This document shows positions 1 through 64,000 of a stretch of DNA of 64,000 nucleotides, one piece after another. How positions within the stretch are numbered: the stretch's first letter is position 1; each line of letters opens with the position of its first letter. A model generated the notes under the pieces. That model was not told the DNA's origin. It saw nothing but the letters and a program-made list of their open reading frames with translations, and did not search any database. The translations under genes were made by a program, and so were the position numbers. Origin of the DNA: Balneola sp. (GTDB taxonomy: Bacteria > Bacteroidota > Rhodothermia > Balneolales > Balneolaceae); NCBI GenBank assembly GCA_002696035.1, contig NZQV01000019.1, forward strand, positions 1 through 64,000, given 5' to 3'.

Positions 1-2557
1 AGAGCGAAGCGAGGCTATCAAAGAGAAATTCGGTCATATTCCATACCTGAACAGTTCCTTGTTTGATGTATCGGATCTGGAACATGATACCACCCGGATT
101 TCCGGGTTAACCGATGCCACCATGCCGGTGTACAGCCGCAGTGTGTTGAATGACTTGAAAGGAAAAGAACTTTCCATTCTGGATTATCTCTTTCGGTTTC
201 TGGAAGCCTATGACTTTTCCGCCGAAGGAAAAGAGGAAATCCGCAGCGAACGTAAATCGCTTATCAATGCATCGGTACTGGGGTTGATCTTTGAAAAGAT
301 AAACGGCTACAAAGACGGCTCTTTTTACACGCCAGGGTTTATCACCGAATACATGGCGCGAGAGACCTTGAGAAAAGCGGTAACGGATAAATTCATTGAG
401 GCCGCAGGGATTAAGGACGGGGAAGAGCTTACCATTTCAGACCTCTATAATCATATTGGGCCGAACCGATCTGTTTCCATTGAAGAGGCGAATGAACTCG
501 TTAATTCCATTACTATTTGTGACCCGGCCGTAGGTTCCGGTCATTTTTTGGTGTCCTCTTTGAATGAATTACTGGCCATAAAATCGGACTTGGGAATTTT
601 GTGTGATGTGGAGGGCAAAGCGTTTCGCGACCTGAACGTTACGGTAGAAAACGATGAGCTGATTGTCAGTTTCGGGGATGATGAGTTGTTTGAATATGAC
701 GTATCCCACACCTGGAAAGGCCAAACGCTGGCTTCCCGCAACATAGCATCTGAGCGACAGCGCATACAGCAGGCGCTCTTTCACGAAAAGAGATATCTCA
801 TTGAAAACTGCCTGTTTGGGGTAGATATCAATGCCAATTCGGTAAAAATATGCCGGTTGCGCCTGTGGATTGAACTCCTGAAACGAGCCTTTTACACGCC
901 GGAGAGCGAGTACCTGGAGCTGGAAGTATTGCCCAATATTGATATTAACATTAAGCAAGGCAATTCACTGGTTAGTCGGTTTGAGCTGGACAGCGACCTG
1001 ACTTCGGTGTTCAAGGATAGCGATCATTCGCTGGAAGACTACAAGGAAGCCGTGCGCAATTACAAGCACACGGGCGACCGTTCCGAAAAACAGCGTCTTC
1101 AGAAGCTCATTACAGAGATTAAAGAAGAATACACCACCACGCTGACCAATATTCGTCCCATTAACAAAAAGCTCTCCAAAGAACGGGGCCGGCTGGAGCT
1201 GATGCAAAACGCGGATCTGTTTGGCGATCAGAAATTCACGAAAAAGGATATTAAAAAGCAGAAACAAAAAGTAGAAAAGCTGGAAGAGCAGAAAGCCGAA
1301 GAAGAAAGTGGTGCCTTTTACAACCAGGCTTTTGAATGGCGGTTTGAATTCCCGGAAGTGCTGGATGAAGAAGGGAGTTTTGTTGGTTTTGATGTAGTGA
1401 TTGCAAATCCACCCTATATAGGAGGAAGGGATTGGTCTCTTGATAAATCACTGTATAATTATTACTTGACGAAATTTGAAGTTGCTGAATATCAATTTGA
1501 TGCATATGTAATTTTCTGGGAGCAAGTACTAAATTTATCTGTTGGATATATATGCTTAATCACTCCAAATACATGGCTCAATAACCAAAAGAATAAAAAG
1601 TTGAGGAATCATTTACTCAACCATTCAATAGTCAAAATTGTTGATTATTCTAAGATTAAAGTCTTTGATGATGCAACAGTACTTCCGATAATAACTTTAA
1701 TGTCCAAAAAACATGTTGATGAAAAAACCAAAGTTTATAATCCAACTGAAAATGACCATAAAGAACTTTTTCTTAAAAATGAATTAGAACAAGATTTATG
1801 GAAAAATGATGAGTTGAGTGTAATAAATATTGATTTAAGGGAAGAAGATATTAGAGTAATAAATCGTATTGAATACAAGACTAATCTTTTAGAAGAATTA
1901 TGCACAATTAGGTTTGGCATTAAGATTTACGAAACAGGAAAAGGTAATCCGCCACAAAAACCATCTGATTCTGATAACCATATATTTGAATCTAATAAGA
2001 AAATTGATTCTTCATATAGGAAGTATCTGACTGGAAAGAATATCGATAGGTTTGTAATTAAATGGGATGGTGTATGGTTGAAATATGGTGAAAATTTAGC
2101 AGCTCCAAGAGATCCTGAATTATTTGAAGGTAAGAGAATTCTTGTAAGAAGAGTTATGGGAGATAGACTTATTTGCGCGTTCACAAACGAAGATTATGTA
2201 ACAAGCCAAATGCTTCAAATCATCAAACCACATGATCAAGAACTAGCTTCTCTTTTTCTGGCAATACTTAATTCAAAGTTAATCAGCTATTATTTCAGAG
2301 TTAAATACAACCGTCAAGATGTTACATTTCCCGAAATTAGGCTATATGAAATAAAGGATTTTCCAGTTCCAATTAGGTTGAGTGAATTTGATGGTAATAA
2401 AGAAATACAATCACTTTCTAACCAAATCCTCGCCGCCAAAAAAGAAAACCCCGAAGCCGACACCAGCGAATTAGAAGCCGAAATAGACCGGCTGGTGTAT
2501 GAGCTGTATGGGCTGAGTGAAGAGGAGATTGGGATTGTGGAGGGGAGTATAAATTAA
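1..2557 (+). CDS. Type IIG restriction-modification enzyme (Eco57I-like methylase), 5' partial
   Basis: The frame is open from base 2, and the residues before the first possible start (TTG at 59) read GHIPYLNSSLFD, a conserved stretch in this family, so the gene begins before the window. Adenine methylase motifs are visible: DPAVGSG (motif I, nt 521) and NPPY (motif IV, nt 1406). After NPPY comes the specificity region, then a C-terminal stretch of the VYELYGL type that commonly ends type IIG enzymes. Such enzymes methylate adenine in a target and cut unmethylated DNA; the nuclease domain would lie upstream. Base composition falls sharply from about nt 1425 to 2425 and rises again in the last 130 bases, suggesting a swapped specificity module. 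It could instead be a methylase without a nuclease. Confidence 0.88.
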   Translation, partial: ERSEAIKEKFGHIPYLNSSLFDVSDLEHDTTRISGLTDATMPVYSRSVLNDLKGKELSILDYLFRFLEAYDFSAEGKEEIRSERKSLINASVLGLIFEKINGYKDGSFYTPGFITEYMARETLRKAVTDKFIEAAGIKDGEELTISDLYNHIGPNRSVSIEEANELVNSITICDPAVGSGHFLVSSLNELLAIKSDLGILCDVEGKAFRDLNVTVENDELIVSFGDDELFEYDVSHTWKGQTLASRNIASERQRIQQALFHEKRYLIENCLFGVDINANSVKICRLRLWIELLKRAFYTPESEYLELEVLPNIDINIKQGNSLVSRFELDSDLTSVFKDSDHSLEDYKEAVRNYKHTGDRSEKQRLQKLITEIKEEYTTTLTNIRPINKKLSKERGRLELMQNADLFGDQKFTKKDIKKQKQKVEKLEEQKAEEESGAFYNQAFEWRFEFPEVLDEEGSFVGFDVVIANPPYIGGRDWSLDKSLYNYYLTKFEVAEYQFDAYVIFWEQVLNLSVGYICLITPNTWLNNQKNKKLRNHLLNHSIVKIVDYSKIKVFDDATVLPIITLMSKKHVDEKTKVYNPTENDHKELFLKNELEQDLWKNDELSVINIDLREEDIRVINRIEYKTNLLEELCTIRFGIKIYETGKGNPPQKPSDSDNHIFESNKKIDSSYRKYLTGKNIDRFVIKWDGVWLKYGENLAAPRDPELFEGKRILVRRVMGDRLICAFTNEDYVTSQMLQIIKPHDQELASLFLAILNSKLISYYFRVKYNRQDVTFPEIRLYEIKDFPVPIRLSEFDGNKEIQSLSNQILAAKKENPEADTSELEAEIDRLVYELYGLSEEEIGIVEGSIN

Positions 2558-2559
2558 AT

Positions 2560-3348
2560 ATGAAAACCTTTTCCCTTAAAATGCCAAGTTTTGAAGAAGA
2601 GCTAAAAAATATATCTGAGAATTTTAATAAAAATTTATCCTCAGTCAATGAATTGTTAGAATTTGATCAGACAATTCTTCAATTTTGTATATCACATTTA
2701 GAGGATCTTGAAGAGGGCCTCAATAAAGCAGGAATTAAAAATCCTCATCTCAGTGTACAAAAAGTAATTAAAGCACTAAGGGAAATAAAACTTCATGGTT
2801 CAACTAAAATAAAGTATCAAACGATAACTAACCAGAGTTTGGTCTTAACTGTTTCTCATTTTGCTTCTGCGATTCATGATCTTTTTAAATGCTGTATTAA
2901 CCATGCATTTAAGAATAATTTGTCTGATCACTTAAATAATGAAGAATTAAAATTTAGCGTCAAGGAATTAGCTAATATTGGCTCAAATTTAGAAGATCAG
3001 ATAGGCGAGATTATTACTCAAAAAAATAGTATCAGTTTTCAGGATATGAAAAGTATTCAGAGAAGTTTTAAAAACTACTTTAAATATCAAATTAAAAAAT
3101 CAGACAATGTAAACAACATTATTTTCGGTCAAGCTTGTCGACATGCAATAGTTCATAATGGCGCAAAAGTTGATAGCTCTCTCCTTAATCAAATTAAAGC
3201 AGCATATCCAAACGAATTGAACAAAGATTTAAAGGATAAAGAAGAAATCCATTTCAGGAATGAAGAATTAAAAATAGTAATGAACAGTATGAAAGTTTAT
3301 TTAGATGACTTGAAGAATGGGATGATTAAACATTGGAAATCTCGATAA
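2560..3348 (+). CDS. HEPN-like protein, probable defence RNase
   Basis: This 262-residue, mostly helical, lysine-rich protein has no signal peptide or membrane segment. R194 and H199 form the R-x4-H motif (RHAIVH, followed by N-G) typical of HEPN domains, many of which are metal-independent RNases in toxin and abortive-infection systems. The gene starts 2 bases after the methylase stop and ends 6 bases before the SIR2-like gene, so the three are probably co-transcribed. It is AT-rich like the genes that follow. The likely role is the effector or partner of the SIR2-like protein, which is inference; the family was not identified beyond the motif. Confidence 0.55.
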   Translation: MKTFSLKMPSFEEELKNISENFNKNLSSVNELLEFDQTILQFCISHLEDLEEGLNKAGIKNPHLSVQKVIKALREIKLHGSTKIKYQTITNQSLVLTVSHFASAIHDLFKCCINHAFKNNLSDHLNNEELKFSVKELANIGSNLEDQIGEIITQKNSISFQDMKSIQRSFKNYFKYQIKKSDNVNNIIFGQACRHAIVHNGAKVDSSLLNQIKAAYPNELNKDLKDKEEIHFRNEELKIVMNSMKVYLDDLKNGMIKHWKSR

Positions 3349-3354
3349 TAATAT

Positions 3355-4401
3355 ATGGTAAATAATAGAACTGTAATTGTTTTAGGAGCTGGCGGTAGTA
3401 AAGAATTTGATTTACCTATCGGAAATGAACTAATTGAAGAGATAGGAGATCTTTTAAAATTTAGACCAGGTTACCATCAAGTAAGTGATGACTTAATAGA
3501 CAAGGCCTTTAGAGTATATTCTAGTAATAATCGAGAAACAAGGAAAAAACTTGATGAGGCATCATTGGCAATTACTCATGCATTACCGTTAACAATTTCA
3601 ATTGATAATTTAATTGACGCACATAGAGGAAACAAGGAAATAGAGGTTTGCAGTAAGATGGCAATTGTAAGAGCTATTTTAAATGCAGAGAGAAGAAGTC
3701 AGTTATTCATTGATAAAAGTAAGAGAGGAAAAAAGTTAAACTTTGAGGATACAAAGAATACTTGGCTAAATCTTCTTTTTAAAATTATCACCGAAAACGC
3801 AACAATAGAAGATATTACTGAAAGACTGTCAAACTTTGTTTTTGTTGTATTTAATTATGATAGATGCTTAGAACATTTTTTATATCATGCTTTTCAAAGT
3901 TATTATAATGTTAGTGCCAATGTTGCAATAGATTTATTAGCACACTTAAATGTGCATCATATGTATGGTAAAGTTGGGGAATTACCTTGGATTGATTACA
4001 ATAGCTCGATTGATTTCGGCGAAGAGCCAACTCCACATAAGTTGGTAAAATTGATCAATGAAATAAAAACCTTTACCGAAAATAAAGATGAAGAAAAAGA
4101 TGAATTGGAAGCTATTCATAGGCACATTGAATCTGCAAAGAATATGATTTTTTTAGGGTTTGCATATCATAAACTTAATATGGAGTTATTAGCGTTGGAT
4201 GGAAGGGAGCATTCTGATTTAAATTCAACACGTTATTATGGTACAGCATATCAAATTTCAGATTCGAATACGGATGAAATTATTCGTCAGTTAAGCAAAA
4301 TTGGAGGATTAGATAGATCTCGAATAAATATCCACAATAAACTAACTTGCTATGAACTTTTTAATGAGTACTGGCGAACATTTTCATTGACGAATATGTA
4401 G
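3355..4401 (+). CDS. SIR2-like NAD-binding defence protein
   Basis: This 348-residue protein opens with a Rossmann-type strand and the glycine motif GAGGS (residues 11-15). Further on are FNYDR (N167-Y-D169) and HMYG (202-205), then a late hydrophobic strand, IFLGFAYH. This series matches SIR2-like domains of bacterial antiviral systems, which deplete NAD+ on phage infection. No second effector domain is present, so the upstream HEPN protein is the natural partner. A 267-base structured gap follows. A non-defence SIR2-family deacylase is unlikely because the Cys4 zinc module is missing and the context is a defence island. Confidence 0.65.
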   Translation: MVNNRTVIVLGAGGSKEFDLPIGNELIEEIGDLLKFRPGYHQVSDDLIDKAFRVYSSNNRETRKKLDEASLAITHALPLTISIDNLIDAHRGNKEIEVCSKMAIVRAILNAERRSQLFIDKSKRGKKLNFEDTKNTWLNLLFKIITENATIEDITERLSNFVFVVFNYDRCLEHFLYHAFQSYYNVSANVAIDLLAHLNVHHMYGKVGELPWIDYNSSIDFGEEPTPHKLVKLINEIKTFTENKDEEKDELEAIHRHIESAKNMIFLGFAYHKLNMELLALDGREHSDLNSTRYYGTAYQISDSNTDEIIRQLSKIGGLDRSRINIHNKLTCYELFNEYWRTFSLTNM

Positions 4402-4668
4402 ACTGTCTCCAAATTATTAGAAAATTTGTGGACAACCCTGTTTAAAATTTGTTCAAAAATAATCTCAACTCGGTTAGGATAATTAAGTACATTCTTATAG
4501 ATCGTACATATAGCGATTGATGTACTTATCCAGGGAGGGTAGTCGGCCCTGGGAGTCCCAGTACCGACTTACAACCTATCCCGGATTTCGTTTTATGATT
4601 TTGGTTGAAATAGTTGTCAATCAACCCCAGCTATAAAGAGCTATACAAATTAACTACATAGAACTATC
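4402..4668. other. Structured intergenic region with strong hairpins
   Basis: No gene fits here. The region holds a compact hairpin at 4542-4568 (GTCGG pairing with CCGAC around an inner CTGG/CCAG stem) and an inverted repeat GTACAT/ATGTAC at 4504-4509 and 4520-4525. The hairpin is GC-rich inside very AT-rich DNA. It may be a terminator-like or leader structure between the SIR2-like gene and the 2001-residue gene, or a small structured RNA. No T-run follows the hairpin, which argues against a simple intrinsic terminator. Confidence 0.35.
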
Positions 4669-7600
4669 ATGCCAATAATTGAAGCAGCAACAACTTTAAC
4701 TGGGGTATTAATTGATAAAGGCGTTAACAAATTATTAGAAGCCAATGAGGGTAAAATAATTCTATGGAGAGCAGTTAATAAGGCATCAAAAAAATATAAA
4801 GGGTACGCACCAGGTGGGAGAGGTGCTATAAAAGATTACTTGTGGAATTGGACTAACTCAAAGCAATTTACAGAACTGATACAGGCTTTAGAGAAGGGTC
4901 ATAAGGTAGATGAAGTGGTATCTAAGGCGCTTAAATCATTTAAAAAACAAAGCGTTTCTGAACTTAATAATAAAGCTGAAACCGTTTTAGAATATTTGTT
5001 TCTAGAAATAAGTAATGGATTGTTGAAATCATCTTATGGCCCTGTTTTGATGTGGAATAAATTCCAAATGAAGTTGGATTCTCAAACTAAAGAATTACAA
5101 AAAGGACAGGATGAAATAAAAGATAAAATAGATCAAAGGGCTGATACATTAGAAGACTTACTAAGGACAAAAGGTGCACTTTCTGTAAGCCAACAAGAAG
5201 CAGTAAATGAGTATTTAACTATTTCCCAAGAATGGTCTTCTATTAAAGATTTGATTGATAGTGGTAAATTTAAATCTGCTAATGAACAAATAGAAAAGAG
5301 ATTAGGTAAACTCTCTGAAATTTATCTGAACCAACCTGATTCCAGGGAAGTGTTTAAACGGCACCATGTAGAACTCTTACTAAAATTAGCATCATCATAT
5401 TCAAATTTAGGAGCTTTTCAGAAATCTGAAAAATACTATTCAGAAGCTAAAAAAATGGGTATTGAAACCCCTTATCTGAAGAGAATTGAGTCAAAACTCT
5501 TGATCAACCTAAATAAGATTTCGGAATTTGAACTCCTATTAGAAGAGAATGAACTGGATGAGAGAGAAATTGCTGAAGCAGAATTGCTTTTACTAAAGGA
5601 TAAGTGGGAAGAACTATTGAAAGAACTCCCTGAGACAAATGATAATTTTCGTGTAATTTATCTAAGACTATTGGGTAAAATTTTTGGATTAGAAGATCAA
5701 GAATTTGAAGAAAATGCATTAGAAATTAGGAATGAAATAAGAAGGGCATTCAAACATACAGGTAAGCAACCGATTCATAAAATACAGGTGGCAGATGTTT
5801 CCATTAAGTTTTTACGTAGAATATGTTTTGGAATGTTTTCAATTGAAGAAATAAATAAAACAGAACTTGTAAATGAAATTCGGGAATATATAGATACTGC
5901 TATTCGAAACTGCAAAGAAGTTGATTATCAAAGAGGTCTTATAATCATATTGAATAGTGCTCTAAAGTTTTATTCAATGCTTGAAGAGGAAGAGGCCATG
6001 AGAGTTACCGAGATTGAAATACAAAATTATAGTGAGACAGAAGAAATCAATTATGAGTTTGATTTAAAGAGAAATAATGTTTCCAAAGCGATTGAACTTC
6101 ACAATGAGGCAATTAATTTATCAAATAATTCGGAAGATGAAGAGCCAGTAGAACATCTTCTTCAAACAGCCTTTCAACTTTCAAATAAAGATGAGAAGAT
6201 TATTACAGGGCAATCACTTATCAATTTCTATTTAGGTAGAAATGAAATTGATAAGGCTGAAAAAATACTTTCAAGATTCTCTGGAATACCTGAGCATGCA
6301 TTTTCACTTATTGAGCTGAGTATAATTGAAAGGAAAGAAAGTGAAGAAAAAGTATTGGAACATCTAACAATACTTTTAGAACAATTTCCACTTAGCATAC
6401 AATTTAGACGATATTATGTAGAGACACTGATTCAGAGGATAAATAAGAATAGAAATGAAGGAATCACTTCAACAAATAATGATCTTATTAAGGAAGTTGA
6501 GAATAATGTCGAAGTTTTAAATAACCTTCTCCCTACGGATTCAAACCATATTTTTCATGCAAGAGCATTAATAGCTGATCAAGATTATAATAGCGCTATT
6601 AAAGCCTTAAAGGGAATTAGTACCGAAACGAAGGTAAATATTTCAGCGCTTAGATTAAGAGCCTATTGCCTAATCGAATTAAATAGATTCAATGAAGTTC
6701 CTTCTTTATTTGAAGAACTTGCTAAGCTTACAAATGATCCCCGATATGCACATGAAGGGGCAAAATTTTATTTGAGTAATGGCCAAATAGATGAGGCATA
6801 TGAACTTTTAAGTGGGTGGGTTGAAAAATATCCTGATGATCCTGCTCTAATAGCGATCTATGGAGTGTCTATAATTTCGAAAGATGAAGTAACTCCTGAG
6901 GAGGGCTACAGGGCATTAACCTTGTTAAAAAGAGCTAACCAACTTCATCCCGGTTTTCCTAATATTTATAAAGCCATTGCCAAGGCTGCTAACATTGCAG
7001 GAGTGAAAAGTGATTATATAGAATACAGTTCAAAAGGTTGGTCTGGTGTGCCTTCAATTTCAATAAATCAAAAGGAAGATTTTAATCAACTTGACCAGAA
7101 AATGGAGGATGGTTTAGTAAGAATCGATTTACAAGGGCAAGAGGGAATACAGGCATTTATAGAGTGGAACAAAGAATTTACTTCATCATTGAACACGTTC
7201 CACCGATATGATTTAATGACATACATTGATACTTTTTCGAGGAACGGACAAGCGTGGAGTCAATGGATAGGTTGGACTACCGTAGCCTCTGAAAATTTCT
7301 ATAAAAATAGTTTTGTGCTTTCTGTAAGGTGTCCTTGGCCTTTTACTAAAAAAATTGAAGAGCAAAAAAAAGGAATCCTGTTAGATTTAACAGCACTTTT
7401 AAGTCTTTGTGTGTTATCAGAAACAGATAGGATAATAAGGAAACTTAGTAGCCAGGGTTTTGAATTGTATCTAAGAGTTAACGAACTAAAAAGCCTTAGG
7501 AGAGTGGTTAATAAGCCTGAGGAAGTTCTTTTCGACGTTGTAAAGTATCCATATGATGAATTGTACAATTTGCTTAAAGAAAATGAATTGATTACAGATT

Positions 7601-10600
7601 ATTCAGTTGAACAATGGGATAAATTTTCTGAATTAGTTCCAGATGATATAGAGTTGAATTTTGGTAATCATGCTGTAGATTATGGATTATCACTTTCATT
7701 AGAAAGCAGTAGTTTTATTTTAGATAAAATTGACGGAATGGAGGGGGAAAACAGACGAGTATTAGAAAAACTTACTTCGTCTAAAGTACTTCTAAAATCC
7801 TTGGTACATCGGGGATTAGTTGGTGAGAATGAAGCAAATTTAGCAAGCAAAAGAAACGAAAGATTTAAGGGATGGAGAGATGTAAATCCTATTGTTCTAC
7901 CTGATGAAATCGTATTTTCAGCCTTTTCAATTCAGCATTGGTATGAAGCAGGCTTATTAAATTCTTGGATAAACAGTGATGATCATTGGCCAAAAATTAA
8001 TTTTGGTCCGTTTGGAGTTACTCATTTAAAAAGAGAAGCACTTCGAACTAAAAATGAAAAAAAAGTCCAAACTTTGAGTTCCAAACAATTATCTGAAATT
8101 GAAGCGCTAATTGAAGAAGGAATATTAAATACCATACCCGATGTGCAGTCAGAAATTGAAGATTCTTTCTTCTTTCGTTCGTCAAATGTCCATGCGATTA
8201 AAATATTGGAATTGGCAAAGTTTAAAGATTTGGATTTATGGACGGATGATAGAGTTTTTGGATATCTACTCTGGCCATTTAATCATCCGATTCCTATTAA
8301 TGAGATAAGAGATGAATTTTCTCAATTGCAAAAAAAATATTCTACGGTAAATATTTTGACTACCGAAGATTTGTTAGGAGAAATATATATAAAAGAAGAT
8401 GATTCAGAGTTTGCTGAGAAAATGGGGCACCAGTTGGTCGAACTTGGCTATCGCCCACTGCACTTCAAACTTGCAGTTAGGTATCTTCTCAATAATTATA
8501 GCTATGACCCAGATTTGCCTAAATATGGCGCTTTTATTAAAACTTTGGAGGGTTTTCTTATTGACGAAAACTATGATCATGAACCAAAGGCAGATCCGAA
8601 ACCTCAGCAGAGGCTATTCTTGGGTAGAATTGTACCAGGAATTATAGCAACAATTCTTTTATGTGAATCAAAAAGATCATTTGAAGAGAGAAAGAGCTTT
8701 GCCAATGATATTTTATCATTATTGATAAAATATATAGATGAACACCTTGGAGATATGAGAGATAAAATAGGTTCCTTCTGGGTGAGTCTCTTACATGAAA
8801 TAGTAGATTTCCAATCCTTCAACAAAATTGACTTAGCAAAGGGAGATGAATTTCAGAACAGGCTTAATCAGTCACTCCTATGGTTTACTCAGTCTTTGAT
8901 ACAGTATGAAGATTCTGAAAACATAAAGAAAACAGTTTTAGTTATTGAGGATTTTTTGATAAAGCACGTTACTCAAATGAGGGAAATTCTTCATCAAAAA
9001 GATATAATTGATAGATTTGGTTTAACAGAAGGTGAATTAAGAGAAAAAAGTAAGTTAATCATTACAAGTAGAATCCAAGCTTTAATACAGCCCTTAATTT
9101 GTAATCAACTATTAGAAAGTTTTAATCCATTATTGAGAAGAAGTTTGGGACATATTTCATCCTATCCACATGAATTTAAAATTTCCCATACTTACTTCTT
9201 TGATTTTGAGGAAAATACTATTGAAGATGAAATACCGGAAGATGATTTAGAGCAGAATGCACTTCAAATTTTGGGAGAAATATTACAAGGAAATACAAAA
9301 CTTGGGGAATACTTAACAAGTGATTTGAGGATTAATTATAGATGGAAACGTTTAAAACCTGAACAAATTCGTGAGCATCCAGAGGATTTTTATTGGACTA
9401 CTGTAGACATCTCAATGATACGGCTTATTCTCAGAGATGAATTACATGAAATGCCTGAAGTGATAGAGGGAATAATTAGACAACTACAACTTATAGATCC
9501 ATTATTAGGGGCAAAAATTCAACAGCATGAAGAAAACTTACTTAGTGATGATGAAAGAATAAGGAAAGTTGCACGTGAAGAGATCGCATTTTCTGTAATC
9601 AAGAGTGTTTTATTTGAATTTCAGAGAGATGTCCAACATTTTATTTTAAGGCTACAAGAAATGGAAACTTCAGATTTAGATGGTTTCATAGCACCTAAGT
9701 CAGGCTGGTTTTTGAAAGAAATGCATCCAAGTGTTGTTGAGGTAGAAGGAAAAGAATATCCAAGAAATGTTTTAATTGACGCTGAACTACTAGTGGCATC
9801 CGCAGAAACTTTGTATCACCAATGTTTTACTTCTGTTGATATATCTAAAAAGGACATAGCTGAAGATGGAAGTGAAATCCAACTTGGGTCAATTTATGTA
9901 TCGTCTTTAAGGGAAGAAATTTCACCATTTATTATGGCTCATAGGCTTCTTGAATTACTTATATATAGTGAAGCGGATAGTAATAAGATTGAGTTTGAGG
10001 GCAATAAAATTGAAGTAAATGAATTTATAAAGACTTTTTTAACTCAGGTACTTGATTCAAAAATTAATGGTTCCGATTTTAAAATAATTTATAGAGATCA
10101 AGATCTCAGAGTAATTCATTCATGTCTTTTAAGACTCTCACTTTTTGTTAGTGGAGCTCCTAAACATATTTCCAATTGGAATACAGAGTTAGATGATAAT
10201 GAACAAGTGATGGGTCGTCTATTGAACAACGTTTTAATTTTTTCTCAGAGATTAATCCCTGTTCTTAAAGGTAAGTATGGGGATAATATTAAAGGCCTAA
10301 AGAATGATTTAATGGAAGTAGTGAATTCTTTAGATATAGCATATAAAGAACCAAAGACTTTTCCCGATAGGTTTAATCCATTGCTTTTCGGGCCACATCT
10401 TCTCGATCATGAAGCCACATCAGTTATGTATTCATTAGCGGTATTTATAAGTAAAAATGAAAACCCTGAATCAATTATAGATTTAGATTGGCTTAAAAAA
10501 TTAGTAGAACCATGGACAGAAAGTATAAATCCTGATGCTGAAAAGATTTACCAAAAGCAAAAGGAGGAGTCTTCAGATATTATTAGCATTAAAATGCCAT

Positions 10601-10674
10601 TGTCGCCAAAAGAAGCTGCTGAGGAGCTTATAAAAGTGATCAAACAAAGGATGGAGAAGGATGGAATTAAATGA
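4669..10674 (+). CDS. Giant helical-repeat (TPR) protein with possible PIN-like elements
   Basis: This is a 2001-residue cytoplasmic protein with no signal peptide or membrane helix. The N-terminal 180 residues are a helical adaptor-like segment. About residues 190-780 are helical repeats with TPR character, with alanine/tyrosine pairs and regular 34-36 residue spacing. A hydrophobic strand with an acidic residue, GILLDLTALLSL (near nt 7375), and a later TDDR (near nt 8245) are spaced like the first and third acidic motifs of a PIN-type nuclease, but this is only a resemblance. The remainder is helical. Low GC and neighbouring defence genes suggest a phage-defence effector or sensor. The downstream gene overlaps its end by 14 bases. 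I do not recognise the exact family. Confidence 0.6.
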   Translation: MPIIEAATTLTGVLIDKGVNKLLEANEGKIILWRAVNKASKKYKGYAPGGRGAIKDYLWNWTNSKQFTELIQALEKGHKVDEVVSKALKSFKKQSVSELNNKAETVLEYLFLEISNGLLKSSYGPVLMWNKFQMKLDSQTKELQKGQDEIKDKIDQRADTLEDLLRTKGALSVSQQEAVNEYLTISQEWSSIKDLIDSGKFKSANEQIEKRLGKLSEIYLNQPDSREVFKRHHVELLLKLASSYSNLGAFQKSEKYYSEAKKMGIETPYLKRIESKLLINLNKISEFELLLEENELDEREIAEAELLLLKDKWEELLKELPETNDNFRVIYLRLLGKIFGLEDQEFEENALEIRNEIRRAFKHTGKQPIHKIQVADVSIKFLRRICFGMFSIEEINKTELVNEIREYIDTAIRNCKEVDYQRGLIIILNSALKFYSMLEEEEAMRVTEIEIQNYSETEEINYEFDLKRNNVSKAIELHNEAINLSNNSEDEEPVEHLLQTAFQLSNKDEKIITGQSLINFYLGRNEIDKAEKILSRFSGIPEHAFSLIELSIIERKESEEKVLEHLTILLEQFPLSIQFRRYYVETLIQRINKNRNEGITSTNNDLIKEVENNVEVLNNLLPTDSNHIFHARALIADQDYNSAIKALKGISTETKVNISALRLRAYCLIELNRFNEVPSLFEELAKLTNDPRYAHEGAKFYLSNGQIDEAYELLSGWVEKYPDDPALIAIYGVSIISKDEVTPEEGYRALTLLKRANQLHPGFPNIYKAIAKAANIAGVKSDYIEYSSKGWSGVPSISINQKEDFNQLDQKMEDGLVRIDLQGQEGIQAFIEWNKEFTSSLNTFHRYDLMTYIDTFSRNGQAWSQWIGWTTVASENFYKNSFVLSVRCPWPFTKKIEEQKKGILLDLTALLSLCVLSETDRIIRKLSSQGFELYLRVNELKSLRRVVNKPEEVLFDVVKYPYDELYNLLKENELITDYSVEQWDKFSELVPDDIELNFGNHAVDYGLSLSLESSSFILDKIDGMEGENRRVLEKLTSSKVLLKSLVHRGLVGENEANLASKRNERFKGWRDVNPIVLPDEIVFSAFSIQHWYEAGLLNSWINSDDHWPKINFGPFGVTHLKREALRTKNEKKVQTLSSKQLSEIEALIEEGILNTIPDVQSEIEDSFFFRSSNVHAIKILELAKFKDLDLWTDDRVFGYLLWPFNHPIPINEIRDEFSQLQKKYSTVNILTTEDLLGEIYIKEDDSEFAEKMGHQLVELGYRPLHFKLAVRYLLNNYSYDPDLPKYGAFIKTLEGFLIDENYDHEPKADPKPQQRLFLGRIVPGIIATILLCESKRSFEERKSFANDILSLLIKYIDEHLGDMRDKIGSFWVSLLHEIVDFQSFNKIDLAKGDEFQNRLNQSLLWFTQSLIQYEDSENIKKTVLVIEDFLIKHVTQMREILHQKDIIDRFGLTEGELREKSKLIITSRIQALIQPLICNQLLESFNPLLRRSLGHISSYPHEFKISHTYFFDFEENTIEDEIPEDDLEQNALQILGEILQGNTKLGEYLTSDLRINYRWKRLKPEQIREHPEDFYWTTVDISMIRLILRDELHEMPEVIEGIIRQLQLIDPLLGAKIQQHEENLLSDDERIRKVAREEIAFSVIKSVLFEFQRDVQHFILRLQEMETSDLDGFIAPKSGWFLKEMHPSVVEVEGKEYPRNVLIDAELLVASAETLYHQCFTSVDISKKDIAEDGSEIQLGSIYVSSLREEISPFIMAHRLLELLIYSEADSNKIEFEGNKIEVNEFIKTFLTQVLDSKINGSDFKIIYRDQDLRVIHSCLLRLSLFVSGAPKHISNWNTELDDNEQVMGRLLNNVLIFSQRLIPVLKGKYGDNIKGLKNDLMEVVNSLDIAYKEPKTFPDRFNPLLFGPHLLDHEATSVMYSLAVFISKNENPESIIDLDWLKKLVEPWTESINPDAEKIYQKQKEESSDIISIKMPLSPKEAAEELIKVIKQRMEKDGIK

Positions 10675-11588
10675 AATGAGGGTTCCAGTTGCAATCAGCC
10701 CTGATCCAATACTAAGCGAAATTAAAAAATGGTACCCAAATTATTTTAGATCTGACAATTTCTCAGATGAACTGGTCTTAATTTGTGATTTTAGAGAACC
10801 GGAAAAACCTAATAAGTTGATGGGGCTTTCATTTATAATTACTGATCTGCACTCTTTAGAACCCTTTAGGCAACTTAGAGTGCAAGTGAAAGAAGAGTAT
10901 GGCTTAGGTAATCAAGAGATTAAATATTCAAAGTTCAGAGCTAAGAAGAATAGGCCTGATTATGTTAATTCATTTATTAATGGAGCAGATGAAATTAAGG
11001 GGCTAATGGTCGGTCAATTTTATAATAGCGCCTTCTTTAGATGAGTTAATTCCAAATTACTATTCGAATTTCATTGAAAGATTTCCTTTATATGAGACTA
11101 TTCACAATAAGGTATTTAGGAAGTTAAATTTTGTAGCTCATTTGATCTCAGTGTTAATTCTTCCAATACTAACGAGTAATAAAAAAGTGCATTTTATTTC
11201 TGACCAAGATGACATTTTCATTAATCCTGAGATTCGAGATCTATCCCTATCATATATCTTTCAGACAATAGAGGCATATACCTTGAAAGAAAGTTTCCAA
11301 CTTGCATTTTTTGATCCAGAGCAAGATTCTGAAGATAGATACCTGAGAGATTTATCATCTATACCCGATTTGGCAATAGGAAGTTTAACTGATTTGTTTA
11401 ATAGTTTTGATGGAGATTACGAAAACTTACGAAAAGGGGGGCAATTGTTCCCTAATAATGTTAAAAAAAAGGCTCATAGTTATTCGGAGTGGTTATTTGT
11501 AAAACATAAGCCATTAAAGCGTACATCCTTTTTCATTGAATTACATGAACAAAATGAAATTAGATATTATCCTTTAACTTCTTTATAA
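10661..11588 (+). pseudogene. DUF3800-like protein, frameshifted
   Basis: The first reading frame (10661-11044) starts inside the end of the preceding gene and stops at 11044. A second frame is open from 11007 to 11588 and continues sensibly from residues reading IAPSLDEL, with no good start of its own. A one-base shift between about 11015 and 11040 would join them into one protein of roughly 308 residues. Its layout, an early CDF, a central HFISDQDD and a late SIPDLAIGSL, resembles DUF3800 proteins, which have an RNase H-like fold and often sit in defence islands. The break is a real mutation, programmed frameshifting or a sequencing error; I cannot tell which. Confidence 0.6.
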
Positions 11589-11676
11589 AATTTTGATCAG
11601 ATCAAGTATTTAAAATAAAGGCAAAGGAGCAAAGAGCTTTCCTTAAATAATATATTATATCTAAATAGGTGCAGAT

Positions 11677-12507
11677 TTGAAATCAGTAGAAGATAAATTA
11701 GCAGGTATCCAATATTTAGGGCTTTCAGGAGTCACTCATATGTGTAAGGATGCAATTATCAGATTGTTTCAAAGTAACAAGATGATAGAGAGGGCAAGAT
11801 TATTAACATCATCAGATACACATTGCTTTATGCTAATGCTTGATCGTGGAGAGAAAATTGCTGTTAAGTCTGGTTTTTCCTCTGGATATAGTGGAGCAGG
11901 TCCATCAGCGCTTTCTTATGTTATTACTTTGTTTGAAGCTTTTGATGTAGAAGTCGATGAGTTATATGTAGAAAAAGAAGTTATTCAAAGGATTGATAAA
12001 TCATGTTTAACAGTAGAAGATGTGGAATTGATAATCGGTTCAAAGCCTAAACATCCAAATAGGGTATTTGACTACGTTTTTGAAGAAGATTATAAATTAA
12101 AAGAATCAGGTAAATTATGGATGAACTTTAAACCTGTTATTCCTTTTTCGATCATAGACCAAAGACTTTCAGATTTAGCTATTTCTTTTTGGGAGTCTCC
12201 TGATGAAAAGATTATGAAAGGATATCGGAGGTTTGAGGACATTATTCGAAAACGAACCGATTTAAACAGTCATGGTTCAAAACTATTTTCTGAGGCATTT
12301 CGTGGTGAAGACTCAAAGCTTACATGGGATGGTCTGGACCCGGGAGAATTACAGGGTAGGGTTAATTTAATGACTGGATCTTTTATGGCATATCGTAATC
12401 CTAGAGCACATCAAGAGAATACACATACTCTTGAAGATTGCCTACATGAGTTTTTGCTACTCAATCATTTATTTAAGCTTGAAAGTGAGTCGATTGATGT
12501 GAGCTAA
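11677..12507 (+). CDS. HEPN-family protein of the TIGR02391 (Ymh) type
   Basis: This 276-residue protein starts at TTG. The C-terminal third (about 200-270) has the Ymh-family pattern: a leucine/phenylalanine-rich helix, then a glycine-containing segment and the motif RNPRAH, where R240 and H245 form an R-x4-H HEPN signature. Members of this family occur in defence islands and are thought to be RNA-cutting or RNA-binding effectors. The N-terminal part is alpha/beta and not recognised. The gene is AT-rich, and its stop overlaps the stop of the converging gene by 4 bases, where base composition changes abruptly. Confidence 0.6.
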   Translation: MKSVEDKLAGIQYLGLSGVTHMCKDAIIRLFQSNKMIERARLLTSSDTHCFMLMLDRGEKIAVKSGFSSGYSGAGPSALSYVITLFEAFDVEVDELYVEKEVIQRIDKSCLTVEDVELIIGSKPKHPNRVFDYVFEEDYKLKESGKLWMNFKPVIPFSIIDQRLSDLAISFWESPDEKIMKGYRRFEDIIRKRTDLNSHGSKLFSEAFRGEDSKLTWDGLDPGELQGRVNLMTGSFMAYRNPRAHQENTHTLEDCLHEFLLLNHLFKLESESIDVS

Positions 12508-13475
12508 AACACCCCATCCAACGATTTAGCCTTCATAATCCTCTCCCGCGAAGCATACCGTGGACTTTGAGGGGCTTTACCCGGACTATTCCCAAGCGGC
12601 ACTTTTTTAATTTTATCAGCCGGTTCGCTAAAGTTGAGGATGTACTTATTGGTATCCTGCCACTGTTCAATAGACTTCACTTCCGCAATGTGGGTAATAG
12701 CCGAAACCGGGGCCACCTGATAAGCTGCCACATATTTGATCTTGGGAATCATGGAAGAATTAAGTCGAATGGCGTGCCAGCAATTCTCCCCAATAAAGGT
12801 CTCTTCAAAGCCATCTTTCCGGGCCGGAACTACAATGGTATCAATTTCAGAGATGTCCACTTTCTCCGTATCCTCAGAAACTTCATTCAGAAAGGGTTCA
12901 AATTCATATAAAATATGACCCGCATCATTTTTGAATTTCTTTAACGTCACTACCTCCACCGGAAACTTAAAACGCTTTATGAGTACCGTTTCCAGTTCAT
13001 CCCCAACCTCATCAATAATCAGCAGCGCATTAAAAGCATCCGGCTTGTGAATGATGGATTCAAGTAAAAAATCAACATTCTCTTTTCCGGTCTTCTTCGC
13101 AAAAGCCTCACATGTAGCCCAATCTTCATCTCGCTTACGCAACATCTCTTTTATCACATTCTTAACCTTCACCTTGGAAGACTCAAAAGACAACGAAAAC
13201 TCCAGGATCTGCACGGCAATATGCTTCAGGTGCTGGTGACTGGCTAAATCATTTTCCACCACAAAGATCTTTGGGTCTTGGCTATTTGTGAGATCAATCA
13301 GGTATCCATCCGGCAGGTTATTGGTCGCACCCTTTTTACCAATCTTCTTTTTGCCGTCCAGGTAAATACGATTCGGCCCAAATAAAGCCTCTTTCACTTC
13401 ATTAACTGCATCCTCTAATTCAGATTCGAGATCGTAGGGGACGAGGGTATATTTTTCGTTTTTGTTCCAGAGCAT
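12504..13475 (-). CDS. Nuclease-like protein, possible PD-(D/E)XK fold
   Basis: This 323-residue soluble protein starts at ATG 13475. Residues about 50-90 contain PDGYLIDL, then FVVENDL and a helix with HLKHIAVQILEF. This D...ExD order, followed by a helix with Q, is reminiscent of PD-(D/E)XK nucleases, but I could not confirm the family. The last third carries a DNA-binding-like basic stretch. It is richer in G+C than the block to its left and has the same composition as the methylase body at the window start, so the two may be the older neighbours separated by the AT-rich insert. Function remains hypothetical. Confidence 0.5.
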   Translation of the reverse strand: MLWNKNEKYTLVPYDLESELEDAVNEVKEALFGPNRIYLDGKKKIGKKGATNNLPDGYLIDLTNSQDPKIFVVENDLASHQHLKHIAVQILEFSLSFESSKVKVKNVIKEMLRKRDEDWATCEAFAKKTGKENVDFLLESIIHKPDAFNALLIIDEVGDELETVLIKRFKFPVEVVTLKKFKNDAGHILYEFEPFLNEVSEDTEKVDISEIDTIVVPARKDGFEETFIGENCWHAIRLNSSMIPKIKYVAAYQVAPVSAITHIAEVKSIEQWQDTNKYILNFSEPADKIKKVPLGNSPGKAPQSPRYASRERIMKAKSLDGVF

Positions 13476-13614
13476 TTCGAAATATTGGTTTTACTAAGTC
13501 GTGAATGATTGACTATTATACGTTTAGATAGTGCATCAATCAACATTATGTATAAAAGATATAGCTTCCAGTTTTCTCAATCAGCTATCCGATGAAAAGA
13601 CTAAGATGTGATTA

Positions 13615-14292
13615 TCACTTTTCATCTTCATCAGAAATCTCATAAACAAATTTATAACACACTTTCGCCCACCACTTAAAGTGTTCTTCTTTACCCGTTT
13701 CGTGATAATAGTTCAGCTTACTTAAAAACTTTCCTTTGTCTTGCAGGTTCTTCCAGTCAATAAACTTCCCGTAAGCGAGTAAATAGAGGTTTACGAATAG
13801 GCGGGCAATTCTCCCATTACCATCATAAAACGGATGCGTGAAAACGAATTTCTGGTAGAATCTAAGGGCATTATCTACCGGGGCCTCACTTTGAAGATTC
13901 ATTAAATGCTTGAAGGCTTCTCTCAGGTCATTTTGAATATTCTCAGGCCTGGAGCCGGTAAATCTTGGCTTTAATTCTTGGCGTTTTTGTCCACCAAAAT
14001 AAACGGAGCCGGAACCATCATGATCAGAACTTCTAAATTCTCCGTTAATTGATATTATTTCTTTGAAAATCAGTGTGTGAAACGATTTACAAAATCCAAT
14101 ATATCCATCAATTGAAGGCACTCCTTCTTTCTTTATCAATTGATTTACGAAGTAAGGGATCAGCTGGTTATCTAAGGCATCAAAACGAGTACGGGCTAAT
14201 CTGTTCGCTTCTTCAACATCATCAATTGAGTACTCAGCGGGAAAGAGTTCGATTAGCTCCCGTAGCTGCTCTAATTCAGCACTATCACTCAA
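13615..14292 (-). CDS. fic: Fic/Doc-family toxin
   Basis: This 225-residue protein carries the canonical Fic active site HPFYDGNGRIAR, with catalytic H153 and R161/R164. Fic enzymes transfer AMP or another nucleotide moiety onto hydroxyl groups of target proteins. The full motif implies activity. I do not see the usual autoinhibitory (S/T)xxxE(G/N) helix, which fits inhibition by a separate antitoxin. The start codon lies 2 bases after the stop of the Panacea gene, so the two are translated together as a toxin-antitoxin operon. The substrate cannot be told from sequence. Confidence 0.88.
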   Translation of the reverse strand: MSDSAELEQLRELIELFPAEYSIDDVEEANRLARTRFDALDNQLIPYFVNQLIKKEGVPSIDGYIGFCKSFHTLIFKEIISINGEFRSSDHDGSGSVYFGGQKRQELKPRFTGSRPENIQNDLREAFKHLMNLQSEAPVDNALRFYQKFVFTHPFYDGNGRIARLFVNLYLLAYGKFIDWKNLQDKGKFLSKLNYYHETGKEEHFKWWAKVCYKFVYEISDEDEK

Positions 14293-14294
14293 TG

Positions 14295-14903
14295 TTAATA
14301 GATTTGATTTACAAGGAATTTATAGTCTTCAGAAGCTTTTGAGAATAGATTTTTGTATTCCTCAATAGAATCAAACATTACTTCGGCAGCTTTATCGGTT
14401 TTATCCATATCGAAAACAAATGCATAATGCGAAATTGTATTGGGGGGATAGTAACCGTGAGTCTTGTTTAAAGGAAAGTTCTTTGCAAAGGACTCATGCG
14501 TGTAATAATCCAGAATATCTTGGTCGGTAATTCTTCCGCTTACTTCTTTCTTATTAATCCAGGGATCTTCCGCATGTGTCGCTTTAGATAACGTGATGGC
14601 GTTGTAAAATCCATAGCTGTCTAATACAAAGTCCACCACTTCCTTCTCATCATCAGTGAAGGGTAAGTAGCTTGGAGTATCTTCAATGGGATTGTTTTTG
14701 TACCCTTTATACTGATGGTAGATGGAAGGATTTACCGGACCATGTTTCCAGGCAAAAAAGGCATCGGAAGATTTGATCATCTTCTTATCAGCAACTAGTG
14801 TCCATACTTTTACATAGTAGAGAAGCTTTTGGAGCTTCATCGGGGTTATTTCTCCCGGATACTTATTAAGGATGTAAGATGCTATGTTATGTAAAGAATG
14901 CAT
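14295..14903 (-). CDS. Panacea-domain (SocA/DUF4065-like) antitoxin
   Basis: This 202-residue protein has the Panacea layout: an N-terminal helical part with the motif MKLQKLLYYV, then FFAWKHGPVNPSIY, a signature of this family. Panacea domains are antitoxins known to neutralise many unrelated toxins, and SocA is a proteolytic adaptor from the same family. As first gene of a two-gene operon with Fic it most likely neutralises Fic and may control the promoter at 14904-15008. The last 50 residues, beyond the usual domain, may give toxin specificity. Confidence 0.85.
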   Translation of the reverse strand: MHSLHNIASYILNKYPGEITPMKLQKLLYYVKVWTLVADKKMIKSSDAFFAWKHGPVNPSIYHQYKGYKNNPIEDTPSYLPFTDDEKEVVDFVLDSYGFYNAITLSKATHAEDPWINKKEVSGRITDQDILDYYTHESFAKNFPLNKTHGYYPPNTISHYAFVFDMDKTDKAAEVMFDSIEEYKNLFSKASEDYKFLVNQIY

Positions 14904-15008
14904 GATTCTGGTTTTGAGAACCCTTAATATAACAAAAGTTGTAGTTCCTAATTACCTAAACGTATTAAAAAAGTTCTTCATTTCCATATTGGGTAATTTG
15001 AAACTCTT

Positions 15009-15275
15009 TTACTTTTGCTCTGAATGTTGAGCAGATCCGGAAATTAAAGCAATCAACCCATAAACATATCCGATAGCCTCAACGATTGCTAAAATGATAA
15101 TCACCGTTTCATCCAGCTCAGCGGCATTTAATCGTCCAGTTGTAATCATTCCCGAAATGCCCAGACTGGTAAGCCCACTTTGAGCAATTTCCTTTCCTTC
15201 CTGTGGCGTTTCTTTTCTGAATAATGTAATAAGTGTTGGTACGGCTTTGAATGCGTTTTTTAGTAGTTTTTTCAT
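15009..15275 (-). CDS. Small membrane protein, holin-like
   Basis: I chose the ATG at 15275 (88 residues, MKKLLKNAF...) over a TTG three codons upstream. The N-terminus is basic. A hydrophobic region is visible at about residues 57-80 (VIIILAIVEAIGYVYGLIAL), with a weaker one before it. It is the last gene of the leftward virus-like operon, next to another small membrane protein and a peptidoglycan-cutting enzyme, which is the usual place for a holin. No family was recognised. The left border of the element is probably the 100 bases beyond it. Confidence 0.5.
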   Translation of the reverse strand: MKKLLKNAFKAVPTLITLFRKETPQEGKEIAQSGLTSLGISGMITTGRLNAAELDETVIIILAIVEAIGYVYGLIALISGSAQHSEQK

Positions 15276-15306
15276 GACGATCAAATTTTAAAAGGGTTTA
15301 TAAGGT

Positions 15307-15594
15307 TTAGTAATCCCCTCGTTCAAGGGATTGAATGCGTTGTTGATGGTTGTCTAATTCCTGGTTGGTTTGGATCTGAAAAGTCTCGATAGACTCTTTT
15401 ATGAGTTCCAGGTCCACACCCTGAATCTTTTGCTCGGCCCGAATATTAATCATCAGCTCGTACCACCGTTTGATTTCAGCGGTCTGGTTGTTGATCGAGT
15501 CGTAAATGCCGGTCAGAAACAGGCAAATAATGGTCGTAATGATCAGCTCTTTATACTTGCTGAGGTAGGTCTCGGTGCTGCTTACTTTGCTCAT
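15307..15594 (-). CDS. Membrane-anchored coiled-coil protein, lysis-cassette type
   Basis: This 95-residue protein has one transmembrane helix (about residues 17-32, IITTIICLFLTGIY) followed by a helical, glutamine-rich tail that could form a coiled coil. Such topology is common in holin/spanin-type proteins and in small phage membrane proteins. Its start lies inside the end of the peptidase gene (44-base overlap), which supports co-translation with a lysis enzyme. No sequence family was recognised. Confidence 0.5.
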   Translation of the reverse strand: MSKVSSTETYLSKYKELIITTIICLFLTGIYDSINNQTAEIKRWYELMINIRAEQKIQGVDLELIKESIETFQIQTNQELDNHQQRIQSLERGDY

Positions 15595-16126
15595 AGCGCT
15601 GGGAGTATTTCCGAATAGCTTCCGGGAGGGTTATGGTTTGTTTGTTCGTTTTGCAGTAGAAAGCTCCAGTGCTGGTGGACTGGTAGTAGTACAGTCCATC
15701 AATCCGAAGCCATCGAAGTGGACGTTCGCCAATTCGCTGCCCGCTCCACACGTCAATGTGCAGACCGATAGCTGGAACTTTTTCTCCTGTGAGCTTATGG
15801 GTAAACTGCCAGTCAAAGTACAGACCCACTCCCTGAAAAGGCCATGTTGTTGCCAAAAGCCAATGCCTCAGTGGGGAAGCCTGATTGGTAAGCCACTGAT
15901 CAAACAGCAGGCAGTCGATAGCCAGTCCTTTGCCATGTGATTTGGGGTCGTTATCCCTCCATGCTGAAGTGACGAGCGTTTTGGTGTTCGTCCAGTTTCT
16001 CCAGGCCAAAAACGACCGAAGGAAATTGACGTCCATCTGGTCAATGCCGCCCTGAAGCTCAAAATCGGTTACGGAAAAATTGCCCCCATAGCTTTCTATA
16101 AGGGCAATGTAGTCGGTACGTTTCAT
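15551..16126 (-). CDS. M15-like peptidoglycan peptidase (endolysin candidate)
   Basis: This 191-residue protein has the zinc site typical of the hedgehog/DD-peptidase fold: SHGKGLAID gives H64 and D71, and GLHIDVW gives H123, preceded by SAWR at 54-57. M15A-type phage enzymes cut peptide cross-links of peptidoglycan. There is no signal peptide, so it would need a holin or release from the virion. It is followed by two small membrane proteins in overlapping order, consistent with a lysis cassette. A peptidoglycan-remodelling role during entry is also possible. Confidence 0.75.
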   Translation of the reverse strand: MKRTDYIALIESYGGNFSVTDFELQGGIDQMDVNFLRSFLAWRNWTNTKTLVTSAWRDNDPKSHGKGLAIDCLLFDQWLTNQASPLRHWLLATTWPFQGVGLYFDWQFTHKLTGEKVPAIGLHIDVWSGQRIGERPLRWLRIDGLYYYQSTSTGAFYCKTNKQTITLPEAIRKYSQRYEQSKQHRDLPQQV

Positions 16127-16129
16127 GGG

Positions 16130-16363
16130 CTATTTTTTGAATTTAAACCACAGGAAGCCGACTCCAAGGGCAATGGCAGCCGCTTTGTACTTCATGGGCA
16201 CTTCACCGTTGATGTATTTCTTGGCGGTATCCACCAAATCCATTTTGGTGTTTTCGGCTTCGGCGTTTTTCACGTCCGCAACGGGAGAAGAGCCGATACC
16301 GGCTCCGTTGCATCCGCAGCCGCATCCAAGTCCGGCGTCAGAGGTATAGCTTGATTTACTCAT
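16130..16363 (-). CDS. Small cysteine-rich protein with C-terminal membrane anchor
   Basis: This 77-residue protein has a short CGCGC cluster (residues 14-18) near the N-terminus, a polar middle, and one transmembrane helix (about 58-73, AAAIALGVGFLWF) followed by a lysine tail. It has the same tail-anchor layout as nine other proteins in this element. The cysteines could bind a metal or form disulfides, but no family was recognised. It lies between the peptidase and a proline-rich tail-anchored protein. Confidence 0.55.
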   Translation of the reverse strand: MSKSSYTSDAGLGCGCGCNGAGIGSSPVADVKNAEAENTKMDLVDTAKKYINGEVPMKYKAAAIALGVGFLWFKFKK

Positions 16364-16379
16364 GTCTCAGTTTTTAAGG

Positions 16380-16766
16380 TTAGCGTAAAATTTTGAAGAG
16401 AATTCCGGCTCCGACAATACCCGCACCAGCCATAACCATCATTTTTTTGCTGATCGACGGTTTCTGGGTAGCCACAGGCTCACTTTTTGTCGTAGTCGGG
16501 TTTGTGGCCTCTTTGGGCTTATCGGCCAGATCACGAATGACCGGTGTTACTTTGGGTGGTTTGATTTTAGGAAGCCTCGGGAGAATCGGTCTCCTGACTC
16601 TGGAAGATGGCCCTGGAGCAATGGAGATAGTGGGCCGTATTCTGCCAATGGAAGAGACCGGCTGGATAGCGGTATTTAATTCAGTAGGTAAAGTTGGGTC
16701 GAGCATCATATTTCCCAAACCGGGAGAACTTTCCTCGCTGTAGATGTATCCGGAAGATGATTTCAT
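16380..16766 (-). CDS. Proline-rich protein with C-terminal membrane anchor
   Basis: This 128-residue protein has a disordered, proline- and arginine-rich middle (residues 40-75, repeated RP, RLP and KPP), a threonine/serine stretch, and one transmembrane helix at about 107-124 with a Leu-Arg end. It could span a distance in the virion, from internal membrane to capsid shell, as proline-rich minor proteins do in other membrane-containing viruses. That role is inference from topology and neighbourhood; no homolog was recognised. Confidence 0.55.
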   Translation of the reverse strand: MKSSSGYIYSEESSPGLGNMMLDPTLPTELNTAIQPVSSIGRIRPTISIAPGPSSRVRRPILPRLPKIKPPKVTPVIRDLADKPKEATNPTTTKSEPVATQKPSISKKMMVMAGAGIVGAGILFKILR

Positions 16767-16772
16767 AGTGGG

Positions 16773-17327
16773 TTATTGAGTGTTAAAGATTTGATAGGAA
16801 ATAAATCCTGTGATGATGAGGGGCACCAGTACCATACTTGCCGTGGACGCTTTGGAAATTCCCATGACCGATTCCACGATTTCTTTTCTCTGGAGTACAT
16901 CAGAAGCGTAATTTTGCCCGGTAGTAACCAGATTCGGATCAATGCCGGCACTAATGGTATTTCTGACTTTAGTGTATCCCGCGTTATACGCCGCCACAGC
17001 CGGAGTGAGCTTGCCGCCAAACTTGCCGATCAGATCTGCCAGAAACTTGCTGCCATAGTGGATGTTGGCGCGGTGATCGTTGTTGGCATGGGAGCTGGTG
17101 AAGCCCGAATGATACCGACGGTCAATTTGCATGATGCCAATGCCGTTGCCATTGTCGCCCGTCCAGTTGCCATCAAGGGCCAGTCCCATGTGACTTTCCC
17201 TGGAGGCGATGGCCAAAAGCAGGGAAACCGGCACGTTATGTAGCTGAGAAGCCTCATAGAAGTGCCCCATGATGCCTTTCACCCGAAGGTAGCTGAGCTG
17301 GGAGGATATGGACAGCGCGCTGCTCAC
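16773..17327 (-). CDS. Goose-type lysozyme / lytic transglycosylase with C-terminal membrane anchor
   Basis: This 184-residue protein shows the GH23 fold: ASRES with catalytic E44, then GIGIMQID (62-69) and AYNAG (113-117). It cuts the glycan strand of peptidoglycan. A single transmembrane helix at about 162-180 anchors it at the C-terminus with the enzyme facing one side, unlike free endolysins. In membrane-containing phages such anchored enzymes sit in the virion and open the cell wall for DNA entry. Its start directly abuts the stop of the large fibre-like protein gene. Confidence 0.82.
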   Translation of the reverse strand: MSSALSISSQLSYLRVKGIMGHFYEASQLHNVPVSLLLAIASRESHMGLALDGNWTGDNGNGIGIMQIDRRYHSGFTSSHANNDHRANIHYGSKFLADLIGKFGGKLTPAVAAYNAGYTKVRNTISAGIDPNLVTTGQNYASDVLQRKEIVESVMGISKASTASMVLVPLIITGFISYQIFNTQ

Positions 17328-18731
17328 TTAAACAATCGCCTTGCAGTTGAAGGTGACCTTTGCCGTCTCACCTGCTCCGATGGTAAACTGATCGACCGGG
17401 GCCAACGCTTTTCGAGCCAAAAGGTTTGGGGAGATATTGCTTGAGTTGTTTTTATTGCCAAACAGGCCAATTTCTCGAACAGTGATAGCGGTTGCACCCC
17501 GGTTTTCAAAAATGCGTTCGACCGGGAAGTACACCTCGTTGGCCACATCATCAACTATAAATTGTCCGATATGCGTGCCGTGGTGCACCAGTTCCCCGTC
17601 TCCATAGCCATGAGGAACGCCGTTAATTTCAGAACTGTCTGGCGTGAGCGACTGGTCGGTCATGGACACAAATTTGTTGGATTCGCCCACCCTGACGCCA
17701 AATTTCCATCCATCCAGGTTCCGGTCGTAACTAAAATTGACACCTGTACCGCCACCACCCAGTCCTGCGGTAAAATGAAACTCATTTTCCCAGTTGTAGA
17801 TAGCACTTGGATTGGCAATGCGGTGCAGGATATACATGAAGTTTTCCGTCCACCCGCCATTGGTTCCGTTAGCGTCCGTGTCCTGGTTAAAGTTCTCAAT
17901 CATGGCAATGATCTCGTAATCCAGCGACAACGTGGACGTATCTCCAAGACTGATCGGAGCACCCAATACATCACGAGCCATCAGCATGAAAGCACTGCGA
18001 TAATCACCGGACATAATCCCAATTTCCTTGATGTCTCTGATACCGCCCGACATGTTGGTGAACGGTCGCGATAGCGTAAATTTAGAACTCTCTTGATCGG
18101 TGATCAGCGAGGTAATGGAAACCGCTCCTTGGGTGCACTCCCGCTTAAAATACCCCGGAAGACATAAGTCAGAGGCTTTTACCGGCTGATCACTCATCCC
18201 AATAATCGGGTTCCAGTTTAGTGGCAGATGATAGTCATTCGAGGCCCACTGATTTCGATATTTGGCAGCAATGGAAACCCCTGAATTTCCATCCCATACG
18301 CCCGTAAGGTGGGGCACAATTCCCCGAATGAAATATTTGTACCGGCTATGGCGATCCAGTGGAAACTGGCCGATAGCATTGTCATGGAAATAGACGCCAT
18401 TCAATCCTTCCAGACCAATAACGCCCTGAATGGTAATAAGATCATGCTCGACGGTATTGTATTCATGGTAGTCGGCAAGTTCAATAATGAGGTCATCACC
18501 AGATTCTACGATACTAATGATGTTAGAAATGCTTTTTCGGGTATTATAGCCATCCCAGTACTCATCTTGATTGGTCTTACCCATCTGAATGCGCATCCAC
18601 TTGAGCAGGTTGGCCACAAAGCTTTCGCATTTCATGCGGTATAAGTGTTTCTGCTCCAGCGACAGGTCGCAGTACATATCGAGTCCGCTTGCCGTTTTTC
18701 CGACGTTTAAATCCGTTGTGATGGTTTTCAT
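17328..18731 (-). CDS. Large beta-rich virion protein, spike or fibre candidate
   Basis: This 467-residue acidic, glycine-rich beta protein has no membrane helix. Two similar blocks can be seen: one around residues 238-275 (KEIGIMSG... LMARDVL... ISLGDTSTL) and one at the C-terminus (REIGLFGN... LLARKAL... AGETAKV). This EIGLxG...LxAR...G(D/E)T pattern is shared with phage structural proteins of the fibre or baseplate type. It sits between the lysozyme and a fibronectin-like protein. I infer a surface spike or receptor-binding role; proteomics of virions would decide. Confidence 0.5.
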   Translation of the reverse strand: MKTITTDLNVGKTASGLDMYCDLSLEQKHLYRMKCESFVANLLKWMRIQMGKTNQDEYWDGYNTRKSISNIISIVESGDDLIIELADYHEYNTVEHDLITIQGVIGLEGLNGVYFHDNAIGQFPLDRHSRYKYFIRGIVPHLTGVWDGNSGVSIAAKYRNQWASNDYHLPLNWNPIIGMSDQPVKASDLCLPGYFKRECTQGAVSITSLITDQESSKFTLSRPFTNMSGGIRDIKEIGIMSGDYRSAFMLMARDVLGAPISLGDTSTLSLDYEIIAMIENFNQDTDANGTNGGWTENFMYILHRIANPSAIYNWENEFHFTAGLGGGGTGVNFSYDRNLDGWKFGVRVGESNKFVSMTDQSLTPDSSEINGVPHGYGDGELVHHGTHIGQFIVDDVANEVYFPVERIFENRGATAITVREIGLFGNKNNSSNISPNLLARKALAPVDQFTIGAGETAKVTFNCKAIV

Positions 18732-18756
18732 GGGGTTTTATTATGCTAATATGGGT

Positions 18757-19335
18757 TTATGTAATGCTGTATGTAATCCTTGTGGACAGCGAGCTGTTCG
18801 TATCCGGATTCACCGTTTCGACTTTATCCAGGGCAGCCGGTTTGGTGTTTTCATGGTCAATCAAGGAAGGTTGACCCGAGGCAATGGGCTCGGTTCGGTA
18901 ACCTGAGAGGGAGGTGCCTGGGAAGTTTGTACAGTCGATGCTTGTAGTTTTGACCAGCACCAGTTCCAGTTCAATCTCTGTGGCCATTCGACCCCGATTT
19001 TTGATATCCAGATCTGGAGGAACCACGACCATGTAGATGTCCGAGATCCCGGTTTTTCCGTGCTCGGTTCGCGATCTCACACGGAAATAATGCCGTTGGT
19101 CAACCAGAGTCTGAGGCAGATAAAGCTGGTGATAACGCACCATTTCTTCAGGTTCGGTATGTACTTCCAGAGTTTGAAACGGAACCGAATCATCCCATCC
19201 CCAGTCAATTTGACTCGATGCCGGTTCTCCAGTAGCCCACGAGATCAAAATGGAGCCGTCCACAAGCATTCCGCTCACGACTCTCATCTTGAAGGCTTCA
19301 TTGAGGCCAAATTCCTGTCCGCTAATCTTGCTCAT
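18757..19335 (-). CDS. Fibronectin type III-like virion protein
   Basis: Residues about 20-115 of this 192-residue protein look like a fibronectin type III domain: an early ISWATGEP strand and HYFRVRSRTEHGKTG, the usual Y-x-R-x-R strand and turn. The C-terminal 75 residues are polar and not recognised. Such domains are common in phage surface proteins, where they may bind carbohydrates. Position among capsid candidates supports a structural role. There is no signal peptide or membrane segment. Confidence 0.5.
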   Translation of the reverse strand: MSKISGQEFGLNEAFKMRVVSGMLVDGSILISWATGEPASSQIDWGWDDSVPFQTLEVHTEPEEMVRYHQLYLPQTLVDQRHYFRVRSRTEHGKTGISDIYMVVVPPDLDIKNRGRMATEIELELVLVKTTSIDCTNFPGTSLSGYRTEPIASGQPSLIDHENTKPAALDKVETVNPDTNSSLSTRITYSIT

Positions 19336-19336
19336 T

Positions 19337-19750
19337 TCAGCTGGTCCAAAAGATTTCAGTTACCAGGGCTTTGGACTCCGCTCCGGGATTAGTCGCCTCA
19401 TCCCACAGGCCCATAAAGCCGCCTTTGTAGAGCTCGCCAAACCGGCGAAGATCAAAGTGCAGGGTTTCACCGGCTCGCAGTTTGAAGGTGTAGTACTTGT
19501 CGGATATGCGTTGGCTATCGAGGGCAATCATAAGCTCGCCTTCGCTGCTATTTTGGATAATCACTCCAAGCCGGTGCGGGTTTTCATTGACCAGTCGAAC
19601 GGGCTCTTGGCCGTGTTTCATCACTGGGGAAATGGAGGAGGCAATGCGCGCCTGACTGGGCTGAGCACCTTGCGTGTTTTGCAGGTTTTGAACCAACGCT
19701 TCCACATTGGCGGCCAGCTCACAGAGTACTTTAATCAGATCGTTTAACAT
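19337..19750 (-). CDS. Beta-sandwich structural protein of the virus-like element
   Basis: I use the ATG at 19750 (137 residues), two bases after the stop of the preceding gene, rather than an upstream start that would overlap that gene. A short N-terminal helix (LIKVLCELAANVEALVQNLQ) precedes a beta-rich body with GVIIQNSSEG and a late FDLRRFGELYKGGF. This helix-plus-barrel layout suits a pentameric or trimeric minor capsid protein. No family was recognised. Function is inferred only from position between the capsid candidate and the fibronectin-like protein. Confidence 0.45.
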   Translation of the reverse strand: MLNDLIKVLCELAANVEALVQNLQNTQGAQPSQARIASSISPVMKHGQEPVRLVNENPHRLGVIIQNSSEGELMIALDSQRISDKYYTFKLRAGETLHFDLRRFGELYKGGFMGLWDEATNPGAESKALVTEIFWTS

Positions 19751-19752
19751 GA

Positions 19753-20529
19753 TTACTCCGCTGGGCTGAATCCGGTTTTGGCCTGCACATAGCTCTCGCA
19801 AAGGAAACTTACCTCGGCTGGCTGGGCTCCGTAGTTGGAAGCGTACACGTCAAAGGGTACGTTTGATCCCACCACAAAAGGCACATTGATGTACTTGTCG
19901 TTGAACTCGTCGTTCACCTGCTCCAGGAACACTTCATCGCGAACGGTGGTATTGTACACTTTCATCGAGGCGGTAATGGCTCCGGGCTGGTTGCTGCTCA
20001 TGGCCATGCGCCGAACCTGCACGTCCACGCTTTTGCTTTTCACGCCCAGATCAATGTTGAGCCCGCCTGCTGGAACCGTGCCATGCCCGTACAAAAACCG
20101 CGGTACGGGTACCGAAGCGCCAATTTTCTGGTAGGCTGCGCTGAGTTTGGCAAGAGCAAACTGGTCATAACCTATTAGCTGAATGTTGACAATTTGCTTG
20201 ACGGCGTCGGTGTTTTTCAGCTCAAAAACAATGTGGTTGTTCTTCTGGATGATGAACGGGGCAAACAGCCCGTCAATGGATTTGAACAGGTGATGTACCA
20301 CCGTGAGCTGGATATCGCGAAACAGGTACAGATCCTCGTTCAGGCGCGCGGAAATAAGAATTTTATGCATGTTCGGGCTGAACGGTAGAATCTTACGGAT
20401 GCCAAAACGCTCTCCACCCATACCGTTCATGGTCAGGTGAGCCGTCGCTCCGGGTTGCACCTCGACCGATTTGGCCGGATTGTAGGCCGAACTTTCTTTA
20501 GGAGGTAAAAAATTGGATATGATCTTCAT
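19753..20529 (-). CDS. Candidate major capsid protein, possible double jelly roll
   Basis: This 258-residue, almost all-beta protein has no membrane helix or signal peptide. It seems to consist of two halves of similar length (about 22-130 and 150-255), each rich in alternating hydrophobic strands and each ending in a polar-hydrophobic strand (IVNIQLIGYD and AEVSFLCESY). The size is close to the double-jelly-roll capsid protein of membrane-containing phage PM2. That comparison is by length and architecture, not by sequence similarity. It lies in the run of structural genes beside a second beta-rich protein. Confidence 0.45.
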   Translation of the reverse strand: MKIISNFLPPKESSAYNPAKSVEVQPGATAHLTMNGMGGERFGIRKILPFSPNMHKILISARLNEDLYLFRDIQLTVVHHLFKSIDGLFAPFIIQKNNHIVFELKNTDAVKQIVNIQLIGYDQFALAKLSAAYQKIGASVPVPRFLYGHGTVPAGGLNIDLGVKSKSVDVQVRRMAMSSNQPGAITASMKVYNTTVRDEVFLEQVNDEFNDKYINVPFVVGSNVPFDVYASNYGAQPAEVSFLCESYVQAKTGFSPAE

Positions 20530-20609
20530 GGCTTGCTTAGTGGTAGAAGGATTAGCGGTTAAAAAATCCCGCCGGAATCGGCGTACCGAAACCGGCGGGC
20601 CGGGATGGA

Positions 20610-21221
20610 TTACTCAACTTCTGCCACTACCAGGGAAGCTCGCAGCCAAAGCTGGCCTTGCCCTGATTGCGTCCAGTTTTCGGACGTTGGAAAAACAGAG
20701 GCGTCATCAAAGTGCACGGCAAGAGAAACCGTTTGATTGATGGCCAAATCGAACGGATCAGCCAGACGGTATTCACTGGCAGATTTCATGGTAACCAAGC
20801 GACGGTATTCGGCTACGGCGTCCACGGTGTTATTGGTGGCAGAGGTATACTGAATACCGGTTCCCGAGAAGTTGGAAAACTCACTCATGGGAGCACGCAG
20901 GAATTCCTTGTTGTCGTTGTCGGCCTGAAGTAGTATGGCGGCGTCTTTCAGCCCGTTGACAATGGCACGGGCATCGATACCGTTTGCGGCATCGTCTTCG
21001 ATGAACTGTTTGGTAAGCTCAAAGGAAAGACCCAGAATTCGGCGTTTCATAGCACCGGGAAACGGGTTACTTACATAATTGTCCCGCGTGAGTATTCGAT
21101 CTGCATTAGCAGGAAAGAAATTTAGGACAGATTGGTTTTGCTGAACCTTGCGCGTATCAAAATAGGTTTTGATGCGAGCGGTAGCTGGAACAAGTGCTTT
21201 TTTAGAGATTTTATTGCTCAT
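20610..21221 (-). CDS. Second candidate capsid protein, jelly-roll-like
   Basis: This 203-residue protein has an N-terminal basic segment (KISKKALVPATARIK), a middle helix, and a beta-rich C-terminal half with DPFDLAINQTVSLAVHF and LWLRASLVVAEV strands, as in virus jelly rolls. With the neighbouring 258-residue protein it could make a two-component shell, as in viruses with paired capsid proteins, or one of the two could be the penton. No homolog was recognised. It is separated from the next gene by 80 bases, more than is usual in this operon, perhaps for extra expression. Confidence 0.42.
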   Translation of the reverse strand: MSNKISKKALVPATARIKTYFDTRKVQQNQSVLNFFPANADRILTRDNYVSNPFPGAMKRRILGLSFELTKQFIEDDAANGIDARAIVNGLKDAAILLQADNDNKEFLRAPMSEFSNFSGTGIQYTSATNNTVDAVAEYRRLVTMKSASEYRLADPFDLAINQTVSLAVHFDDASVFPTSENWTQSGQGQLWLRASLVVAEVE

Positions 21222-21312
21222 AACTGTGTTTTAAAAGGTTTAGAAGTTGGCTGATTGCCGTTTCGGTATTACCAGTACCCCTTTTGCAATGCAGAGCTAT
21301 GAGACGTTGCTT

Positions 21313-21816
21313 TTAAACTTCGATGGTGTTGTCTTCCTCCAACGATGTTTCAACTTCATCAACGTGGTGTGTTTTCTCCTGTATTTCAGGTAGTCTATCA
21401 TACACGTAGCTGGATCCATCCATCAGGCCTTGCTGGGGAGTCCAGTCGGGCATGACAAATTTGATCATTTCCATTACGCCTTGCACGCCCATACCCATGG
21501 CCAGCCCACGAAGATGTTTGTTCTTGGTCACAAGGGTTAGGAGCACGCCGGCGGTAAGGGGAATGCCCGCTCGGGTAGCCTGTTGAATGGTAGCAGAGGC
21601 GTTGCCTGTCAGCATGGGGACGGCCAGAGCATTCACCTGCGCTGCTACAGCTTGCCCACCAAGAATGTATCCGGCGGTGATCGCCTGCTGCTTGAATTCA
21701 GATACCGCTTTCTCGGTAGTTATTTTGCTTTCTTTTGCCATATTACTGCGTCGTTTGTTTGGGTTTTCGATAATTTGTAGCTCGGAAGGATTTTTGGCGA
21801 ACACTCGCTCTATCAT
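21313..21816 (-). CDS. Membrane protein of the virus-like element
   Basis: This 167-residue protein has two hydrophobic stretches near residues 47-66 and 84-122 (including GIPLTAGVLLTLV and LAMGMGVQGVMEMI) and an acidic C-terminal tail. I keep the ATG at 21816, 28 bases after the polyvalent gene; another ATG at 21741 would remove 25 residues rich in KNPSEL and ENPNKRRSN. It probably resides in the virion or host membrane. No family was recognised. Confidence 0.5.
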   Translation of the reverse strand: MIERVFAKNPSELQIIENPNKRRSNMAKESKITTEKAVSEFKQQAITAGYILGGQAVAAQVNALAVPMLTGNASATIQQATRAGIPLTAGVLLTLVTKNKHLRGLAMGMGVQGVMEMIKFVMPDWTPQQGLMDGSSYVYDRLPEIQEKTHHVDEVETSLEEDNTIEV

Positions 21817-21844
21817 AGGTGCCTTCGTTGGTTAGACAGGTTGA

Positions 21845-24800
21845 TCAGTTAAGAATGCCCCTGCCGTCTATGTTGACGTTTGCGATGATATAGACATCAC
21901 CGTATTTGAATACCGGTCGCTTTCCCGCATCGAAGTAATGGAAATAGTGGTTCGCTTTGCCTTTTTCGTCATCGGCGTAGATCACCTTATCACTTACATA
22001 CATAATGCGGTCGGCGTAACCGGCACTGAGCAGTTTCTCACCCGATGGTGGAAACAGCTCATAATCGTAATCGTCAGCCGGGAAGTGATGAAACTCCTCA
22101 AACATCTCGGCTGCTTCTTCATTGTTGAATGTGCTTTTTGACAGTCGCATGAGCTTGGTCGGGAATATAAAAATGGTCGTTCCCTTTGCATTTATAATCA
22201 TGGCCAGATCGTCCTTTTCAGCTTCCATGCGCTGCATGTAGCCCTTGGCATCGATATACTCAAGGTCTTTGACGATGCCGGAATACACCAGCGGTTCTTC
22301 GTACAGCGTTTTTAATATGCCATGCCGTTTGGTGCTTTTTGCAGGCACATTGTCGGCTTTGTTTTCCCGAAGCTGTGGTGCACTTTTCGGGGCATTGCCT
22401 TTGAGCGATCCCACATCACGCACGGTGATGGTTTTGCGGATCTTGTAGGTCGGGGCGATGCGGTTGATCTCCTCATAAAGTTCGTTTCGATCATCGTAGC
22501 TTACCGCTACCAGCTGGTTGACCACATCATTGAGTTCAATGACCGTTTTCTGGTTTTTCTCAAGAGATCCTTTGGCCGCTTCAAGTTCGGCCTTGGTAGA
22601 GGCCAGCACCCGTTGAAGTTCAGCCAGTGTTTTCTCGGTTTGTTTTAGCTCACTTTTTAACAGCTCCATCCGGCTTTCAGCGGTGCGAATCCATGCGTTT
22701 TCAAGGGCCAGAAATATTTCAGCCAGCTTTCGAGTGATGATGGGCTGCCATTTTTTGAGGGTGAACATCCCGATGGATTCTTTGAGCGCTTTAAAACTTT
22801 GCTCGTTGCCCGCCTCATCTTTTTTGGCTTTCTCGGACTCAAAGTCGATGCCATACTCAGCGTAAAAATCTTCTTCGCTGGCAATGATATTGCCAAGGTT
22901 GCCGGAAATGGATTTACCTTGCCCGGTTTTTTCTTCCAGCGTCCATCCGAACGACTCGCCCAGCTCTTTGGAGGCCATACGTTTGATCGAACTCCACGTC
23001 TGCTTATTGTAAAACGAGCGGTCGGGAGTGTTGCTGTCGGGGATCAGGTGAAACCACACCCGTCCGTTGGCGTTGTTTTCAGGCACATCAAGCACAGTTT
23101 TCATGCGGTAACCGGAGATACGTTTAGCGTCTGAGCTTAGCTCAATATCAAGCTGGTACGGCTCTCCATTCCAGCCGTACTGCACCTGAAACAGGTTGTC
23201 CTGGAGGACTTTTTCAGCGGTGGCTGGTAGCTTGGAAGCTTGCAGGGCGGATTCCCGCTGGACCACATTTTTCATGCGCTGCTGCTTCTGTTCAATATCG
23301 GTGGCAGCCTGCGCCTGACTCGCCTCCAGCCGCTGCACCTCGGATTTCAGATTGCTGATCCGGTCATCGAGCACGTTCTTCTGGGCCAAGGCTTCAAAGA
23401 ACTCTTTGACTCTCGGATCGGAGTTGGTAGCAGCTACCATCTGCTCGTATTCCAGCGATTCGGAGTCGCCGCCCGTGTCCACTTCTCTGCCGGTTCCAAA
23501 GAACAGGTCATCAATCCAGCTCTGCTTTTTGGAGACCAGTTCCAGCCGGTACTGATCAAAGGAGTCCTGCATGAGGTAATAATGAATGGTTACTTCCCCA
23601 TACTGATTACCCTGACGCAGCCCACGGCCATTGCGCTGTTGGATTTGAGAAGGCGTATATGGAACATCCATGTGGTGCATGTCGGTCGTCCACTTTTGAA
23701 GGTTCATGCCTTCGGCAATGGACTGATTGCCAATGACCACCCGGTATTTTCCCTGGTTAAAATCGTCTTGCACTTCTTTCTTTAACGCTTCTTTATCGTC
23801 CTTACTGCTTACCAGATAGTCATCCCCATTTTTTCGGGTTCCAATGATGGAGCCGTTGATAATGGCAATCTGCTCTTTAGGGATACCAGCCTTCACCAGT
23901 TCAGATTTGATAAGCTGATGGAAGCTTCCCCCTTCAGAGTTATGAAGACTAATCCAGTCGCAGAAAATGATCTGGTTGCGAATAGCAGGACTGCCCGGAT
24001 TGGAGCGACTGGCTTTGATCTGCTCCCACTGCTCGTTTAATTTTTGGGCGCGTTGGGTAGCTTCTTTTTCAGTGCCAAAAATGCCTTCACTCCAGGTGTG
24101 TTCGGGTTTTTTAGCCTCCAGAATATGCAGCGGTTCATAAATTTCGGTCTTCTCATCCCACACCACCCAGTAGCCGTCTTTTTCTTTTACCACCCCTTTA
24201 CTGGTTATGACCTCGATATGAGATGGGTTTGATCTCAGGTGTGGAGGCGAGCCAGCTGTCCGGTCTCTACCGTGCCGGTTAAAAAAGTCGCCGTACAGAT
24301 CTTCTGAAGCCATTTCGGGAGACGGATTGGATCGCGCCCCGTAGGAAGCGGCTACATTTTCCACCATCGCTCCAAGCTTGAGGTACGAGCGGTCGATGCC
24401 CTCAAAGTCTTTGTCGTACACCCGCAGGTCGGTGGCAATCTTACTACCATCGCCGGTTATCACAAGGAAATTATCCTTGGTTTCACATTGCCGGTCTTTC
24501 ATGCAGGCAATCACATCGTTGGCCCGCAGGATGATATCATCAAAGAGAAGCTTGTGCAGCTCGCTGGGTTCAATAATGACATTTCGGGAGCTCGCCTTGG
24601 GGCGCTTGAATTTCGGCTCCAGTACTTTTGGTTTGCCATCTTTGCCCTTGAGCGTCTTTCCGTTTTCGTCCTGAATGTAGTCGGGATGTTCTTTGTAGAA
24701 CCCGATAAGCTGGTCATAGCTTTTAATGTCCATGAGCTCATCGACAATCTTGCGCATTTCAGGCAGGTTGTAATACCCGGCCACCACTCGCTCCGAGCGG

Positions 24801-27800
24801 TATTCCCCGTTGGTCTTTTTGACGATCTTTTCTTCTTCCCTCACAAACAGGTTGATGAAGTTATCGAGGTTTTCAATTTCGTACTTAGCGAGCAGATCCG
24901 GAGCGCACAGGTTCAGCATGTGCCACACTTCGACCGGGGAGTTTACTACCGGGGTCGCCGTTAGCACAAACACGTTTTTATGGCCCACTTTGCTAAACAG
25001 CCAACGTGTTTTTTGCAGGGCGTCTTCAGCTCGCTGGGAAGGTTTGTTCGCCGAAATTCCAAATTTGGCCGCTTTAGCCGAACCGAGGGCGTTTTTGTAG
25101 AAATGGGCCTCGTCAAAAAACAGGCAGTCCACGCCCAGCTTGTCAAAGAAAATATCGGTTTCAAGGCGTTTAGTGTGGGCCACATTGCGAAGCTTGGTTT
25201 CCCATTCTTCCATCTGCTTTTCCATGCGTTTCATCATCGACGTTTTGGCCGCCTTTGATATGGCCTGATCTTCTTCAAGCAGGTCTTCAAAGTTCTCCAG
25301 CATTTCGTTGAAGTAGTCGATCCGCTCCTGATAAATACGAGCCTGCTCTGCCGGTGAAAGTGGCAGTGATTTAAAAGCATGGTCGGCAATAAAAATGGCG
25401 TCCCAGTTATAAAGCTGGGCCATCGTAAGTTCTTTGTGTTTGTCGCCCCCGCTCATTTTCATGTTAAGCACTTTGGCGTCGGGGAACAGCATCAGGTATT
25501 CTTCCACCCATTTTTCCTGCACCTTTCCGGGCACAACAAACATCGGCTTTCTGGCGGCTCCCTGCTGGAGGAGCACCTGCGAGGTGATAATGGAAGCGAG
25601 TGTTTTTCCGGCTCCCACATCGTGGCAGTTGGCCCCTTTACCGTTCCACACAAGCTTTTCGGCAATGGCGCGGTTGTGCTTGTACACGGTGAAATCCTTC
25701 ACCCCGTAAAAGGTATCGCTCATGCCACGAACCCGTAGCGTGCGCCCGTCAAAAGGCGGGTTAATGACGGCGTTATAGGTCTGGTTGTAGGCGGTTTCGA
25801 TGAGCGAGCGCACTTCTTGAGAAGCTTTGGTGCGCACCCAGTTGTTAAACTTTTTGGGCACGTGCGTGAGCATCCGGTTGTTGTTCTGTCGCTGAATTTT
25901 TCGCGCCCGTTCAATAAGCATTTGCCCCCGTTCGCCTTTCATAGACTGCGCTTCTTTGAGCGTCATACTTGGCATCAGGATATCATCCTCATCATAGAAT
26001 TTGAGCGGAAACGTGCTGTCCTGAATGTAGGAGTTGATGATCTTCGTGAACGGCGTCTCGCCCCAGCCAAGGTTGATATCGTCTTGGGTTTCATCGCCCG
26101 CTGAAACATACCGGCCCCATTTTCGGAGCTTCATATAGAACCGGTTACCCAGATCGGCCTTGTCTTTGACCAGGCCAATTTCCACCCGGTCGTAATTCAT
26201 TTCGTCTTTAATCCATTCTTCAATGGCTTTGGCGGGCAGGTAGGTGAAAATGTGTTGGGGATCAACGGTAATGTTGTACACGTCAATCCATTCGGGCACC
26301 ACTTCTTCGAGTGCCTTGATGTTTTTCTCGAGCTCATTTTCCTGAGCCAATTGAAGCTTTTCCCGAACATTACCCGCTAAATACTGATAGCGGAATTCGT
26401 GCGTTTCGGTGGCCGGATTCCAGTAGAAATCGGGGTGAGAATCGAGGGCTTTTTCAAGCTCATCTTTGGTGGCCGTGCCGCCTTTATACACCGACTGGTA
26501 AAAGTCCATATCCAGCGTCTCGCCAATGCTTCTGCCAAACATAGCCAGCTCAGCGAGATCGTCCGAATCTTTAACGGCGGGCACATAGTTCCGGTTAAAC
26601 ATCGAGTCCGCATCAATAATATCAGCGTGCACCAGCTCTCCATTAATCGGATCACGTTTTACCAGCGTGGTAAGTTTGTACAGGTTGTTATCGAATTTGA
26701 ATACTTTTCGCAGATCCTCATCTTCATCGGGAATCCCATAGGTTTCGATGTGAGTAGTCAGCAGCTCTTTAAACTCTGCCCGAAGCGCCTCTTTTTCTGG
26801 CGTTTCCTGTGCCAGCGCCGTTATATAATCATCATAGGCGTCAAGCAGTTTGCAGGCCGAGGAGATACGGTTGCTGAGTCCGGAGCCGCCACCAAGGGAG
26901 AGAAGCTTATAAAATCTTCGCTGCCTCTCGTAAAATTTCCCTTCATGGAAGACGATGTTACCCGGATGATAATTCCGGGGCAGATCAAGCATAATGCCAT
27001 CATCGGGAATATTGTACAGGGGCATTTCATCCGGCAACGGGTAGGGAAAGGTGAGTCCATCAGCCAGTACTTTGTCAATAGCAGAGCTATTTAGCTGGCC
27101 TTTAACGCCCATTCGGGAATAAAACTGGACATGGTGCCCTTGAATATGCTCGCCCAACACATGCTGGGGATGCTCTTTGTAATACGGGTTATAAAAGGCG
27201 GTGTAGGTTTCCCCATTGTAGGACACCTGACTTTCGATGAGATCGTCCTGAGCAAACAGCCGGTTAAGTTTGGAATCCTGGTCTGGATGACGCTCTCCGC
27301 TGTGCTCAGCGTATTTTTGAAAAAACAGGATATCGGTGGTTACCGTGGTATCAGCGTTGTCTTTAAAAGCCGTGGAAGGAAGTCGGTAAGCGCCCACAAA
27401 TTTTGCTCGCTCTATCATGGCCTGCCGGATGGAAGGATCTTTTTTATCCATCGTTCCGGTGGAAGTGATCACGGCTAAAAACCCGCCGGGCTTTAGCGCG
27501 TCCAATGATTTCAGAATAAAATAATCGTGAATGCGTGGGCTGAGCGGTGCCAGTGGATCTCGCCCAGTATGAATCTTTAAATCACCAAAAGGCACATTAC
27601 CCACTACGCCCGTGAGGTTGTATAAGGATAAATCGGTGTCGGTAAAGTTCTCATGACGAACGGTCTGCATCGGGTATAGTAGGCTTGCAATACGGGAGCT
27701 AATGGCCGAACGCTCAACCATAACCATGCGGTAATTTTCGCGGTCGGGAAGAAATCCGGCAAAATTACCCACGCCCGAACCCGGCTCTAAGATATTGCCA

Positions 27801-29074
27801 CGGGTAACACCCATTTTTTGGAGTTTATCCCAGATGAGTTGCACTACGGGATAGGACGTGTAATGCTCGTTAAGGAGTCCCCGTTTGGTCTGTTCTGTGG
27901 ACTCTGTGTAGCCAAGGCCACCGGCACCGGTGTAAGAGCGGAGGACTTCAATGTCAGATTGGGTAATCGCCCGGTCTTCTTTTTGGAGCACGGCAATAGC
28001 TGCTTCATTGGCTTTTCGTCGTTCCGACGCCGTAAGTTTAATGGGCGCATATCCCGAAAGATCAATATCGGTAAACCCAAAGGTTGACCGGGATGACTCT
28101 TTTTTGGGCTGCTTGGCGGGCTCCGGTTGTTTGGTCGAGGCGCTGTTAAACACCCCATCAAAATCGACGCCAATAATCTGCCCGTGTGCCCTGAATAGCC
28201 CAAGCGCTTCCTCTTTGTATTCGGCGGGAAATTTGTCCAGCTGAAACGCTAAGGCCAGTTTGCCAATGGTTTGCTCAAAATCATTCCGCAGTTGCTGAAG
28301 TTCTCCACCTGGATTAGATCGAACCGTTAGCTGCTTCTCAAGATCATCAAGATTGGTTAGATACGGTTCCAGTTTTTTTGCCGATTCGGAATCGCCTTTG
28401 TCGGCCTCCCATGCGAGTTGAGTAAGCTGTTCCAGCAGCGCTCCGTTAAGCTGCCCCACTTTATACGGGTGGTGCGAGGCCGCCGAGATCATGGACATGC
28501 GTTTGGTCTTCACCTGAATCTCGACCGGAAACTCTTCGTCCACGATGAGTATAAAATGATGTGCTCGGTAGCCGTTGGCAGGGTTTTCGTACTTGTTTTC
28601 ATGCTCCCACACCTCACCAAGGGTGCCTGATTGAATGCGCTCAACAATGGTATCTACCTGCGCTTGAGTCTCCACAATAGCCATGCAACCGGCTACATCG
28701 GTCAGACCCGTGGTATATTTTTCTCCGGCTTTGGTGGCGATCTTTTCGGTGAAGGGAAACCGCTTGCGAATGAGTTTACCAAGGGTGGAATACACTTCCT
28801 TGATGCGCCCTTTTACGACCAGCGCCAGATTCATCTGTATGAGGCCGTTCATGACGCTTTTCAAGGCCGGAACGTACCGGTTTTTGGTTTCAATCACGGA
28901 CTCAATTTGTGGAGCCAGCTCGGCTTCGGAAACCGGGGAGGTATCTCCCGGAGTCAGCGGATTGGGATCGTCGATGTTGACAATCCCATCGGAGTCCCAA
29001 TCGCCCAGCCAGTGATCAAAGTCGTCTTTGGCGATGTAGGAAATCTGGTCGATATTTGTTTTCGTGATCGGCAT
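21845..29074 (-). CDS. Polyvalent protein: RelA/SpoT synthetase + DarB-like DNA methylase + SNF2 helicase
   Basis: This protein has 2409 residues. Residues 25-44 hold a DSDGIVNIDDPNP calcium-loop-like motif. Residues 85-205 match the RelA/SpoT synthetase domain: KGRIKEVYSTLGK (88-100), TDVAG with acidic D126, ENPANGYRAHH (163-173) and VEIQVKT with E185. From about 345 a DarB-like part follows: methylase motif I LEPGSGVGNF (from 429), a motif IV-like NVPFGD (493), Walker A GAGKT (1154-1158), DEAH (1321-1324), LTATPVVNS, and the helicase end with RNGRGLRQG. A module at about 1581-1693 is inserted in the helicase part, and a coiled coil is present near 1930-2180. DarB-type proteins are injected with phage or element DNA to protect it from restriction. 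The RelA/SpoT part could make alarmone-like nucleotides; its product is unknown. Confidence 0.85.
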   Translation of the reverse strand: MPITKTNIDQISYIAKDDFDHWLGDWDSDGIVNIDDPNPLTPGDTSPVSEAELAPQIESVIETKNRYVPALKSVMNGLIQMNLALVVKGRIKEVYSTLGKLIRKRFPFTEKIATKAGEKYTTGLTDVAGCMAIVETQAQVDTIVERIQSGTLGEVWEHENKYENPANGYRAHHFILIVDEEFPVEIQVKTKRMSMISAASHHPYKVGQLNGALLEQLTQLAWEADKGDSESAKKLEPYLTNLDDLEKQLTVRSNPGGELQQLRNDFEQTIGKLALAFQLDKFPAEYKEEALGLFRAHGQIIGVDFDGVFNSASTKQPEPAKQPKKESSRSTFGFTDIDLSGYAPIKLTASERRKANEAAIAVLQKEDRAITQSDIEVLRSYTGAGGLGYTESTEQTKRGLLNEHYTSYPVVQLIWDKLQKMGVTRGNILEPGSGVGNFAGFLPDRENYRMVMVERSAISSRIASLLYPMQTVRHENFTDTDLSLYNLTGVVGNVPFGDLKIHTGRDPLAPLSPRIHDYFILKSLDALKPGGFLAVITSTGTMDKKDPSIRQAMIERAKFVGAYRLPSTAFKDNADTTVTTDILFFQKYAEHSGERHPDQDSKLNRLFAQDDLIESQVSYNGETYTAFYNPYYKEHPQHVLGEHIQGHHVQFYSRMGVKGQLNSSAIDKVLADGLTFPYPLPDEMPLYNIPDDGIMLDLPRNYHPGNIVFHEGKFYERQRRFYKLLSLGGGSGLSNRISSACKLLDAYDDYITALAQETPEKEALRAEFKELLTTHIETYGIPDEDEDLRKVFKFDNNLYKLTTLVKRDPINGELVHADIIDADSMFNRNYVPAVKDSDDLAELAMFGRSIGETLDMDFYQSVYKGGTATKDELEKALDSHPDFYWNPATETHEFRYQYLAGNVREKLQLAQENELEKNIKALEEVVPEWIDVYNITVDPQHIFTYLPAKAIEEWIKDEMNYDRVEIGLVKDKADLGNRFYMKLRKWGRYVSAGDETQDDINLGWGETPFTKIINSYIQDSTFPLKFYDEDDILMPSMTLKEAQSMKGERGQMLIERARKIQRQNNNRMLTHVPKKFNNWVRTKASQEVRSLIETAYNQTYNAVINPPFDGRTLRVRGMSDTFYGVKDFTVYKHNRAIAEKLVWNGKGANCHDVGAGKTLASIITSQVLLQQGAARKPMFVVPGKVQEKWVEEYLMLFPDAKVLNMKMSGGDKHKELTMAQLYNWDAIFIADHAFKSLPLSPAEQARIYQERIDYFNEMLENFEDLLEEDQAISKAAKTSMMKRMEKQMEEWETKLRNVAHTKRLETDIFFDKLGVDCLFFDEAHFYKNALGSAKAAKFGISANKPSQRAEDALQKTRWLFSKVGHKNVFVLTATPVVNSPVEVWHMLNLCAPDLLAKYEIENLDNFINLFVREEEKIVKKTNGEYRSERVVAGYYNLPEMRKIVDELMDIKSYDQLIGFYKEHPDYIQDENGKTLKGKDGKPKVLEPKFKRPKASSRNVIIEPSELHKLLFDDIILRANDVIACMKDRQCETKDNFLVITGDGSKIATDLRVYDKDFEGIDRSYLKLGAMVENVAASYGARSNPSPEMASEDLYGDFFNRHGRDRTAGSPPHLRSNPSHIEVITSKGVVKEKDGYWVVWDEKTEIYEPLHILEAKKPEHTWSEGIFGTEKEATQRAQKLNEQWEQIKASRSNPGSPAIRNQIIFCDWISLHNSEGGSFHQLIKSELVKAGIPKEQIAIINGSIIGTRKNGDDYLVSSKDDKEALKKEVQDDFNQGKYRVVIGNQSIAEGMNLQKWTTDMHHMDVPYTPSQIQQRNGRGLRQGNQYGEVTIHYYLMQDSFDQYRLELVSKKQSWIDDLFFGTGREVDTGGDSESLEYEQMVAATNSDPRVKEFFEALAQKNVLDDRISNLKSEVQRLEASQAQAATDIEQKQQRMKNVVQRESALQASKLPATAEKVLQDNLFQVQYGWNGEPYQLDIELSSDAKRISGYRMKTVLDVPENNANGRVWFHLIPDSNTPDRSFYNKQTWSSIKRMASKELGESFGWTLEEKTGQGKSISGNLGNIIASEEDFYAEYGIDFESEKAKKDEAGNEQSFKALKESIGMFTLKKWQPIITRKLAEIFLALENAWIRTAESRMELLKSELKQTEKTLAELQRVLASTKAELEAAKGSLEKNQKTVIELNDVVNQLVAVSYDDRNELYEEINRIAPTYKIRKTITVRDVGSLKGNAPKSAPQLRENKADNVPAKSTKRHGILKTLYEEPLVYSGIVKDLEYIDAKGYMQRMEAEKDDLAMIINAKGTTIFIFPTKLMRLSKSTFNNEEAAEMFEEFHHFPADDYDYELFPPSGEKLLSAGYADRIMYVSDKVIYADDEKGKANHYFHYFDAGKRPVFKYGDVYIIANVNIDGRGILN

Positions 29075-29078
29075 AGGG

Positions 29079-30485
29079 TTAGCTTAGTACTTTCTCTAAA
29101 AAGGCGTCGAGTTTAGCCCGGCTTTTTCGGGCTGCTTCCAGATCAACCGCTGGCTTACGCTTCCTAGACGTTCCTTTTTTATGTTGAACCTTCTTTTTGG
29201 CCTTGGTTTTGGGTGCAGATTTCTTGGGGGATGCCGCTTTCGACTTTTTAGCCGGAGCCTTCTTCTTTTTGGCTGGTAGGCAATCCGGTTTGTAACCTTG
29301 CAGCCTTTCTTGCTTCCGGTACTCGCGAGCGCCCAATACTTTTTTAGCATGATCCTGGGCAAGAATCTGAACTTCTAAATCTCCATGCTTTTTAACGAGC
29401 TGAGCCCACGAAGCTTTGAAACCACCTTTTACCCCTTCGGTGCAGATCTGGGTTTTAAGCTCACCGTCAATGAGTAGCTCAACGATGTACCGCTTATTCA
29501 AATAATCCGGTACGTATCGAATGCTGAGGGTGGCCCGTTCGGATTCCCCGGAATGCTGTTTGGCGTAGCACGGCATTTTGGAGCCGAGCAGGGAATTCAC
29601 TCTCTTCCACGAGCGGAGTTTATGAAGCTTGTCGATTTGCTTAAGCGAAATCGTAAAGGGCAGCTCGACGGGATTTTCTCGGGGTTCAGTATGTTTGGGA
29701 TTCATTAAATAGGTTCCTCTTTTTGAGACCCAATGTTCGGCTTGCTGACTGGTGAGACCAATTTCATGCTGAAAGAATTGAATAAGTTCCTTGTCCGTTG
29801 AGGTTTCGTTATTTGAAAGCTGATCTTCCACCATCTCATGTTGATGCTTCGATAGGGCAGTGGGGGTCTTGACTGGTATAGTATTACCAGAAGTGCCGAA
29901 GGGTACGTCGATGGCATTTAAGATCTGGTACCGGTTTTTTTCGGTCTCGGCCAGTCCCTCTTTGGTGACTTTGATTTCTATATCACACTCATGGGCGATG
30001 CTGGTGTTGCCTTTGTACTTGCCGTCCTTGGTTGCGTGGGCCACCATAATGAATCCAATACCTTGCTCACGACACCACTGGGCAAGTTCCACCGTGGACG
30101 CGTCCTTGGCGTCAATAACAGAAATGGAATCCAACACGCAGAAGGCTGACCTGTTTTTTAGCAGGGTTTCTTTGAGTCTGGTCAAAGATTTCCACTTAGT
30201 GAAATTGAGGTTCGCGTGGGTAGCATTAAGGCGTTTTACGCGATCTATGAGTGTCTTTCCGAAGTGCTCTTCAGCGGGGATGTATTCCACTCTCCCGTGT
30301 TGGGCTAGCGCATTGGCTAAGCCTAAACTAAAGGTGGATTTTCCGGCTCCTTTCTCACCCCATATAAAGATTACAGCATTTTTTTCCGGTTCACCTAATA
30401 GCGTTCCATAAGGTTGGGCAATCTTGATGCCTTTGATATTTATTTTTGCAAGCTCTATGGCGCTCATGGTGTTTGGGTTATCCAT
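29079..30485 (-). CDS. RadA/RecA-like ATPase with histone-like lysine tail
   Basis: This 468-residue protein has Walker A GEKGAGKS (43-50), Walker B ending VLDS (117-120), HATKDG (150-155) and KNRY (183-186). The last two correspond to the H-x-TKxG and KNRFG motifs of RadA, the bacterial branch-migration helicase, but the RadA zinc finger and Lon-like domain are absent. Residues about 265-400 form an unrecognised alpha/beta domain, and about 405-450 is a lysine/alanine/proline tail resembling histone H1. It probably acts on viral DNA in recombination, condensation or packaging. It lies directly upstream of the polyvalent gene. Confidence 0.7.
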   Translation of the reverse strand: MDNPNTMSAIELAKINIKGIKIAQPYGTLLGEPEKNAVIFIWGEKGAGKSTFSLGLANALAQHGRVEYIPAEEHFGKTLIDRVKRLNATHANLNFTKWKSLTRLKETLLKNRSAFCVLDSISVIDAKDASTVELAQWCREQGIGFIMVAHATKDGKYKGNTSIAHECDIEIKVTKEGLAETEKNRYQILNAIDVPFGTSGNTIPVKTPTALSKHQHEMVEDQLSNNETSTDKELIQFFQHEIGLTSQQAEHWVSKRGTYLMNPKHTEPRENPVELPFTISLKQIDKLHKLRSWKRVNSLLGSKMPCYAKQHSGESERATLSIRYVPDYLNKRYIVELLIDGELKTQICTEGVKGGFKASWAQLVKKHGDLEVQILAQDHAKKVLGAREYRKQERLQGYKPDCLPAKKKKAPAKKSKAASPKKSAPKTKAKKKVQHKKGTSRKRKPAVDLEAARKSRAKLDAFLEKVLS

Positions 30486-30807
30486 TTAAGCGGCTCCTCA
30501 TTTTTTTGGAGATTACAAGTAAAGCTCCAATGGCAATACCTGTCAGAATAGTTTTTGTTAGTATGGTTGATTTGTTTGCTTTCATACCACTTGGGGTAAT
30601 AGAGATGCCCAGTTTTGAAAGCAACTGCTTGTCTGCTTCACCGGTTGCCGGAAGCGAAAGCCATCGCTGAGCCTGTAGAACGGCTGATTGAGTTTCGGGA
30701 CCGAACTTGCCATCAATACCATATTCAGGCAACGGAATGCCCATTTCTTGCAATCTTACCTGTAGTTGTATGACCAACTGGCCTGAATCACCATTTCTGA
30801 GTATCAT
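30478..30807 (-). CDS. Peptidoglycan-binding protein with C-terminal membrane anchor
   Basis: This 109-residue protein has a peptidoglycan-binding type 1 domain over residues 4-67: GDSGQLVIQLQVRL, GIDGKFGPETQSAV and the usual three-helix spacing. A linker leads to one transmembrane helix at about 85-101 and a basic end (KKMRSRLNG). There is no catalytic domain. In this element it would hold the virion or its internal membrane to the cell wall during entry, perhaps positioning the anchored lysozyme. It overlaps the RadA-like gene by 8 bases. Confidence 0.72.
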   Translation of the reverse strand: MILRNGDSGQLVIQLQVRLQEMGIPLPEYGIDGKFGPETQSAVLQAQRWLSLPATGEADKQLLSKLGISITPSGMKANKSTILTKTILTGIAIGALLVISKKMRSRLNG

Positions 30808-31199
30808 TTTTTTGTTGATGAGTTATAAGTTCGATGTGCAAGAACCCCAATTGTGATACCGATCAGAAGCGAAGAGCCATATTTTATCAAAGAAGATTTG
30901 GTTGAGCCTGACAATGGCTCATCAGAAGTAAGTTTCTCTGACAGGGCTACCAAATCTACATACTCGAAATAGGCGTCAATGACCGAAGCGTTCTGTTCAT
31001 ATATTCCATTGATGCCTGCTTTACTCGTAGTCAGATTGGCCAGGTTAAGACCCATAGTAGCAAGCTGACCCCGGCGACCGCTGGTGGCATTCTGGAGCTT
31101 ACCTGCAAATACTTTGAAAGCATTCTGCGAAGTGCGCTTTAGGTAGTCGTCCATGCCCTGCAGGGTGGAGCTGCTATGTGATGCAAATTCAGATCTCAT
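30804..31199 (-). CDS. Tail-anchored protein of the virus-like element
   Basis: This 131-residue, mainly helical protein has one C-terminal transmembrane helix (about 105-121, YGSSLLIGITIGVLA) followed by a short basic tail. Start and stop both overlap neighbours by 4 bases, so it is translationally coupled. No family was recognised. A virion membrane protein is the most likely role given the series of seven such genes from 30.5 to 33.9 kb. Confidence 0.5.
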   Translation of the reverse strand: MRSEFASHSSSTLQGMDDYLKRTSQNAFKVFAGKLQNATSGRRGQLATMGLNLANLTTSKAGINGIYEQNASVIDAYFEYVDLVALSEKLTSDEPLSGSTKSSLIKYGSSLLIGITIGVLAHRTYNSSTKK

Positions 31200-31879
31200 T
31201 TCTTAGCTCCTTTAGGGGCAATCGCTTTAATGCCTGCACGAAGACCGGGAAGTATGGGAGCTATATAGATCAGACCTGCACTAATTCCACCTAAAATAAG
31301 TACACGCTTAAGAAATGTATTTACATTGCTGAGTGTAGAACCCGGATTGAAATCGGGCATCTTATACCACGACTCGGTAGGTGGGGAATATACCCCGGAC
31401 TGCTGTCCGGTTTGCTGATCAAGATCGAGGGATATGGGTGCGGATTTTTCAATAAGATCCGTTGGTGACAGCTTGTGCAAATCAACATCATCGGGGTACA
31501 CTTCAAAAATCACCTTGTGGCCCGAGGTGGGAACAAACGAGCGGTCAAAAATCAATCGTTCCTGGGCGCGGCAGTTATCCATCATTGCGGTATTGAAACG
31601 CTGGAAGCCTAACACCGATCCGGTCTGCCCCGAGCGAACTACTACAAGGGCATCAGGGCACTGTCCCCAGTTGGTCATAAAGGGCACAAACAGGACCTTA
31701 GGCCAATTTCGGAAGGTTTCGATTTCAAGGTCGAGGGAAAACGGAACCCCACTTTTGGGATTTCCGGAAGCGGGATTTCGCCCGATAATTCGAAGTTCTA
31801 CTGCCTCCGAACTGATGATGTTGCTGGACAAGTTGAGCTGCCCGAGTCCGCTGTTGATATATCCTGATTGCGCGTTCAT
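31196..31879 (-). CDS. Beta-rich tail-anchored protein of the virus-like element
   Basis: This 227-residue protein has an N-terminal beta-rich domain of about 150 residues (strands such as KVLFVPFMTNWG and HKVIFEVYP), a linker rich in Ser/Thr/Pro, a transmembrane helix at about 188-207, and a basic tail ending KGAKK. The single cysteine pair (C103, C121 region) could form a disulfide. Ectodomain plus anchor suggests a minor capsid or membrane-to-shell connector. No homolog was recognised. Confidence 0.5.
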   Translation of the reverse strand: MNAQSGYINSGLGQLNLSSNIISSEAVELRIIGRNPASGNPKSGVPFSLDLEIETFRNWPKVLFVPFMTNWGQCPDALVVVRSGQTGSVLGFQRFNTAMMDNCRAQERLIFDRSFVPTSGHKVIFEVYPDDVDLHKLSPTDLIEKSAPISLDLDQQTGQQSGVYSPPTESWYKMPDFNPGSTLSNVNTFLKRVLILGGISAGLIYIAPILPGLRAGIKAIAPKGAKK

Positions 31880-31880
31880 G

Positions 31881-32150
31881 TTACCTCCGCAAAAGCCGAT
31901 AGCCCATATACAAGCTGCCGACGATTAACAAAGTGTGCTGGTTATCCCGAATCCACTGTGAAAGCGAAATAGGCTGCTCCTGAAGGCGCTGGCAAAGTTT
32001 TTTAGCCGCAGGCTCTTCGCCTTCTCCAATCTCAATAACCTGGATATCAGGCTGCTCATAGGAGGTGTCTTCTGTATCAGGTAATACCATAGGGGCATGG
32101 CCACCGGGTACACTGCCATCTAAATATTTTGAAATTCTTCCTGCCTGCAT
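31881..32150 (-). CDS. Small tail-anchored protein
   Basis: This 89-residue protein has a polar, acidic N-terminal half with a PDTEDTSYEQPD stretch, then one C-terminal hydrophobic helix (about 69-84, HTLLIVGSLYMGY) ending in arginines. It abuts its neighbours with gaps of only 1-2 bases. No family was recognised; it belongs to the tail-anchored series. Confidence 0.48.
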   Translation of the reverse strand: MQAGRISKYLDGSVPGGHAPMVLPDTEDTSYEQPDIQVIEIGEGEEPAAKKLCQRLQEQPISLSQWIRDNQHTLLIVGSLYMGYRLLRR

Positions 32151-32152
32151 AC

Positions 32153-32479
32153 TTACTTCTTGAGCATTTTGAGGAGTAAGATGCCACCGCCAATGGCGAT
32201 ACCAGCAATGCTGGCATACTTGATCATGTCACCGGAACCAGTGGAGGAAGAAGCGCCTTGGCCGGGGTACAGTACCGGTGAAGCCTTAGTTCCACTGGAA
32301 TTATTGCCCCCTCTGTTAATTACACCGTCCATCGTAACAACGGTATCGGTTGCGGTTTTTAGCAAATCGCTGATCGACGTCAAGGTCGAGCCAAATTTAG
32401 TTTGGGTAGGCTGGGTATCGGTAGCCGCACGTTGGTTGAGAAAATCAAAACTGGTGTAACCGCTAGGTTGTTTGGTCAT
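32153..32479 (-). CDS. Small tail-anchored protein
   Basis: This 108-residue protein has a Ser/Thr/Gly-rich N-terminal part without clear structure, a glycine/serine linker (GQGASSSTGSG), one transmembrane helix at about 87-103 (IAGIAIGGGILLL), and a basic end. The glycine-rich helix is very similar in character to those of the 128- and 140-residue proteins of the same element. No family was recognised. Confidence 0.48.
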   Translation of the reverse strand: MTKQPSGYTSFDFLNQRAATDTQPTQTKFGSTLTSISDLLKTATDTVVTMDGVINRGGNNSSGTKASPVLYPGQGASSSTGSGDMIKYASIAGIAIGGGILLLKMLKK

Positions 32480-32492
32480 GGTATAAGCCTGT

Positions 32493-32915
32493 TTATTTGG
32501 AAGATTTCTTTCTTCGTTTGATCAATAAGAAAGTCACTGCAATGGCTCCGGTAAGTGCAACTCCGCCCACAGCGATGCCCGATTTCATGGTTGAATTAGC
32601 CGTTTTTTGATGCTGAGCGGTCGTTGTAATATTGGTTTGAAGCGCCTGCATCATTTCCTGGCGCTGGCCTTCCCACTGGGCTTTCTTTTGAAGAGATGCT
32701 TCGTGCGCTTTGCAAAGAGCCTGACTTTTCTCACGTTGACGTCGACAGCTTTTCAGCTTGCCGAACATTTTACCTTTACAGCTTTGGTTGGCGTAGCGGC
32801 ATGGGTCGGTTTCTTCCCAGTTGCCTAAGCCAGTACTGATGGAAACAGCAAAACCCGAGTCCTCTTCACCAATTACGGTGTCATTCATGGTTGGTATAAA
32901 TCCGCTTCTACTCAT
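32493..32915 (-). CDS. Four-cysteine tail-anchored protein
   Basis: This 140-residue protein has four cysteines within residues 37-69, in a helical and basic setting (CRYANQSC, then SCRR and LCKAHE), which suggests two disulfides or a metal site. A helical stalk and one transmembrane helix (about 112-131, GIAVGGVALTGAIAVTFLLI) follow, with a strongly basic tail (KRRKKSSK). It is a virion membrane protein candidate; no family was recognised. Confidence 0.5.
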   Translation of the reverse strand: MSRSGFIPTMNDTVIGEEDSGFAVSISTGLGNWEETDPCRYANQSCKGKMFGKLKSCRRQREKSQALCKAHEASLQKKAQWEGQRQEMMQALQTNITTTAQHQKTANSTMKSGIAVGGVALTGAIAVTFLLIKRRKKSSK

Positions 32916-32917
32916 AT

Positions 32918-33931
32918 CTATGGTTTTAGGAGCATGTAGCCACCACCGATCAGAACAAGCGTTCCAATGGCAAGTCCGGCATAAAGCCCCATTTTTTTGG
33001 TTTTTTTAGAAGATTGTTGCACAGTAACCCAAATCTCGGAAAGCTGACCGAACCGATTGAGCCTATGGACGGCTGGAGCACCAAGTTCATCAATGATTTG
33101 GGCGTAACGCTTAAGCATAGCATTATCCTTCTGGGAAAGACTGATCACCTCAGACTTCACTCCACGTTGCATTAAATAATCACGAAGCGCCCCACGAAGC
33201 TGACGTTCATCTTTATCCTTGGCTCCAAATTTGTTAGAGAGGGTATTCTTTAGGGTCATCCCCGTGGTGGCAATCGTTGTGGCGGTGGTCAAAAGCGTAA
33301 TCGGGTCAATGCCTAATCCTTCCGGCATGGCATTGGTTACGTGGCGGGATTTTTTGATCAGACGCTCGTCAAACACGTAGCCGGGATATTTTAACACCGT
33401 TGTGTCAAAAGACTTCCAGCCCGATGGAGAATGGTACACTGCGTAAATATGATCAAAATGCCGACCGGTTCTCGATACTATTCTGAAACCGGTTTGAATA
33501 CCTAAACTTTGCAGGAGCGCTGCCCCTAAAATGGCATGATCATCACAATCTCCGGCCCGTTGCTGAATCGTGACAAACGGAGATTGAATACGTTCCACAT
33601 CCCAAGGATCTCGAACATAATTCACGTTACGAACCATCCACTTGTATATGGCCGAGGCAATGGCGTCAATATTTCGCAGATCCGGTTGTCCGGTCAAGCG
33701 GTGCTTACGGATGGTGCTTGTAATTTTCAAAGCGAGGGAGCGAATGCGTTCATCACCGGTATACTTGGTTACGAGCCGAGAGGCAGCAGATAATACGCCA
33801 TCAACACCGGGGTAAGCCACACGCTGGGTAGAAAGTGGTACTGTGGATGCTCCCAAAGAAGCATCCACAGCCCGTGCTCTGGTGTATTGCTGCTGGGTAT
33901 CTGGTAATATGTTTACGAAGCCGCTCTGCAT
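32918..33931 (-). CDS. Transglutaminase-like cysteine protein with C-terminal membrane anchor
   Basis: This 337-residue protein has a transglutaminase-like core at residues about 90-180: RAGDCDDHAIL with C129, HIYAVYH with H161, and WKSFDTTV with D176, the full Cys-His-Asp triad. Relatives cut or form amide bonds; bacterial members are often peptidases or amidases. Residues 200-310 are helical, and a transmembrane helix lies at about 317-334. In a virion it could trim peptidoglycan peptides or mature other virion proteins. The substrate is unknown. Confidence 0.7.
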   Translation of the reverse strand: MQSGFVNILPDTQQQYTRARAVDASLGASTVPLSTQRVAYPGVDGVLSAASRLVTKYTGDERIRSLALKITSTIRKHRLTGQPDLRNIDAIASAIYKWMVRNVNYVRDPWDVERIQSPFVTIQQRAGDCDDHAILGAALLQSLGIQTGFRIVSRTGRHFDHIYAVYHSPSGWKSFDTTVLKYPGYVFDERLIKKSRHVTNAMPEGLGIDPITLLTTATTIATTGMTLKNTLSNKFGAKDKDERQLRGALRDYLMQRGVKSEVISLSQKDNAMLKRYAQIIDELGAPAVHRLNRFGQLSEIWVTVQQSSKKTKKMGLYAGLAIGTLVLIGGGYMLLKP

Positions 33932-34152
33932 TAATCGAGCACTCCCTTCGTAAGTTCTGTTACGGTATGTACGGGGTTATCTAATACTCGTTTTTGACGA
34001 AGAGTAGCTAATTCTGGCGTAGATTCACCGCAAGTGATTATAACGCCTATAAATACTCCATTGCGGGTAACGGCTGTGATACCTTCGGTTCCGGCTATAG
34101 AAAAAAGGCTATTACGAACTTGAGAAATGGTTTTTGTCTTTACCTTAGTCAT
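33931..34152 (-). CDS. Small Phd/YefM-like protein
   Basis: This 73-residue protein begins with a stretch, ISQVRNSLFSIA then ITAVTRNGVFIGVII, that matches the N-terminal half of Phd/YefM-type antitoxins (a helix, then a strand with xTRNGxxxxVxI). Those bind DNA and neutralise a partner toxin. No toxin is next to it, so it may serve as a DNA-binding regulator of the late operon. The call rests on a short motif and is tentative. Confidence 0.4.
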   Translation of the reverse strand: MTKVKTKTISQVRNSLFSIAGTEGITAVTRNGVFIGVIITCGESTPELATLRQKRVLDNPVHTVTELTKGVLD

Positions 34153-34574
34153 ATCACTTCGTTTCGGCTGAGATAAAGTTTTTGGAGTTCGGCAATCACA
34201 TCAACCAGCAATACTCGCTCTTCGGGTCTGATGGATCGGATGGTTCCAGTCCAAATCAATAAAAGATGGGTAGCAGCACCGGCAGAGATTTTGGCGTAGC
34301 TCGAAAATTGCCCGGATCCATCCACAAGGGGATATATACTTTCTGCAATTCGTTTTGGGCCAATATCTCTTTTCAGTGCTTGTCTACCTAACTCAATAGC
34401 CATTTTGATCCAGTCACCGACATTTAAAGACCTGTTTTCCATCTTTTCAATGATCTGAATTTGATTCTGAATCGTTCGTATGTAGTTAATGTAACGGGAA
34501 GTAGACGGAGAGTCTGCGTTCATAAAGTCTAAAGCAGACCTTATAAGATTCATATATGGTTGGTGGGTGCTCAT
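34149..34574 (-). CDS. Helical protein of unknown function in the virus-like operon
   Basis: This 141-residue helical protein has no membrane segment or recognised motif. Start and stop overlap the neighbouring genes by 4 bases, so it is co-translated with the coiled-coil protein and the Phd-like protein. Possible roles are assembly factor or regulator; nothing in the sequence decides this. Confidence 0.45.
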   Translation of the reverse strand: MSTHQPYMNLIRSALDFMNADSPSTSRYINYIRTIQNQIQIIEKMENRSLNVGDWIKMAIELGRQALKRDIGPKRIAESIYPLVDGSGQFSSYAKISAGAATHLLLIWTGTIRSIRPEERVLLVDVIAELQKLYLSRNEVI

Positions 34575-35299
34575 TGGTCAGATTTTTGGGTTTCTGGATT
34601 CTCTTTATCCTCGTTTTTTACAGTCGAATCACCAGGTAAAGGTGAGTTATCCTTTATTAGATCTACTTTTCCAGAATTGATGTCAGCAGTCTCAGAGGCA
34701 TGTTCATCATTGATATTAGAAGTGAATGGATCTGAGCCAGGCGTCAATGGAACAGGCCCCATTCCGTGGCGTTGTCCGGCAATGATGCTGATGATACCCC
34801 CAATAGCGTCAACAAGGTCAGGGGATTTTTTTAATAAATGCTCGGTAATCTGGTTACCAGGAGATTGTTGGGAGGCTTTGTATTCCAAATCTTTTCTGAA
34901 CTGCTCCCGGTCTAACTGATCGATAGTTTTCTCCAGTTCACTTACTTTTGAACTATGGGCTTCTTTAAGTCCATCCATTTTATCCCGGAATTCTTCTTTC
35001 AACCGGGCTATTTCATTTTGGTGGGCCAAAAGAAGCTCTGTTTTATCCTGGGAGAGGTCCTTTCGGGCTTGAAAAAGTTCATCGGTGATTTGCTGATTTT
35101 TTCGATTTGCATCGTTCAACTGACCTTCAAGTTGAAGACAGCGCTCATGATAATAATTACCAGCTACTGAATAATTTGGATTAGAGTGTAAAGAGCTGGA
35201 GTAAAACTCAGCCGGAGGCCGACCTGGAGTGGCTTTAATAGCCCCTCCAATTTTTTCATCGGGAAGCGACTCACGTATATGTTCTGAATGATCTGCCAT
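34571..35299 (-). CDS. Coiled-coil protein at the start of the structural operon
   Basis: I start this at the ATG at 35299 (242 residues); the longer frame would use a TTG at 35341 and run through an inverted repeat. Residues about 60-150 form a long coiled coil rich in Glu, Lys, Gln and Leu. A small hydrophobic glycine segment (AIGGIISIIAG) follows, and the C-terminus is acidic and disordered. It could be a scaffold for capsid assembly, which is often a coiled-coil protein, but position at the operon head rather than beside the capsid genes weakens this. No homolog was recognised. Confidence 0.45.
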   Translation of the reverse strand: MADHSEHIRESLPDEKIGGAIKATPGRPPAEFYSSSLHSNPNYSVAGNYYHERCLQLEGQLNDANRKNQQITDELFQARKDLSQDKTELLLAHQNEIARLKEEFRDKMDGLKEAHSSKVSELEKTIDQLDREQFRKDLEYKASQQSPGNQITEHLLKKSPDLVDAIGGIISIIAGQRHGMGPVPLTPGSDPFTSNINDEHASETADINSGKVDLIKDNSPLPGDSTVKNEDKENPETQKSDQ

Positions 35300-35326
35300 C
35301 TGTGTTCTGTTTGGTTCGAACACAGA
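35299..35326. promoter_or_regulatory. Inverted repeat before the structural operon
   Basis: Two 9-base arms, TCTGTGTTC at 35299-35307 and GAACACAGA at 35318-35326, are separated by 10 bases and end exactly at the start codon of the coiled-coil gene (minus strand). The geometry suits an operator or an mRNA hairpin that controls initiation of the first structural gene. Confidence 0.45.
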
Positions 35327-35452
35327 ATAGGCAGGAAACAAATGGCTTTAAATAGCCCTTGGATGGATACTAGGGGATGTGAGTAGGAAATAATTTACTG
35401 CAAGCACAAAAAATTGGAAAAAATTTATTGAGCAAACTGGAATGGATCTTTT

Positions 35453-35695
35453 TTACTCAATTTGTTTTTTCATACTGAATATAACCTGCTCGACTTGTTC
35501 TTTGGCCACTACAAAGTGAGCAGGTTTGTTGGTTCGGTGATTGATGGCCATAGGACGCGGGGATAATAGCGGACGTACGCAGTCATAAAACAGGCTGCTT
35601 TTCATGCCCGTTTTTTCCTCAACATAAACCTGGGCTTCTTTTATGGTCATTACTTCGCGGTCAATAATTTCTTGCATAGATGGGTTGATTTGCAT
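35453..35695 (-). CDS. Small putative DNA-binding protein
   Basis: This 80-residue protein, mixed alpha/beta, has a helix pair (MTIKEAQVYVEE, then SSLFYDCVRPLL) in the position of an excisionase-like winged helix, and a basic loop, RPMAINHRTNK. It is the first gene left of the GTTTCA-repeat region. It could bind those repeats or regulate the operon downstream. The domain call is weak. Confidence 0.42.
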   Translation of the reverse strand: MQINPSMQEIIDREVMTIKEAQVYVEEKTGMKSSLFYDCVRPLLSPRPMAINHRTNKPAHFVVAKEQVEQVIFSMKKQIE

Positions 35696-35760
35696 GTGGT
35701 TTCTTATGTGTTATGGTTATGTACTGATTTTCCGGTAAAACTCATTTTATTCCAAAAAAA

Positions 35761-36043
35761 TGTTTCAAATACCTAAAAATTACATTTATAGACTATTGAA
35801 GGCATATTATTATGAAACATTTCCTGAAACAGGCCTGTTTCACGCTGAATTAGATTCATTTTTTGGATAAATAATTTCAATGGTTTATAAGAAATACTCA
35901 TGAAACAGTAATGAAACATTCCTGTTTCAGAAAAAAGGGGGAATGTTTCATCGTGTTTCATCAATGTTTCAGCAAAAGTTTCATAAAAAAGTGTATTAAA
36001 AGTATCATTAAGTATGTTTTTAGTAGTTTGAAACATTGAAACT
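35761..36043. repeat. TGAAACA/TGTTTCA repeat array with 18-bp palindrome (putative origin or operator array)
   Basis: About twelve copies of TGAAACA or its complement, some with one changed flanking base, occur between 35761 and 36043. Many are spaced 10-12 bases apart, so they lie on one face of the helix (for example 35901, 35912, 35923, 35944, 35954, 35965, 35977). A perfect palindrome, TGAAACAGGCCTGTTTCA, occupies 35825-35842. The region is AT-rich and sits directly after the end of the helicase gene. This pattern fits initiator iterons of a replication origin or an operator array for a regulator. Confidence 0.65.
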
Positions 36044-36093
36044 CAGATTTTCTTCTTTTTCTGGCAATTCAATTCTATAGCTAAAAAAATAGC

Positions 36094-38409
36094 TCACGCC
36101 GAAGCTATTTCTTCTTTAATCGGTTCGGTGTTTTTCATACAGGTCTGGCTTCCGGATGGTTTAAATTTATCCCAGTTAAAAGCGTTGCGAAATAGCTCGT
36201 TTTCTACCGCATTCGGGATGTAGTAGCCTCGCTGGCGGATGGTATCGGTCTTTAGGTTGGAATAAGTGTCGATAATGGTCCAGTTAACTACCTTTAGTTC
36301 GCCCTCAGAGGTCAAATCGCTTATATCGCGTAGCTTCTCATCCACGATATCACGACGAACCATGCCATCGGTACCTCTTTTTTCATATTCATAGATGTCC
36401 CAAATCGCCTTGGCCCAAATTTTGAGCGTGCCGTCCTTTGTCCAGTTGAAATGATGTACGGTGACCTTCAAAGACTGTATCAGCGTGCCAATGGTTTCGA
36501 TAAATTCGGTAAGTGGGTCTTGGGAAGAGTATCGGATGGCTGTTTTTACCACCTCATCTCGCGCAAAAAGGAAGAGATCTTCCCCGGTAACCGAAAGGAG
36601 CCGCTCTTCATTGCGTTCTTTGGTGAAATTGCGATAATAATCATCGTACATGGCTTTGTCTTTCATCTCTTCCAGCTGTTCCAATACACCTGAAATAATG
36701 TTTCGGTAGTCAGGGTTGAGCCAGTAGGAAACGGTAACAAGGGAAGCAAACTGATTGATTTGCCGGTCTTGAAGCACTACATCTTTCATCTTATCACCTA
36801 ATTCGGTTTTAACGGCATCTTTGAGATTAAGCCGGATGCGTTCCATATCCCGGATAAAATCTTTTCGATTGATCAGGTGGTAGTTTTTTAAAAAGGAAAG
36901 CATAAGCCGCTGGAGGGTTACCCGATCATTGAGCAGTTCTTTCACGTGGTCTTCAGGGCCACGGGTCTTTTTGCTGTAATGAATAATCAGCGACCGGCTC
37001 AGCAGGTGATCGGTAGCGGGTAGAAAGTTGCTGCAAAATAAAGGCATGGTTCGCACCACTTTGTGCTCCTTTCCCCATTTATTACCTTTTTTTATGTTGG
37101 TTGGCCGTGGCTTTAGCTCAAACCAGGAATTCCAGACCTGATCTTCAATCTTGGCTTTTTTACCAGGTACTTGAGGCACATGCTCGTCAATCCATTGAGG
37201 GATGTGGGATTTTTGCTCAAGCGCCTCATCAACCGATCGGGCCGGTGGGGTGTTTAAACTATCCAGGTGATTTATTCCGAAAAAATCCTGAATAAGCTTG
37301 GCCATTTCCCCTTTACCTACGTTTCCTTCTCCATACAGGTAGAGGAAGATGATGTGTTTATGTAGTGAGTAGATTTCGTCAAAAAAGACAAACGAAAACA
37401 CGTAAGCGACGATAATTTTACCCCAAAGCCTGAAATCCGTGTCACCACCGACCATACCACAAAAGTGTTGTTCTATTTGCACCAATTTTTTATAAAATTC
37501 CTGATCGGTATATAGACTTTCCTCTGCATTTTGGAAATAACCATCTGAATTGGGAAGTCCCAGCTCATAATGCGGTAGATGAATCGCGTCCTCCGGAGGC
37601 TTTAAGAACTTGTTATCCCCAACGGGAAAAGCTCCATCACGCTGGGCAATCAGTTTTATGTGTTCGGAAGGCTTCTTTGGGAAACTCACCAACACGTTGC
37701 CGGTGAGTAAATACGGGGTTTTTTCAAAAGAAATAATCCCAAAGTGATCAAACTCGCGAACAATACGGGGCTTAAACTCGATATTTACATGCAGCCAGAA
37801 GCTACGCATGTCTTCGTTCTTCATGTTTTTCACCTGGAGCACGTCTTTATTCCAAACGCTTTTGGAAAATTCCTCCACGCTGTGCGTTTGACCCGGCTCA
37901 AAATTAAAAGGTTTGTACATGGGGGTACCACTTCGGAGGAACCGAAGCTGGCCTACATAGGTGCGTTCCCATTCCTTCTTTTCCGGATTCCATTTCTCGA
38001 TGATGGATTCAAGAATAAGGTCAAAGTCCGTTACAGGGACTTTTTCTCCACCTCGTTTGCGAACCCATTGGTAGTTGTCGAGGTCTCGTTCGTATTCTTT
38101 GGTGGCATTTTCCTGATACTTTTGAGCAAGCCATCGTTCGTAGTCAACGGACAAGGCCATTTCAACATACTGCCGTTCGGAGTCTTCTTTTAGGGCAATA
38201 AATTCAACCATATTGAATTCATTGCCCTCCGAATCTTTACAAATTTCCGTGTCCAGGTTTAAATTGAGAAAAGAATCCGGGTTGTTTTCAGTAAAAACAT
38301 TCGGGATTCTTTCAATAAGGGTGGTTGTATCCGTTAACTTGGCAAATTCTTTAAATTCTTTACGCAGATACCAACGCCAAAAATCGGCGTTGAATAAGGG
38401 GGTTGTCAT
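36094..38409 (-). CDS. Superfamily 3-like replicative helicase
   Basis: This 771-residue protein has Walker A GEGNVGKGEMAKL around residues 356-368, preceded by hydrophobic strands (IIFLYLY), and downstream IDEHVPQ and PLFCSNFLPA segments like those of D5-type phage/plasmid helicases. The N-terminal 330 residues lack a recognised primase domain. It starts at the stop of the DnaG-type zinc-finger gene, and the two probably make a primase-helicase pair that replicates the element. The repeat array just beyond its 3' end is a plausible origin. Confidence 0.75.
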   Translation of the reverse strand: MTTPLFNADFWRWYLRKEFKEFAKLTDTTTLIERIPNVFTENNPDSFLNLNLDTEICKDSEGNEFNMVEFIALKEDSERQYVEMALSVDYERWLAQKYQENATKEYERDLDNYQWVRKRGGEKVPVTDFDLILESIIEKWNPEKKEWERTYVGQLRFLRSGTPMYKPFNFEPGQTHSVEEFSKSVWNKDVLQVKNMKNEDMRSFWLHVNIEFKPRIVREFDHFGIISFEKTPYLLTGNVLVSFPKKPSEHIKLIAQRDGAFPVGDNKFLKPPEDAIHLPHYELGLPNSDGYFQNAEESLYTDQEFYKKLVQIEQHFCGMVGGDTDFRLWGKIIVAYVFSFVFFDEIYSLHKHIIFLYLYGEGNVGKGEMAKLIQDFFGINHLDSLNTPPARSVDEALEQKSHIPQWIDEHVPQVPGKKAKIEDQVWNSWFELKPRPTNIKKGNKWGKEHKVVRTMPLFCSNFLPATDHLLSRSLIIHYSKKTRGPEDHVKELLNDRVTLQRLMLSFLKNYHLINRKDFIRDMERIRLNLKDAVKTELGDKMKDVVLQDRQINQFASLVTVSYWLNPDYRNIISGVLEQLEEMKDKAMYDDYYRNFTKERNEERLLSVTGEDLFLFARDEVVKTAIRYSSQDPLTEFIETIGTLIQSLKVTVHHFNWTKDGTLKIWAKAIWDIYEYEKRGTDGMVRRDIVDEKLRDISDLTSEGELKVVNWTIIDTYSNLKTDTIRQRGYYIPNAVENELFRNAFNWDKFKPSGSQTCMKNTEPIKEEIASA

Positions 38410-39173
38410 TATGTAGTCAATTCTTTGAAATTATCTGTTGCATATGTGATGTATATAGACCGGGCGATGTTGTCCGGTATTACTGCAATCAGCTCTATCA
38501 CATCTTTCTTTGTAATTTTTTGAGAGGTTTGCATAGCACAATAGTCCACCCAGTCCATTTCCTGGAATTCGTCGGAATAATCTGGAATAGCAAATACCTC
38601 CAATTGTGTTTTTAAAGCAGCATGAAAGGAAGGTTTAAGTATTTCCCAAGAAGTGTCCTGAGCTACAAAAACAATTTTTTGAGCTCGTTTCTTTAAAAGT
38701 CTTGCAGCATCAAGGCTTAGACTACCATCTATGAAAAGAATAGGGGTGAATGGTGTATTGCTTTTTTTAAATGCTACGTAAACTATACTCTTCTTGAGGA
38801 TTTCAGACTTAACTGAGGCGAAACCCGAAAGGATTTCGTCTTCTGTTTTTATTGCCCGTTGGTATTCTTTCCGATCATTCTTTGAAATGCTTATATGATA
38901 CCGGTGAGACAGTAAATGGATAGTTTCAGTAAAGGTAAGTCCATCAAATAGGGCTACAAACCTAATGGCATCGCCTTTCGCTGGACAACCAAAGCATTTA
39001 AAAAATCCTTTGGTACCGTGTACAAAAAATGATGCTGTCTTATCATTATGAAAAGGACAACAAGCTGAATAGGAATGACCAGATTTTTTTAAAGAGATTC
39101 GTGCAGAAATGAGTTGTACAATGTCATCTCTGGATTCTTCTCTTATATGAATTACTGCCTCGTTAAATGTCAA
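38409..39173 (-). CDS. DnaG-type primase zinc-finger protein
   Basis: This 254-residue protein has a CHC2 zinc ribbon: C39-P-F-H42, a SFF strand, and C60-F-G-C63, the exact spacing of DnaG primases. Later residues (LFIDGSLSLDAARLL and IVFVAQDT) resemble a degenerate TOPRIM core, but clear acidic metal ligands are not obvious and the protein is short compared with DnaG (about 600 residues). It may make primers together with the adjoining helicase. Its stop overlaps the helicase start. Confidence 0.8.
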   Translation of the reverse strand: MTFNEAVIHIREESRDDIVQLISARISLKKSGHSYSACCPFHNDKTASFFVHGTKGFFKCFGCPAKGDAIRFVALFDGLTFTETIHLLSHRYHISISKNDRKEYQRAIKTEDEILSGFASVKSEILKKSIVYVAFKKSNTPFTPILFIDGSLSLDAARLLKKRAQKIVFVAQDTSWEILKPSFHAALKTQLEVFAIPDYSDEFQEMDWVDYCAMQTSQKITKKDVIELIAVIPDNIARSIYITYATDNFKELTT

Positions 39174-39184
39174 TCAGGTTTGAT

Positions 39185-39394
39185 CTATGGTAAGATCACT
39201 CGGTTAAGTTTTTGTTGAGTCTCCGAAAGTATATTTAAGACTTGTTTTAGGTCACCATTTTCTTCTCGTATAGAAATTTTCGAAAAGCTTTTTAACTCAT
39301 GACTTGATACTATTAAAGCTGCAATACCTAAGATGTGTAGTCTGAAAATTTCATTAGAAACTGATGGTGAGCACATCTTTATTACTTTTCCCAA
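39185..39394 (-). CDS. Small unknown protein in the early operon
   Basis: This 69-residue protein overlaps the next gene upstream by 13 bases and lies 11 bases before the primase. It is mixed helical with a hydrophobic middle (LHILGIAALIVSS), too short and polar to be sure of a membrane helix. No family was recognised. Confidence 0.4.
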   Translation of the reverse strand: MGKVIKMCSPSVSNEIFRLHILGIAALIVSSHELKSFSKISIREENGDLKQVLNILSETQQKLNRVILP

Positions 39395-39639
39395 TTTTCC
39401 AGCTCCGATGTATGAATTAGGTATTGACCACTGATATTTTTCTTAGTCATTTTTATTGTACCCTTTCCTGCGTAGTTGGTAACTGTTTTATGTTTGAGGT
39501 TAGTTCTAAGGGCAAATTCTTTAGCGTCAATCCAATCTCGATGTGGTACTACTTCATTTATTATTGACCGGAGATGTTCCAATTGACTTTCTATTCCATT
39601 TATAGCTTTAAATAATTGCTGTTGTTTAGTTTGAGTCAT
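39382..39639 (-). CDS. Excisionase-like helix-turn-helix protein
   Basis: This 85-residue protein has an N-terminal helix, then a winged helix-turn-helix: WIDAKEFALRTNLKHKTVTNY at about 36-56, a KG turn, and a C-terminal strand-helix ending SELENWEK, as in HTH_17/excisionase-type proteins. The same plan, a helix then HTH, appears in the 84-residue proteins at 42608 and 46723. It probably binds DNA in replication or lysogeny control of the element. Confidence 0.6.
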   Translation of the reverse strand: MTQTKQQQLFKAINGIESQLEHLRSIINEVVPHRDWIDAKEFALRTNLKHKTVTNYAGKGTIKMTKKNISGQYLIHTSELENWEK

Positions 39640-39886
39640 TCTTTCTAAATAATTCCTCCCAGATATTAGGGTAATCCCTGCTGGTTTCTTTTATGGTTTT
39701 ATGAATCACATTTCTGATCCAAGGTGTTTTTTCCTTTTCTTGCGCTACTCTTATTAGTGCTTGATGAGAGATCCCGATCGTACCATTCGGTTTTACTAAA
39801 CTATTTGCGAACTCCTTGATCCCTATTCTCCTCACTAACAGAGCTACTTTTAATTTGTAGTGTGTATCTGTTATTTGATTCGACAT
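39626..39886 (-). CDS. Putative repressor of the virus-like element
   Basis: This 86-residue basic protein has a helix-turn-helix-like middle (IKEFANSLV... ISHQALIRVAQ) similar to small Cro-type DNA-binding proteins. It is the first gene of the leftward operon, and a 24-base palindrome begins 14 bases upstream of its start, as expected for an autoregulated repressor. No exact family was recognised. Confidence 0.5.
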   Translation of the reverse strand: MSNQITDTHYKLKVALLVRRIGIKEFANSLVKPNGTIGISHQALIRVAQEKEKTPWIRNVIHKTIKETSRDYPNIWEELFRKNDSN

Positions 39887-39900
39887 GGCAATATTTTGCT

Positions 39901-39924
39901 TATTACTTACTTATGTAAGTAATA
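39901..39924. promoter_or_regulatory. Palindromic operator before the repressor-like gene
   Basis: Ten-base arms TATTACTTAC (39901-39910) and GTAAGTAATA (39915-39924) flank TTAT. The site is 15-38 bases upstream of the repressor-like start codon, overlapping where the promoter should be. The shared TTACTT/AAGTAA element recurs at 40271-40286. Confidence 0.6.
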
Positions 39925-39980
39925 AAATTACAGTTAATTAACGATAAGTTAAGTACGGTGAATAATAGAAGTCAAGCAAA

Positions 39981-40067
39981 ATGAATAAAAATCCAACAGC
40001 CGAAAAAATTATTTTAACTAATAATAGATATGATTCTGCTACAGATTTTTTGAAAAATATGGGCTGA
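39981..40067 (+). CDS. Possible 28-residue peptide, divergent from the repressor-like gene
   Basis: ATG to TGA encodes MNKNPTAEKIILTNNRYDSA and eight further residues. It faces away from the repressor-like gene and begins shortly after the palindrome. It may be a leader peptide or a chance frame; there is no independent support. Confidence 0.2.
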   Translation: MNKNPTAEKIILTNNRYDSATDFLKNMG

Positions 40068-40270
40068 AGTCCTCGCTCAAATTGTTATTGGTTTGGGATG
40101 TAATAGTACATTGGCTATTAACAGGTAAGGATAAATCTCGGGACGAGGGCATGAAACATAACGAAAAAAAAAGTCTCGGATATTCATAGGAAGTTCCTGA
40201 AGACGCTCACTTATTTTCTTAAAAAATAGAGGGAATTAATTTTGAATTGAGCTGAGAATAATCCCTATAT

Positions 40271-40286
40271 TTACTTCCCTAAGTAA
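40271..40286. promoter_or_regulatory. Second operator-like palindrome
   Basis: TTACTT (40271-40276) and AAGTAA (40281-40286) flank CCCT. It shares its half sites with the larger palindrome at 39901-39924 and lies 15 bases before the short reading frame at 40301, so one regulator may bind both. Confidence 0.4.
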
Positions 40287-40300
40287 GCGACTAAAAAGGA

Positions 40301-40450
40301 ATGCCTAACATCATCTACACAATTGGAAAAGTAAACGCCAGCCCACAAAACCAGCGTGGTATTGGTGTACATAATTTCTTTGGTGTACGTATTGGTGTAC
40401 ATGAACTGTTAAGTTCAGGGCTTTTCTTGGGTAAATCATCGTTTAATTAA
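40301..40450 (+). CDS. Possible 49-residue protein of unknown function
   Basis: ATG 40301 to TAA 40450 gives a 49-residue frame beginning MPNIIYTIGKV, 15 bases downstream of a palindrome and 5 bases before the tRNA gene. Its second half is encoded by the ATTGGTGTACAT repeats and reads GVHNFFGVRIGVHE. It may be the remnant of a longer gene interrupted at the tRNA or a chance frame over repeat DNA. Confidence 0.25.
   Translation: MPNIIYTIGKVNASPQNQRGIGVHNFFGVRIGVHELLSSGLFLGKSSFN
40361..40402. repeat. Direct repeats ATTGGTGTACAT left of the tRNA gene
   Basis: ATTGGTGTACAT occurs at 40361-40372 and again at 40391-40402, with a related TTGGTGTACGT at 40380-40390. Their position beside the tRNA and integrase suggests recombinase or excisionase arm-type sites. 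This role is inference. Confidence 0.4.
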
Positions 40451-40455
40451 CAAAA

Positions 40456-40529
40456 GGATCCGTAGCTCAGTTGGTTAGAGCAGTCGACTCATAATCGATT
40501 GGTCGCAGGTTCAAGTCCTGCCGGATCCA
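40456..40529 (+). tRNA. tRNA with CAU anticodon (Met or Ile2)
   Basis: The cloverleaf is complete: acceptor GGATCCG/CGGATCC, D-arm GCTC/GAGC, anticodon stem GTCGA/TCGAT with loop CTCATAA (anticodon CAT), T-arm GCAGG/CCTGC with TTCAAGT, discriminator A. CCA is not encoded. The anticodon reads Met, or Ile (AUA) if its C is modified to lysidine. The stretch GACTCATAATCG...TGGTCGC resembles Ile2 tRNA more than elongator Met, but I cannot settle it. Confidence 0.92.
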
Positions 40530-40555
40530 CTTTTATTTTTTCTCAAAAAAATCAC

Positions 40556-40594
40556 AAAAAACCCCTTTTAATTAGCTTTAAAAGGGGTTTTTTA
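40556..40594 (+). terminator. Intrinsic terminator after the tRNA gene
   Basis: Stem AAAACCCCTTTTA and its complement TAAAAGGGGTTTT enclose a short AT loop and run into a T-rich stretch. It lies about 27 bases after the tRNA 3' end and should end its transcript. Confidence 0.75.
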
Positions 40595-40667
40595 TTGTTT
40601 TTCAGTTTTTTGCCTACAAAATGCCCGAGTGAAGGTCTTTCATCTTTCAGCACGAATTACGTAATTA

Positions 40668-40796
40668 GTGGGTACAAAAGTGGGTACATTTGGCCACTTT
40701 TGACCACCTGGCTTTAAAACGCTGTAAAGGCCTGACCAGTCGACTGTTTCTCGACTGCTTTATTGCGTTTAAAGGGTAGCTAGACGGTGTACCCAC
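40668..40796. repeat. GTGGGTACA repeats between tRNA and integrase (arm-type sites?)
   Basis: GTGGGTACA is found at 40668-40676 and 40680-40688 as direct repeats 12 bases apart, and inverted as TGTACCCAC at 40788-40796, just before the integrase start. Such short repeats between an attachment site and its integrase gene are typical integrase arm-binding sites. Confidence 0.45.
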
Positions 40797-40825
40797 TGTA
40801 AAAACACTAAAAAAAGGAGAAGAAA

Positions 40826-42001
40826 ATGGCGAGCCTCAGAAAAAGGAGTGGGACATACTACATTCGGTTTTTTACAACAATAAATGGAAAGAGAAAAAGG
40901 AAAGCTTTCAGCTTAGGAACTAAGATCAAAAGAGAAGCTGAAAAAATGCTAATCGACTACGAAGATAAATTTCAGCGAGGGGTAATAGATCCTTTTAATG
41001 GGTGGTCTCCAAAAATGGAAGCCGATAAAAAGAGAGAAAGTTTATCAGGAAAACATATGTCTCTGCAGAAAGCCTCGAATCTTTTTCTAGAGGAGCGGAA
41101 TCATGTTACTCAGAAAACCTTAGATAATTACGAAAGGCATTTGGACATGCTTATGGAACAGGTGGGGCAGACCATGCCGGTCACGCAAATCACAGAACAA
41201 GACATACGGGATTTTTGCTTCAAACCAGATTTAGCAGCTGCAACCCAAGCAAGTTACCTGACGCATCTGAATGTATTCTTCAAATGGCTTCATGAGAAGA
41301 AGATCTTGCCTAAAAATCTGACCAAGAATCTCAAGAAACCTAAGGTCCCAAAGAAAATCTCCCAAAAAATAGTCACCAGAGAGCAGCTGGATATGATCTT
41401 TGAAGCTTTTGATGAGTATTATGAGGAACTGGATAAGATAAAAGCTGTAACAAAGCCCGAGCAAAGAAGGCTTTGGTTTAAGCCCATGATCAATACGATT
41501 TTTTACTGTGGGTTAAGAGCTAAAGAGGCCGTGAACCTCAAATGGGCTGATGTGACCTTTAAGAAACCTACCAAGAAGAGTAAAGAATACGGAGTTATTA
41601 GAATTACCAATTCAGATAAAAACACAACCAAATCTAAGTTGGAAAGGGTGATACCCATTCGCAAAGGTTTATATGAATCTTTAAAGCAATGGTATAAAGA
41701 TCAGGGAGAGCCTACTGATGGCTATGTTTTCCCAAGTGCATCGGGGATCGATCAATGGAGTAAAATGGACACTTTGGCACTATCAAAGTCTTACAAAAAA
41801 TTCGTTAAAGAAGCTGATGATGTGCCCAACACACCTAACCTTCACGGCCTAAGACATTCCTGTGCCACTGATCTTTTGGCGCAAGGAGTTTCGCCTGTGA
41901 TCGTAAAGAAAATCCTCGGGCATGCGAGCCTTGATACCACCATGATCTATGAACACCTAAATGTGAAGAACATTACAAATGCCCTAAAAGGAATTGATTA
42001 A
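40826..42001 (+). CDS. int: Tyrosine recombinase / integrase
   Basis: This 391-residue protein has an N-terminal arm-binding domain (SGTYYIRF...KRKRKAFSLGT), a SAM-like core-binding domain at about 80-165, and a catalytic domain with R231, HGLRH (H340, R343), GHAS (H366) and Y375, the full active site. It starts about 300 bases after a CAU tRNA gene whose 3' half is a typical attachment core, and three GTGGGTACA repeats lie between. It should integrate an element extending to the right, perhaps with the genes at 42608 and 42873. I found no second copy of the tRNA 3' end, so the far border is unknown. Confidence 0.92.
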   Translation: MASLRKRSGTYYIRFFTTINGKRKRKAFSLGTKIKREAEKMLIDYEDKFQRGVIDPFNGWSPKMEADKKRESLSGKHMSLQKASNLFLEERNHVTQKTLDNYERHLDMLMEQVGQTMPVTQITEQDIRDFCFKPDLAAATQASYLTHLNVFFKWLHEKKILPKNLTKNLKKPKVPKKISQKIVTREQLDMIFEAFDEYYEELDKIKAVTKPEQRRLWFKPMINTIFYCGLRAKEAVNLKWADVTFKKPTKKSKEYGVIRITNSDKNTTKSKLERVIPIRKGLYESLKQWYKDQGEPTDGYVFPSASGIDQWSKMDTLALSKSYKKFVKEADDVPNTPNLHGLRHSCATDLLAQGVSPVIVKKILGHASLDTTMIYEHLNVKNITNALKGID

Positions 42002-42607
42002 GCGGATGATCAAAATCTACTTCAATAATCCATCTTTCGGCCCCAGGCCGGGTGATGGATGGTGTTTAATTCGGGTTTTGTTGCCCTATTCAAACATCGC
42101 ACACCCCACAAAATTCAAAAAAGGAACGGCTTTTTTGAATTGATCTCCCCTCAATGGGAGACTATAGACAGATATGGAATGTTCATTATTAGAGAATCAA
42201 GGAGACCTCTCCTGAGAATTTGGGAGAGGAAAGAACAGTCATCAAGAAACATCCTGGCAAAGAAAAGAAGTAGGAGAGTGTTACTTTCAGGAATACAATT
42301 TTTCAGTAGGAGCTATGCTGCGAGATAAAAGGAGCTGATTGATAACCTGATTTTTGATTCCACTCTCAAAACAGGAGTTTATTCAAAAAAATTGGACATT
42401 AGCTTGGTGGCTTATCTACTATTTAATCAGCATATGCCCGGATGCCAAGAATTTTTTTCGCTATTCAATAAACTCCAAAATGTTCCACATTATTCCAGCA
42501 AAATTTTATGTACTCCTATAAAATCGTATAAAACCACCGAGTATTGAAGATATATTTGAAGCCATCTAAGTTGTTTTCAACCAATAACTATAGATGTTTA
42601 AAAAAAT
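42002..42607. other. Non-coding region upstream of the first helix-turn-helix gene
   Basis: After a terminator-like hairpin (42028-42060) there is a weakly supported 89-residue frame (42059-42328) with unusual composition, which I do not accept. At 42343-42390 a sequence resembles 46360-46420, upstream of the paralogous gene. At 42473-42532 YTCC motifs recur at 10-base spacing (42473, 42483, 42493, 42513). Confidence 0.45.
42028..42060 (+). terminator. Hairpin after the integrase gene
   Basis: ATCCATC (42028-42034) pairs with GATGGAT (42054-42060) and the inner CGGCC with GGCCG around CCA. It begins 27 bases after the integrase stop. No strong T-run follows, so it may be a terminator or an mRNA-stabilising structure. 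Confidence 0.5.
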
Positions 42608-42862
42608 ATGTCTGAACTGATATTAGAGCGAATAGAGCAAAAGCTGGATATACTTCTCAATTCAAAAAAGCACCGGATTAACGAGAAGCGATATATAACG
42701 GCCAAAGAAGTAGAAGACCTTACCGGTTTAAACCACCGTACTGTTCTCAATCGGTCAAATTTAGATGATCAAAACCCTCGCTTTATTCCATCTATCCAAT
42801 TTAGTGGGAGTCGAAGTAAATATTTTGAGCGAAAGGTAATCGAGCGAATCTTCCACCTGTAA
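42608..42862 (+). CDS. Helix-turn-helix protein, copy 1
   Basis: This 84-residue protein has an N-terminal amphipathic helix (ERIEQKLDILLNSKK), then an excisionase/MerR-like helix-turn-helix: YITAKEVEDLTGLNHRTVLNR, a basic loop, and a C-terminal helix. It is followed after 10 bases by a replication-initiator-like gene. A paralog differing at only about a dozen positions lies at 46723-46977. A role in control or initiation of replication of a small element is inferred from the neighbour. Confidence 0.65.
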   Translation: MSELILERIEQKLDILLNSKKHRINEKRYITAKEVEDLTGLNHRTVLNRSNLDDQNPRFIPSIQFSGSRSKYFERKVIERIFHL

Positions 42863-42872
42863 TAAACTGGGT

Positions 42873-43736
42873 ATGTCTAACAAAGAAATAGGTTATCCTT
42901 TCACGGCCTATCCCAATTATAGCATCGACAAGATCATGCCTGTCATTGATGGGAACACGTTTAAAGTGCTAACCGTAATAGTCAGAAAAACCATTGGCTT
43001 TCACAAAAAGCACGATAAAATTGCCCTATCTCAGTTTGAAGATCTAACCGGACTTAGCAGAAATACGATAATAAAATCGTTAAAGATCCTTTGTGACAAT
43101 CAAATCATTGAAAAAAATGACAAGGGAATTATTAACAAATATCGGATGATCCTTCCATCAGCAGAAAACGGTGAAAATCATTTAAAAAAATCAGCAAATA
43201 AATCTGTTAGTTCAACTTCTGAACCCCTGAGTCCAAATATTGAACAGGCAAAGGTTCATATGTTGAACCCTTCTCCGGTTCAAAACTTGAACACACAAAA
43301 GAAACCTATTAAAGAAATTGAAATAAATACTACTACTAAAGAAGGAGATGTTGAAAGTGTGATACAAGCCTGGAACTCGAAATTCGAATTTCCCATCCGA
43401 CTAAGTGATGACAAAATGATTTCCTATATAAATGATGCACTTAATGAGTTAAGCTCCCAAGAGATCATCCAAGCAATGGACAACCGTTTAAAGGCAAATT
43501 ACTATCGAGAGCAAAAGCCGGAGCTTCTACACCGACCATCATGCTTTTTTCCATATCCTTCTACAATCATGTCCGACCTGCAGCGTGTACCAGATAATTT
43601 GTACACCCATGATCAGTATGTTAAACTAATCACGGAAAATAATTTTCATGGAGATGATTTTATTATAAGAAAAGAGCAACAAGGGGATAAAGTTAAACTC
43701 ATGTGGGAGCTGAAAAGGAACGCTTCTGGTACTTAA
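42873..43736 (+). CDS. Replication-initiator-like protein with winged helix (phage RepO-type)
   Basis: The N-terminal 95 residues of this 287-residue protein resemble phage replication protein O domains: IDGNTFKVLTVIVRKTIGFHKKHDKIALSQFEDLTGLSRNT is a winged helix-turn-helix with the conserved TIGF turn. A Ser/Asn-rich linker (about 110-150) leads to a helical C-terminal domain. Such proteins bind the origin and load the host helicase. It is co-oriented with the helix-turn-helix gene and probably belongs with it and the integrase to one mobile element. Confidence 0.68.
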   Translation: MSNKEIGYPFTAYPNYSIDKIMPVIDGNTFKVLTVIVRKTIGFHKKHDKIALSQFEDLTGLSRNTIIKSLKILCDNQIIEKNDKGIINKYRMILPSAENGENHLKKSANKSVSSTSEPLSPNIEQAKVHMLNPSPVQNLNTQKKPIKEIEINTTTKEGDVESVIQAWNSKFEFPIRLSDDKMISYINDALNELSSQEIIQAMDNRLKANYYREQKPELLHRPSCFFPYPSTIMSDLQRVPDNLYTHDQYVKLITENNFHGDDFIIRKEQQGDKVKLMWELKRNASGT

Positions 43737-44047
43737 CTATAAAAAACTCACTTTTTGATACGCTTTTTATAAACGATTTAGCAAGTTAGACACCAATACT
43801 CATATTCTTTTAAAAAAAGAAAGCTTTGTAACGTGGCAGTAAACACCCAATTTTTTATAAAAAATCAGGCTTTATCTACAAAAGCCGTAAAGATTTCGAA
43901 AAAAAATAGAATCTTTTAACCACTCTTAGTTTTACAGAATTTGGGAGAAAGTTCATAAAAACAGACATTTATTTAAATAATTCCCGCTTTTTGAGTCTGT
44001 TCATTTGGTAAATCCTCAATTACTTGTCAAAAGGTTTGGCTCATTAA

Positions 44048-44092
44048 TTCCAGACTACTCATATAACTCCATCTATCTCATTTAATACCGGA
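44048..44092. repeat. 45-bp direct repeat, left copy
   Basis: This copy is identical at 44 of 45 positions to 46196-46240 (it starts TTCCAGACTACTCATATAAC). The two copies bracket the AbiE pair. The right copy lies inside a longer open frame while the left copy is cut off on both sides, so the left copy looks derived. Confidence 0.75.
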
Positions 44093-44275
44093 ACAAGACC
44101 TCGAGAAAATAGTCCGTCAACAAGCTCTGAAAATTGCCAAGAAGCGATTAAACCGTATAGATCATTCCATGAAATTAGAACTTCAGGGTATATCTGATGA
44201 AGAGCAGGAAGAAGCACTCAACGATCTGATAGATAAAATCCTGGTCGAAGAGCCTAAGAATTTTTGGGATCAGTA
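44067..44275 (+). pseudogene. 3' fragment of a gene, no start
   Basis: From the end of the left repeat an open frame reads EQDLEKIVRQQALKIAKKRL, continues with acidic helical sequence, and ends EEPKNFWDQ before TAA at 44275. The character is that of a real helical protein C-terminus, but there is no start and the frame is interrupted at 44064. It is the truncated end of an unidentified gene. Confidence 0.45.
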
Positions 44276-44310
44276 AATGTTTGATTATCCTGAGGGAGCG
44301 AGAGTGTAAA

Positions 44311-45222
44311 TCAAACTCTGTCTAAGTAACTTTCAAGTTTTTTGTAGGCTTCTTGATGCTTTTCTGTATCCATTTTATGGATATTTAGCAATTTCCACTG
44401 TACGCCCGATAGATCTTTTAGTTGTGGGATATCTACTAACTTCCATTTCGGCTCTCCCTTTTTAAATGATAACAGGAATTCCCGATCTGAATCCGTTAGC
44501 TTTTTTGCTATCAGCGATGGTAGCTGAGCCTGTACTTCCTTCAAATCTTCAAGAATGTCAGTTTCTTCCGTCATTCCTGCAAATTCCTTCCGATATATTT
44601 CTTCCAGACCAATTCTATTTGGGTTTAATATCTCATTCATTGGTCTTGAATGACTTATCAAGTATCCTAAAAATGCCGCTTTAATTTCATCTGTGATTCC
44701 ATCTGTCTCTAATAGGATCTTCACATCAAATAAATCCCTGGGATGCTGCCGGTCTAAAGCTGCGCATAGTTTCCCGCCATACAAAACACTTTTTGACAGA
44801 ACCTGTACTGCCACAAACCTTTCAAATTCATTCTGCAATCTTGATGATAATTCCATTTCTACCGGTTCGTAGATTGAACCTCTCAAAACCGTATTGACTT
44901 CCAGCTTTATTTGAGCATTATCTTTCCAGATAACAAGTTTACTAACCGTTCCCCCACTGCTTTGAGGAGTGATATTGGAATCAGGTAGCCTCTGTTTTAT
45001 ATCCTTCGATAACACATCAACCCCATTGCTTATTCCTTTTAGAGCAGCTTGCCGATCATTCATAGGAATATAAGTCAGATCAATATCTACTGACAGCCGG
45101 GGAAAGTCCTGAATGAAAAAGTTTATGGCCGTTCCCCCTTTCAATGCAAACATTTCGGCTTTGTTTAGGGATGGCAACACATCCAGCAACAGTTTTACCT
45201 GCTTTTCATATTCTGCTTTCAT
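44311..45222 (-). CDS. abiEii: AbiEii-type nucleotidyltransferase toxin
   Basis: This 303-residue protein has the nucleotidyltransferase signature KGGTAIN (28-34) and R42-x-S-x-D46-x-D48 (RLSVDIDL), with the helical C-terminal part of AbiEii/DUF1814 proteins. Relatives transfer nucleotides, in known cases to tRNA, and stop growth, giving abortive phage resistance. Its start overlaps the antitoxin stop by 4 bases, the standard AbiE order. Confidence 0.88.
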   Translation of the reverse strand: MKAEYEKQVKLLLDVLPSLNKAEMFALKGGTAINFFIQDFPRLSVDIDLTYIPMNDRQAALKGISNGVDVLSKDIKQRLPDSNITPQSSGGTVSKLVIWKDNAQIKLEVNTVLRGSIYEPVEMELSSRLQNEFERFVAVQVLSKSVLYGGKLCAALDRQHPRDLFDVKILLETDGITDEIKAAFLGYLISHSRPMNEILNPNRIGLEEIYRKEFAGMTEETDILEDLKEVQAQLPSLIAKKLTDSDREFLLSFKKGEPKWKLVDIPQLKDLSGVQWKLLNIHKMDTEKHQEAYKKLESYLDRV

Positions 45223-45977
45223 CGATCTTCCCTTTCTACTTCAGGAACTGTTATCTGATATTTTTTATTCAATGTCCCACCTTTTATAATCTGCCTCTTT
45301 CCTTTGCCCAGCTCAACCTTAGACACATCCAGCCTTTTCAACCAAGGATGTTGCTGTTGCCCCGCCAGATATAAAAATAAGCGCTTTACCTTTATAGAAG
45401 TACAGTGTTCCAATAATGGCTGTAATACGGCCGGTCTTAAGGACACCAATCCTTCCATGAGATAATTCGCTTCATCCCAACCTTCTCGCTTGGGTACATC
45501 ATACAGATACTCCAATATGGCTTGCTCAGCGACAGAGACATTGAGTTTTAAACCATCTAATTCTGTCGTAGTCAAATCACCTTCAGGTTCAAACAAGTTT
45601 GCTGATCGTATGTCTAAATCCTCATCCCATTGTTGTTTGGTAAACCATCGAGGAAGTCGTTCTTCCGGTTTTTTCCATAAAACCACCTTCTCTTTGTTAC
45701 TTCTTCTTATATAATGCCCCAAACCATGCTTTTCCAGAGCCGACTTTCCCCCTATATGGATACTAAACCCACCTATTTCCTGAAGCGTATACAGAGCTCC
45801 GGCCCAAGTTATTTTATCATTTGGCCTTTTATAAGCTCCCATGCCATAGCTTTCTAACCATCCACTTTTTTTATAGGAATCCGCCAACTGACGGGATATA
45901 CCTTTTTCATGCAACCATTCTGTGGTTATTACGGTGCCTTTGGGCCACTCTTGCAGTATTTGGTTTATTTTATTCAT
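45219..45977 (-). CDS. abiEi: AbiEi-type antitoxin / transcriptional regulator
   Basis: This 252-residue protein has an N-terminal winged helix (ITTEWLHEKGISRQLADSYKK) followed by the AbiEi family body (WAGALYTLQEIGG, HIGGKSALEKHGLGHY). AbiEi neutralises the AbiEii toxin and represses its own promoter through inverted repeats. A near-perfect palindrome at 46021-46041 lies 44-64 bases upstream and is a likely operator. It is immediately followed by abiEii. Confidence 0.85.
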   Translation of the reverse strand: MNKINQILQEWPKGTVITTEWLHEKGISRQLADSYKKSGWLESYGMGAYKRPNDKITWAGALYTLQEIGGFSIHIGGKSALEKHGLGHYIRRSNKEKVVLWKKPEERLPRWFTKQQWDEDLDIRSANLFEPEGDLTTTELDGLKLNVSVAEQAILEYLYDVPKREGWDEANYLMEGLVSLRPAVLQPLLEHCTSIKVKRLFLYLAGQQQHPWLKRLDVSKVELGKGKRQIIKGGTLNKKYQITVPEVEREDR

Positions 45978-46020
45978 TATTTGTAATGTAATACTTTACT
46001 TTTTTGTAGCAAAATAAACT

Positions 46021-46041
46021 TCAATTGGTTTAACTAATTGA
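46021..46041. promoter_or_regulatory. Palindrome, probable AbiEi operator
   Basis: TCAATT (46021-46026) and AATTGA (46036-46041) are outer arms around GTTTAAC (46028-46034). The 21 bases are palindromic except for one pair. The sequence GTAATGTAA also occurs on both sides, near 45985 and 46072. Confidence 0.5.
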
Positions 46042-46096
46042 CAATTTGTAAAATATTAGTAGACAATTTCGTCGTAATGTAAACCTATTGGTTTGA

Positions 46097-46314
46097 AACA
46101 AGAGATTTTTTGGAATTTGTTTAGCTGTTTTCGTTGTCCTTTACTCATACTGGTATTTCCAAAGTAGCATTGGGAGCAAAGGTCCGTCGCATAATTTCCA
46201 GACTACTCATATAACTCCATCAATCTCATTTAATACCGGAGATATTAAAAAACTGGATTTGAATAATGTTGAATCGCTGCGAATTCAGGTATCGATTAAT
46301 CGATTAAAAGAATG
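46097..46314 (+). pseudogene. Small membrane protein fragment without a start
   Basis: The open frame after TGA at 46094 reads FFGICLAVFVVLYSYWYFQS, a convincing transmembrane helix, then runs through the 45-base repeat and ends QVSINRLKE at TGA 46314. No ATG, GTG or TTG precedes the helix. A homopolymer T-run at 46105-46111 could hide a frameshift. It is a probable gene remnant of unknown function. Confidence 0.35.
46196..46240. repeat. 45-bp direct repeat, right copy
   Basis: It matches 44048-44092 with one mismatch. It is continuous with open reading frame on both sides, so this copy is probably the original and the AbiE pair lies between it and a duplicated fragment. Confidence 0.75.
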
Positions 46315-46500
46315 ACTTATAAGCACGCGGGTACTCCGGTTATAAAAATGATGTAAGGTAGTATTGATTCACAGCCCTTTTTTTAATTCTACTCTCAACA
46401 AAGGGGTTATTTTTTAAAAAGAGGAAGCAAGAATTCAGTATAAATATGAATGGAAGTGAAAATTTTGCAATTATTTCAGTTTTTTAAACTTTTTTGAATA

Positions 46501-46650
46501 CTGCAAATCCCTGTAAAACACTGTATTCTGTTGTAAATCACTGCATACTGCTGCATATCACTGTATTTTAGTGTGAAATAGTGCAATCTGGTGCATTTTC
46601 CTGCAAAATGCATCAAAATAATGCTAAATAATGCATTTTGGTGCAAAATC
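46501..46650. repeat. Helically phased decamer array (NTGYA every 10 bp)
   Basis: Fifteen consecutive 10-base units start at 46501, 46511 and so on. Thirteen carry TG(C/T) at positions 2-4, followed by A, T or G and then A or T (for example CTGCAAATCC, CTGTAAAACA, GTGCATTTTC). Only the twelfth unit, CATCAAAATA, lacks TG; the eighth (GTGTGAAATA) and thirteenth (ATGCTAAATA) vary after the TGY. The spacing is exactly one helical turn and unit ends vary freely. It ends 72 bases before the second helix-turn-helix gene. It may be iterons, an operator array or an intrinsically curved element. It is not CRISPR-like. Confidence 0.8.
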
Positions 46651-46722
46651 ACTTCAGCTATTGTAAGAGATGTGATTCCCGGATTAGTTTAAGACCGAAC
46701 ATCAACATCCAATCAATCTGTT

Positions 46723-46977
46723 ATGTCCGATCCTACACTCGAAAGAATAGAGCAAAAACTTGATCTGCTTCTCAATTCAAAAAAGCACCGAATTAATAAT
46801 AAGAGGTATATAACAGCGAGAGAGGTCGAAGATCTCACAGGCTTAAACCACCGCACTATTCTTAACCGGTCAAATTTAGATGATCAGAACTCTCGGTTTA
46901 TACCGTCGATACAATTTGGTGGGAGTCGCCGAAAATATTTTGAGAGAAAGGTTATTGAGAGAATTTTCAGGCTTTAA
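46723..46977 (+). CDS. Helix-turn-helix protein, copy 2
   Basis: This 84-residue protein is a close paralog of 42608-42862, with the same coiled helix (ERIEQKLDLLLNSKK) and helix-turn-helix (YITAREVEDLTGLNHRTILNR). Unlike copy 1 it has no initiator gene behind it. Its upstream region carries the decamer array, to which it is the obvious candidate binder. It is probably the remnant of a second, related mobile element. Confidence 0.62.
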   Translation: MSDPTLERIEQKLDLLLNSKKHRINNKRYITAREVEDLTGLNHRTILNRSNLDDQNSRFIPSIQFGGSRRKYFERKVIERIFRL

Positions 46978-47595
46978 TAAGCTGGAATTGTCAAAAAAGG
47001 ATATATAATCTTTTCAAGAATACATAGAGTCACTTCAATAATCACTGCGTCATCCTGAGCCCCCGAAGGATCTATACAGGTTGAATTAAGCTTGATGGCC
47101 CTTTTCCTGCAAACCCAATCCCTGCCCCTTGCCCTAACGTCCGCATTCGCTCCCGCCAGGGTAAGGGAACTCTTTGGTGAGTTTTTTACTGGTTAATGGC
47201 TGCGGTGGCTATGGTAGGTGCATGATCCGAATCGCAGATTAGACGGATTAATAGATTTCACGGATACTTGCAATCACTTCAATATTCATTGTTGAATGTT
47301 CGATATTCTCCAATCTCGACCCTCAACCATTAAAAACATCTAATCCTCAGATGCCGCCTCAATATTTGCAACCTCAAAAAAATGCTGTATCATTGAGTAA
47401 CAATTTTACTCGCTATACAGTAGCGAAATTCAAGATTATAGATTATAAATTTTAAATGGGGTGCAGAAGTTCTTCAATGAATTCATCTCATCATAGATAG
47501 TTTCAAAACAAACACGACCATGAATTGGATGTTTGAAACGGAACAGAAACCTCATTTAAAATTTATCATTCAAAATTTCTAATTCCCTCAGGGAA
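46978..47595. other. Intergenic region with dispersed repeats
   Basis: No gene is seen. It holds a composite repeat (47049-47181) shared with 49843-50001 and, at about 47230-47275, the kind of GCAGATTAGACGGAT...TTCACGGAT sequence that recurs widely between genes in this bacterial group, followed by AT-rich DNA. Confidence 0.5.
47049..47181. repeat. Dispersed composite repeat, copy 1
   Basis: It consists of GTCATCCTGAG...GTTGAAT (47049-47086), a short spacer, then AACCCAATCCCTG...TTGGTGAG (47112-47181). The second half can fold, since CCCTTGCCCT pairs with AGGGTAAGGG. The same two blocks in the same order are found at 49843-50001. Confidence 0.65.
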
Positions 47596-48132
47596 ATGCT
47601 CGATACACTCATACAATCCAAAACCCGACTGAAGCTTTTACTTCGCTTCTTCCTCAACCCGGACAGCAGTGCATATCTGCGTGGACTGGCGGATGAATTC
47701 AGTGAAAGCACCAACTCGGTGCGGATTGAACTAAATCGTTTTGAGGAAGCCGGTCTCATTGAAGGCCAAAAGGAGGGGAACAAAAAAATGTACAAAGTGA
47801 ACACAAAGTTCCCTATGTTTGCCGACCTCCAACGTATTGCTTTTAAGCATTTTGGGATCGATCAGATCATTGAACAGGTGGTACAAAAATTGGGTGATGT
47901 AGATGCCGTTTATTTGACCGGAGATTTGGCGAGGGGATTGGATGCATCCATTGTTGATATTACGATCATCGGGGAAAATATTGATAGTACCTACCTCACG
48001 AAACTTGTAGAAAAAGCAGAAAACCTGATCGACCGTAAGATCCGTACGCTGGTGTATGAACCAAGTGATGATTTTGAAATTGAACAGCCCAGACTCTTGA
48101 TCTTTGGACAAGAAATTGATGATGGAAGATAA
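47596..48132 (+). CDS. Winged-helix regulator with nucleotidyltransferase-like domain
   Basis: Residues 1-75 of this 178-residue protein form a winged helix-turn-helix (SAYLRGLADEFSESTNSVRIELNRFEEAGLI) of the ArsR/MarR type. Residues about 95-165 have a nucleotidyltransferase-like fold with YLTGDLARGLD and VDITIIG, but with a weakened G-S catalytic pair. Such proteins frequently stand at the head of polysaccharide loci in this bacterial group and may regulate them. tRNA-Gly and the sugar genes follow. Confidence 0.6.
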   Translation: MLDTLIQSKTRLKLLLRFFLNPDSSAYLRGLADEFSESTNSVRIELNRFEEAGLIEGQKEGNKKMYKVNTKFPMFADLQRIAFKHFGIDQIIEQVVQKLGDVDAVYLTGDLARGLDASIVDITIIGENIDSTYLTKLVEKAENLIDRKIRTLVYEPSDDFEIEQPRLLIFGQEIDDGR

Positions 48133-48188
48133 GTGGCTTTTGATAGGTGATTAAATCAACAATTATCCATCAAAAATCATATATAAAA

Positions 48189-48260
48189 GCGGGAATAGCT
48201 CAAAAGTAGAGCGTCAGTCTTCCAGGCTGAAGGTTGCAGGTTCAAACCCTGCTTCCCGCT
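48189..48260 (+). tRNA. tRNA-Gly (TCC)
   Basis: Acceptor GCGGGAA/TTCCCGC, D-arm GCTC/GAGC, anticodon stem TCAGT/GCTGA with loop CTTCCAG (anticodon TCC), T-arm GCAGG/CCTGC, discriminator T. CCA is not encoded. A T-run follows directly and may end its transcript. Confidence 0.93.
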
Positions 48261-48362
48261 CTTTTTTTAAAAATTAGAAACTGAAAGTTAAAAATAAATT
48301 GAATATTCGGCCTTAGAAAAAAGAGCGTTGAGAAATAAATGATACCAATTAAAGACAGTAAT

Positions 48363-48413
48363 CCCGGTCAAGCCGCATAAAAGCGGAGGTGCAGAACCGG
48401 GAACTCCCTGCAC
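48363..48413 (+). promoter_or_regulatory. Structured leader before the polysaccharide operon
   Basis: CCCGGT (48363-48368) pairs with ACCGGG (48396-48401) around an inner CCGC/GCGG stem, while GTGCAG (48389-48394) can instead pair with CTGCAC (48408-48413). The two structures exclude each other. The site is 91-141 bases upstream of the first sugar gene and may be a switch or attenuator; no known riboswitch was recognised. Confidence 0.4.
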
Positions 48414-48503
48414 TACTTGGCATGTTGAACAACGGTCGAAAAATAGAATTGATTTCTTTTAGCCCCGAGCATTACAAGTAAATAAAAAACACATAGCACA
48501 TAC

Positions 48504-49838
48504 ATGAACCAATTAGAAACACTACTCAATAAAATCACCGACAAAACCTACACTATCGGCATCGTCGGACTCGGCTACGTCGGCCTCCCCCTCATGTGGA
48601 CCTTCCACCAGGTTGGAATGCCCGTCATCGGCTATGATATTGACGACAAGAAAGTAGAAAACCTCAAAAATGGCATCCCGTACATCAAGCACCTGGGGAC
48701 GGAAATGATGGAGATGCTTGCGAATTCTGACAAAGCCGATGCCACTACCGACTTCTCCAGACTGGATGAAGCCGATGCTATTTTGTTGTGCGTGCCCACG
48801 CCCCTCGACCACCACCGCGAGCCGGATATGAGCTATGTAGAACAGACCACCGAAACCGTCTCCCAATACCTGCGCAAAGGGCAGTTGGTGATCCTGGAAT
48901 CCACTACCTGGCCGGGGACGACCGAGGAGCTGATGATCCCCATTCTGGAGAAGAACTCGGGACTGAAAGCCGGAACCGATTTTTATGTAGCCTACAGCCC
49001 CGAGCGCGAAGACCCGGGCAACCCGGATTTCAATACTGCCAAGATCCCGAAAGTGGTGGGCGGACATGGAGACGAGGCCCTGAAATTAGCTTTGGCCATG
49101 TACGATACGGCCATTGTACAAACCGTGCCGGTCTCCGACTGCAAGACCGCCGAAGCCGTAAAACTGACCGAAAACATCTTCCGTTCAGTGAATATTGCCC
49201 TGGTGAATGAGCTAAAGGTGGTGTACGAAGCCATGGATATTGACGTACACGAAGTGATAGACGCCGCGGCTACCAAGCCCTTTGGCTTTATGAAGTTTAC
49301 GCCTGGCCCTGGACTGGGCGGACACTGTATTCCCATTGACCCATTCTACCTCACCTGGAAAGCCCGCGAGTTTGAGAAGCACACCCGCTTCATTGAGCTG
49401 GCCGGAGAGGTAAACACGAACATGCCCACCTACGTGGTGGACCGAACCATGCACGCCCTCAATACCCACAAAAAAGCCATGAACGGGAGCAAGATCCTCG
49501 TGATCGGCCTCGCTTACAAACCGGATGTGGATGATATGCGGGAGTCCCCGACCTTTAAGATCTTTGATCTGCTGAAAGCCAAAGGAGCCGAGATCGCCTA
49601 TTACGATCCTTTTATACCTGAAGTACTGCCGACTCGTGAACATGCGCACTACACCGGAATGCAAACCGTAGATTGGAATAAAGAAACGGTCTCAGGTTTT
49701 GATGCGGTATTGATCTCTACCAATCATTCGAATATTGATTATGCAGAGTTAGCAGATTGGAATGAATGTATTGTGGACACAAGGAATGCGATGGCGATTG
49801 GAAAAGCAAAGAACGATAACCATATTTTTAAAGCCTAA
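48504..49838 (+). CDS. UDP-N-acetylhexosamine 6-dehydrogenase (nucleotide-sugar dehydrogenase)
   Basis: This 444-residue protein has the NAD-binding motif GLGYVGLP (22-29), a middle helix with KLTENIFRSVNIAL, and the catalytic cysteine C275 in GGHCIPIDP. The C-terminal domain has LAYKPDVDDMRESP. These fit the WbpA/WecC group, which oxidises UDP-GlcNAc or UDP-ManNAc at C6 to a uronic acid for capsule or O-antigen. It is richer in G+C than the genes further right. It is the first gene of the polysaccharide locus; the exact substrate is not readable. Confidence 0.9.
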   Translation: MNQLETLLNKITDKTYTIGIVGLGYVGLPLMWTFHQVGMPVIGYDIDDKKVENLKNGIPYIKHLGTEMMEMLANSDKADATTDFSRLDEADAILLCVPTPLDHHREPDMSYVEQTTETVSQYLRKGQLVILESTTWPGTTEELMIPILEKNSGLKAGTDFYVAYSPEREDPGNPDFNTAKIPKVVGGHGDEALKLALAMYDTAIVQTVPVSDCKTAEAVKLTENIFRSVNIALVNELKVVYEAMDIDVHEVIDAAATKPFGFMKFTPGPGLGGHCIPIDPFYLTWKAREFEKHTRFIELAGEVNTNMPTYVVDRTMHALNTHKKAMNGSKILVIGLAYKPDVDDMRESPTFKIFDLLKAKGAEIAYYDPFIPEVLPTREHAHYTGMQTVDWNKETVSGFDAVLISTNHSNIDYAELADWNECIVDTRNAMAIGKAKNDNHIFKA

Positions 49839-49842
49839 ATCA

Positions 49843-50001
49843 GTCATCCTGAGGAACCGAAAGATCTACACATGTTGAATACAAGCAATGGATATGAATC
49901 AACCAATTAGAAAACCCAATCCCTGTCCCTTGCCCTCCGGCTCTTGGATAAAAGAGGATGAGTCTTGGCTAAGCCGCAGGGTTAGGGAACTCCTTGGTGA
50001 G
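49843..50001. repeat. Dispersed composite repeat, copy 2
   Basis: GTCATCCTGAG...GTTGAAT (49843-49880) and AACCCAATCCCTG...TTGGTGAG (49913-50001) match copy 1 at 47049-47181. A larger hairpin is possible, since CCCTTGCCCT with CCGGC pairs with GCCG and AGGGTTAGGG. It lies between two sugar genes and could act on mRNA stability. Confidence 0.65.
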
Positions 50002-50062
50002 AATTGTGACAACCAACCCAATTTTTAATCTTTAATTTTTCACCTTGAATTCTAAAAAAGGA

Positions 50063-51121
50063 ATGAGTAAAAAGATAATAGTAACCGGCGGTGCAGGATT
50101 TATAGGCTCAGCCTTAGTCCGAATGATCATCAATGAAACGGATCATGAGGTTCTGAATATTGATAAACTAACCTATGCCGGACATTTGGAATCTTTGGAA
50201 TCTGTTTCAGATTCAGACCGATACCAATTTGAAAAAGTGGATATTTGTGATGCGGAAGAAATCAATCGAATCTTCAATGAATTCCAACCAGATGCCATAA
50301 TGCATCTCGCAGCAGAATCACACGTAGATCGCTCCATTGACGGTTCTGCTGAGTTCATTAAAACCAATGTGAATGGTACTCATGTTCTGCTTGAAGAAGC
50401 CAAGAAATACTGGGCTGAAATGGAACAAGAGGCGAAAGGAAACTTTAGATTCTTACATGTTTCAACAGATGAGGTATATGGTGAATTAGGTGATGAAGGC
50501 TTTTTTACTGAAGAGACTCCCTATGACCCTCGTTCACCTTATTCATCCAGTAAAGCATCATCAGATCACCTCGTAAGAGCATGGCATCATACTTATGGGG
50601 TGCCAACGATGATCACGAACTGCTCAAATAATTACGGTCCTTATCAATTTCCTGAGAAATTGATTCCGGTAGTTATTTTGAAAGCCTTGCAAGGAAAAGA
50701 AATTCCGGTATATGGAACCGGCGAAAATGTTCGGGACTGGCTCTATGTGGATGACCACGCCCGCGCATTACTGAAAGTTGTGCATGAAGGAAAACCCGGT
50801 GAGACTTACAACATTGGCGGACACAATGAAAAGCAAAATATTGAAGTAGTACACACCATTTGTGATACGCTGAATGAATTAGTTCCGAAAGAGAATGAAG
50901 ATAGCTACAGAGATCAGATTTCTTTTGTTACCGACCGTCCGGGACACGATTTCCGATACGCAATCGATGCATCTAAAATTGAACACGAATTAGGTTGGAT
51001 ACCCATAGAAACTTTCGATAGTGGAATCAAGAAAACCATTCAATGGTACCTAGATAATATTGAGTGGTGTGAAGCAGTCACAGAAAATAACTTCGATCTC
51101 GAAAGGCTTGGTACAGTTTAA
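50063..51121 (+). CDS. rmlB: dTDP-glucose 4,6-dehydratase
   Basis: I start this at ATG 50063 (352 residues) after GGA; a TTG 18 bases upstream is less likely. It is a short-chain dehydrogenase with NAD motif GGAGFIG, a STDEVYG segment and the catalytic YSSSK. It converts dTDP-glucose to dTDP-4-keto-6-deoxyglucose, the branch point for dTDP-rhamnose and dTDP-3-amino sugars. It is followed by rmlA and the FdtA-type genes. Confidence 0.95.
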
Positions 51122-51162
51122 ATAACTTAAAATTTAGAATTACATAGTTTAAAATTACCAAA

Positions 51163-52029
51163 ATGAAAGGAATAATTCTCGCAGGCGGCTCTGGAACTCG
51201 ACTGTACCCCGTCACTAAAGCCATTAGCAAGCAACTAATGCCAGTCTACGACAAGCCCATGATCTATTACCCACTTTCGGTGTTAATGCTCGCAGGTATT
51301 CGGGAAATTTTGATTATCACTACTCCCGAAGATAACGACAGCTTCAAACGGTTGCTGGGCGATGGGTCTGAATGGGGCATTGAGCTCTCTTATGCAGTAC
51401 AGCCAAGTCCCGACGGACTAGCTCAGGCCTTTATAATTGGGCAAGACTTTATTGGAGAGGATAATGTAAGCCTGATTTTGGGAGATAATATTTTCTATGG
51501 GCAGGGTTTTAGTCCAATTCTTACTCGGGTAGTTGAAGATTTAAAAGGGGCAACGGTATTTGGTTACCGTGTAAGTGATCCTGAACGGTTTGGAGTGGTA
51601 GAAGTTGATGAAAATAATAAAGCCCTTTCTATTGAAGAAAAACCCACAGAGCCTAAAAGTAATATTGCGGTAACTGGACTATACTTTTATGATAACCGAG
51701 TGGTTGATATTGCCAAAAGCGTTAAGCCTTCTGATCGAGGAGAACTGGAAATTACTTCAGTGAATCAGCGATACTTAGAATTGGATGCACTGCAAGTAGA
51801 ACCTTTGGGACGTGGATTTGCCTGGTTAGATACTGGAACTCATGATGCTATGTTGGAGGCCTCAGAATTTGTTGAGATTATTGAGCGAAGACAAGGTCTC
51901 AAAATCGCTTGTTTAGAGGAGATTGCTTGGAGAAATGGTTGGATCAGTGATGATCAGGTTTTGAAAATTGCGGATGTGTTAAGAAAGAACGGCTATGGAG
52001 ATTATCTAAAGAATTTGATTGAGTCATGA
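51163..52029 (+). CDS. rmlA: Glucose-1-phosphate thymidylyltransferase
   Basis: This 288-residue protein has the full nucleotidyltransferase signature [20 protein letters not shown] and [12 protein letters not shown], followed by LGDNIFYG. It makes dTDP-glucose from glucose-1-phosphate and dTTP, supplying rmlB. The length is typical. Its stop overlaps the start of the next gene by 4 bases, so translation is coupled. Confidence 0.96.
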
Positions 52030-52433
52030 TAGATCAAGTTAAACTCATAGACTTACCTAAAATCGAAGACCCTCGCGGAAATTTGACCTTTTTTGAGGAC
52101 AGCAATCAAATTCCTTTTAAGATTGAGAGAGTCTTTTGGACCTATGATGTTCCGGGTGGACAAAAAAGAGGCGGACATGCGTATTACCAGCAAAATGAGT
52201 TTATTATAGCGTTAAGTGGAAGTTTTGACGTGGTGATTACGTTGCCAAAGGGTGAAACAAAAACCTACAGCTTAAACCGCTCTTATTATGGGTTATATGT
52301 ACCGGCCATAACATGGAGACATCTTGAGAATTTTTCCACTAATGCATTATCATTGCATGCTTCTGACAGCTCATTCGATGAAACAGATTATATAAGAGAA
52401 TTCGAAAAATATAAAAAGGTGTATGAAAAGTAG
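52026..52433 (+). CDS. FdtA-like cupin protein (WxcM-like), altered active site
   Basis: This 135-residue cupin has the dTDP-4-keto-6-deoxyglucose 3,4-ketoisomerase layout ([38 protein letters not shown]). The usual RG-x-HAH is [11 protein letters not shown], so the second catalytic-type histidine is tyrosine. It may work on another isomer, be structural, or be inactive. The end overlaps the next, canonical copy by 11 bases. Confidence 0.75.
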
Positions 52434-52836
52434 CGTGTATGATGCAACCGTTATTGAATTACCAAAAATTCATGATGTTGCCGGAAATATTACAGCCATA
52501 AATAATGCTGAGGGTGTTCTCCCTTTTAATGTGAAACGTGTGTATTACTTGTATGATGTTCCCGGAGGAGAAAGTAGGGGAGCACATGCTCATAAAGAGT
52601 TACAACAATTAATTATCTCTGCGAGCGGTAGTTTTGATATTACCCTTGATGATGGGCAAACCCGAAGAACGTTTCAGCTGTCAAAGCCATATTATGGATT
52701 GTTTATGCCGGCAGGACTTTGGCGGGAATTGAATAATTTTTCTTCAGGTGCTATTTGTTTAGTATTGGCATCTCATGACTATAACGAAAATGACTACATA
52801 AATAATTATTCTAAATTTAAAGATTTTAAATCATGA
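52423..52836 (+). CDS. fdtA: dTDP-4-keto-6-deoxyhexose 3,4-ketoisomerase (FdtA/QdtA type)
   Basis: This 137-residue cupin has the intact motif SRGAHAHKELQQ and SGSFDITLDDG, then PYYGLFMPAGLWRE, as in FdtA and QdtA. It shifts the keto group from C4 to C3 of the sugar produced by RmlB, giving the substrate of a 3-aminotransferase. FdtA and QdtA differ in the product epimer, which cannot be told here. It is tightly coupled to the MaoC gene (4-base overlap). Confidence 0.83.
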   Translation: MKSSVYDATVIELPKIHDVAGNITAINNAEGVLPFNVKRVYYLYDVPGGESRGAHAHKELQQLIISASGSFDITLDDGQTRRTFQLSKPYYGLFMPAGLWRELNNFSSGAICLVLASHDYNENDYINNYSKFKDFKS

Positions 52837-53228
52837 TTAAAGTCGGCGATTATTACGAGTTGGAGAGATCATTTGGTGAAGAAGAAGTAAAGAAATTTGC
52901 TGATTTATCAAATGACCACAATCCATTGCACTTAGACCCCGATTATGCCAAGAAAACATTTTTTGGAGAGAGAATTGTTCATGGGATGCTATACTCATCT
53001 ATGATAAGTGCAATATTAGCAAATCATTTACCTGGGCCAGGTACGATTTATATGGAACAAAAACTTAGGTTTGCTGCTCCAGTTTTTTATAATGAAGTTT
53101 TGATTGCAAGAGTTGAGGTTCATGATATGGATAATGAACGTAAAATAGCATTTTTAACTACTAGTATTAAGAAACAGAGTAATGATCAAATAGTGATTGA
53201 TGGAAAAGCTAAAGTAAAAGTAGGGTAG
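52833..53228 (+). CDS. MaoC-like (R)-enoyl hydratase/dehydratase
   Basis: This 131-residue hot-dog protein has the motif SNDHNPLHLD with D28 and H33, the Asp/His catalytic pair of (R)-specific enoyl hydratases. Such enzymes interconvert enoyl- and (R)-3-hydroxyacyl thioesters. Between the sugar ketoisomerase and an acyltransferase/ACP pair, it probably shapes the acyl group to be attached to the sugar. The thioester could be on CoA or on the ACP encoded three genes on. Confidence 0.82.
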   Translation: MIKVGDYYELERSFGEEEVKKFADLSNDHNPLHLDPDYAKKTFFGERIVHGMLYSSMISAILANHLPGPGTIYMEQKLRFAAPVFYNEVLIARVEVHDMDNERKIAFLTTSIKKQSNDQIVIDGKAKVKVG

Positions 53229-53232
53229 CATA

Positions 53233-53916
53233 ATGAGTAATGAGATACATAGTTCTGCAATAATTGATGATAATGTTGTTTTAGGTGAAAAAAATCAGAT
53301 TTTACCCAACACGATAATTCATGGGCCAACAAAAATTGGAAGTAATAATATAATTGGCCCGAATGTGGTTATTGGTTCTCCGGGACAGGATACACGAAAT
53401 CCGAGATATGACTCTACTGATGCTGAAATCGAGATTGGAGATAATAATATCATCCGTGAATTTACAGCAGTTCAAAAGCCATGCTATGGTAACATTACTA
53501 AAGTAGGATCGAATGTTTTTTTGATGCAAAGTGTGCATATTCCGCATGATGCCATTTTAGGAGATGACGTGGTAATAACACCCATGTGTGTACTTGCAGG
53601 CATGACTAATATTTTAAAGGGAGCAAATATTGGAATGGGGGTAACGATACATCAATATTCAGTTGTAGGCCATTACTCCTTGGCAGCCATGGGATCAGCA
53701 GTTACTAAAAATATTAAACCATTCTCAATATATGTACCTAATAAAAAACCTAGGGTAAACCTCTATGCTTTAAAAAAGTTTGGCTTTGAAGAATATGTAG
53801 ATGAAATTAATAAATATGTATTAGAGGATATAAATCCTACTAATGAAAAAATATTAAAAATAACTACTGAATTTGAACAACTGCATCAAGAATCGAAACG
53901 AGGAATACATAAATGA
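53233..53916 (+). CDS. LpxA-like left-handed beta-helix acyltransferase
   Basis: This 227-residue protein is built of hexapeptide repeats (EKNQILPNTIIHGPTKIGSN and later coils), with an LpxA-type order: HGPTKIG, GSPGQD, VHIPHDAILGDDV and a helical C-terminal cap. LpxA-like enzymes transfer acyl groups from acyl-ACP. It overlaps the ACP gene by 4 bases. I infer that it N-acylates the 3-amino sugar in place of the acetyltransferase FdtC. It is shorter than LpxA (about 255 residues), so lipid A synthesis is unlikely. Confidence 0.78.
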   Translation: MSNEIHSSAIIDDNVVLGEKNQILPNTIIHGPTKIGSNNIIGPNVVIGSPGQDTRNPRYDSTDAEIEIGDNNIIREFTAVQKPCYGNITKVGSNVFLMQSVHIPHDAILGDDVVITPMCVLAGMTNILKGANIGMGVTIHQYSVVGHYSLAAMGSAVTKNIKPFSIYVPNKKPRVNLYALKKFGFEEYVDEINKYVLEDINPTNEKILKITTEFEQLHQESKRGIHK

Positions 53917-54155
53917 GCATCATAAATAATTTGGATGAATTCACAACTAATTTTTTAGAAGAGTATGAAGGGATTGATCCGGGAAAGTATAATTCTGAAA
54001 CAAAATTCAGAAATATTGAAACGTGGGATTCTCTAACTGGAATGGCAGTAGTTACAATGATTGAAGATGAATGCGGTGTTATTTTAACAGATGATGAATT
54101 CATGAGTTGCGATACCATTAGTGAAGTTTTTAAGCTTGTAAGAGAAAAAGCATAA
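53913..54155 (+). CDS. Acyl carrier protein
   Basis: This 80-residue acidic four-helix protein has WDSLTGM, where S40 would carry phosphopantetheine, and CDTISEVFKL at the last helix. It differs from housekeeping AcpP (EDSLDTVELVM type), so it is probably a dedicated carrier for the acyl group made by its neighbours. Start and stop lie 4 bases inside and 2 bases before the adjoining genes. Confidence 0.88.
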   Translation: MSIINNLDEFTTNFLEEYEGIDPGKYNSETKFRNIETWDSLTGMAVVTMIEDECGVILTDDEFMSCDTISEVFKLVREKA

Positions 54156-54157
54156 AT

Positions 54158-55129
54158 ATGTCATATATTAATTCAATTGGATTCTATTTACCTGAGAATA
54201 AACTTACTAACGAAGATATTAATAAAAGTCATCCTGAATGGTCTGCTCATAAAATTTCCCAAAAAACGGGAATAGATGTTAGATATATTACGGATGATGA
54301 GGAATTGAGCAGTGACTTGGCTGTTAAGGCAGCTAATAAATTATTTGAGAATAGAAATATCGACCGGAATTCAATTGACTACATAATTTTATGTACACAA
54401 AGTCCCGATTATTTATTGCCTACTACTGCTTGCATTTTACAGGACAGACTATCTCTTAGTGAAAACATTGGGGCAACAGATATAAATTTAGGCTGTTCTG
54501 GATTCATATATGGAATTGGTTTAGCTCATGGCCTAATAGAAACAAAACAAGTTGAAAATGTTTTATTTCTAACTGCTGAAACTTATTCGAAGTTTATACA
54601 TCCAGATGATAAATCAAACAAGACGATATTTGGTGATGCCGCCGCTGCGACATTGATATCGAAGGAATGCAGATCAGATATTAATTTTAAAGTTGGAAAC
54701 TTTGTTTATAAAACGGATGGGACTGGTTATGATAAGCTTATTATGAGAAATAGTGGAATGAGAAGGGAAAATATTGAAGACCAAGGTCTATACATGGATG
54801 GCAAAGAGATATTTCGCTTTACTTCACTAAAAGTTCCCATACTGATAGATGAATGTCTCGAAGTTAATAAAATGAAAAAGGATGATATCGATATATATAT
54901 ATTTCATCAAGCAAATCGTTTTATGCTTCAAACAATAGGCAAAAGAGCCAAAATAGATCAGGATAAACTTTTTCTAGATTTATCTTGTGGGAATACTGTC
55001 TCATCAACAATTCCAATAGCCATCAAGAATGCCCAAGAAAAAGGGCTTCTTCAAAAAAATGGAAAAATCTTGATAGCTGGTTTCGGTGTTGGTCTTTCAA
55101 TGGGAGCTACAATTTTAACAATAGATTAA
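54158..55129 (+). CDS. 3-oxoacyl-ACP synthase III (KAS III, FabH-like)
   Basis: This 323-residue thiolase-fold enzyme has catalytic C113 (LGCSGFIYG), H250 (FHQANRFM) and N279 (CGNTVSST). KAS III starts chain extension by condensing acyl-CoA with malonyl-ACP, giving a 3-oxoacyl-ACP. With the ACP and MaoC protein it would make a short 3-oxo- or 3-hydroxyacyl chain for the sugar; no ketoreductase is visible in the window. It closes the coupled run from rmlA. Confidence 0.9.
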   Translation: MSYINSIGFYLPENKLTNEDINKSHPEWSAHKISQKTGIDVRYITDDEELSSDLAVKAANKLFENRNIDRNSIDYIILCTQSPDYLLPTTACILQDRLSLSENIGATDINLGCSGFIYGIGLAHGLIETKQVENVLFLTAETYSKFIHPDDKSNKTIFGDAAAATLISKECRSDINFKVGNFVYKTDGTGYDKLIMRNSGMRRENIEDQGLYMDGKEIFRFTSLKVPILIDECLEVNKMKKDDIDIYIFHQANRFMLQTIGKRAKIDQDKLFLDLSCGNTVSSTIPIAIKNAQEKGLLQKNGKILIAGFGVGLSMGATILTID

Positions 55130-55406
55130 ATGAATAATATATTTCTAGTTTTATACTGTGTCAGTTCATTGTAAAAAGTATAGATTCTCTTTATAGATTA
55201 TATAAGTACTAAAGATAGTTACATTTTAACAAATAAACGGATGTTATTATTCATTCAAAGAACTTGAAAAGAAGTTCGTAACTGAGTTTTAAAAAGTAGA
55301 TGAATTTTGATAATCATTTACTAAAGCCTCAGAAAATTGCACTAAATCTAATTCTAAAGATTTGTTACCAATAAATTTTTTTGGTAACAAATCGTGCTAA
55401 AAAAAT

Positions 55407-56678
55407 ATGATAAATAAAAAAACATCATCTAAGGATATCAGAGTTGTCCTAATGATCTTGAATCAAAGGTTTCTGCCAGACGTCAGGGTAGAACAAGAGT
55501 ATAAATCGTTAAAAAAACTAGGATATAGGGTAATTGTAGTTGCCAGTCAATCTGGAAATGACAGTGATGAGTATGAAATAATTAGAGTGAATAACAATAA
55601 GTTTAAGGACTGGTTATATAATCTCTTTTTTAAAACAAATCCGTCCAATATCCAACATATTATAAGTCAACTGGCAAATATAAAAGTATATGATGTTGAT
55701 GTGGTACATGTACATGATTTACCATGGTCAGATCTAGGCTACAGGCTGAGTCAACATTATAAATCAAAACTTATTATTGATTTGCATGAAAATTATCCGG
55801 CATGGCAAGAAGATAAAAAAAAGTTAGAAGACCAATTATCTAATTTACGCCGTTATATAAGGCCTATTGGATCCTTTTTAATAAAGCGTAATCCTGAACC
55901 ACTTATGAAATTGGTTGAAAAAAAATACAAAACTCCAAAACGTTGGGAAAAATATGAGAATGAAATGCTCCGAAAATCTAACAAATTTATAGTTGTTGTT
56001 GAAGAAGCATTATCTAGATTTGAAAATGAACCTTTTTTTAAAAAAGGATCTGTTGTATCTAACACAAAAATAATAACTGAATGGAATAAAAAAGATTTGC
56101 CTTTGATTGAGGATAAAATAATTATTTCATATATGGGTTCTGTTCAATATCTGAGAGGGTTGGATACTGCAATTAAAGCAATGAAATATGTTGACCAAAA
56201 TCTATACCAATTACAAATTGTAGGTGTAATACCTGAATCAAAAATTTACTCGGAATTTCAAGACCTAATTGAATTGCATAATATAAATAATGTTCAATTG
56301 ATCAATTATCTTGAAGATGAGCAAAAAGCATTCGAATATATTTATAAATCCCACATTGGCATCATACCTCATAGATCGAGCGGGCTTACAGAAACCACAG
56401 TTCCACATAAATTATTTATGTACATGGCAACAGGACGTCCTGTTTTAGTATCTGATGTTGCTCCTCTTAGTAGAATAGTTAACGAAACTAAAAGTGGTTT
56501 AGTATTTAAGTCAGGAGACCCAAGATCTTTTGCAAAAACTTTGAAGAAATTGAGTTCAGAAGAAAAATTAAAAATGTATTCAGAAAATGCGAGATTATCT
56601 GTAGAAAATAAATATAACTGGAGTCAAGATGAAAAAAAATTAACAGAAATATATAGTAGCTTGTTTGATAGCATATAA
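55407..56678 (+). CDS. Glycosyltransferase family 4-like protein
   Basis: This 423-residue protein has the GT-B fold. The N-terminal domain holds FLPDVRVEQEYKSL and VVHVHDLPW; the C-terminal domain has YMGSVQYLRGLDTAIKA, then GLTETTVPHKLFMYMATGRP, the donor-binding E-x7-like region. It transfers a sugar to the growing lipid-linked repeat unit at the inner membrane. Substrate cannot be told. A 277-base AT-rich gap without a gene precedes it. Confidence 0.85.
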   Translation: MINKKTSSKDIRVVLMILNQRFLPDVRVEQEYKSLKKLGYRVIVVASQSGNDSDEYEIIRVNNNKFKDWLYNLFFKTNPSNIQHIISQLANIKVYDVDVVHVHDLPWSDLGYRLSQHYKSKLIIDLHENYPAWQEDKKKLEDQLSNLRRYIRPIGSFLIKRNPEPLMKLVEKKYKTPKRWEKYENEMLRKSNKFIVVVEEALSRFENEPFFKKGSVVSNTKIITEWNKKDLPLIEDKIIISYMGSVQYLRGLDTAIKAMKYVDQNLYQLQIVGVIPESKIYSEFQDLIELHNINNVQLINYLEDEQKAFEYIYKSHIGIIPHRSSGLTETTVPHKLFMYMATGRPVLVSDVAPLSRIVNETKSGLVFKSGDPRSFAKTLKKLSSEEKLKMYSENARLSVENKYNWSQDEKKLTEIYSSLFDSI

Positions 56679-56762
56679 AAAATAATTTAAAATCAATTTA
56701 CTTTATTGTTACGTTTGTTAAAATTCAAAACACATTAAATTGAATTATATAAATCATTTATA

Positions 56763-57875
56763 ATGATAAAATTTTTAGATTTAGAAAAATTAAATCAAAG
56801 ATATCTCAATGATCTGAGGAAAGTAACTGAAGAAGTCATCAATTCAGGTTGGTATCTTAGAGGAGAGAAAGTCGACATATTTGAAGAAAACTTGACAAAA
56901 TATACCAATAGTAAACATGCGGTAGGGGTCGGTAATGGGCTGGACGCACTTCGCTTAATCATAAGAGGTTATATTGAAATGGGAGTTTTTTCAAAAGGGG
57001 ATGAAATAATTGTTCCCGCTAATACTTTTATAGCCAGTATATTAGCAATTACTGATAATGACTTAAAACCTATTTTTGTAGAACCAGATTATGAAACATT
57101 AAATCTTGATATCTCCAAAGTGGAAAAAAAAATTACGCCACGTACAAAGGCAATCATGGTAGTTCATTTATACGGGAGGGTCTGTTGGAGTGAAGAGCTG
57201 GAAAAAATCGCAGAAAATTACAATATTAAGATTATAGAGGATAATGCTCAAGCTATTGGCGCAGAAATAAAAGGCACTAAAACAGGTGGATTGGGGGATG
57301 CTGCTGCTTTTAGTTTCTATCCTGGGAAAAACTTAGGAGCACTTGGAGATGCAGGGGCCGTCACCACTAGAGATGACCTACTCGCAGAGGTAGTGCGAAG
57401 CCTGGGTAATTACGGTAGTAATGAAAAATATGTGTACAAATACAAAGGATTGAATAGTAGGTTAGATGAACTGCAAGCTGCTTTTTTAACTGTTAAGCTT
57501 GACTACTTGGATGAAGATAATCAAAAGCGAAGAGAAATAGCTGCTTCATACATTGATGGCATTAAAAATAAACACATACAACTTCCTAAGATAAACAATC
57601 CTAAATATAATCAAGCTCACGTATGGCATTTATTTGCCTTGAGATGTGAATTTCGTGATGAATTACAAGAATATCTTGATGAGAAAGAAATTCAAAGCTT
57701 AATTCATTACCCAATACCACCACACAAACAAGAGGCATACTTTGAGTTTAGGGATGAAATTTTACCTATAACTGAAAATATTCATAAAACTGAATTGAGC
57801 CTACCTATGAGCCCTATTCTCACTTCAAAAGAAGTAAATTATATAATTGATAAAATAAATTTATTTAAGCAATAA
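56763..57875 (+). CDS. fdtB: DegT/DnrJ/EryC1-family sugar 3-aminotransferase
   Basis: This 370-residue PLP enzyme has [28 protein letters not shown] and the PLP lysine K189 in [16 protein letters not shown]. With FdtA-type genes upstream it most likely makes a dTDP-3-amino-3,6-dideoxyhexose (FdtB or QdtB activity), the amino group of which the acyltransferase would acylate. The gene symbol reflects the context; 4-amino enzymes of this family look similar. Confidence 0.82.
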
Positions 57876-57917
57876 CATATTTACCCCTGATATTAAATTG
57901 AAGTCTAATTAATTAAA

Positions 57918-59375
57918 GTGTCAAGTAATAGTTTAAAAGAACGCACCACAGTTGGGGTATTTTGGAGCTTTATTGAGAAATTCTCATTAACAGCTGGTCA
58001 GTTTATCATCAGTATTTTATTAGCTAGACTGTTAATTCCTGAGGATTTTGGTTTAATAGGAATGCTATCAATATTTATTGCCCTATCACAAGTTTTTATT
58101 GATAGTGGTATGGGATCGGGACTCATACAAAAAGTTAATAAGACATCGGAAGATTTCTCTACCGTGTTCTTATTTAACCTAGTTATTAGTATTCTAGCGT
58201 ATATTATATTATATGTTGGAGCGCCTTTCATTGCAGCATTTTATGAAAATCCAATACTAACTTCTTTGACTCGCATATTATCGCTAAACTTAATTTTTGG
58301 CGCTATAGTGATTGTTCAGAGGACAAAGTTAACAATAGAGATGGATTTTAAGACACATGCAAAAATCAATGCTGTTTCTTTATTTATCGGAGGTAGTATT
58401 GGTATAGTAGCAGCAATATATGGTTTTGGTGTTTGGTCTTTAGTGTTTAAAAATTTGCTAATAGGTTTTTCACAAACTGTTGGATATTGGATGGTGGGGA
58501 ATTGGAAATTTTCAATAAAGTTCTCAAAGAGGTCATTTCGAAAGCTATTTGGATACGGCTCTAATTTACTTGCTGTATCTCTATATGGTAAATTAATGTC
58601 AGAAATTTATAACATCATCATTGGCAGAGTTTATACTGCAGGAGAACTTGGATATTATACACAAACAAAAAGAGTAGGAGATCTTTCTGCTTCTACTATT
58701 ACATCAATTCTTCAACGTGTAACATTTCCTTTACTTTCTTCTTTACAAAAAGATAAAGAGCGCATGCTCTCTATTTTTAAAAGAGTAGTTAAAATGACTG
58801 CTTTTATTACATTACCTTCCATGACGCTTTTAGCGTTGCTTGCTGAACCAACAATAGGTTTTTTACTCGGTAAAAAATGGCTACCAGTGGTTCCACTACT
58901 CCAGTGGTACTGTTTTGTTAAGATTCATAATCCAGTTGCTTTAGTAAACCTTAATATGTTAAATGCAAGTGGGCGTTCAGATCTTTTTTTAAAAGTGGAT
59001 ATAGCAAAAGCTCCAGTAGCTATTGGTGCATTATTAATAACAACCCCTATTAGTGTTGAGGCAATGGTCATTGGTCAGTTTATAGTTGCTACGATATCTT
59101 CTTATATAAGTGCCTACATGTCAGGAAAACTATTTGGTTATAGTTATTTTGCCCAAATAAGAGATATGGTTCCTTTCCTAATTTCGACTGCGGGGATGTC
59201 AATTTGTGTATACATTATTACATTCTTAGTTACTGGTTATATAATGCAACTTATAGTAGGTATACTTGTTGGGGTTTTTAGTTACTCACTCTTTAGTCAT
59301 ATTTTTAAGTTAGATGAGTTTTATGAAATTACGACATTAGTAAAAAGACATTTCAATAAATTAATTAAGATCTAA
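57918..59375 (+). CDS. wzx: Wzx-type lipid-linked oligosaccharide flippase
   Basis: This 485-residue integral membrane protein of the MOP superfamily starts at GTG. About 12-14 transmembrane helices can be counted, beginning at FWSFIEKFSLTAGQFIISIL, with the family pattern LLARLLIPEDFGLIGML. It flips the completed repeat unit across the inner membrane for Wzy-dependent polymerisation. An EpsG-like polymerase gene lies 3.7 kb downstream. Confidence 0.9.
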   Translation: MSSNSLKERTTVGVFWSFIEKFSLTAGQFIISILLARLLIPEDFGLIGMLSIFIALSQVFIDSGMGSGLIQKVNKTSEDFSTVFLFNLVISILAYIILYVGAPFIAAFYENPILTSLTRILSLNLIFGAIVIVQRTKLTIEMDFKTHAKINAVSLFIGGSIGIVAAIYGFGVWSLVFKNLLIGFSQTVGYWMVGNWKFSIKFSKRSFRKLFGYGSNLLAVSLYGKLMSEIYNIIIGRVYTAGELGYYTQTKRVGDLSASTITSILQRVTFPLLSSLQKDKERMLSIFKRVVKMTAFITLPSMTLLALLAEPTIGFLLGKKWLPVVPLLQWYCFVKIHNPVALVNLNMLNASGRSDLFLKVDIAKAPVAIGALLITTPISVEAMVIGQFIVATISSYISAYMSGKLFGYSYFAQIRDMVPFLISTAGMSICVYIITFLVTGYIMQLIVGILVGVFSYSLFSHIFKLDEFYEITTLVKRHFNKLIKI

Positions 59376-59422
59376 AGTAAATTTAAAAAAAAGGAATAAG
59401 TTTTACGTAAAATAATCATGTA

Positions 59423-60322
59423 ATGAAAGACACAGATTCTGAAGATGAACTTATAAGTGTACTGATGCTAACATATAATCAGGAAGATTACATTAGAAAA
59501 TCCATTGAAAGTGTATGCAATCAGTATCAGTATTATCAAAATATTGAATTGTTAATAATAGATGACGGATCCGAAGATAATACAGTAGATATTATAGATT
59601 CAATATTGGTGAATGCCCCAATAAAAACAAAATTTCTAAAAAAAAAACACGGGGGAGTCAAAAGTATTGCATACAATTTAAATCAATTAGTAGATATGAG
59701 CAGTGGTAAATTTATAACTTTTTTATCAGGAGATGATGAATATATAGAAGATAGGTTTCGAGAGCAGATAGATTTACTAAACACAAGGGATGTGAAAATT
59801 GTTTATGGTAATGGGATAAACATGGAGGGGGCAAAAGAAATTAGCTTGTCAAATTCAGATAAATCAAATATTGTATTATTTAGTAATGACCCTATTAAGG
59901 TCTTTAACCATCTAACAAGAGAACTTCCTGTTATTTTTATACAATCAATTTTAGCAGATGGAAATTTTCTAAGGAGTTTTCAACCGTTTGACAATGATCT
60001 TATTGCGGATGATTGGGTATTTAATATTAATGTTTTTGATCATTTAAAGCGTAACAAATTAAAATATAGATTCATAAACAAACCACTATTCTTGAGGAAT
60101 TTACATAAAAAAAATACTTCTAGAGATAGAAAAATTCATTATCAGAGAATAGTTCAAATACTAGATAAATATTTTCATGATTTTGATGGGATGAAGAATA
60201 AATTGGAAATAACTCGAAAATTTTGGAAGCAAAGTTTGCGAGATTTAAAATTTACAGACACACTGTATTGGATGTCAAAGTATTTTACAGTAAAAACACA
60301 AATAAATAAATATATACCATAA
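59423..60322 (+). CDS. Glycosyltransferase family 2
   Basis: This 299-residue protein has SVLMLTYNQEDYIRKSIESV at the start, IDDGSEDNT, SGDDEYIEDRF (DxD-like) and an IADDWVFNI acceptor-side acid. It is an inverting GT-A enzyme adding a sugar to the repeat unit. Substrate unknown. It lies between the flippase and rmlC in an AT-rich stretch. Confidence 0.85.
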   Translation: MKDTDSEDELISVLMLTYNQEDYIRKSIESVCNQYQYYQNIELLIIDDGSEDNTVDIIDSILVNAPIKTKFLKKKHGGVKSIAYNLNQLVDMSSGKFITFLSGDDEYIEDRFREQIDLLNTRDVKIVYGNGINMEGAKEISLSNSDKSNIVLFSNDPIKVFNHLTRELPVIFIQSILADGNFLRSFQPFDNDLIADDWVFNINVFDHLKRNKLKYRFINKPLFLRNLHKKNTSRDRKIHYQRIVQILDKYFHDFDGMKNKLEITRKFWKQSLRDLKFTDTLYWMSKYFTVKTQINKYIP

Positions 60323-60373
60323 TTATGATATTGTATTCAAATTATAATAAATATTTGATATAATTATATATAT

Positions 60374-60931
60374 ATGAAAAAAGGAATAAATGAGTTAGGA
60401 TGTCACATCATTAAGCCTAAAATATATACTGATAATAGAGGCTATTTTTTTGAAAGTTATAATAAAGCTAACCTCAAAAAGTATGGCATTAGTACAAATT
60501 TTGTGCAGGATAATGAGTCATTTTCAACAAAAAATGTATTGCGCGGTTTACATTTTCAAGTACCACCATCTGCTCAAGCAAAGTTGGTTCGGGTAACTTA
60601 TGGAAAAGTATTAGATATTGCTGTTGATATTAGGGCTAATTCGTTAACTTTTGGTGACTATTGTTCAGTAATTTTATCTGATAAAAACAAAAAACAATTG
60701 TTCATTCCTAAAGGGTATGCTCATGGTTTTGTAGTTTTATCAGATAAAGCCAGATTTTGCTACAAATGTGATACTTATTACGACCCAAAATCTGAGCGGG
60801 GAATTAGATGGGATGATCCAGATTTAGAAATCGATTGGAAGATTTCAAAAGAAGAGGCATTAATCTCAGATAAGGATAGTATTTTACCGAAATTTTCAGA
60901 TTGTACTTTTATAAATAATTTAAATTGGTAA
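60374..60931 (+). CDS. rmlC: dTDP-4-dehydrorhamnose 3,5-epimerase
   Basis: This 185-residue cupin has RGLHFQVPP, then KLVRVTYGKVLDIAVDIR and IPKGYAHGF, the full RmlC signature. It converts dTDP-4-keto-6-deoxyglucose to the L-lyxo epimer for rhamnose. No rmlD reductase is in the window, so rhamnose may need a gene further right, or the product may feed another 6-deoxy sugar. Its end overlaps the next gene by 7 bases. Confidence 0.94.
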   Translation: MKKGINELGCHIIKPKIYTDNRGYFFESYNKANLKKYGISTNFVQDNESFSTKNVLRGLHFQVPPSAQAKLVRVTYGKVLDIAVDIRANSLTFGDYCSVILSDKNKKQLFIPKGYAHGFVVLSDKARFCYKCDTYYDPKSERGIRWDDPDLEIDWKISKEEALISDKDSILPKFSDCTFINNLNW

Positions 60932-61896
60932 AAATGAAAATTTCAGTTGTCATGGCAACCTATAATGGGGATAGATACTTAAGTGAACAACTTGATAGTA
61001 TTTTAATTCAGACACAAAAGCCTGATGAATTAGTTATTAGCGATGATTATTCTACAGATAAAACTAACGAAATTTTAAAGGAATTTAAAAAAGCAGCCCC
61101 CTTCGAAGTACGTTTAATTCAGAATAAGGGAAGCGGATTTAACGACAATTTCGAAAATGCATTATCAAATTGTTCTGGTGATTTAATTTTTATATGTGAT
61201 CAGGATGATATATGGTTTGACAATAAAATTGAAACCGTATATAAACGTTTTGAAGCTAATCCTAGATGTCAATTATTAATTCATGATCTTGAGTTTTGTG
61301 ATTCAAATATGAATAAAATTGGGCAAACTAAAATTGAAAGAATAGAAAGCTATAATGATAGCTTGCAAGGATATGTAACCGGCATGGCAACTGCAGTAAG
61401 AAGCAAATTTTTAAAAACCTGTCTTCCGATACCCAATGGCCTAAATTACGACAGTTGGATTCACGCTTGTGCAAATTTTATTGAAGTAAGGGAAATACTA
61501 GAAGTGGTATTAGCATACTATAGAAGGCATGAAAAAAATGCCACAAAAGATAGCTTGGTAAATACACCACATAAAACTAAATATTTAGATTTTTTGATTA
61601 GTAAAGTCACTACCGATCCTAAGAAAGGGATATATAATGATAAAAATCTGTCTATGCATTTAGTGGACTATATTGAAAGAAATAAAAAAATTATTATTAC
61701 GATAAATAATGATATTAATATTGAATTAATTTTAAGCAAATTAAGAGAAGGAATTAAGATAATTAATAAGCGTATTTTATTGCAGAATAAAAGGATATTT
61801 AAAAGAACATCTTTAGCCTTCAAGCTATATTTAGGCGGTGGTTATTCAAGATACTCTGGGTTTAAAAGCATGCTAAAAGATATTATATATATTTAA
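60925..61896 (+). CDS. Glycosyltransferase family 2
   Basis: This 323-residue GT-A protein begins ISVVMATYNGDRYLSEQLDS, with ISDDYSTDKT, CDQDDIWFD (DxD) and LNYDSWIHA. This pattern matches alpha-L-rhamnosyltransferase-like family 2 enzymes found after rml genes, but acceptor and donor are uncertain. The next gene starts directly after its stop. Confidence 0.85.
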   Translation: MVKMKISVVMATYNGDRYLSEQLDSILIQTQKPDELVISDDYSTDKTNEILKEFKKAAPFEVRLIQNKGSGFNDNFENALSNCSGDLIFICDQDDIWFDNKIETVYKRFEANPRCQLLIHDLEFCDSNMNKIGQTKIERIESYNDSLQGYVTGMATAVRSKFLKTCLPIPNGLNYDSWIHACANFIEVREILEVVLAYYRRHEKNATKDSLVNTPHKTKYLDFLISKVTTDPKKGIYNDKNLSMHLVDYIERNKKIIITINNDINIELILSKLREGIKIINKRILLQNKRIFKRTSLAFKLYLGGGYSRYSGFKSMLKDIIYI

Positions 61897-63060
61897 ATGA
61901 AAATTTATAATATTTCGTCAATTATTCCTCTTAAAAATCTAAAGAGGGAAAATGATATTATTCTTCGGATTCAAGATCATCTTACCAAGGAATTTGATTT
62001 TAAATTTACAATAGCGAAGTCCCTTCCTTATGTTGCTTTATTATTATCAAAAATCAGTAAAAAGTGGAATGCTTATTATAATTATCAACTAACTGAAAGA
62101 ATTGATGTGCAAGGATATGAAACAGTCATTTATCCTTGGTTAATGCCACCCACGAGTAATTTTTGGATTAATTATTTTTTAATTCCGCTTAATTGGATAT
62201 GGTTTCATTTAATTGTTAAGAAAAAACTGGGGAATGAAGCCAAAAGTGCTGAACTCATATTGTCTCAGAACTTGATACCAGATGCTATAGTCGCTTATTG
62301 GTTATCCAAACGCCTTGACAAACCATTTATCATAAATTTAAGAGGAGATTCAAAGACAATATGGTTTCGGCTACCAATATTAAGGAAAATAATTCAATCT
62401 GCTGATGCAATTATTACACACAGCCCAACTAATTTCAACAAGTTTAAAAATGGTTACAATTTAAAGTTAATTCCACACCCAGTTGATGAAATATTTTTCA
62501 ATACAGATCAGAAGAATCAAAAAAAGATACAACTATTAAGTGTTTGCAGGTTGTTAGATCTTAAAAACCTTGATTGGGTATTAGGTTCATTGGCTGAGTT
62601 AAAGCGACAAGGTTATGAGTTTGAATATAAAATTGTCGGGGATGGTCCGGAATTTGAAAACTTAAAGCATTTAGTTACTAAGTTGGAACTCAATAGTGAA
62701 GTTACTTTTATGGGTTATTTAGATAGGGAAGCGGTGGCAGAAAGAATGCATGAAGCAGATATTTTTATAATGCCAAGTTATCCTGAAACTCTTGGACGTG
62801 TATTTCTTGAGGCAGCTGCGGCTAGTTGTTTGATCATCGGTCATGAAAATACTGGAGTTGACGGATTTTTTAAACACGAAAAATCAGCTTTTTTTATTAA
62901 TCGGGATAACATTACTGAATACTTGAAAAAAGCTCTTGATATTAAAAAAAGTCCCGAATTTGATAGAATTGTTGAAGCTTCTTTCTGTAAGGTTCAAGAT
63001 TTGACATGGAGTGGTATAGGTATCGAATATAATGAGTTATATATAGGGTCGGTAGAATAA
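61897..63060 (+). CDS. Glycosyltransferase family 4
   Basis: This 387-residue GT-B protein has LPIPHPV-like IPHPVDE, LLSVCRLLDLKNLDWVLGS, KIVGDGPEFENLK and MPSYPETLGRVFLEAAAAS with the conserved E-x7-E. It adds a sugar to the repeat unit. Its last base is shared with the start of the polymerase gene (ATGA-type junction). Confidence 0.88.
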   Translation: MKIYNISSIIPLKNLKRENDIILRIQDHLTKEFDFKFTIAKSLPYVALLLSKISKKWNAYYNYQLTERIDVQGYETVIYPWLMPPTSNFWINYFLIPLNWIWFHLIVKKKLGNEAKSAELILSQNLIPDAIVAYWLSKRLDKPFIINLRGDSKTIWFRLPILRKIIQSADAIITHSPTNFNKFKNGYNLKLIPHPVDEIFFNTDQKNQKKIQLLSVCRLLDLKNLDWVLGSLAELKRQGYEFEYKIVGDGPEFENLKHLVTKLELNSEVTFMGYLDREAVAERMHEADIFIMPSYPETLGRVFLEAAAASCLIIGHENTGVDGFFKHEKSAFFINRDNITEYLKKALDIKKSPEFDRIVEASFCKVQDLTWSGIGIEYNELYIGSVE

Positions 63061-64000
63061 TGACAGATTTATTTACCTATATAATTTATCTGTCAATACT
63101 GTCTTTTATGGTTGTCTCCACGTACTACCTAAGTGGAAAAAAATTAAAATCCGAGAGGATATACGATCCAAATAAACTTAATGTATTATATCTATTAGTA
63201 CTTATAGTATTATCCTTTATTGTTGGATTTAGATTTGAGGTTGGGGTAGACTGGGAAGGATATGTTCTGGATTATTTATGGCTAACATCAAAATCTGATT
63301 TTTTGTATTTCGACCAATATTATGAATTGGGTTATTACACCTTAGTTTGGCTTTTTGGAGTACTGAATTTGGGATATCAAGGGGTATTCTTTACAATGGC
63401 TTTCTTATCATGGTATTTTTATTTCAAGTCTGTTCCCAAACACATTATCCCGTTATTTGTGTTTTTTATATTTGTAGATGAGTACTTTTTTTGGGGAATG
63501 AATGGTCTTCGTCAATTTGCAGCCATGGCTATGTGGGTTTTCAGTGTCAAGTTCATAATTGACAAAAACTTGAAATTATTTTTATTATCAATAATAGGGG
63601 CAAGTTTATTCCATTCAAGTTCTTTATTACTTATACCATTTTATTTCATCCCTTATGATAAACTTTATAACCAGTTTTATTGGATTATTATATATGGAGT
63701 ATCACTAATAACAGTTTTCTTTTTTGATCTTTCGGCTATTTATCAAAATTTGGATCTATTGGTATTATCTTTAGGTGATAATATTGGTGCAGTGGAAAGA
63801 TATGCCAGATATGCTGAATCAGGCAGATTAGCCGCACAAGAAACAAGTTTAGGCTTGGGTTTTGCATTCAAGTTAGCTATTAATTTTTTGATAATTGTTT
63901 TGAGTAAAAGTTGGATTAAACGACGACCTGAATACAAGCCTTATTTGGTTCTGTTTTTTATTGGAGCCATTCTATTTAATATTTTTTACGAGTTTCAACT
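63060..64000 (+). CDS. EpsG-like polysaccharide polymerase, 3' partial
   Basis: The ATG at 63060 overlaps the stop of the preceding gene and the frame is open to the window end, at least 313 residues. At least seven transmembrane helices can be seen, with FRFEVGVDWEGY after the second and NGLRQFAAMAMW in the fourth or fifth, both signatures of the EpsG family of Wzy-type polymerases. It joins flipped repeat units in the periplasm. The 3' end lies outside the window. Confidence 0.82.
   Translation, partial: MTDLFTYIIYLSILSFMVVSTYYLSGKKLKSERIYDPNKLNVLYLLVLIVLSFIVGFRFEVGVDWEGYVLDYLWLTSKSDFLYFDQYYELGYYTLVWLFGVLNLGYQGVFFTMAFLSWYFYFKSVPKHIIPLFVFFIFVDEYFFWGMNGLRQFAAMAMWVFSVKFIIDKNLKLFLLSIIGASLFHSSSLLLIPFYFIPYDKLYNQFYWIIIYGVSLITVFFFDLSAIYQNLDLLVLSLGDNIGAVERYARYAESGRLAAQETSLGLGFAFKLAINFLIIVLSKSWIKRRPEYKPYLVLFFIGAILFNIFYEFQ

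Follow-up and report, generated by a model that had tools for sequence, protein, structure and literature searches.

The window analysed here is a 64,000-nucleotide stretch of a Balneola sp. contig (NZQV01000019.1). Within it, an SSIP-1-like provirus encodes a protein of 2409 residues (Table 1). From the N terminus, this protein consists of a RelA/SpoT-like domain, a DarB-like adenine methylase, an SNF2-type helicase, a coiled region, and a C-terminal module. Several unrelated conflict-type domains are joined in one giant phage protein encoded near structural genes, the arrangement described for polyvalent proteins.

Table 1. Features of the provirus and of the polyvalent protein, with positions in the window unless another locus is given.
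Feature	Position	Strand	Remarks
SSIP-1-like provirus	15009..40500 (approximate limits)		DNA blocks about 80% identical in several other copies
Lytic transglycosylase (SLT)	16773..17327	-	homolog of SSIP-1 gp54
Homolog of SSIP-1 structural gp47	19753..20529	-	
Capsid protein candidate	20610..21221	-	counterpart of structural proteins gp45 and gp46 of SSIP-1; beta-barrel-like model
Homolog of SSIP-1 structural gp44	21313..21816	-	
Polyvalent protein, 2409 aa	21845..29074	-	open throughout, no internal stop
C-terminal module	21848..22207	-	last ~120 residues, end NIDGRGILN; common to SSIP-1 virion protein gp43
SNF2/SF2 helicase module	23375..25687	-	about residues 1130-1900; PF00176, PF00271
Variable insert between helicase lobes	23996..24334	-	three bounding R-x-N-P motifs (1581, 1614, 1690)
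DarB-like N6-adenine methylase	27155..28027	-	about residues 350-640; phrog_11801, phrog_10089, phrog_37568, phrog_9133 and motifs
R-x-N-P motif RSNP	28310..28321	-	residues 252-255; end of synthetase module
RelA/SpoT-type synthetase domain	28457..28834	-	residues 81-206; Pfam PF04607, fold, invariants in homologs
D-x-D-x-D-G-type (calcium-loop-like) motif DWDSDGIVNIDDPNP	28958..29002	-	residues 25-39, N-terminal tail
RadA/KaiC-like ATPase	29079..30485	-	homolog of SSIP-1 structural gp40; RENP at residue 269
R-x-N-P sites	28310-28321, 24323-24334, 24224-24235, 23996-24007		plus residue 269 of the ATPase at 29079-30485
Transglutaminase-like protein	32918..33931	-	homolog of SSIP-1 structural gp34
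RGILN/RGLLN-module proteins, differing fronts	L081 9670-14037; L082 7076-10135; L083 6365-10591; L037 10392-16007		other loci

The original prediction placed RelA/SpoT synthetase motifs at residues 85-205, and they lie there. The sequence KGRIKEVYSTLGK spans residues 88-100, D126 falls within DVAGCM (126-131), NGYRAHH occupies 167-173, and E185 lies within VEIQVKT (184-190), giving a core of K88-K100, D126, Y169-H173, and E185-T190. Pfam RelA_SpoT (PF04607) scores 45.5 bits over residues 89-206 (cut-off 27, E 1.1e-11), and a whole-genome search for this domain also returns the polyvalent-protein locus. With a profile of nine homologs, S. aureus RelP (6ewz) was found in the PDB by sequence profile alone (E 2.8e-8). 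An AlphaFold2 model of the domain has a mean pLDDT of 76.9, with the lowest confidence at residues 20-49 and around 90-120. This model matches RelP/RelQ-type synthetases at Z 15-15.8 and rmsd 2.4-2.8 A over 160-171 residues. The best match is SAS2/RelP (Z 15.8, rmsd 2.5 A, 166 residues), while unrelated structures score Z 7.5 or below. Further matches include Rel synthetase domains, CapRel (Z 13.1), and Tas1 (Z 11.2). The structural overlay that had been proposed as a check thus returned the RelA/SpoT synthetase fold and not an unlike one. Together, these results support a nucleotidyltransferase fold of the RelA/SpoT type in the polyvalent protein, with its metal-binding residues conserved. 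Ahead of the domain, the DWDSDGIVNIDDPNP motif (residues 25-39) may bind calcium, judging by its pattern.

The synthetase domain is carried by 20 proteins of about 2.4 kaa from four genera of one bacterial family; one of these proteins is an additional copy encoded in the same genome. Domain identity between the two main clades is 50-54%. The two metal-binding acids D126 and E185, predicted to be catalytic, are present in 20/20 homologs, so that absence of these residues from all homologs does not apply. The stacking tyrosine of GYR (Y169) is likewise invariant, as are K88, R90, K92, K100, R103, K104, H173, Q187, and K189. For four of nine pairs, all within genus, dN/dS was computed; the domain gives 0.04-0.06, a rough value with dS near saturation, and the methylase gives a similar 0.02-0.04 in the same comparisons. 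At about 0.05, dN/dS shows the domain to be under strong purifying selection. Among 394 sampled genomes of the phylum, the nearest other matches are ordinary 245-aa synthetases and long Rel proteins, and no further polyvalent carrier was found. A scan of genome contigs returned one true relative (UBA2664) and weak Gammaproteobacterial matches, and the synthetase alignment retrieved no relative from IMG/VR. The suggested search for other fusions of this kind succeeded among the 20 homologous proteins, but returned none among deposited phages and none among deposited plasmids. One homolog (L073, genome G078) has an extra N-terminal domain of ~105 residues that ends at an R-x-N-P motif (RKNP, residue 106).

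For comparison, the domain was aligned to the Rel protein of the host and to small synthetases from the phylum, leaving aside short unrelated frames that stood last in the alignment. RelP/RelQ and long Rel proteins share with it the fold, the K/R motif, the aspartate, and the GYR and EIQ motifs, but not three active-site residues. The syn2 arginine (D-x-x-[AG]-[IV]-R), expected five residues after D126, is Met131 in all 20 homologs, whereas every protein compared, three long Rel and four small synthetases, has arginine; the original prediction does not mention this change. The syn3 serine of GYRS/GYQS is Ala171, and the syn4 arginine of E-x-Q-x-R-T is Lys189, both fixed in the subfamily. With Met131, the domain departs from the canonical (p)ppGpp synthetases (RSH/SAS), which carry the syn2 arginine; a further difference is its place in a 2.4-kaa protein. 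In RelQ and RelP structures of small synthetases, the syn2 arginine sits beside the adenine of ATP. The changes at Met131 and Ala171 may mean that ATP or acceptor binding differs or is lost. We know of no activity for any RelA-like domain of this subfamily. MuF-Apk2 phage toxins, which have an alarmone-synthetase-type domain, make only (p)ppApp, and they are active despite departures at syn2-4, although these are different ones, with GxN at syn3 (PMC12226406). Departure from the consensus therefore does not imply inactivity. The product may be ppGpp, ppApp, or pyrophosphorylated tRNA, between which the sequence does not discriminate.

The fusion to a DarB-like methylase-helicase, also part of the original prediction, is confirmed. 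The 2409-aa protein matches phrog_10089 ('DarB-like antirestriction') at E 3.4e-171. Methylase motifs (LEPGSGVGNF, NVPF) and helicase motifs (GAGKT, DEAH, TATP, QQRNGRGLRQG) are intact, the latter unchanged in 20/20 homologs. An EcoKI-type adenine methylase followed by an SNF2 helicase is the DarB-like dyad, and P1 DarB and phrog_10089 proteins have the same order and motifs. Phage DarB-like proteins are about 25-30% identical to this part, have a different C-terminus, and no RelA-like N-terminus was found beside them. In phage P1, DarB resides in the head and shields the phage DNA in cis against type I restriction (Iyer et al. 2017, PMC5512222).

Four R-x-N-P motifs occur in the polyvalent protein, at residues 252, 1581, 1614, and 1690, where shuffling predicts about 0.2. 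At the three sites of the helicase insert, the R, N, and P are invariant in 20/20 homologs, and yet this insert is the least conserved region of the protein. The cassette between the last two sites (1614 and 1690) differs between the clades, with no BLAST similarity between them. The motif at 252 is kept in 19/20 homologs and is RFNS in the other. R-x-N-P also lies at the joints of ATPase-fused proteins, in the linker of the ATPase itself, and in SSIP-1 gp41 and gp43, in the latter ahead of the C-terminal module. A DNA-level signal was rejected, as synonymous codons vary at every site; selection therefore acts on the protein. R-x-N-P may be a processing site or a docking motif. A cut between helicase lobes would be odd, which calls for caution with the former.

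The C-terminal module links the protein to an annotated virion component. SSIP-1 gp43 (NC_017983), a 2319-aa protein annotated as 'DNA methyltransferase, structural protein', has the matching gene position, beside homologs of the same neighboring genes, and a similar size. It aligns with the C-terminus of the polyvalent protein at 32% identity over 103 columns (E 7e-9 in a search space of SSIP-1 proteins only), and both terminate in IDxRGILN. The resemblance is confined to the C-terminal module and, weakly, the methylase; gp43 lacks both a RelA-like domain and a Pfam match to SNF2, and carries a ParB-N domain instead. A protein of 1872 aa from another relative, a member of the same order, also has the module at its C-terminus. 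In three proteins with the module, a RadA-like ATPase precedes ArdC-N, metallopeptidase and/or DdrB-ParB domains. Searching IMG/VR with the module returned one contig only, of 43788 bases, the same size as SSIP-1. Such a shared end behind unlike fronts suggests that the module serves in delivery or virion attachment. Since gp43 is annotated as structural and has the module in common, virion delivery of the polyvalent protein is plausible. Packaging of this protein itself is argued by analogy, because gp43 lacks the RelA-like domain and matches over a limited stretch.

The surrounding genes bear out the relationship to SSIP-1. Counterparts of gp34, gp40, gp44, gp45/46, and gp47, all annotated as structural, occur in similar gene order, with gp43 matched C-terminally, and the provirus also has homologs of gp35, gp36, and gp54. 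By homology, the carrier would be an SSIP-1-like tailless, internal-membrane prophage with icosahedral particles. The model of the capsid candidate resembles jelly-roll capsid proteins, but with Z below 8, a level that is no more than consistent with the vertical single beta-barrel capsid proteins of such phages, and no relative of this candidate was found in IMG/VR. The neighboring ATPase was considered as an A32/FtsK-type packaging motor; this was dropped, as its best curated family match is Sms/RadA. At 30804-32915 and 16130-16766, small proteins are encoded in series; they have a hydrophobic stretch at the C-terminus and, in several cases, an N-terminal S-G-[YF] motif. These are candidate membrane-inserted virion proteins.

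DNA from about 15.0 to 40.5 kb recurs at about 75-82% identity in several copies in the genus and in a related genome. The right provirus end lies at the 5' half of a tRNA-Met (40456-40530), and most copies adjoin tRNA-Met or its 5' half. A direct repeat bounding both provirus ends was not found with 14-base seeds. Two other copies retain just the first 43-51 bases of tRNA-Met, and no tRNA was detected there, as if the provirus carried the 5' half of the tRNA as its attachment site. A second provirus copy, about 80% identical, lies in the same genome (L022/L023, G000 contig C27).

The original prediction regarded a synthetase delivered with an anti-restriction methylase as a striking combination. 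The fusion holds, but RelA/SpoT domains in phage polyvalent proteins are not new. They have been known since Iyer et al. 2017, who proposed an alarmone-like takeover of the host (PMC5512222). The proteins described there are alike in that a RelA/SpoT-type nucleotidyltransferase is one of several domains of a giant phage protein, for which entry together with the DNA was proposed. In the part of that survey available to us, these domains are confined to phage-type polyvalent proteins; the carriers are Spirochaete and epsilonproteobacterial prophages, which are other lineages, and the partners named are PBECR, DdrB-ParB, LPD3, and MuF, not the DarB dyad (PMC5512222). Relative to that portion of the survey, the SSIP-1-like tailless carrier, the position beside the DarB dyad, and the three fixed differences at syn2-4 are new. 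The common C-terminal module and the R-x-N-P motifs marking domain boundaries also appear to be new. MuF-Apk2 prophage toxins are likewise phage-encoded effectors with an alarmone-synthetase-type domain and altered syn2-4 residues; unlike them, the polyvalent protein has no MuF match, an N-terminal domain, and other syn motifs (PMC12226406).

Our best explanation, to which we give a probability of about 0.6, is a virion-borne polyvalent protein whose dyad protects DNA while its synthetase-like domain acts on the host. The fold, metal-binding residues, purifying selection, fusion, and SSIP-1 relationship are its observed basis. Most likely, the protein would be packaged in the virion via, or along with, the C-terminal module and enter the cell with the DNA. 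The methylase-SNF2 part would then move along the incoming DNA and modify it, giving protection from restriction; both packaging and protection are read from homology. For the N-terminal domain, we infer catalysis, acceptor, and host effect: it would move pyrophosphate from ATP to the 3'-hydroxyl of a nucleotide or nucleic acid, so that host growth would stop, in an alarmone-like state to the advantage of the phage.

The altered active site bears on what the domain would do. It could be a pyrophosphokinase that makes no (p)ppGpp and instead produces (p)ppApp or pyrophosphorylates tRNA 3'-ends, and would thereby poison translation or energy supply in the manner of Apk toxins or FaRel2/CapRel. 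This is a possibility we hold tentatively, and it overlaps the virion-borne reading, in which the acceptor is left open. The conserved changes of syn2 R to M131, syn3 S to A171, and syn4 R to K189 are consistent with it, as are CapRel and Tas1 among the structural matches and the (p)ppApp-only activity of Apk2 toxins, which also depart at syn2-4 (PMC12226406). However, the changes are not those of Apk2 with its GxN at syn3, the syn3 histidine (H173) is retained as in GTP-using enzymes, and RelP/RelQ are the best structural matches. Alternatively, the domain could bind nucleotides but no longer be catalytic, acting as a sensor or sink for host alarmones or ATP and as a regulator of the methylase-helicase. 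Loss of the syn2 arginine beside the ATP base would fit, but invariant metal-binding acids and basic donor-site residues across strongly diverged homologs would be unexpected for a dead enzyme, and we consider this unlikely.

Other readings concern delivery. Instead of arriving with the virion, the protein might be produced by the lysogen or in the course of infection, and its synthetase might exclude other phages, much as RelA-like enzymes such as CapRel work in anti-phage defence (PMC9712102). Yet the gene sits inside the structural gene cluster, its SSIP-1 counterpart is annotated as structural and has the C-terminal module in common, and no antitoxin-like partner adjoining the gene was seen, which makes exclusion rather improbable. 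That the carrier is a conjugative or satellite element and not a virus, with a conjugation-borne polyvalent protein, is very hard to reconcile with structural homologs of gp34, gp40, gp44, gp45, gp46, and gp47 in similar order and with the family matches obtained, which include neither a relaxase nor a type IV secretion gene.

If the domain is active, the virion-borne protein would bring a stress-nucleotide enzyme and DNA protection from a tailless membrane phage into the cell as one molecule, linking phage entry to host growth arrest. With this locus, polyvalent proteins are extended to SSIP-1-like phages, and a counterpart annotated as a virion protein is available for comparison. The common module offers a handle for further effectors of SSIP-1-like phages, and the R-x-N-P joints make processing of giant proteins a testable question. 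More speculatively, and with considerable doubt, this phage lineage may load exchangeable effector cassettes into virions via the RGILN module, with R-x-N-P marking, or cutting, the joints. In this clade, one such cassette would be a synthetase whose non-canonical active site yields a new alarmone-like product or modifies RNA.

Two further gene pairs lie outside the provirus. Beside it, at 13615-14903, a Fic/Doc protein adjoins a SocA/Panacea-domain protein, likely a toxin-antitoxin pair, and 44311-45977 encodes an AbiEi/AbiEii type IV toxin-antitoxin pair.
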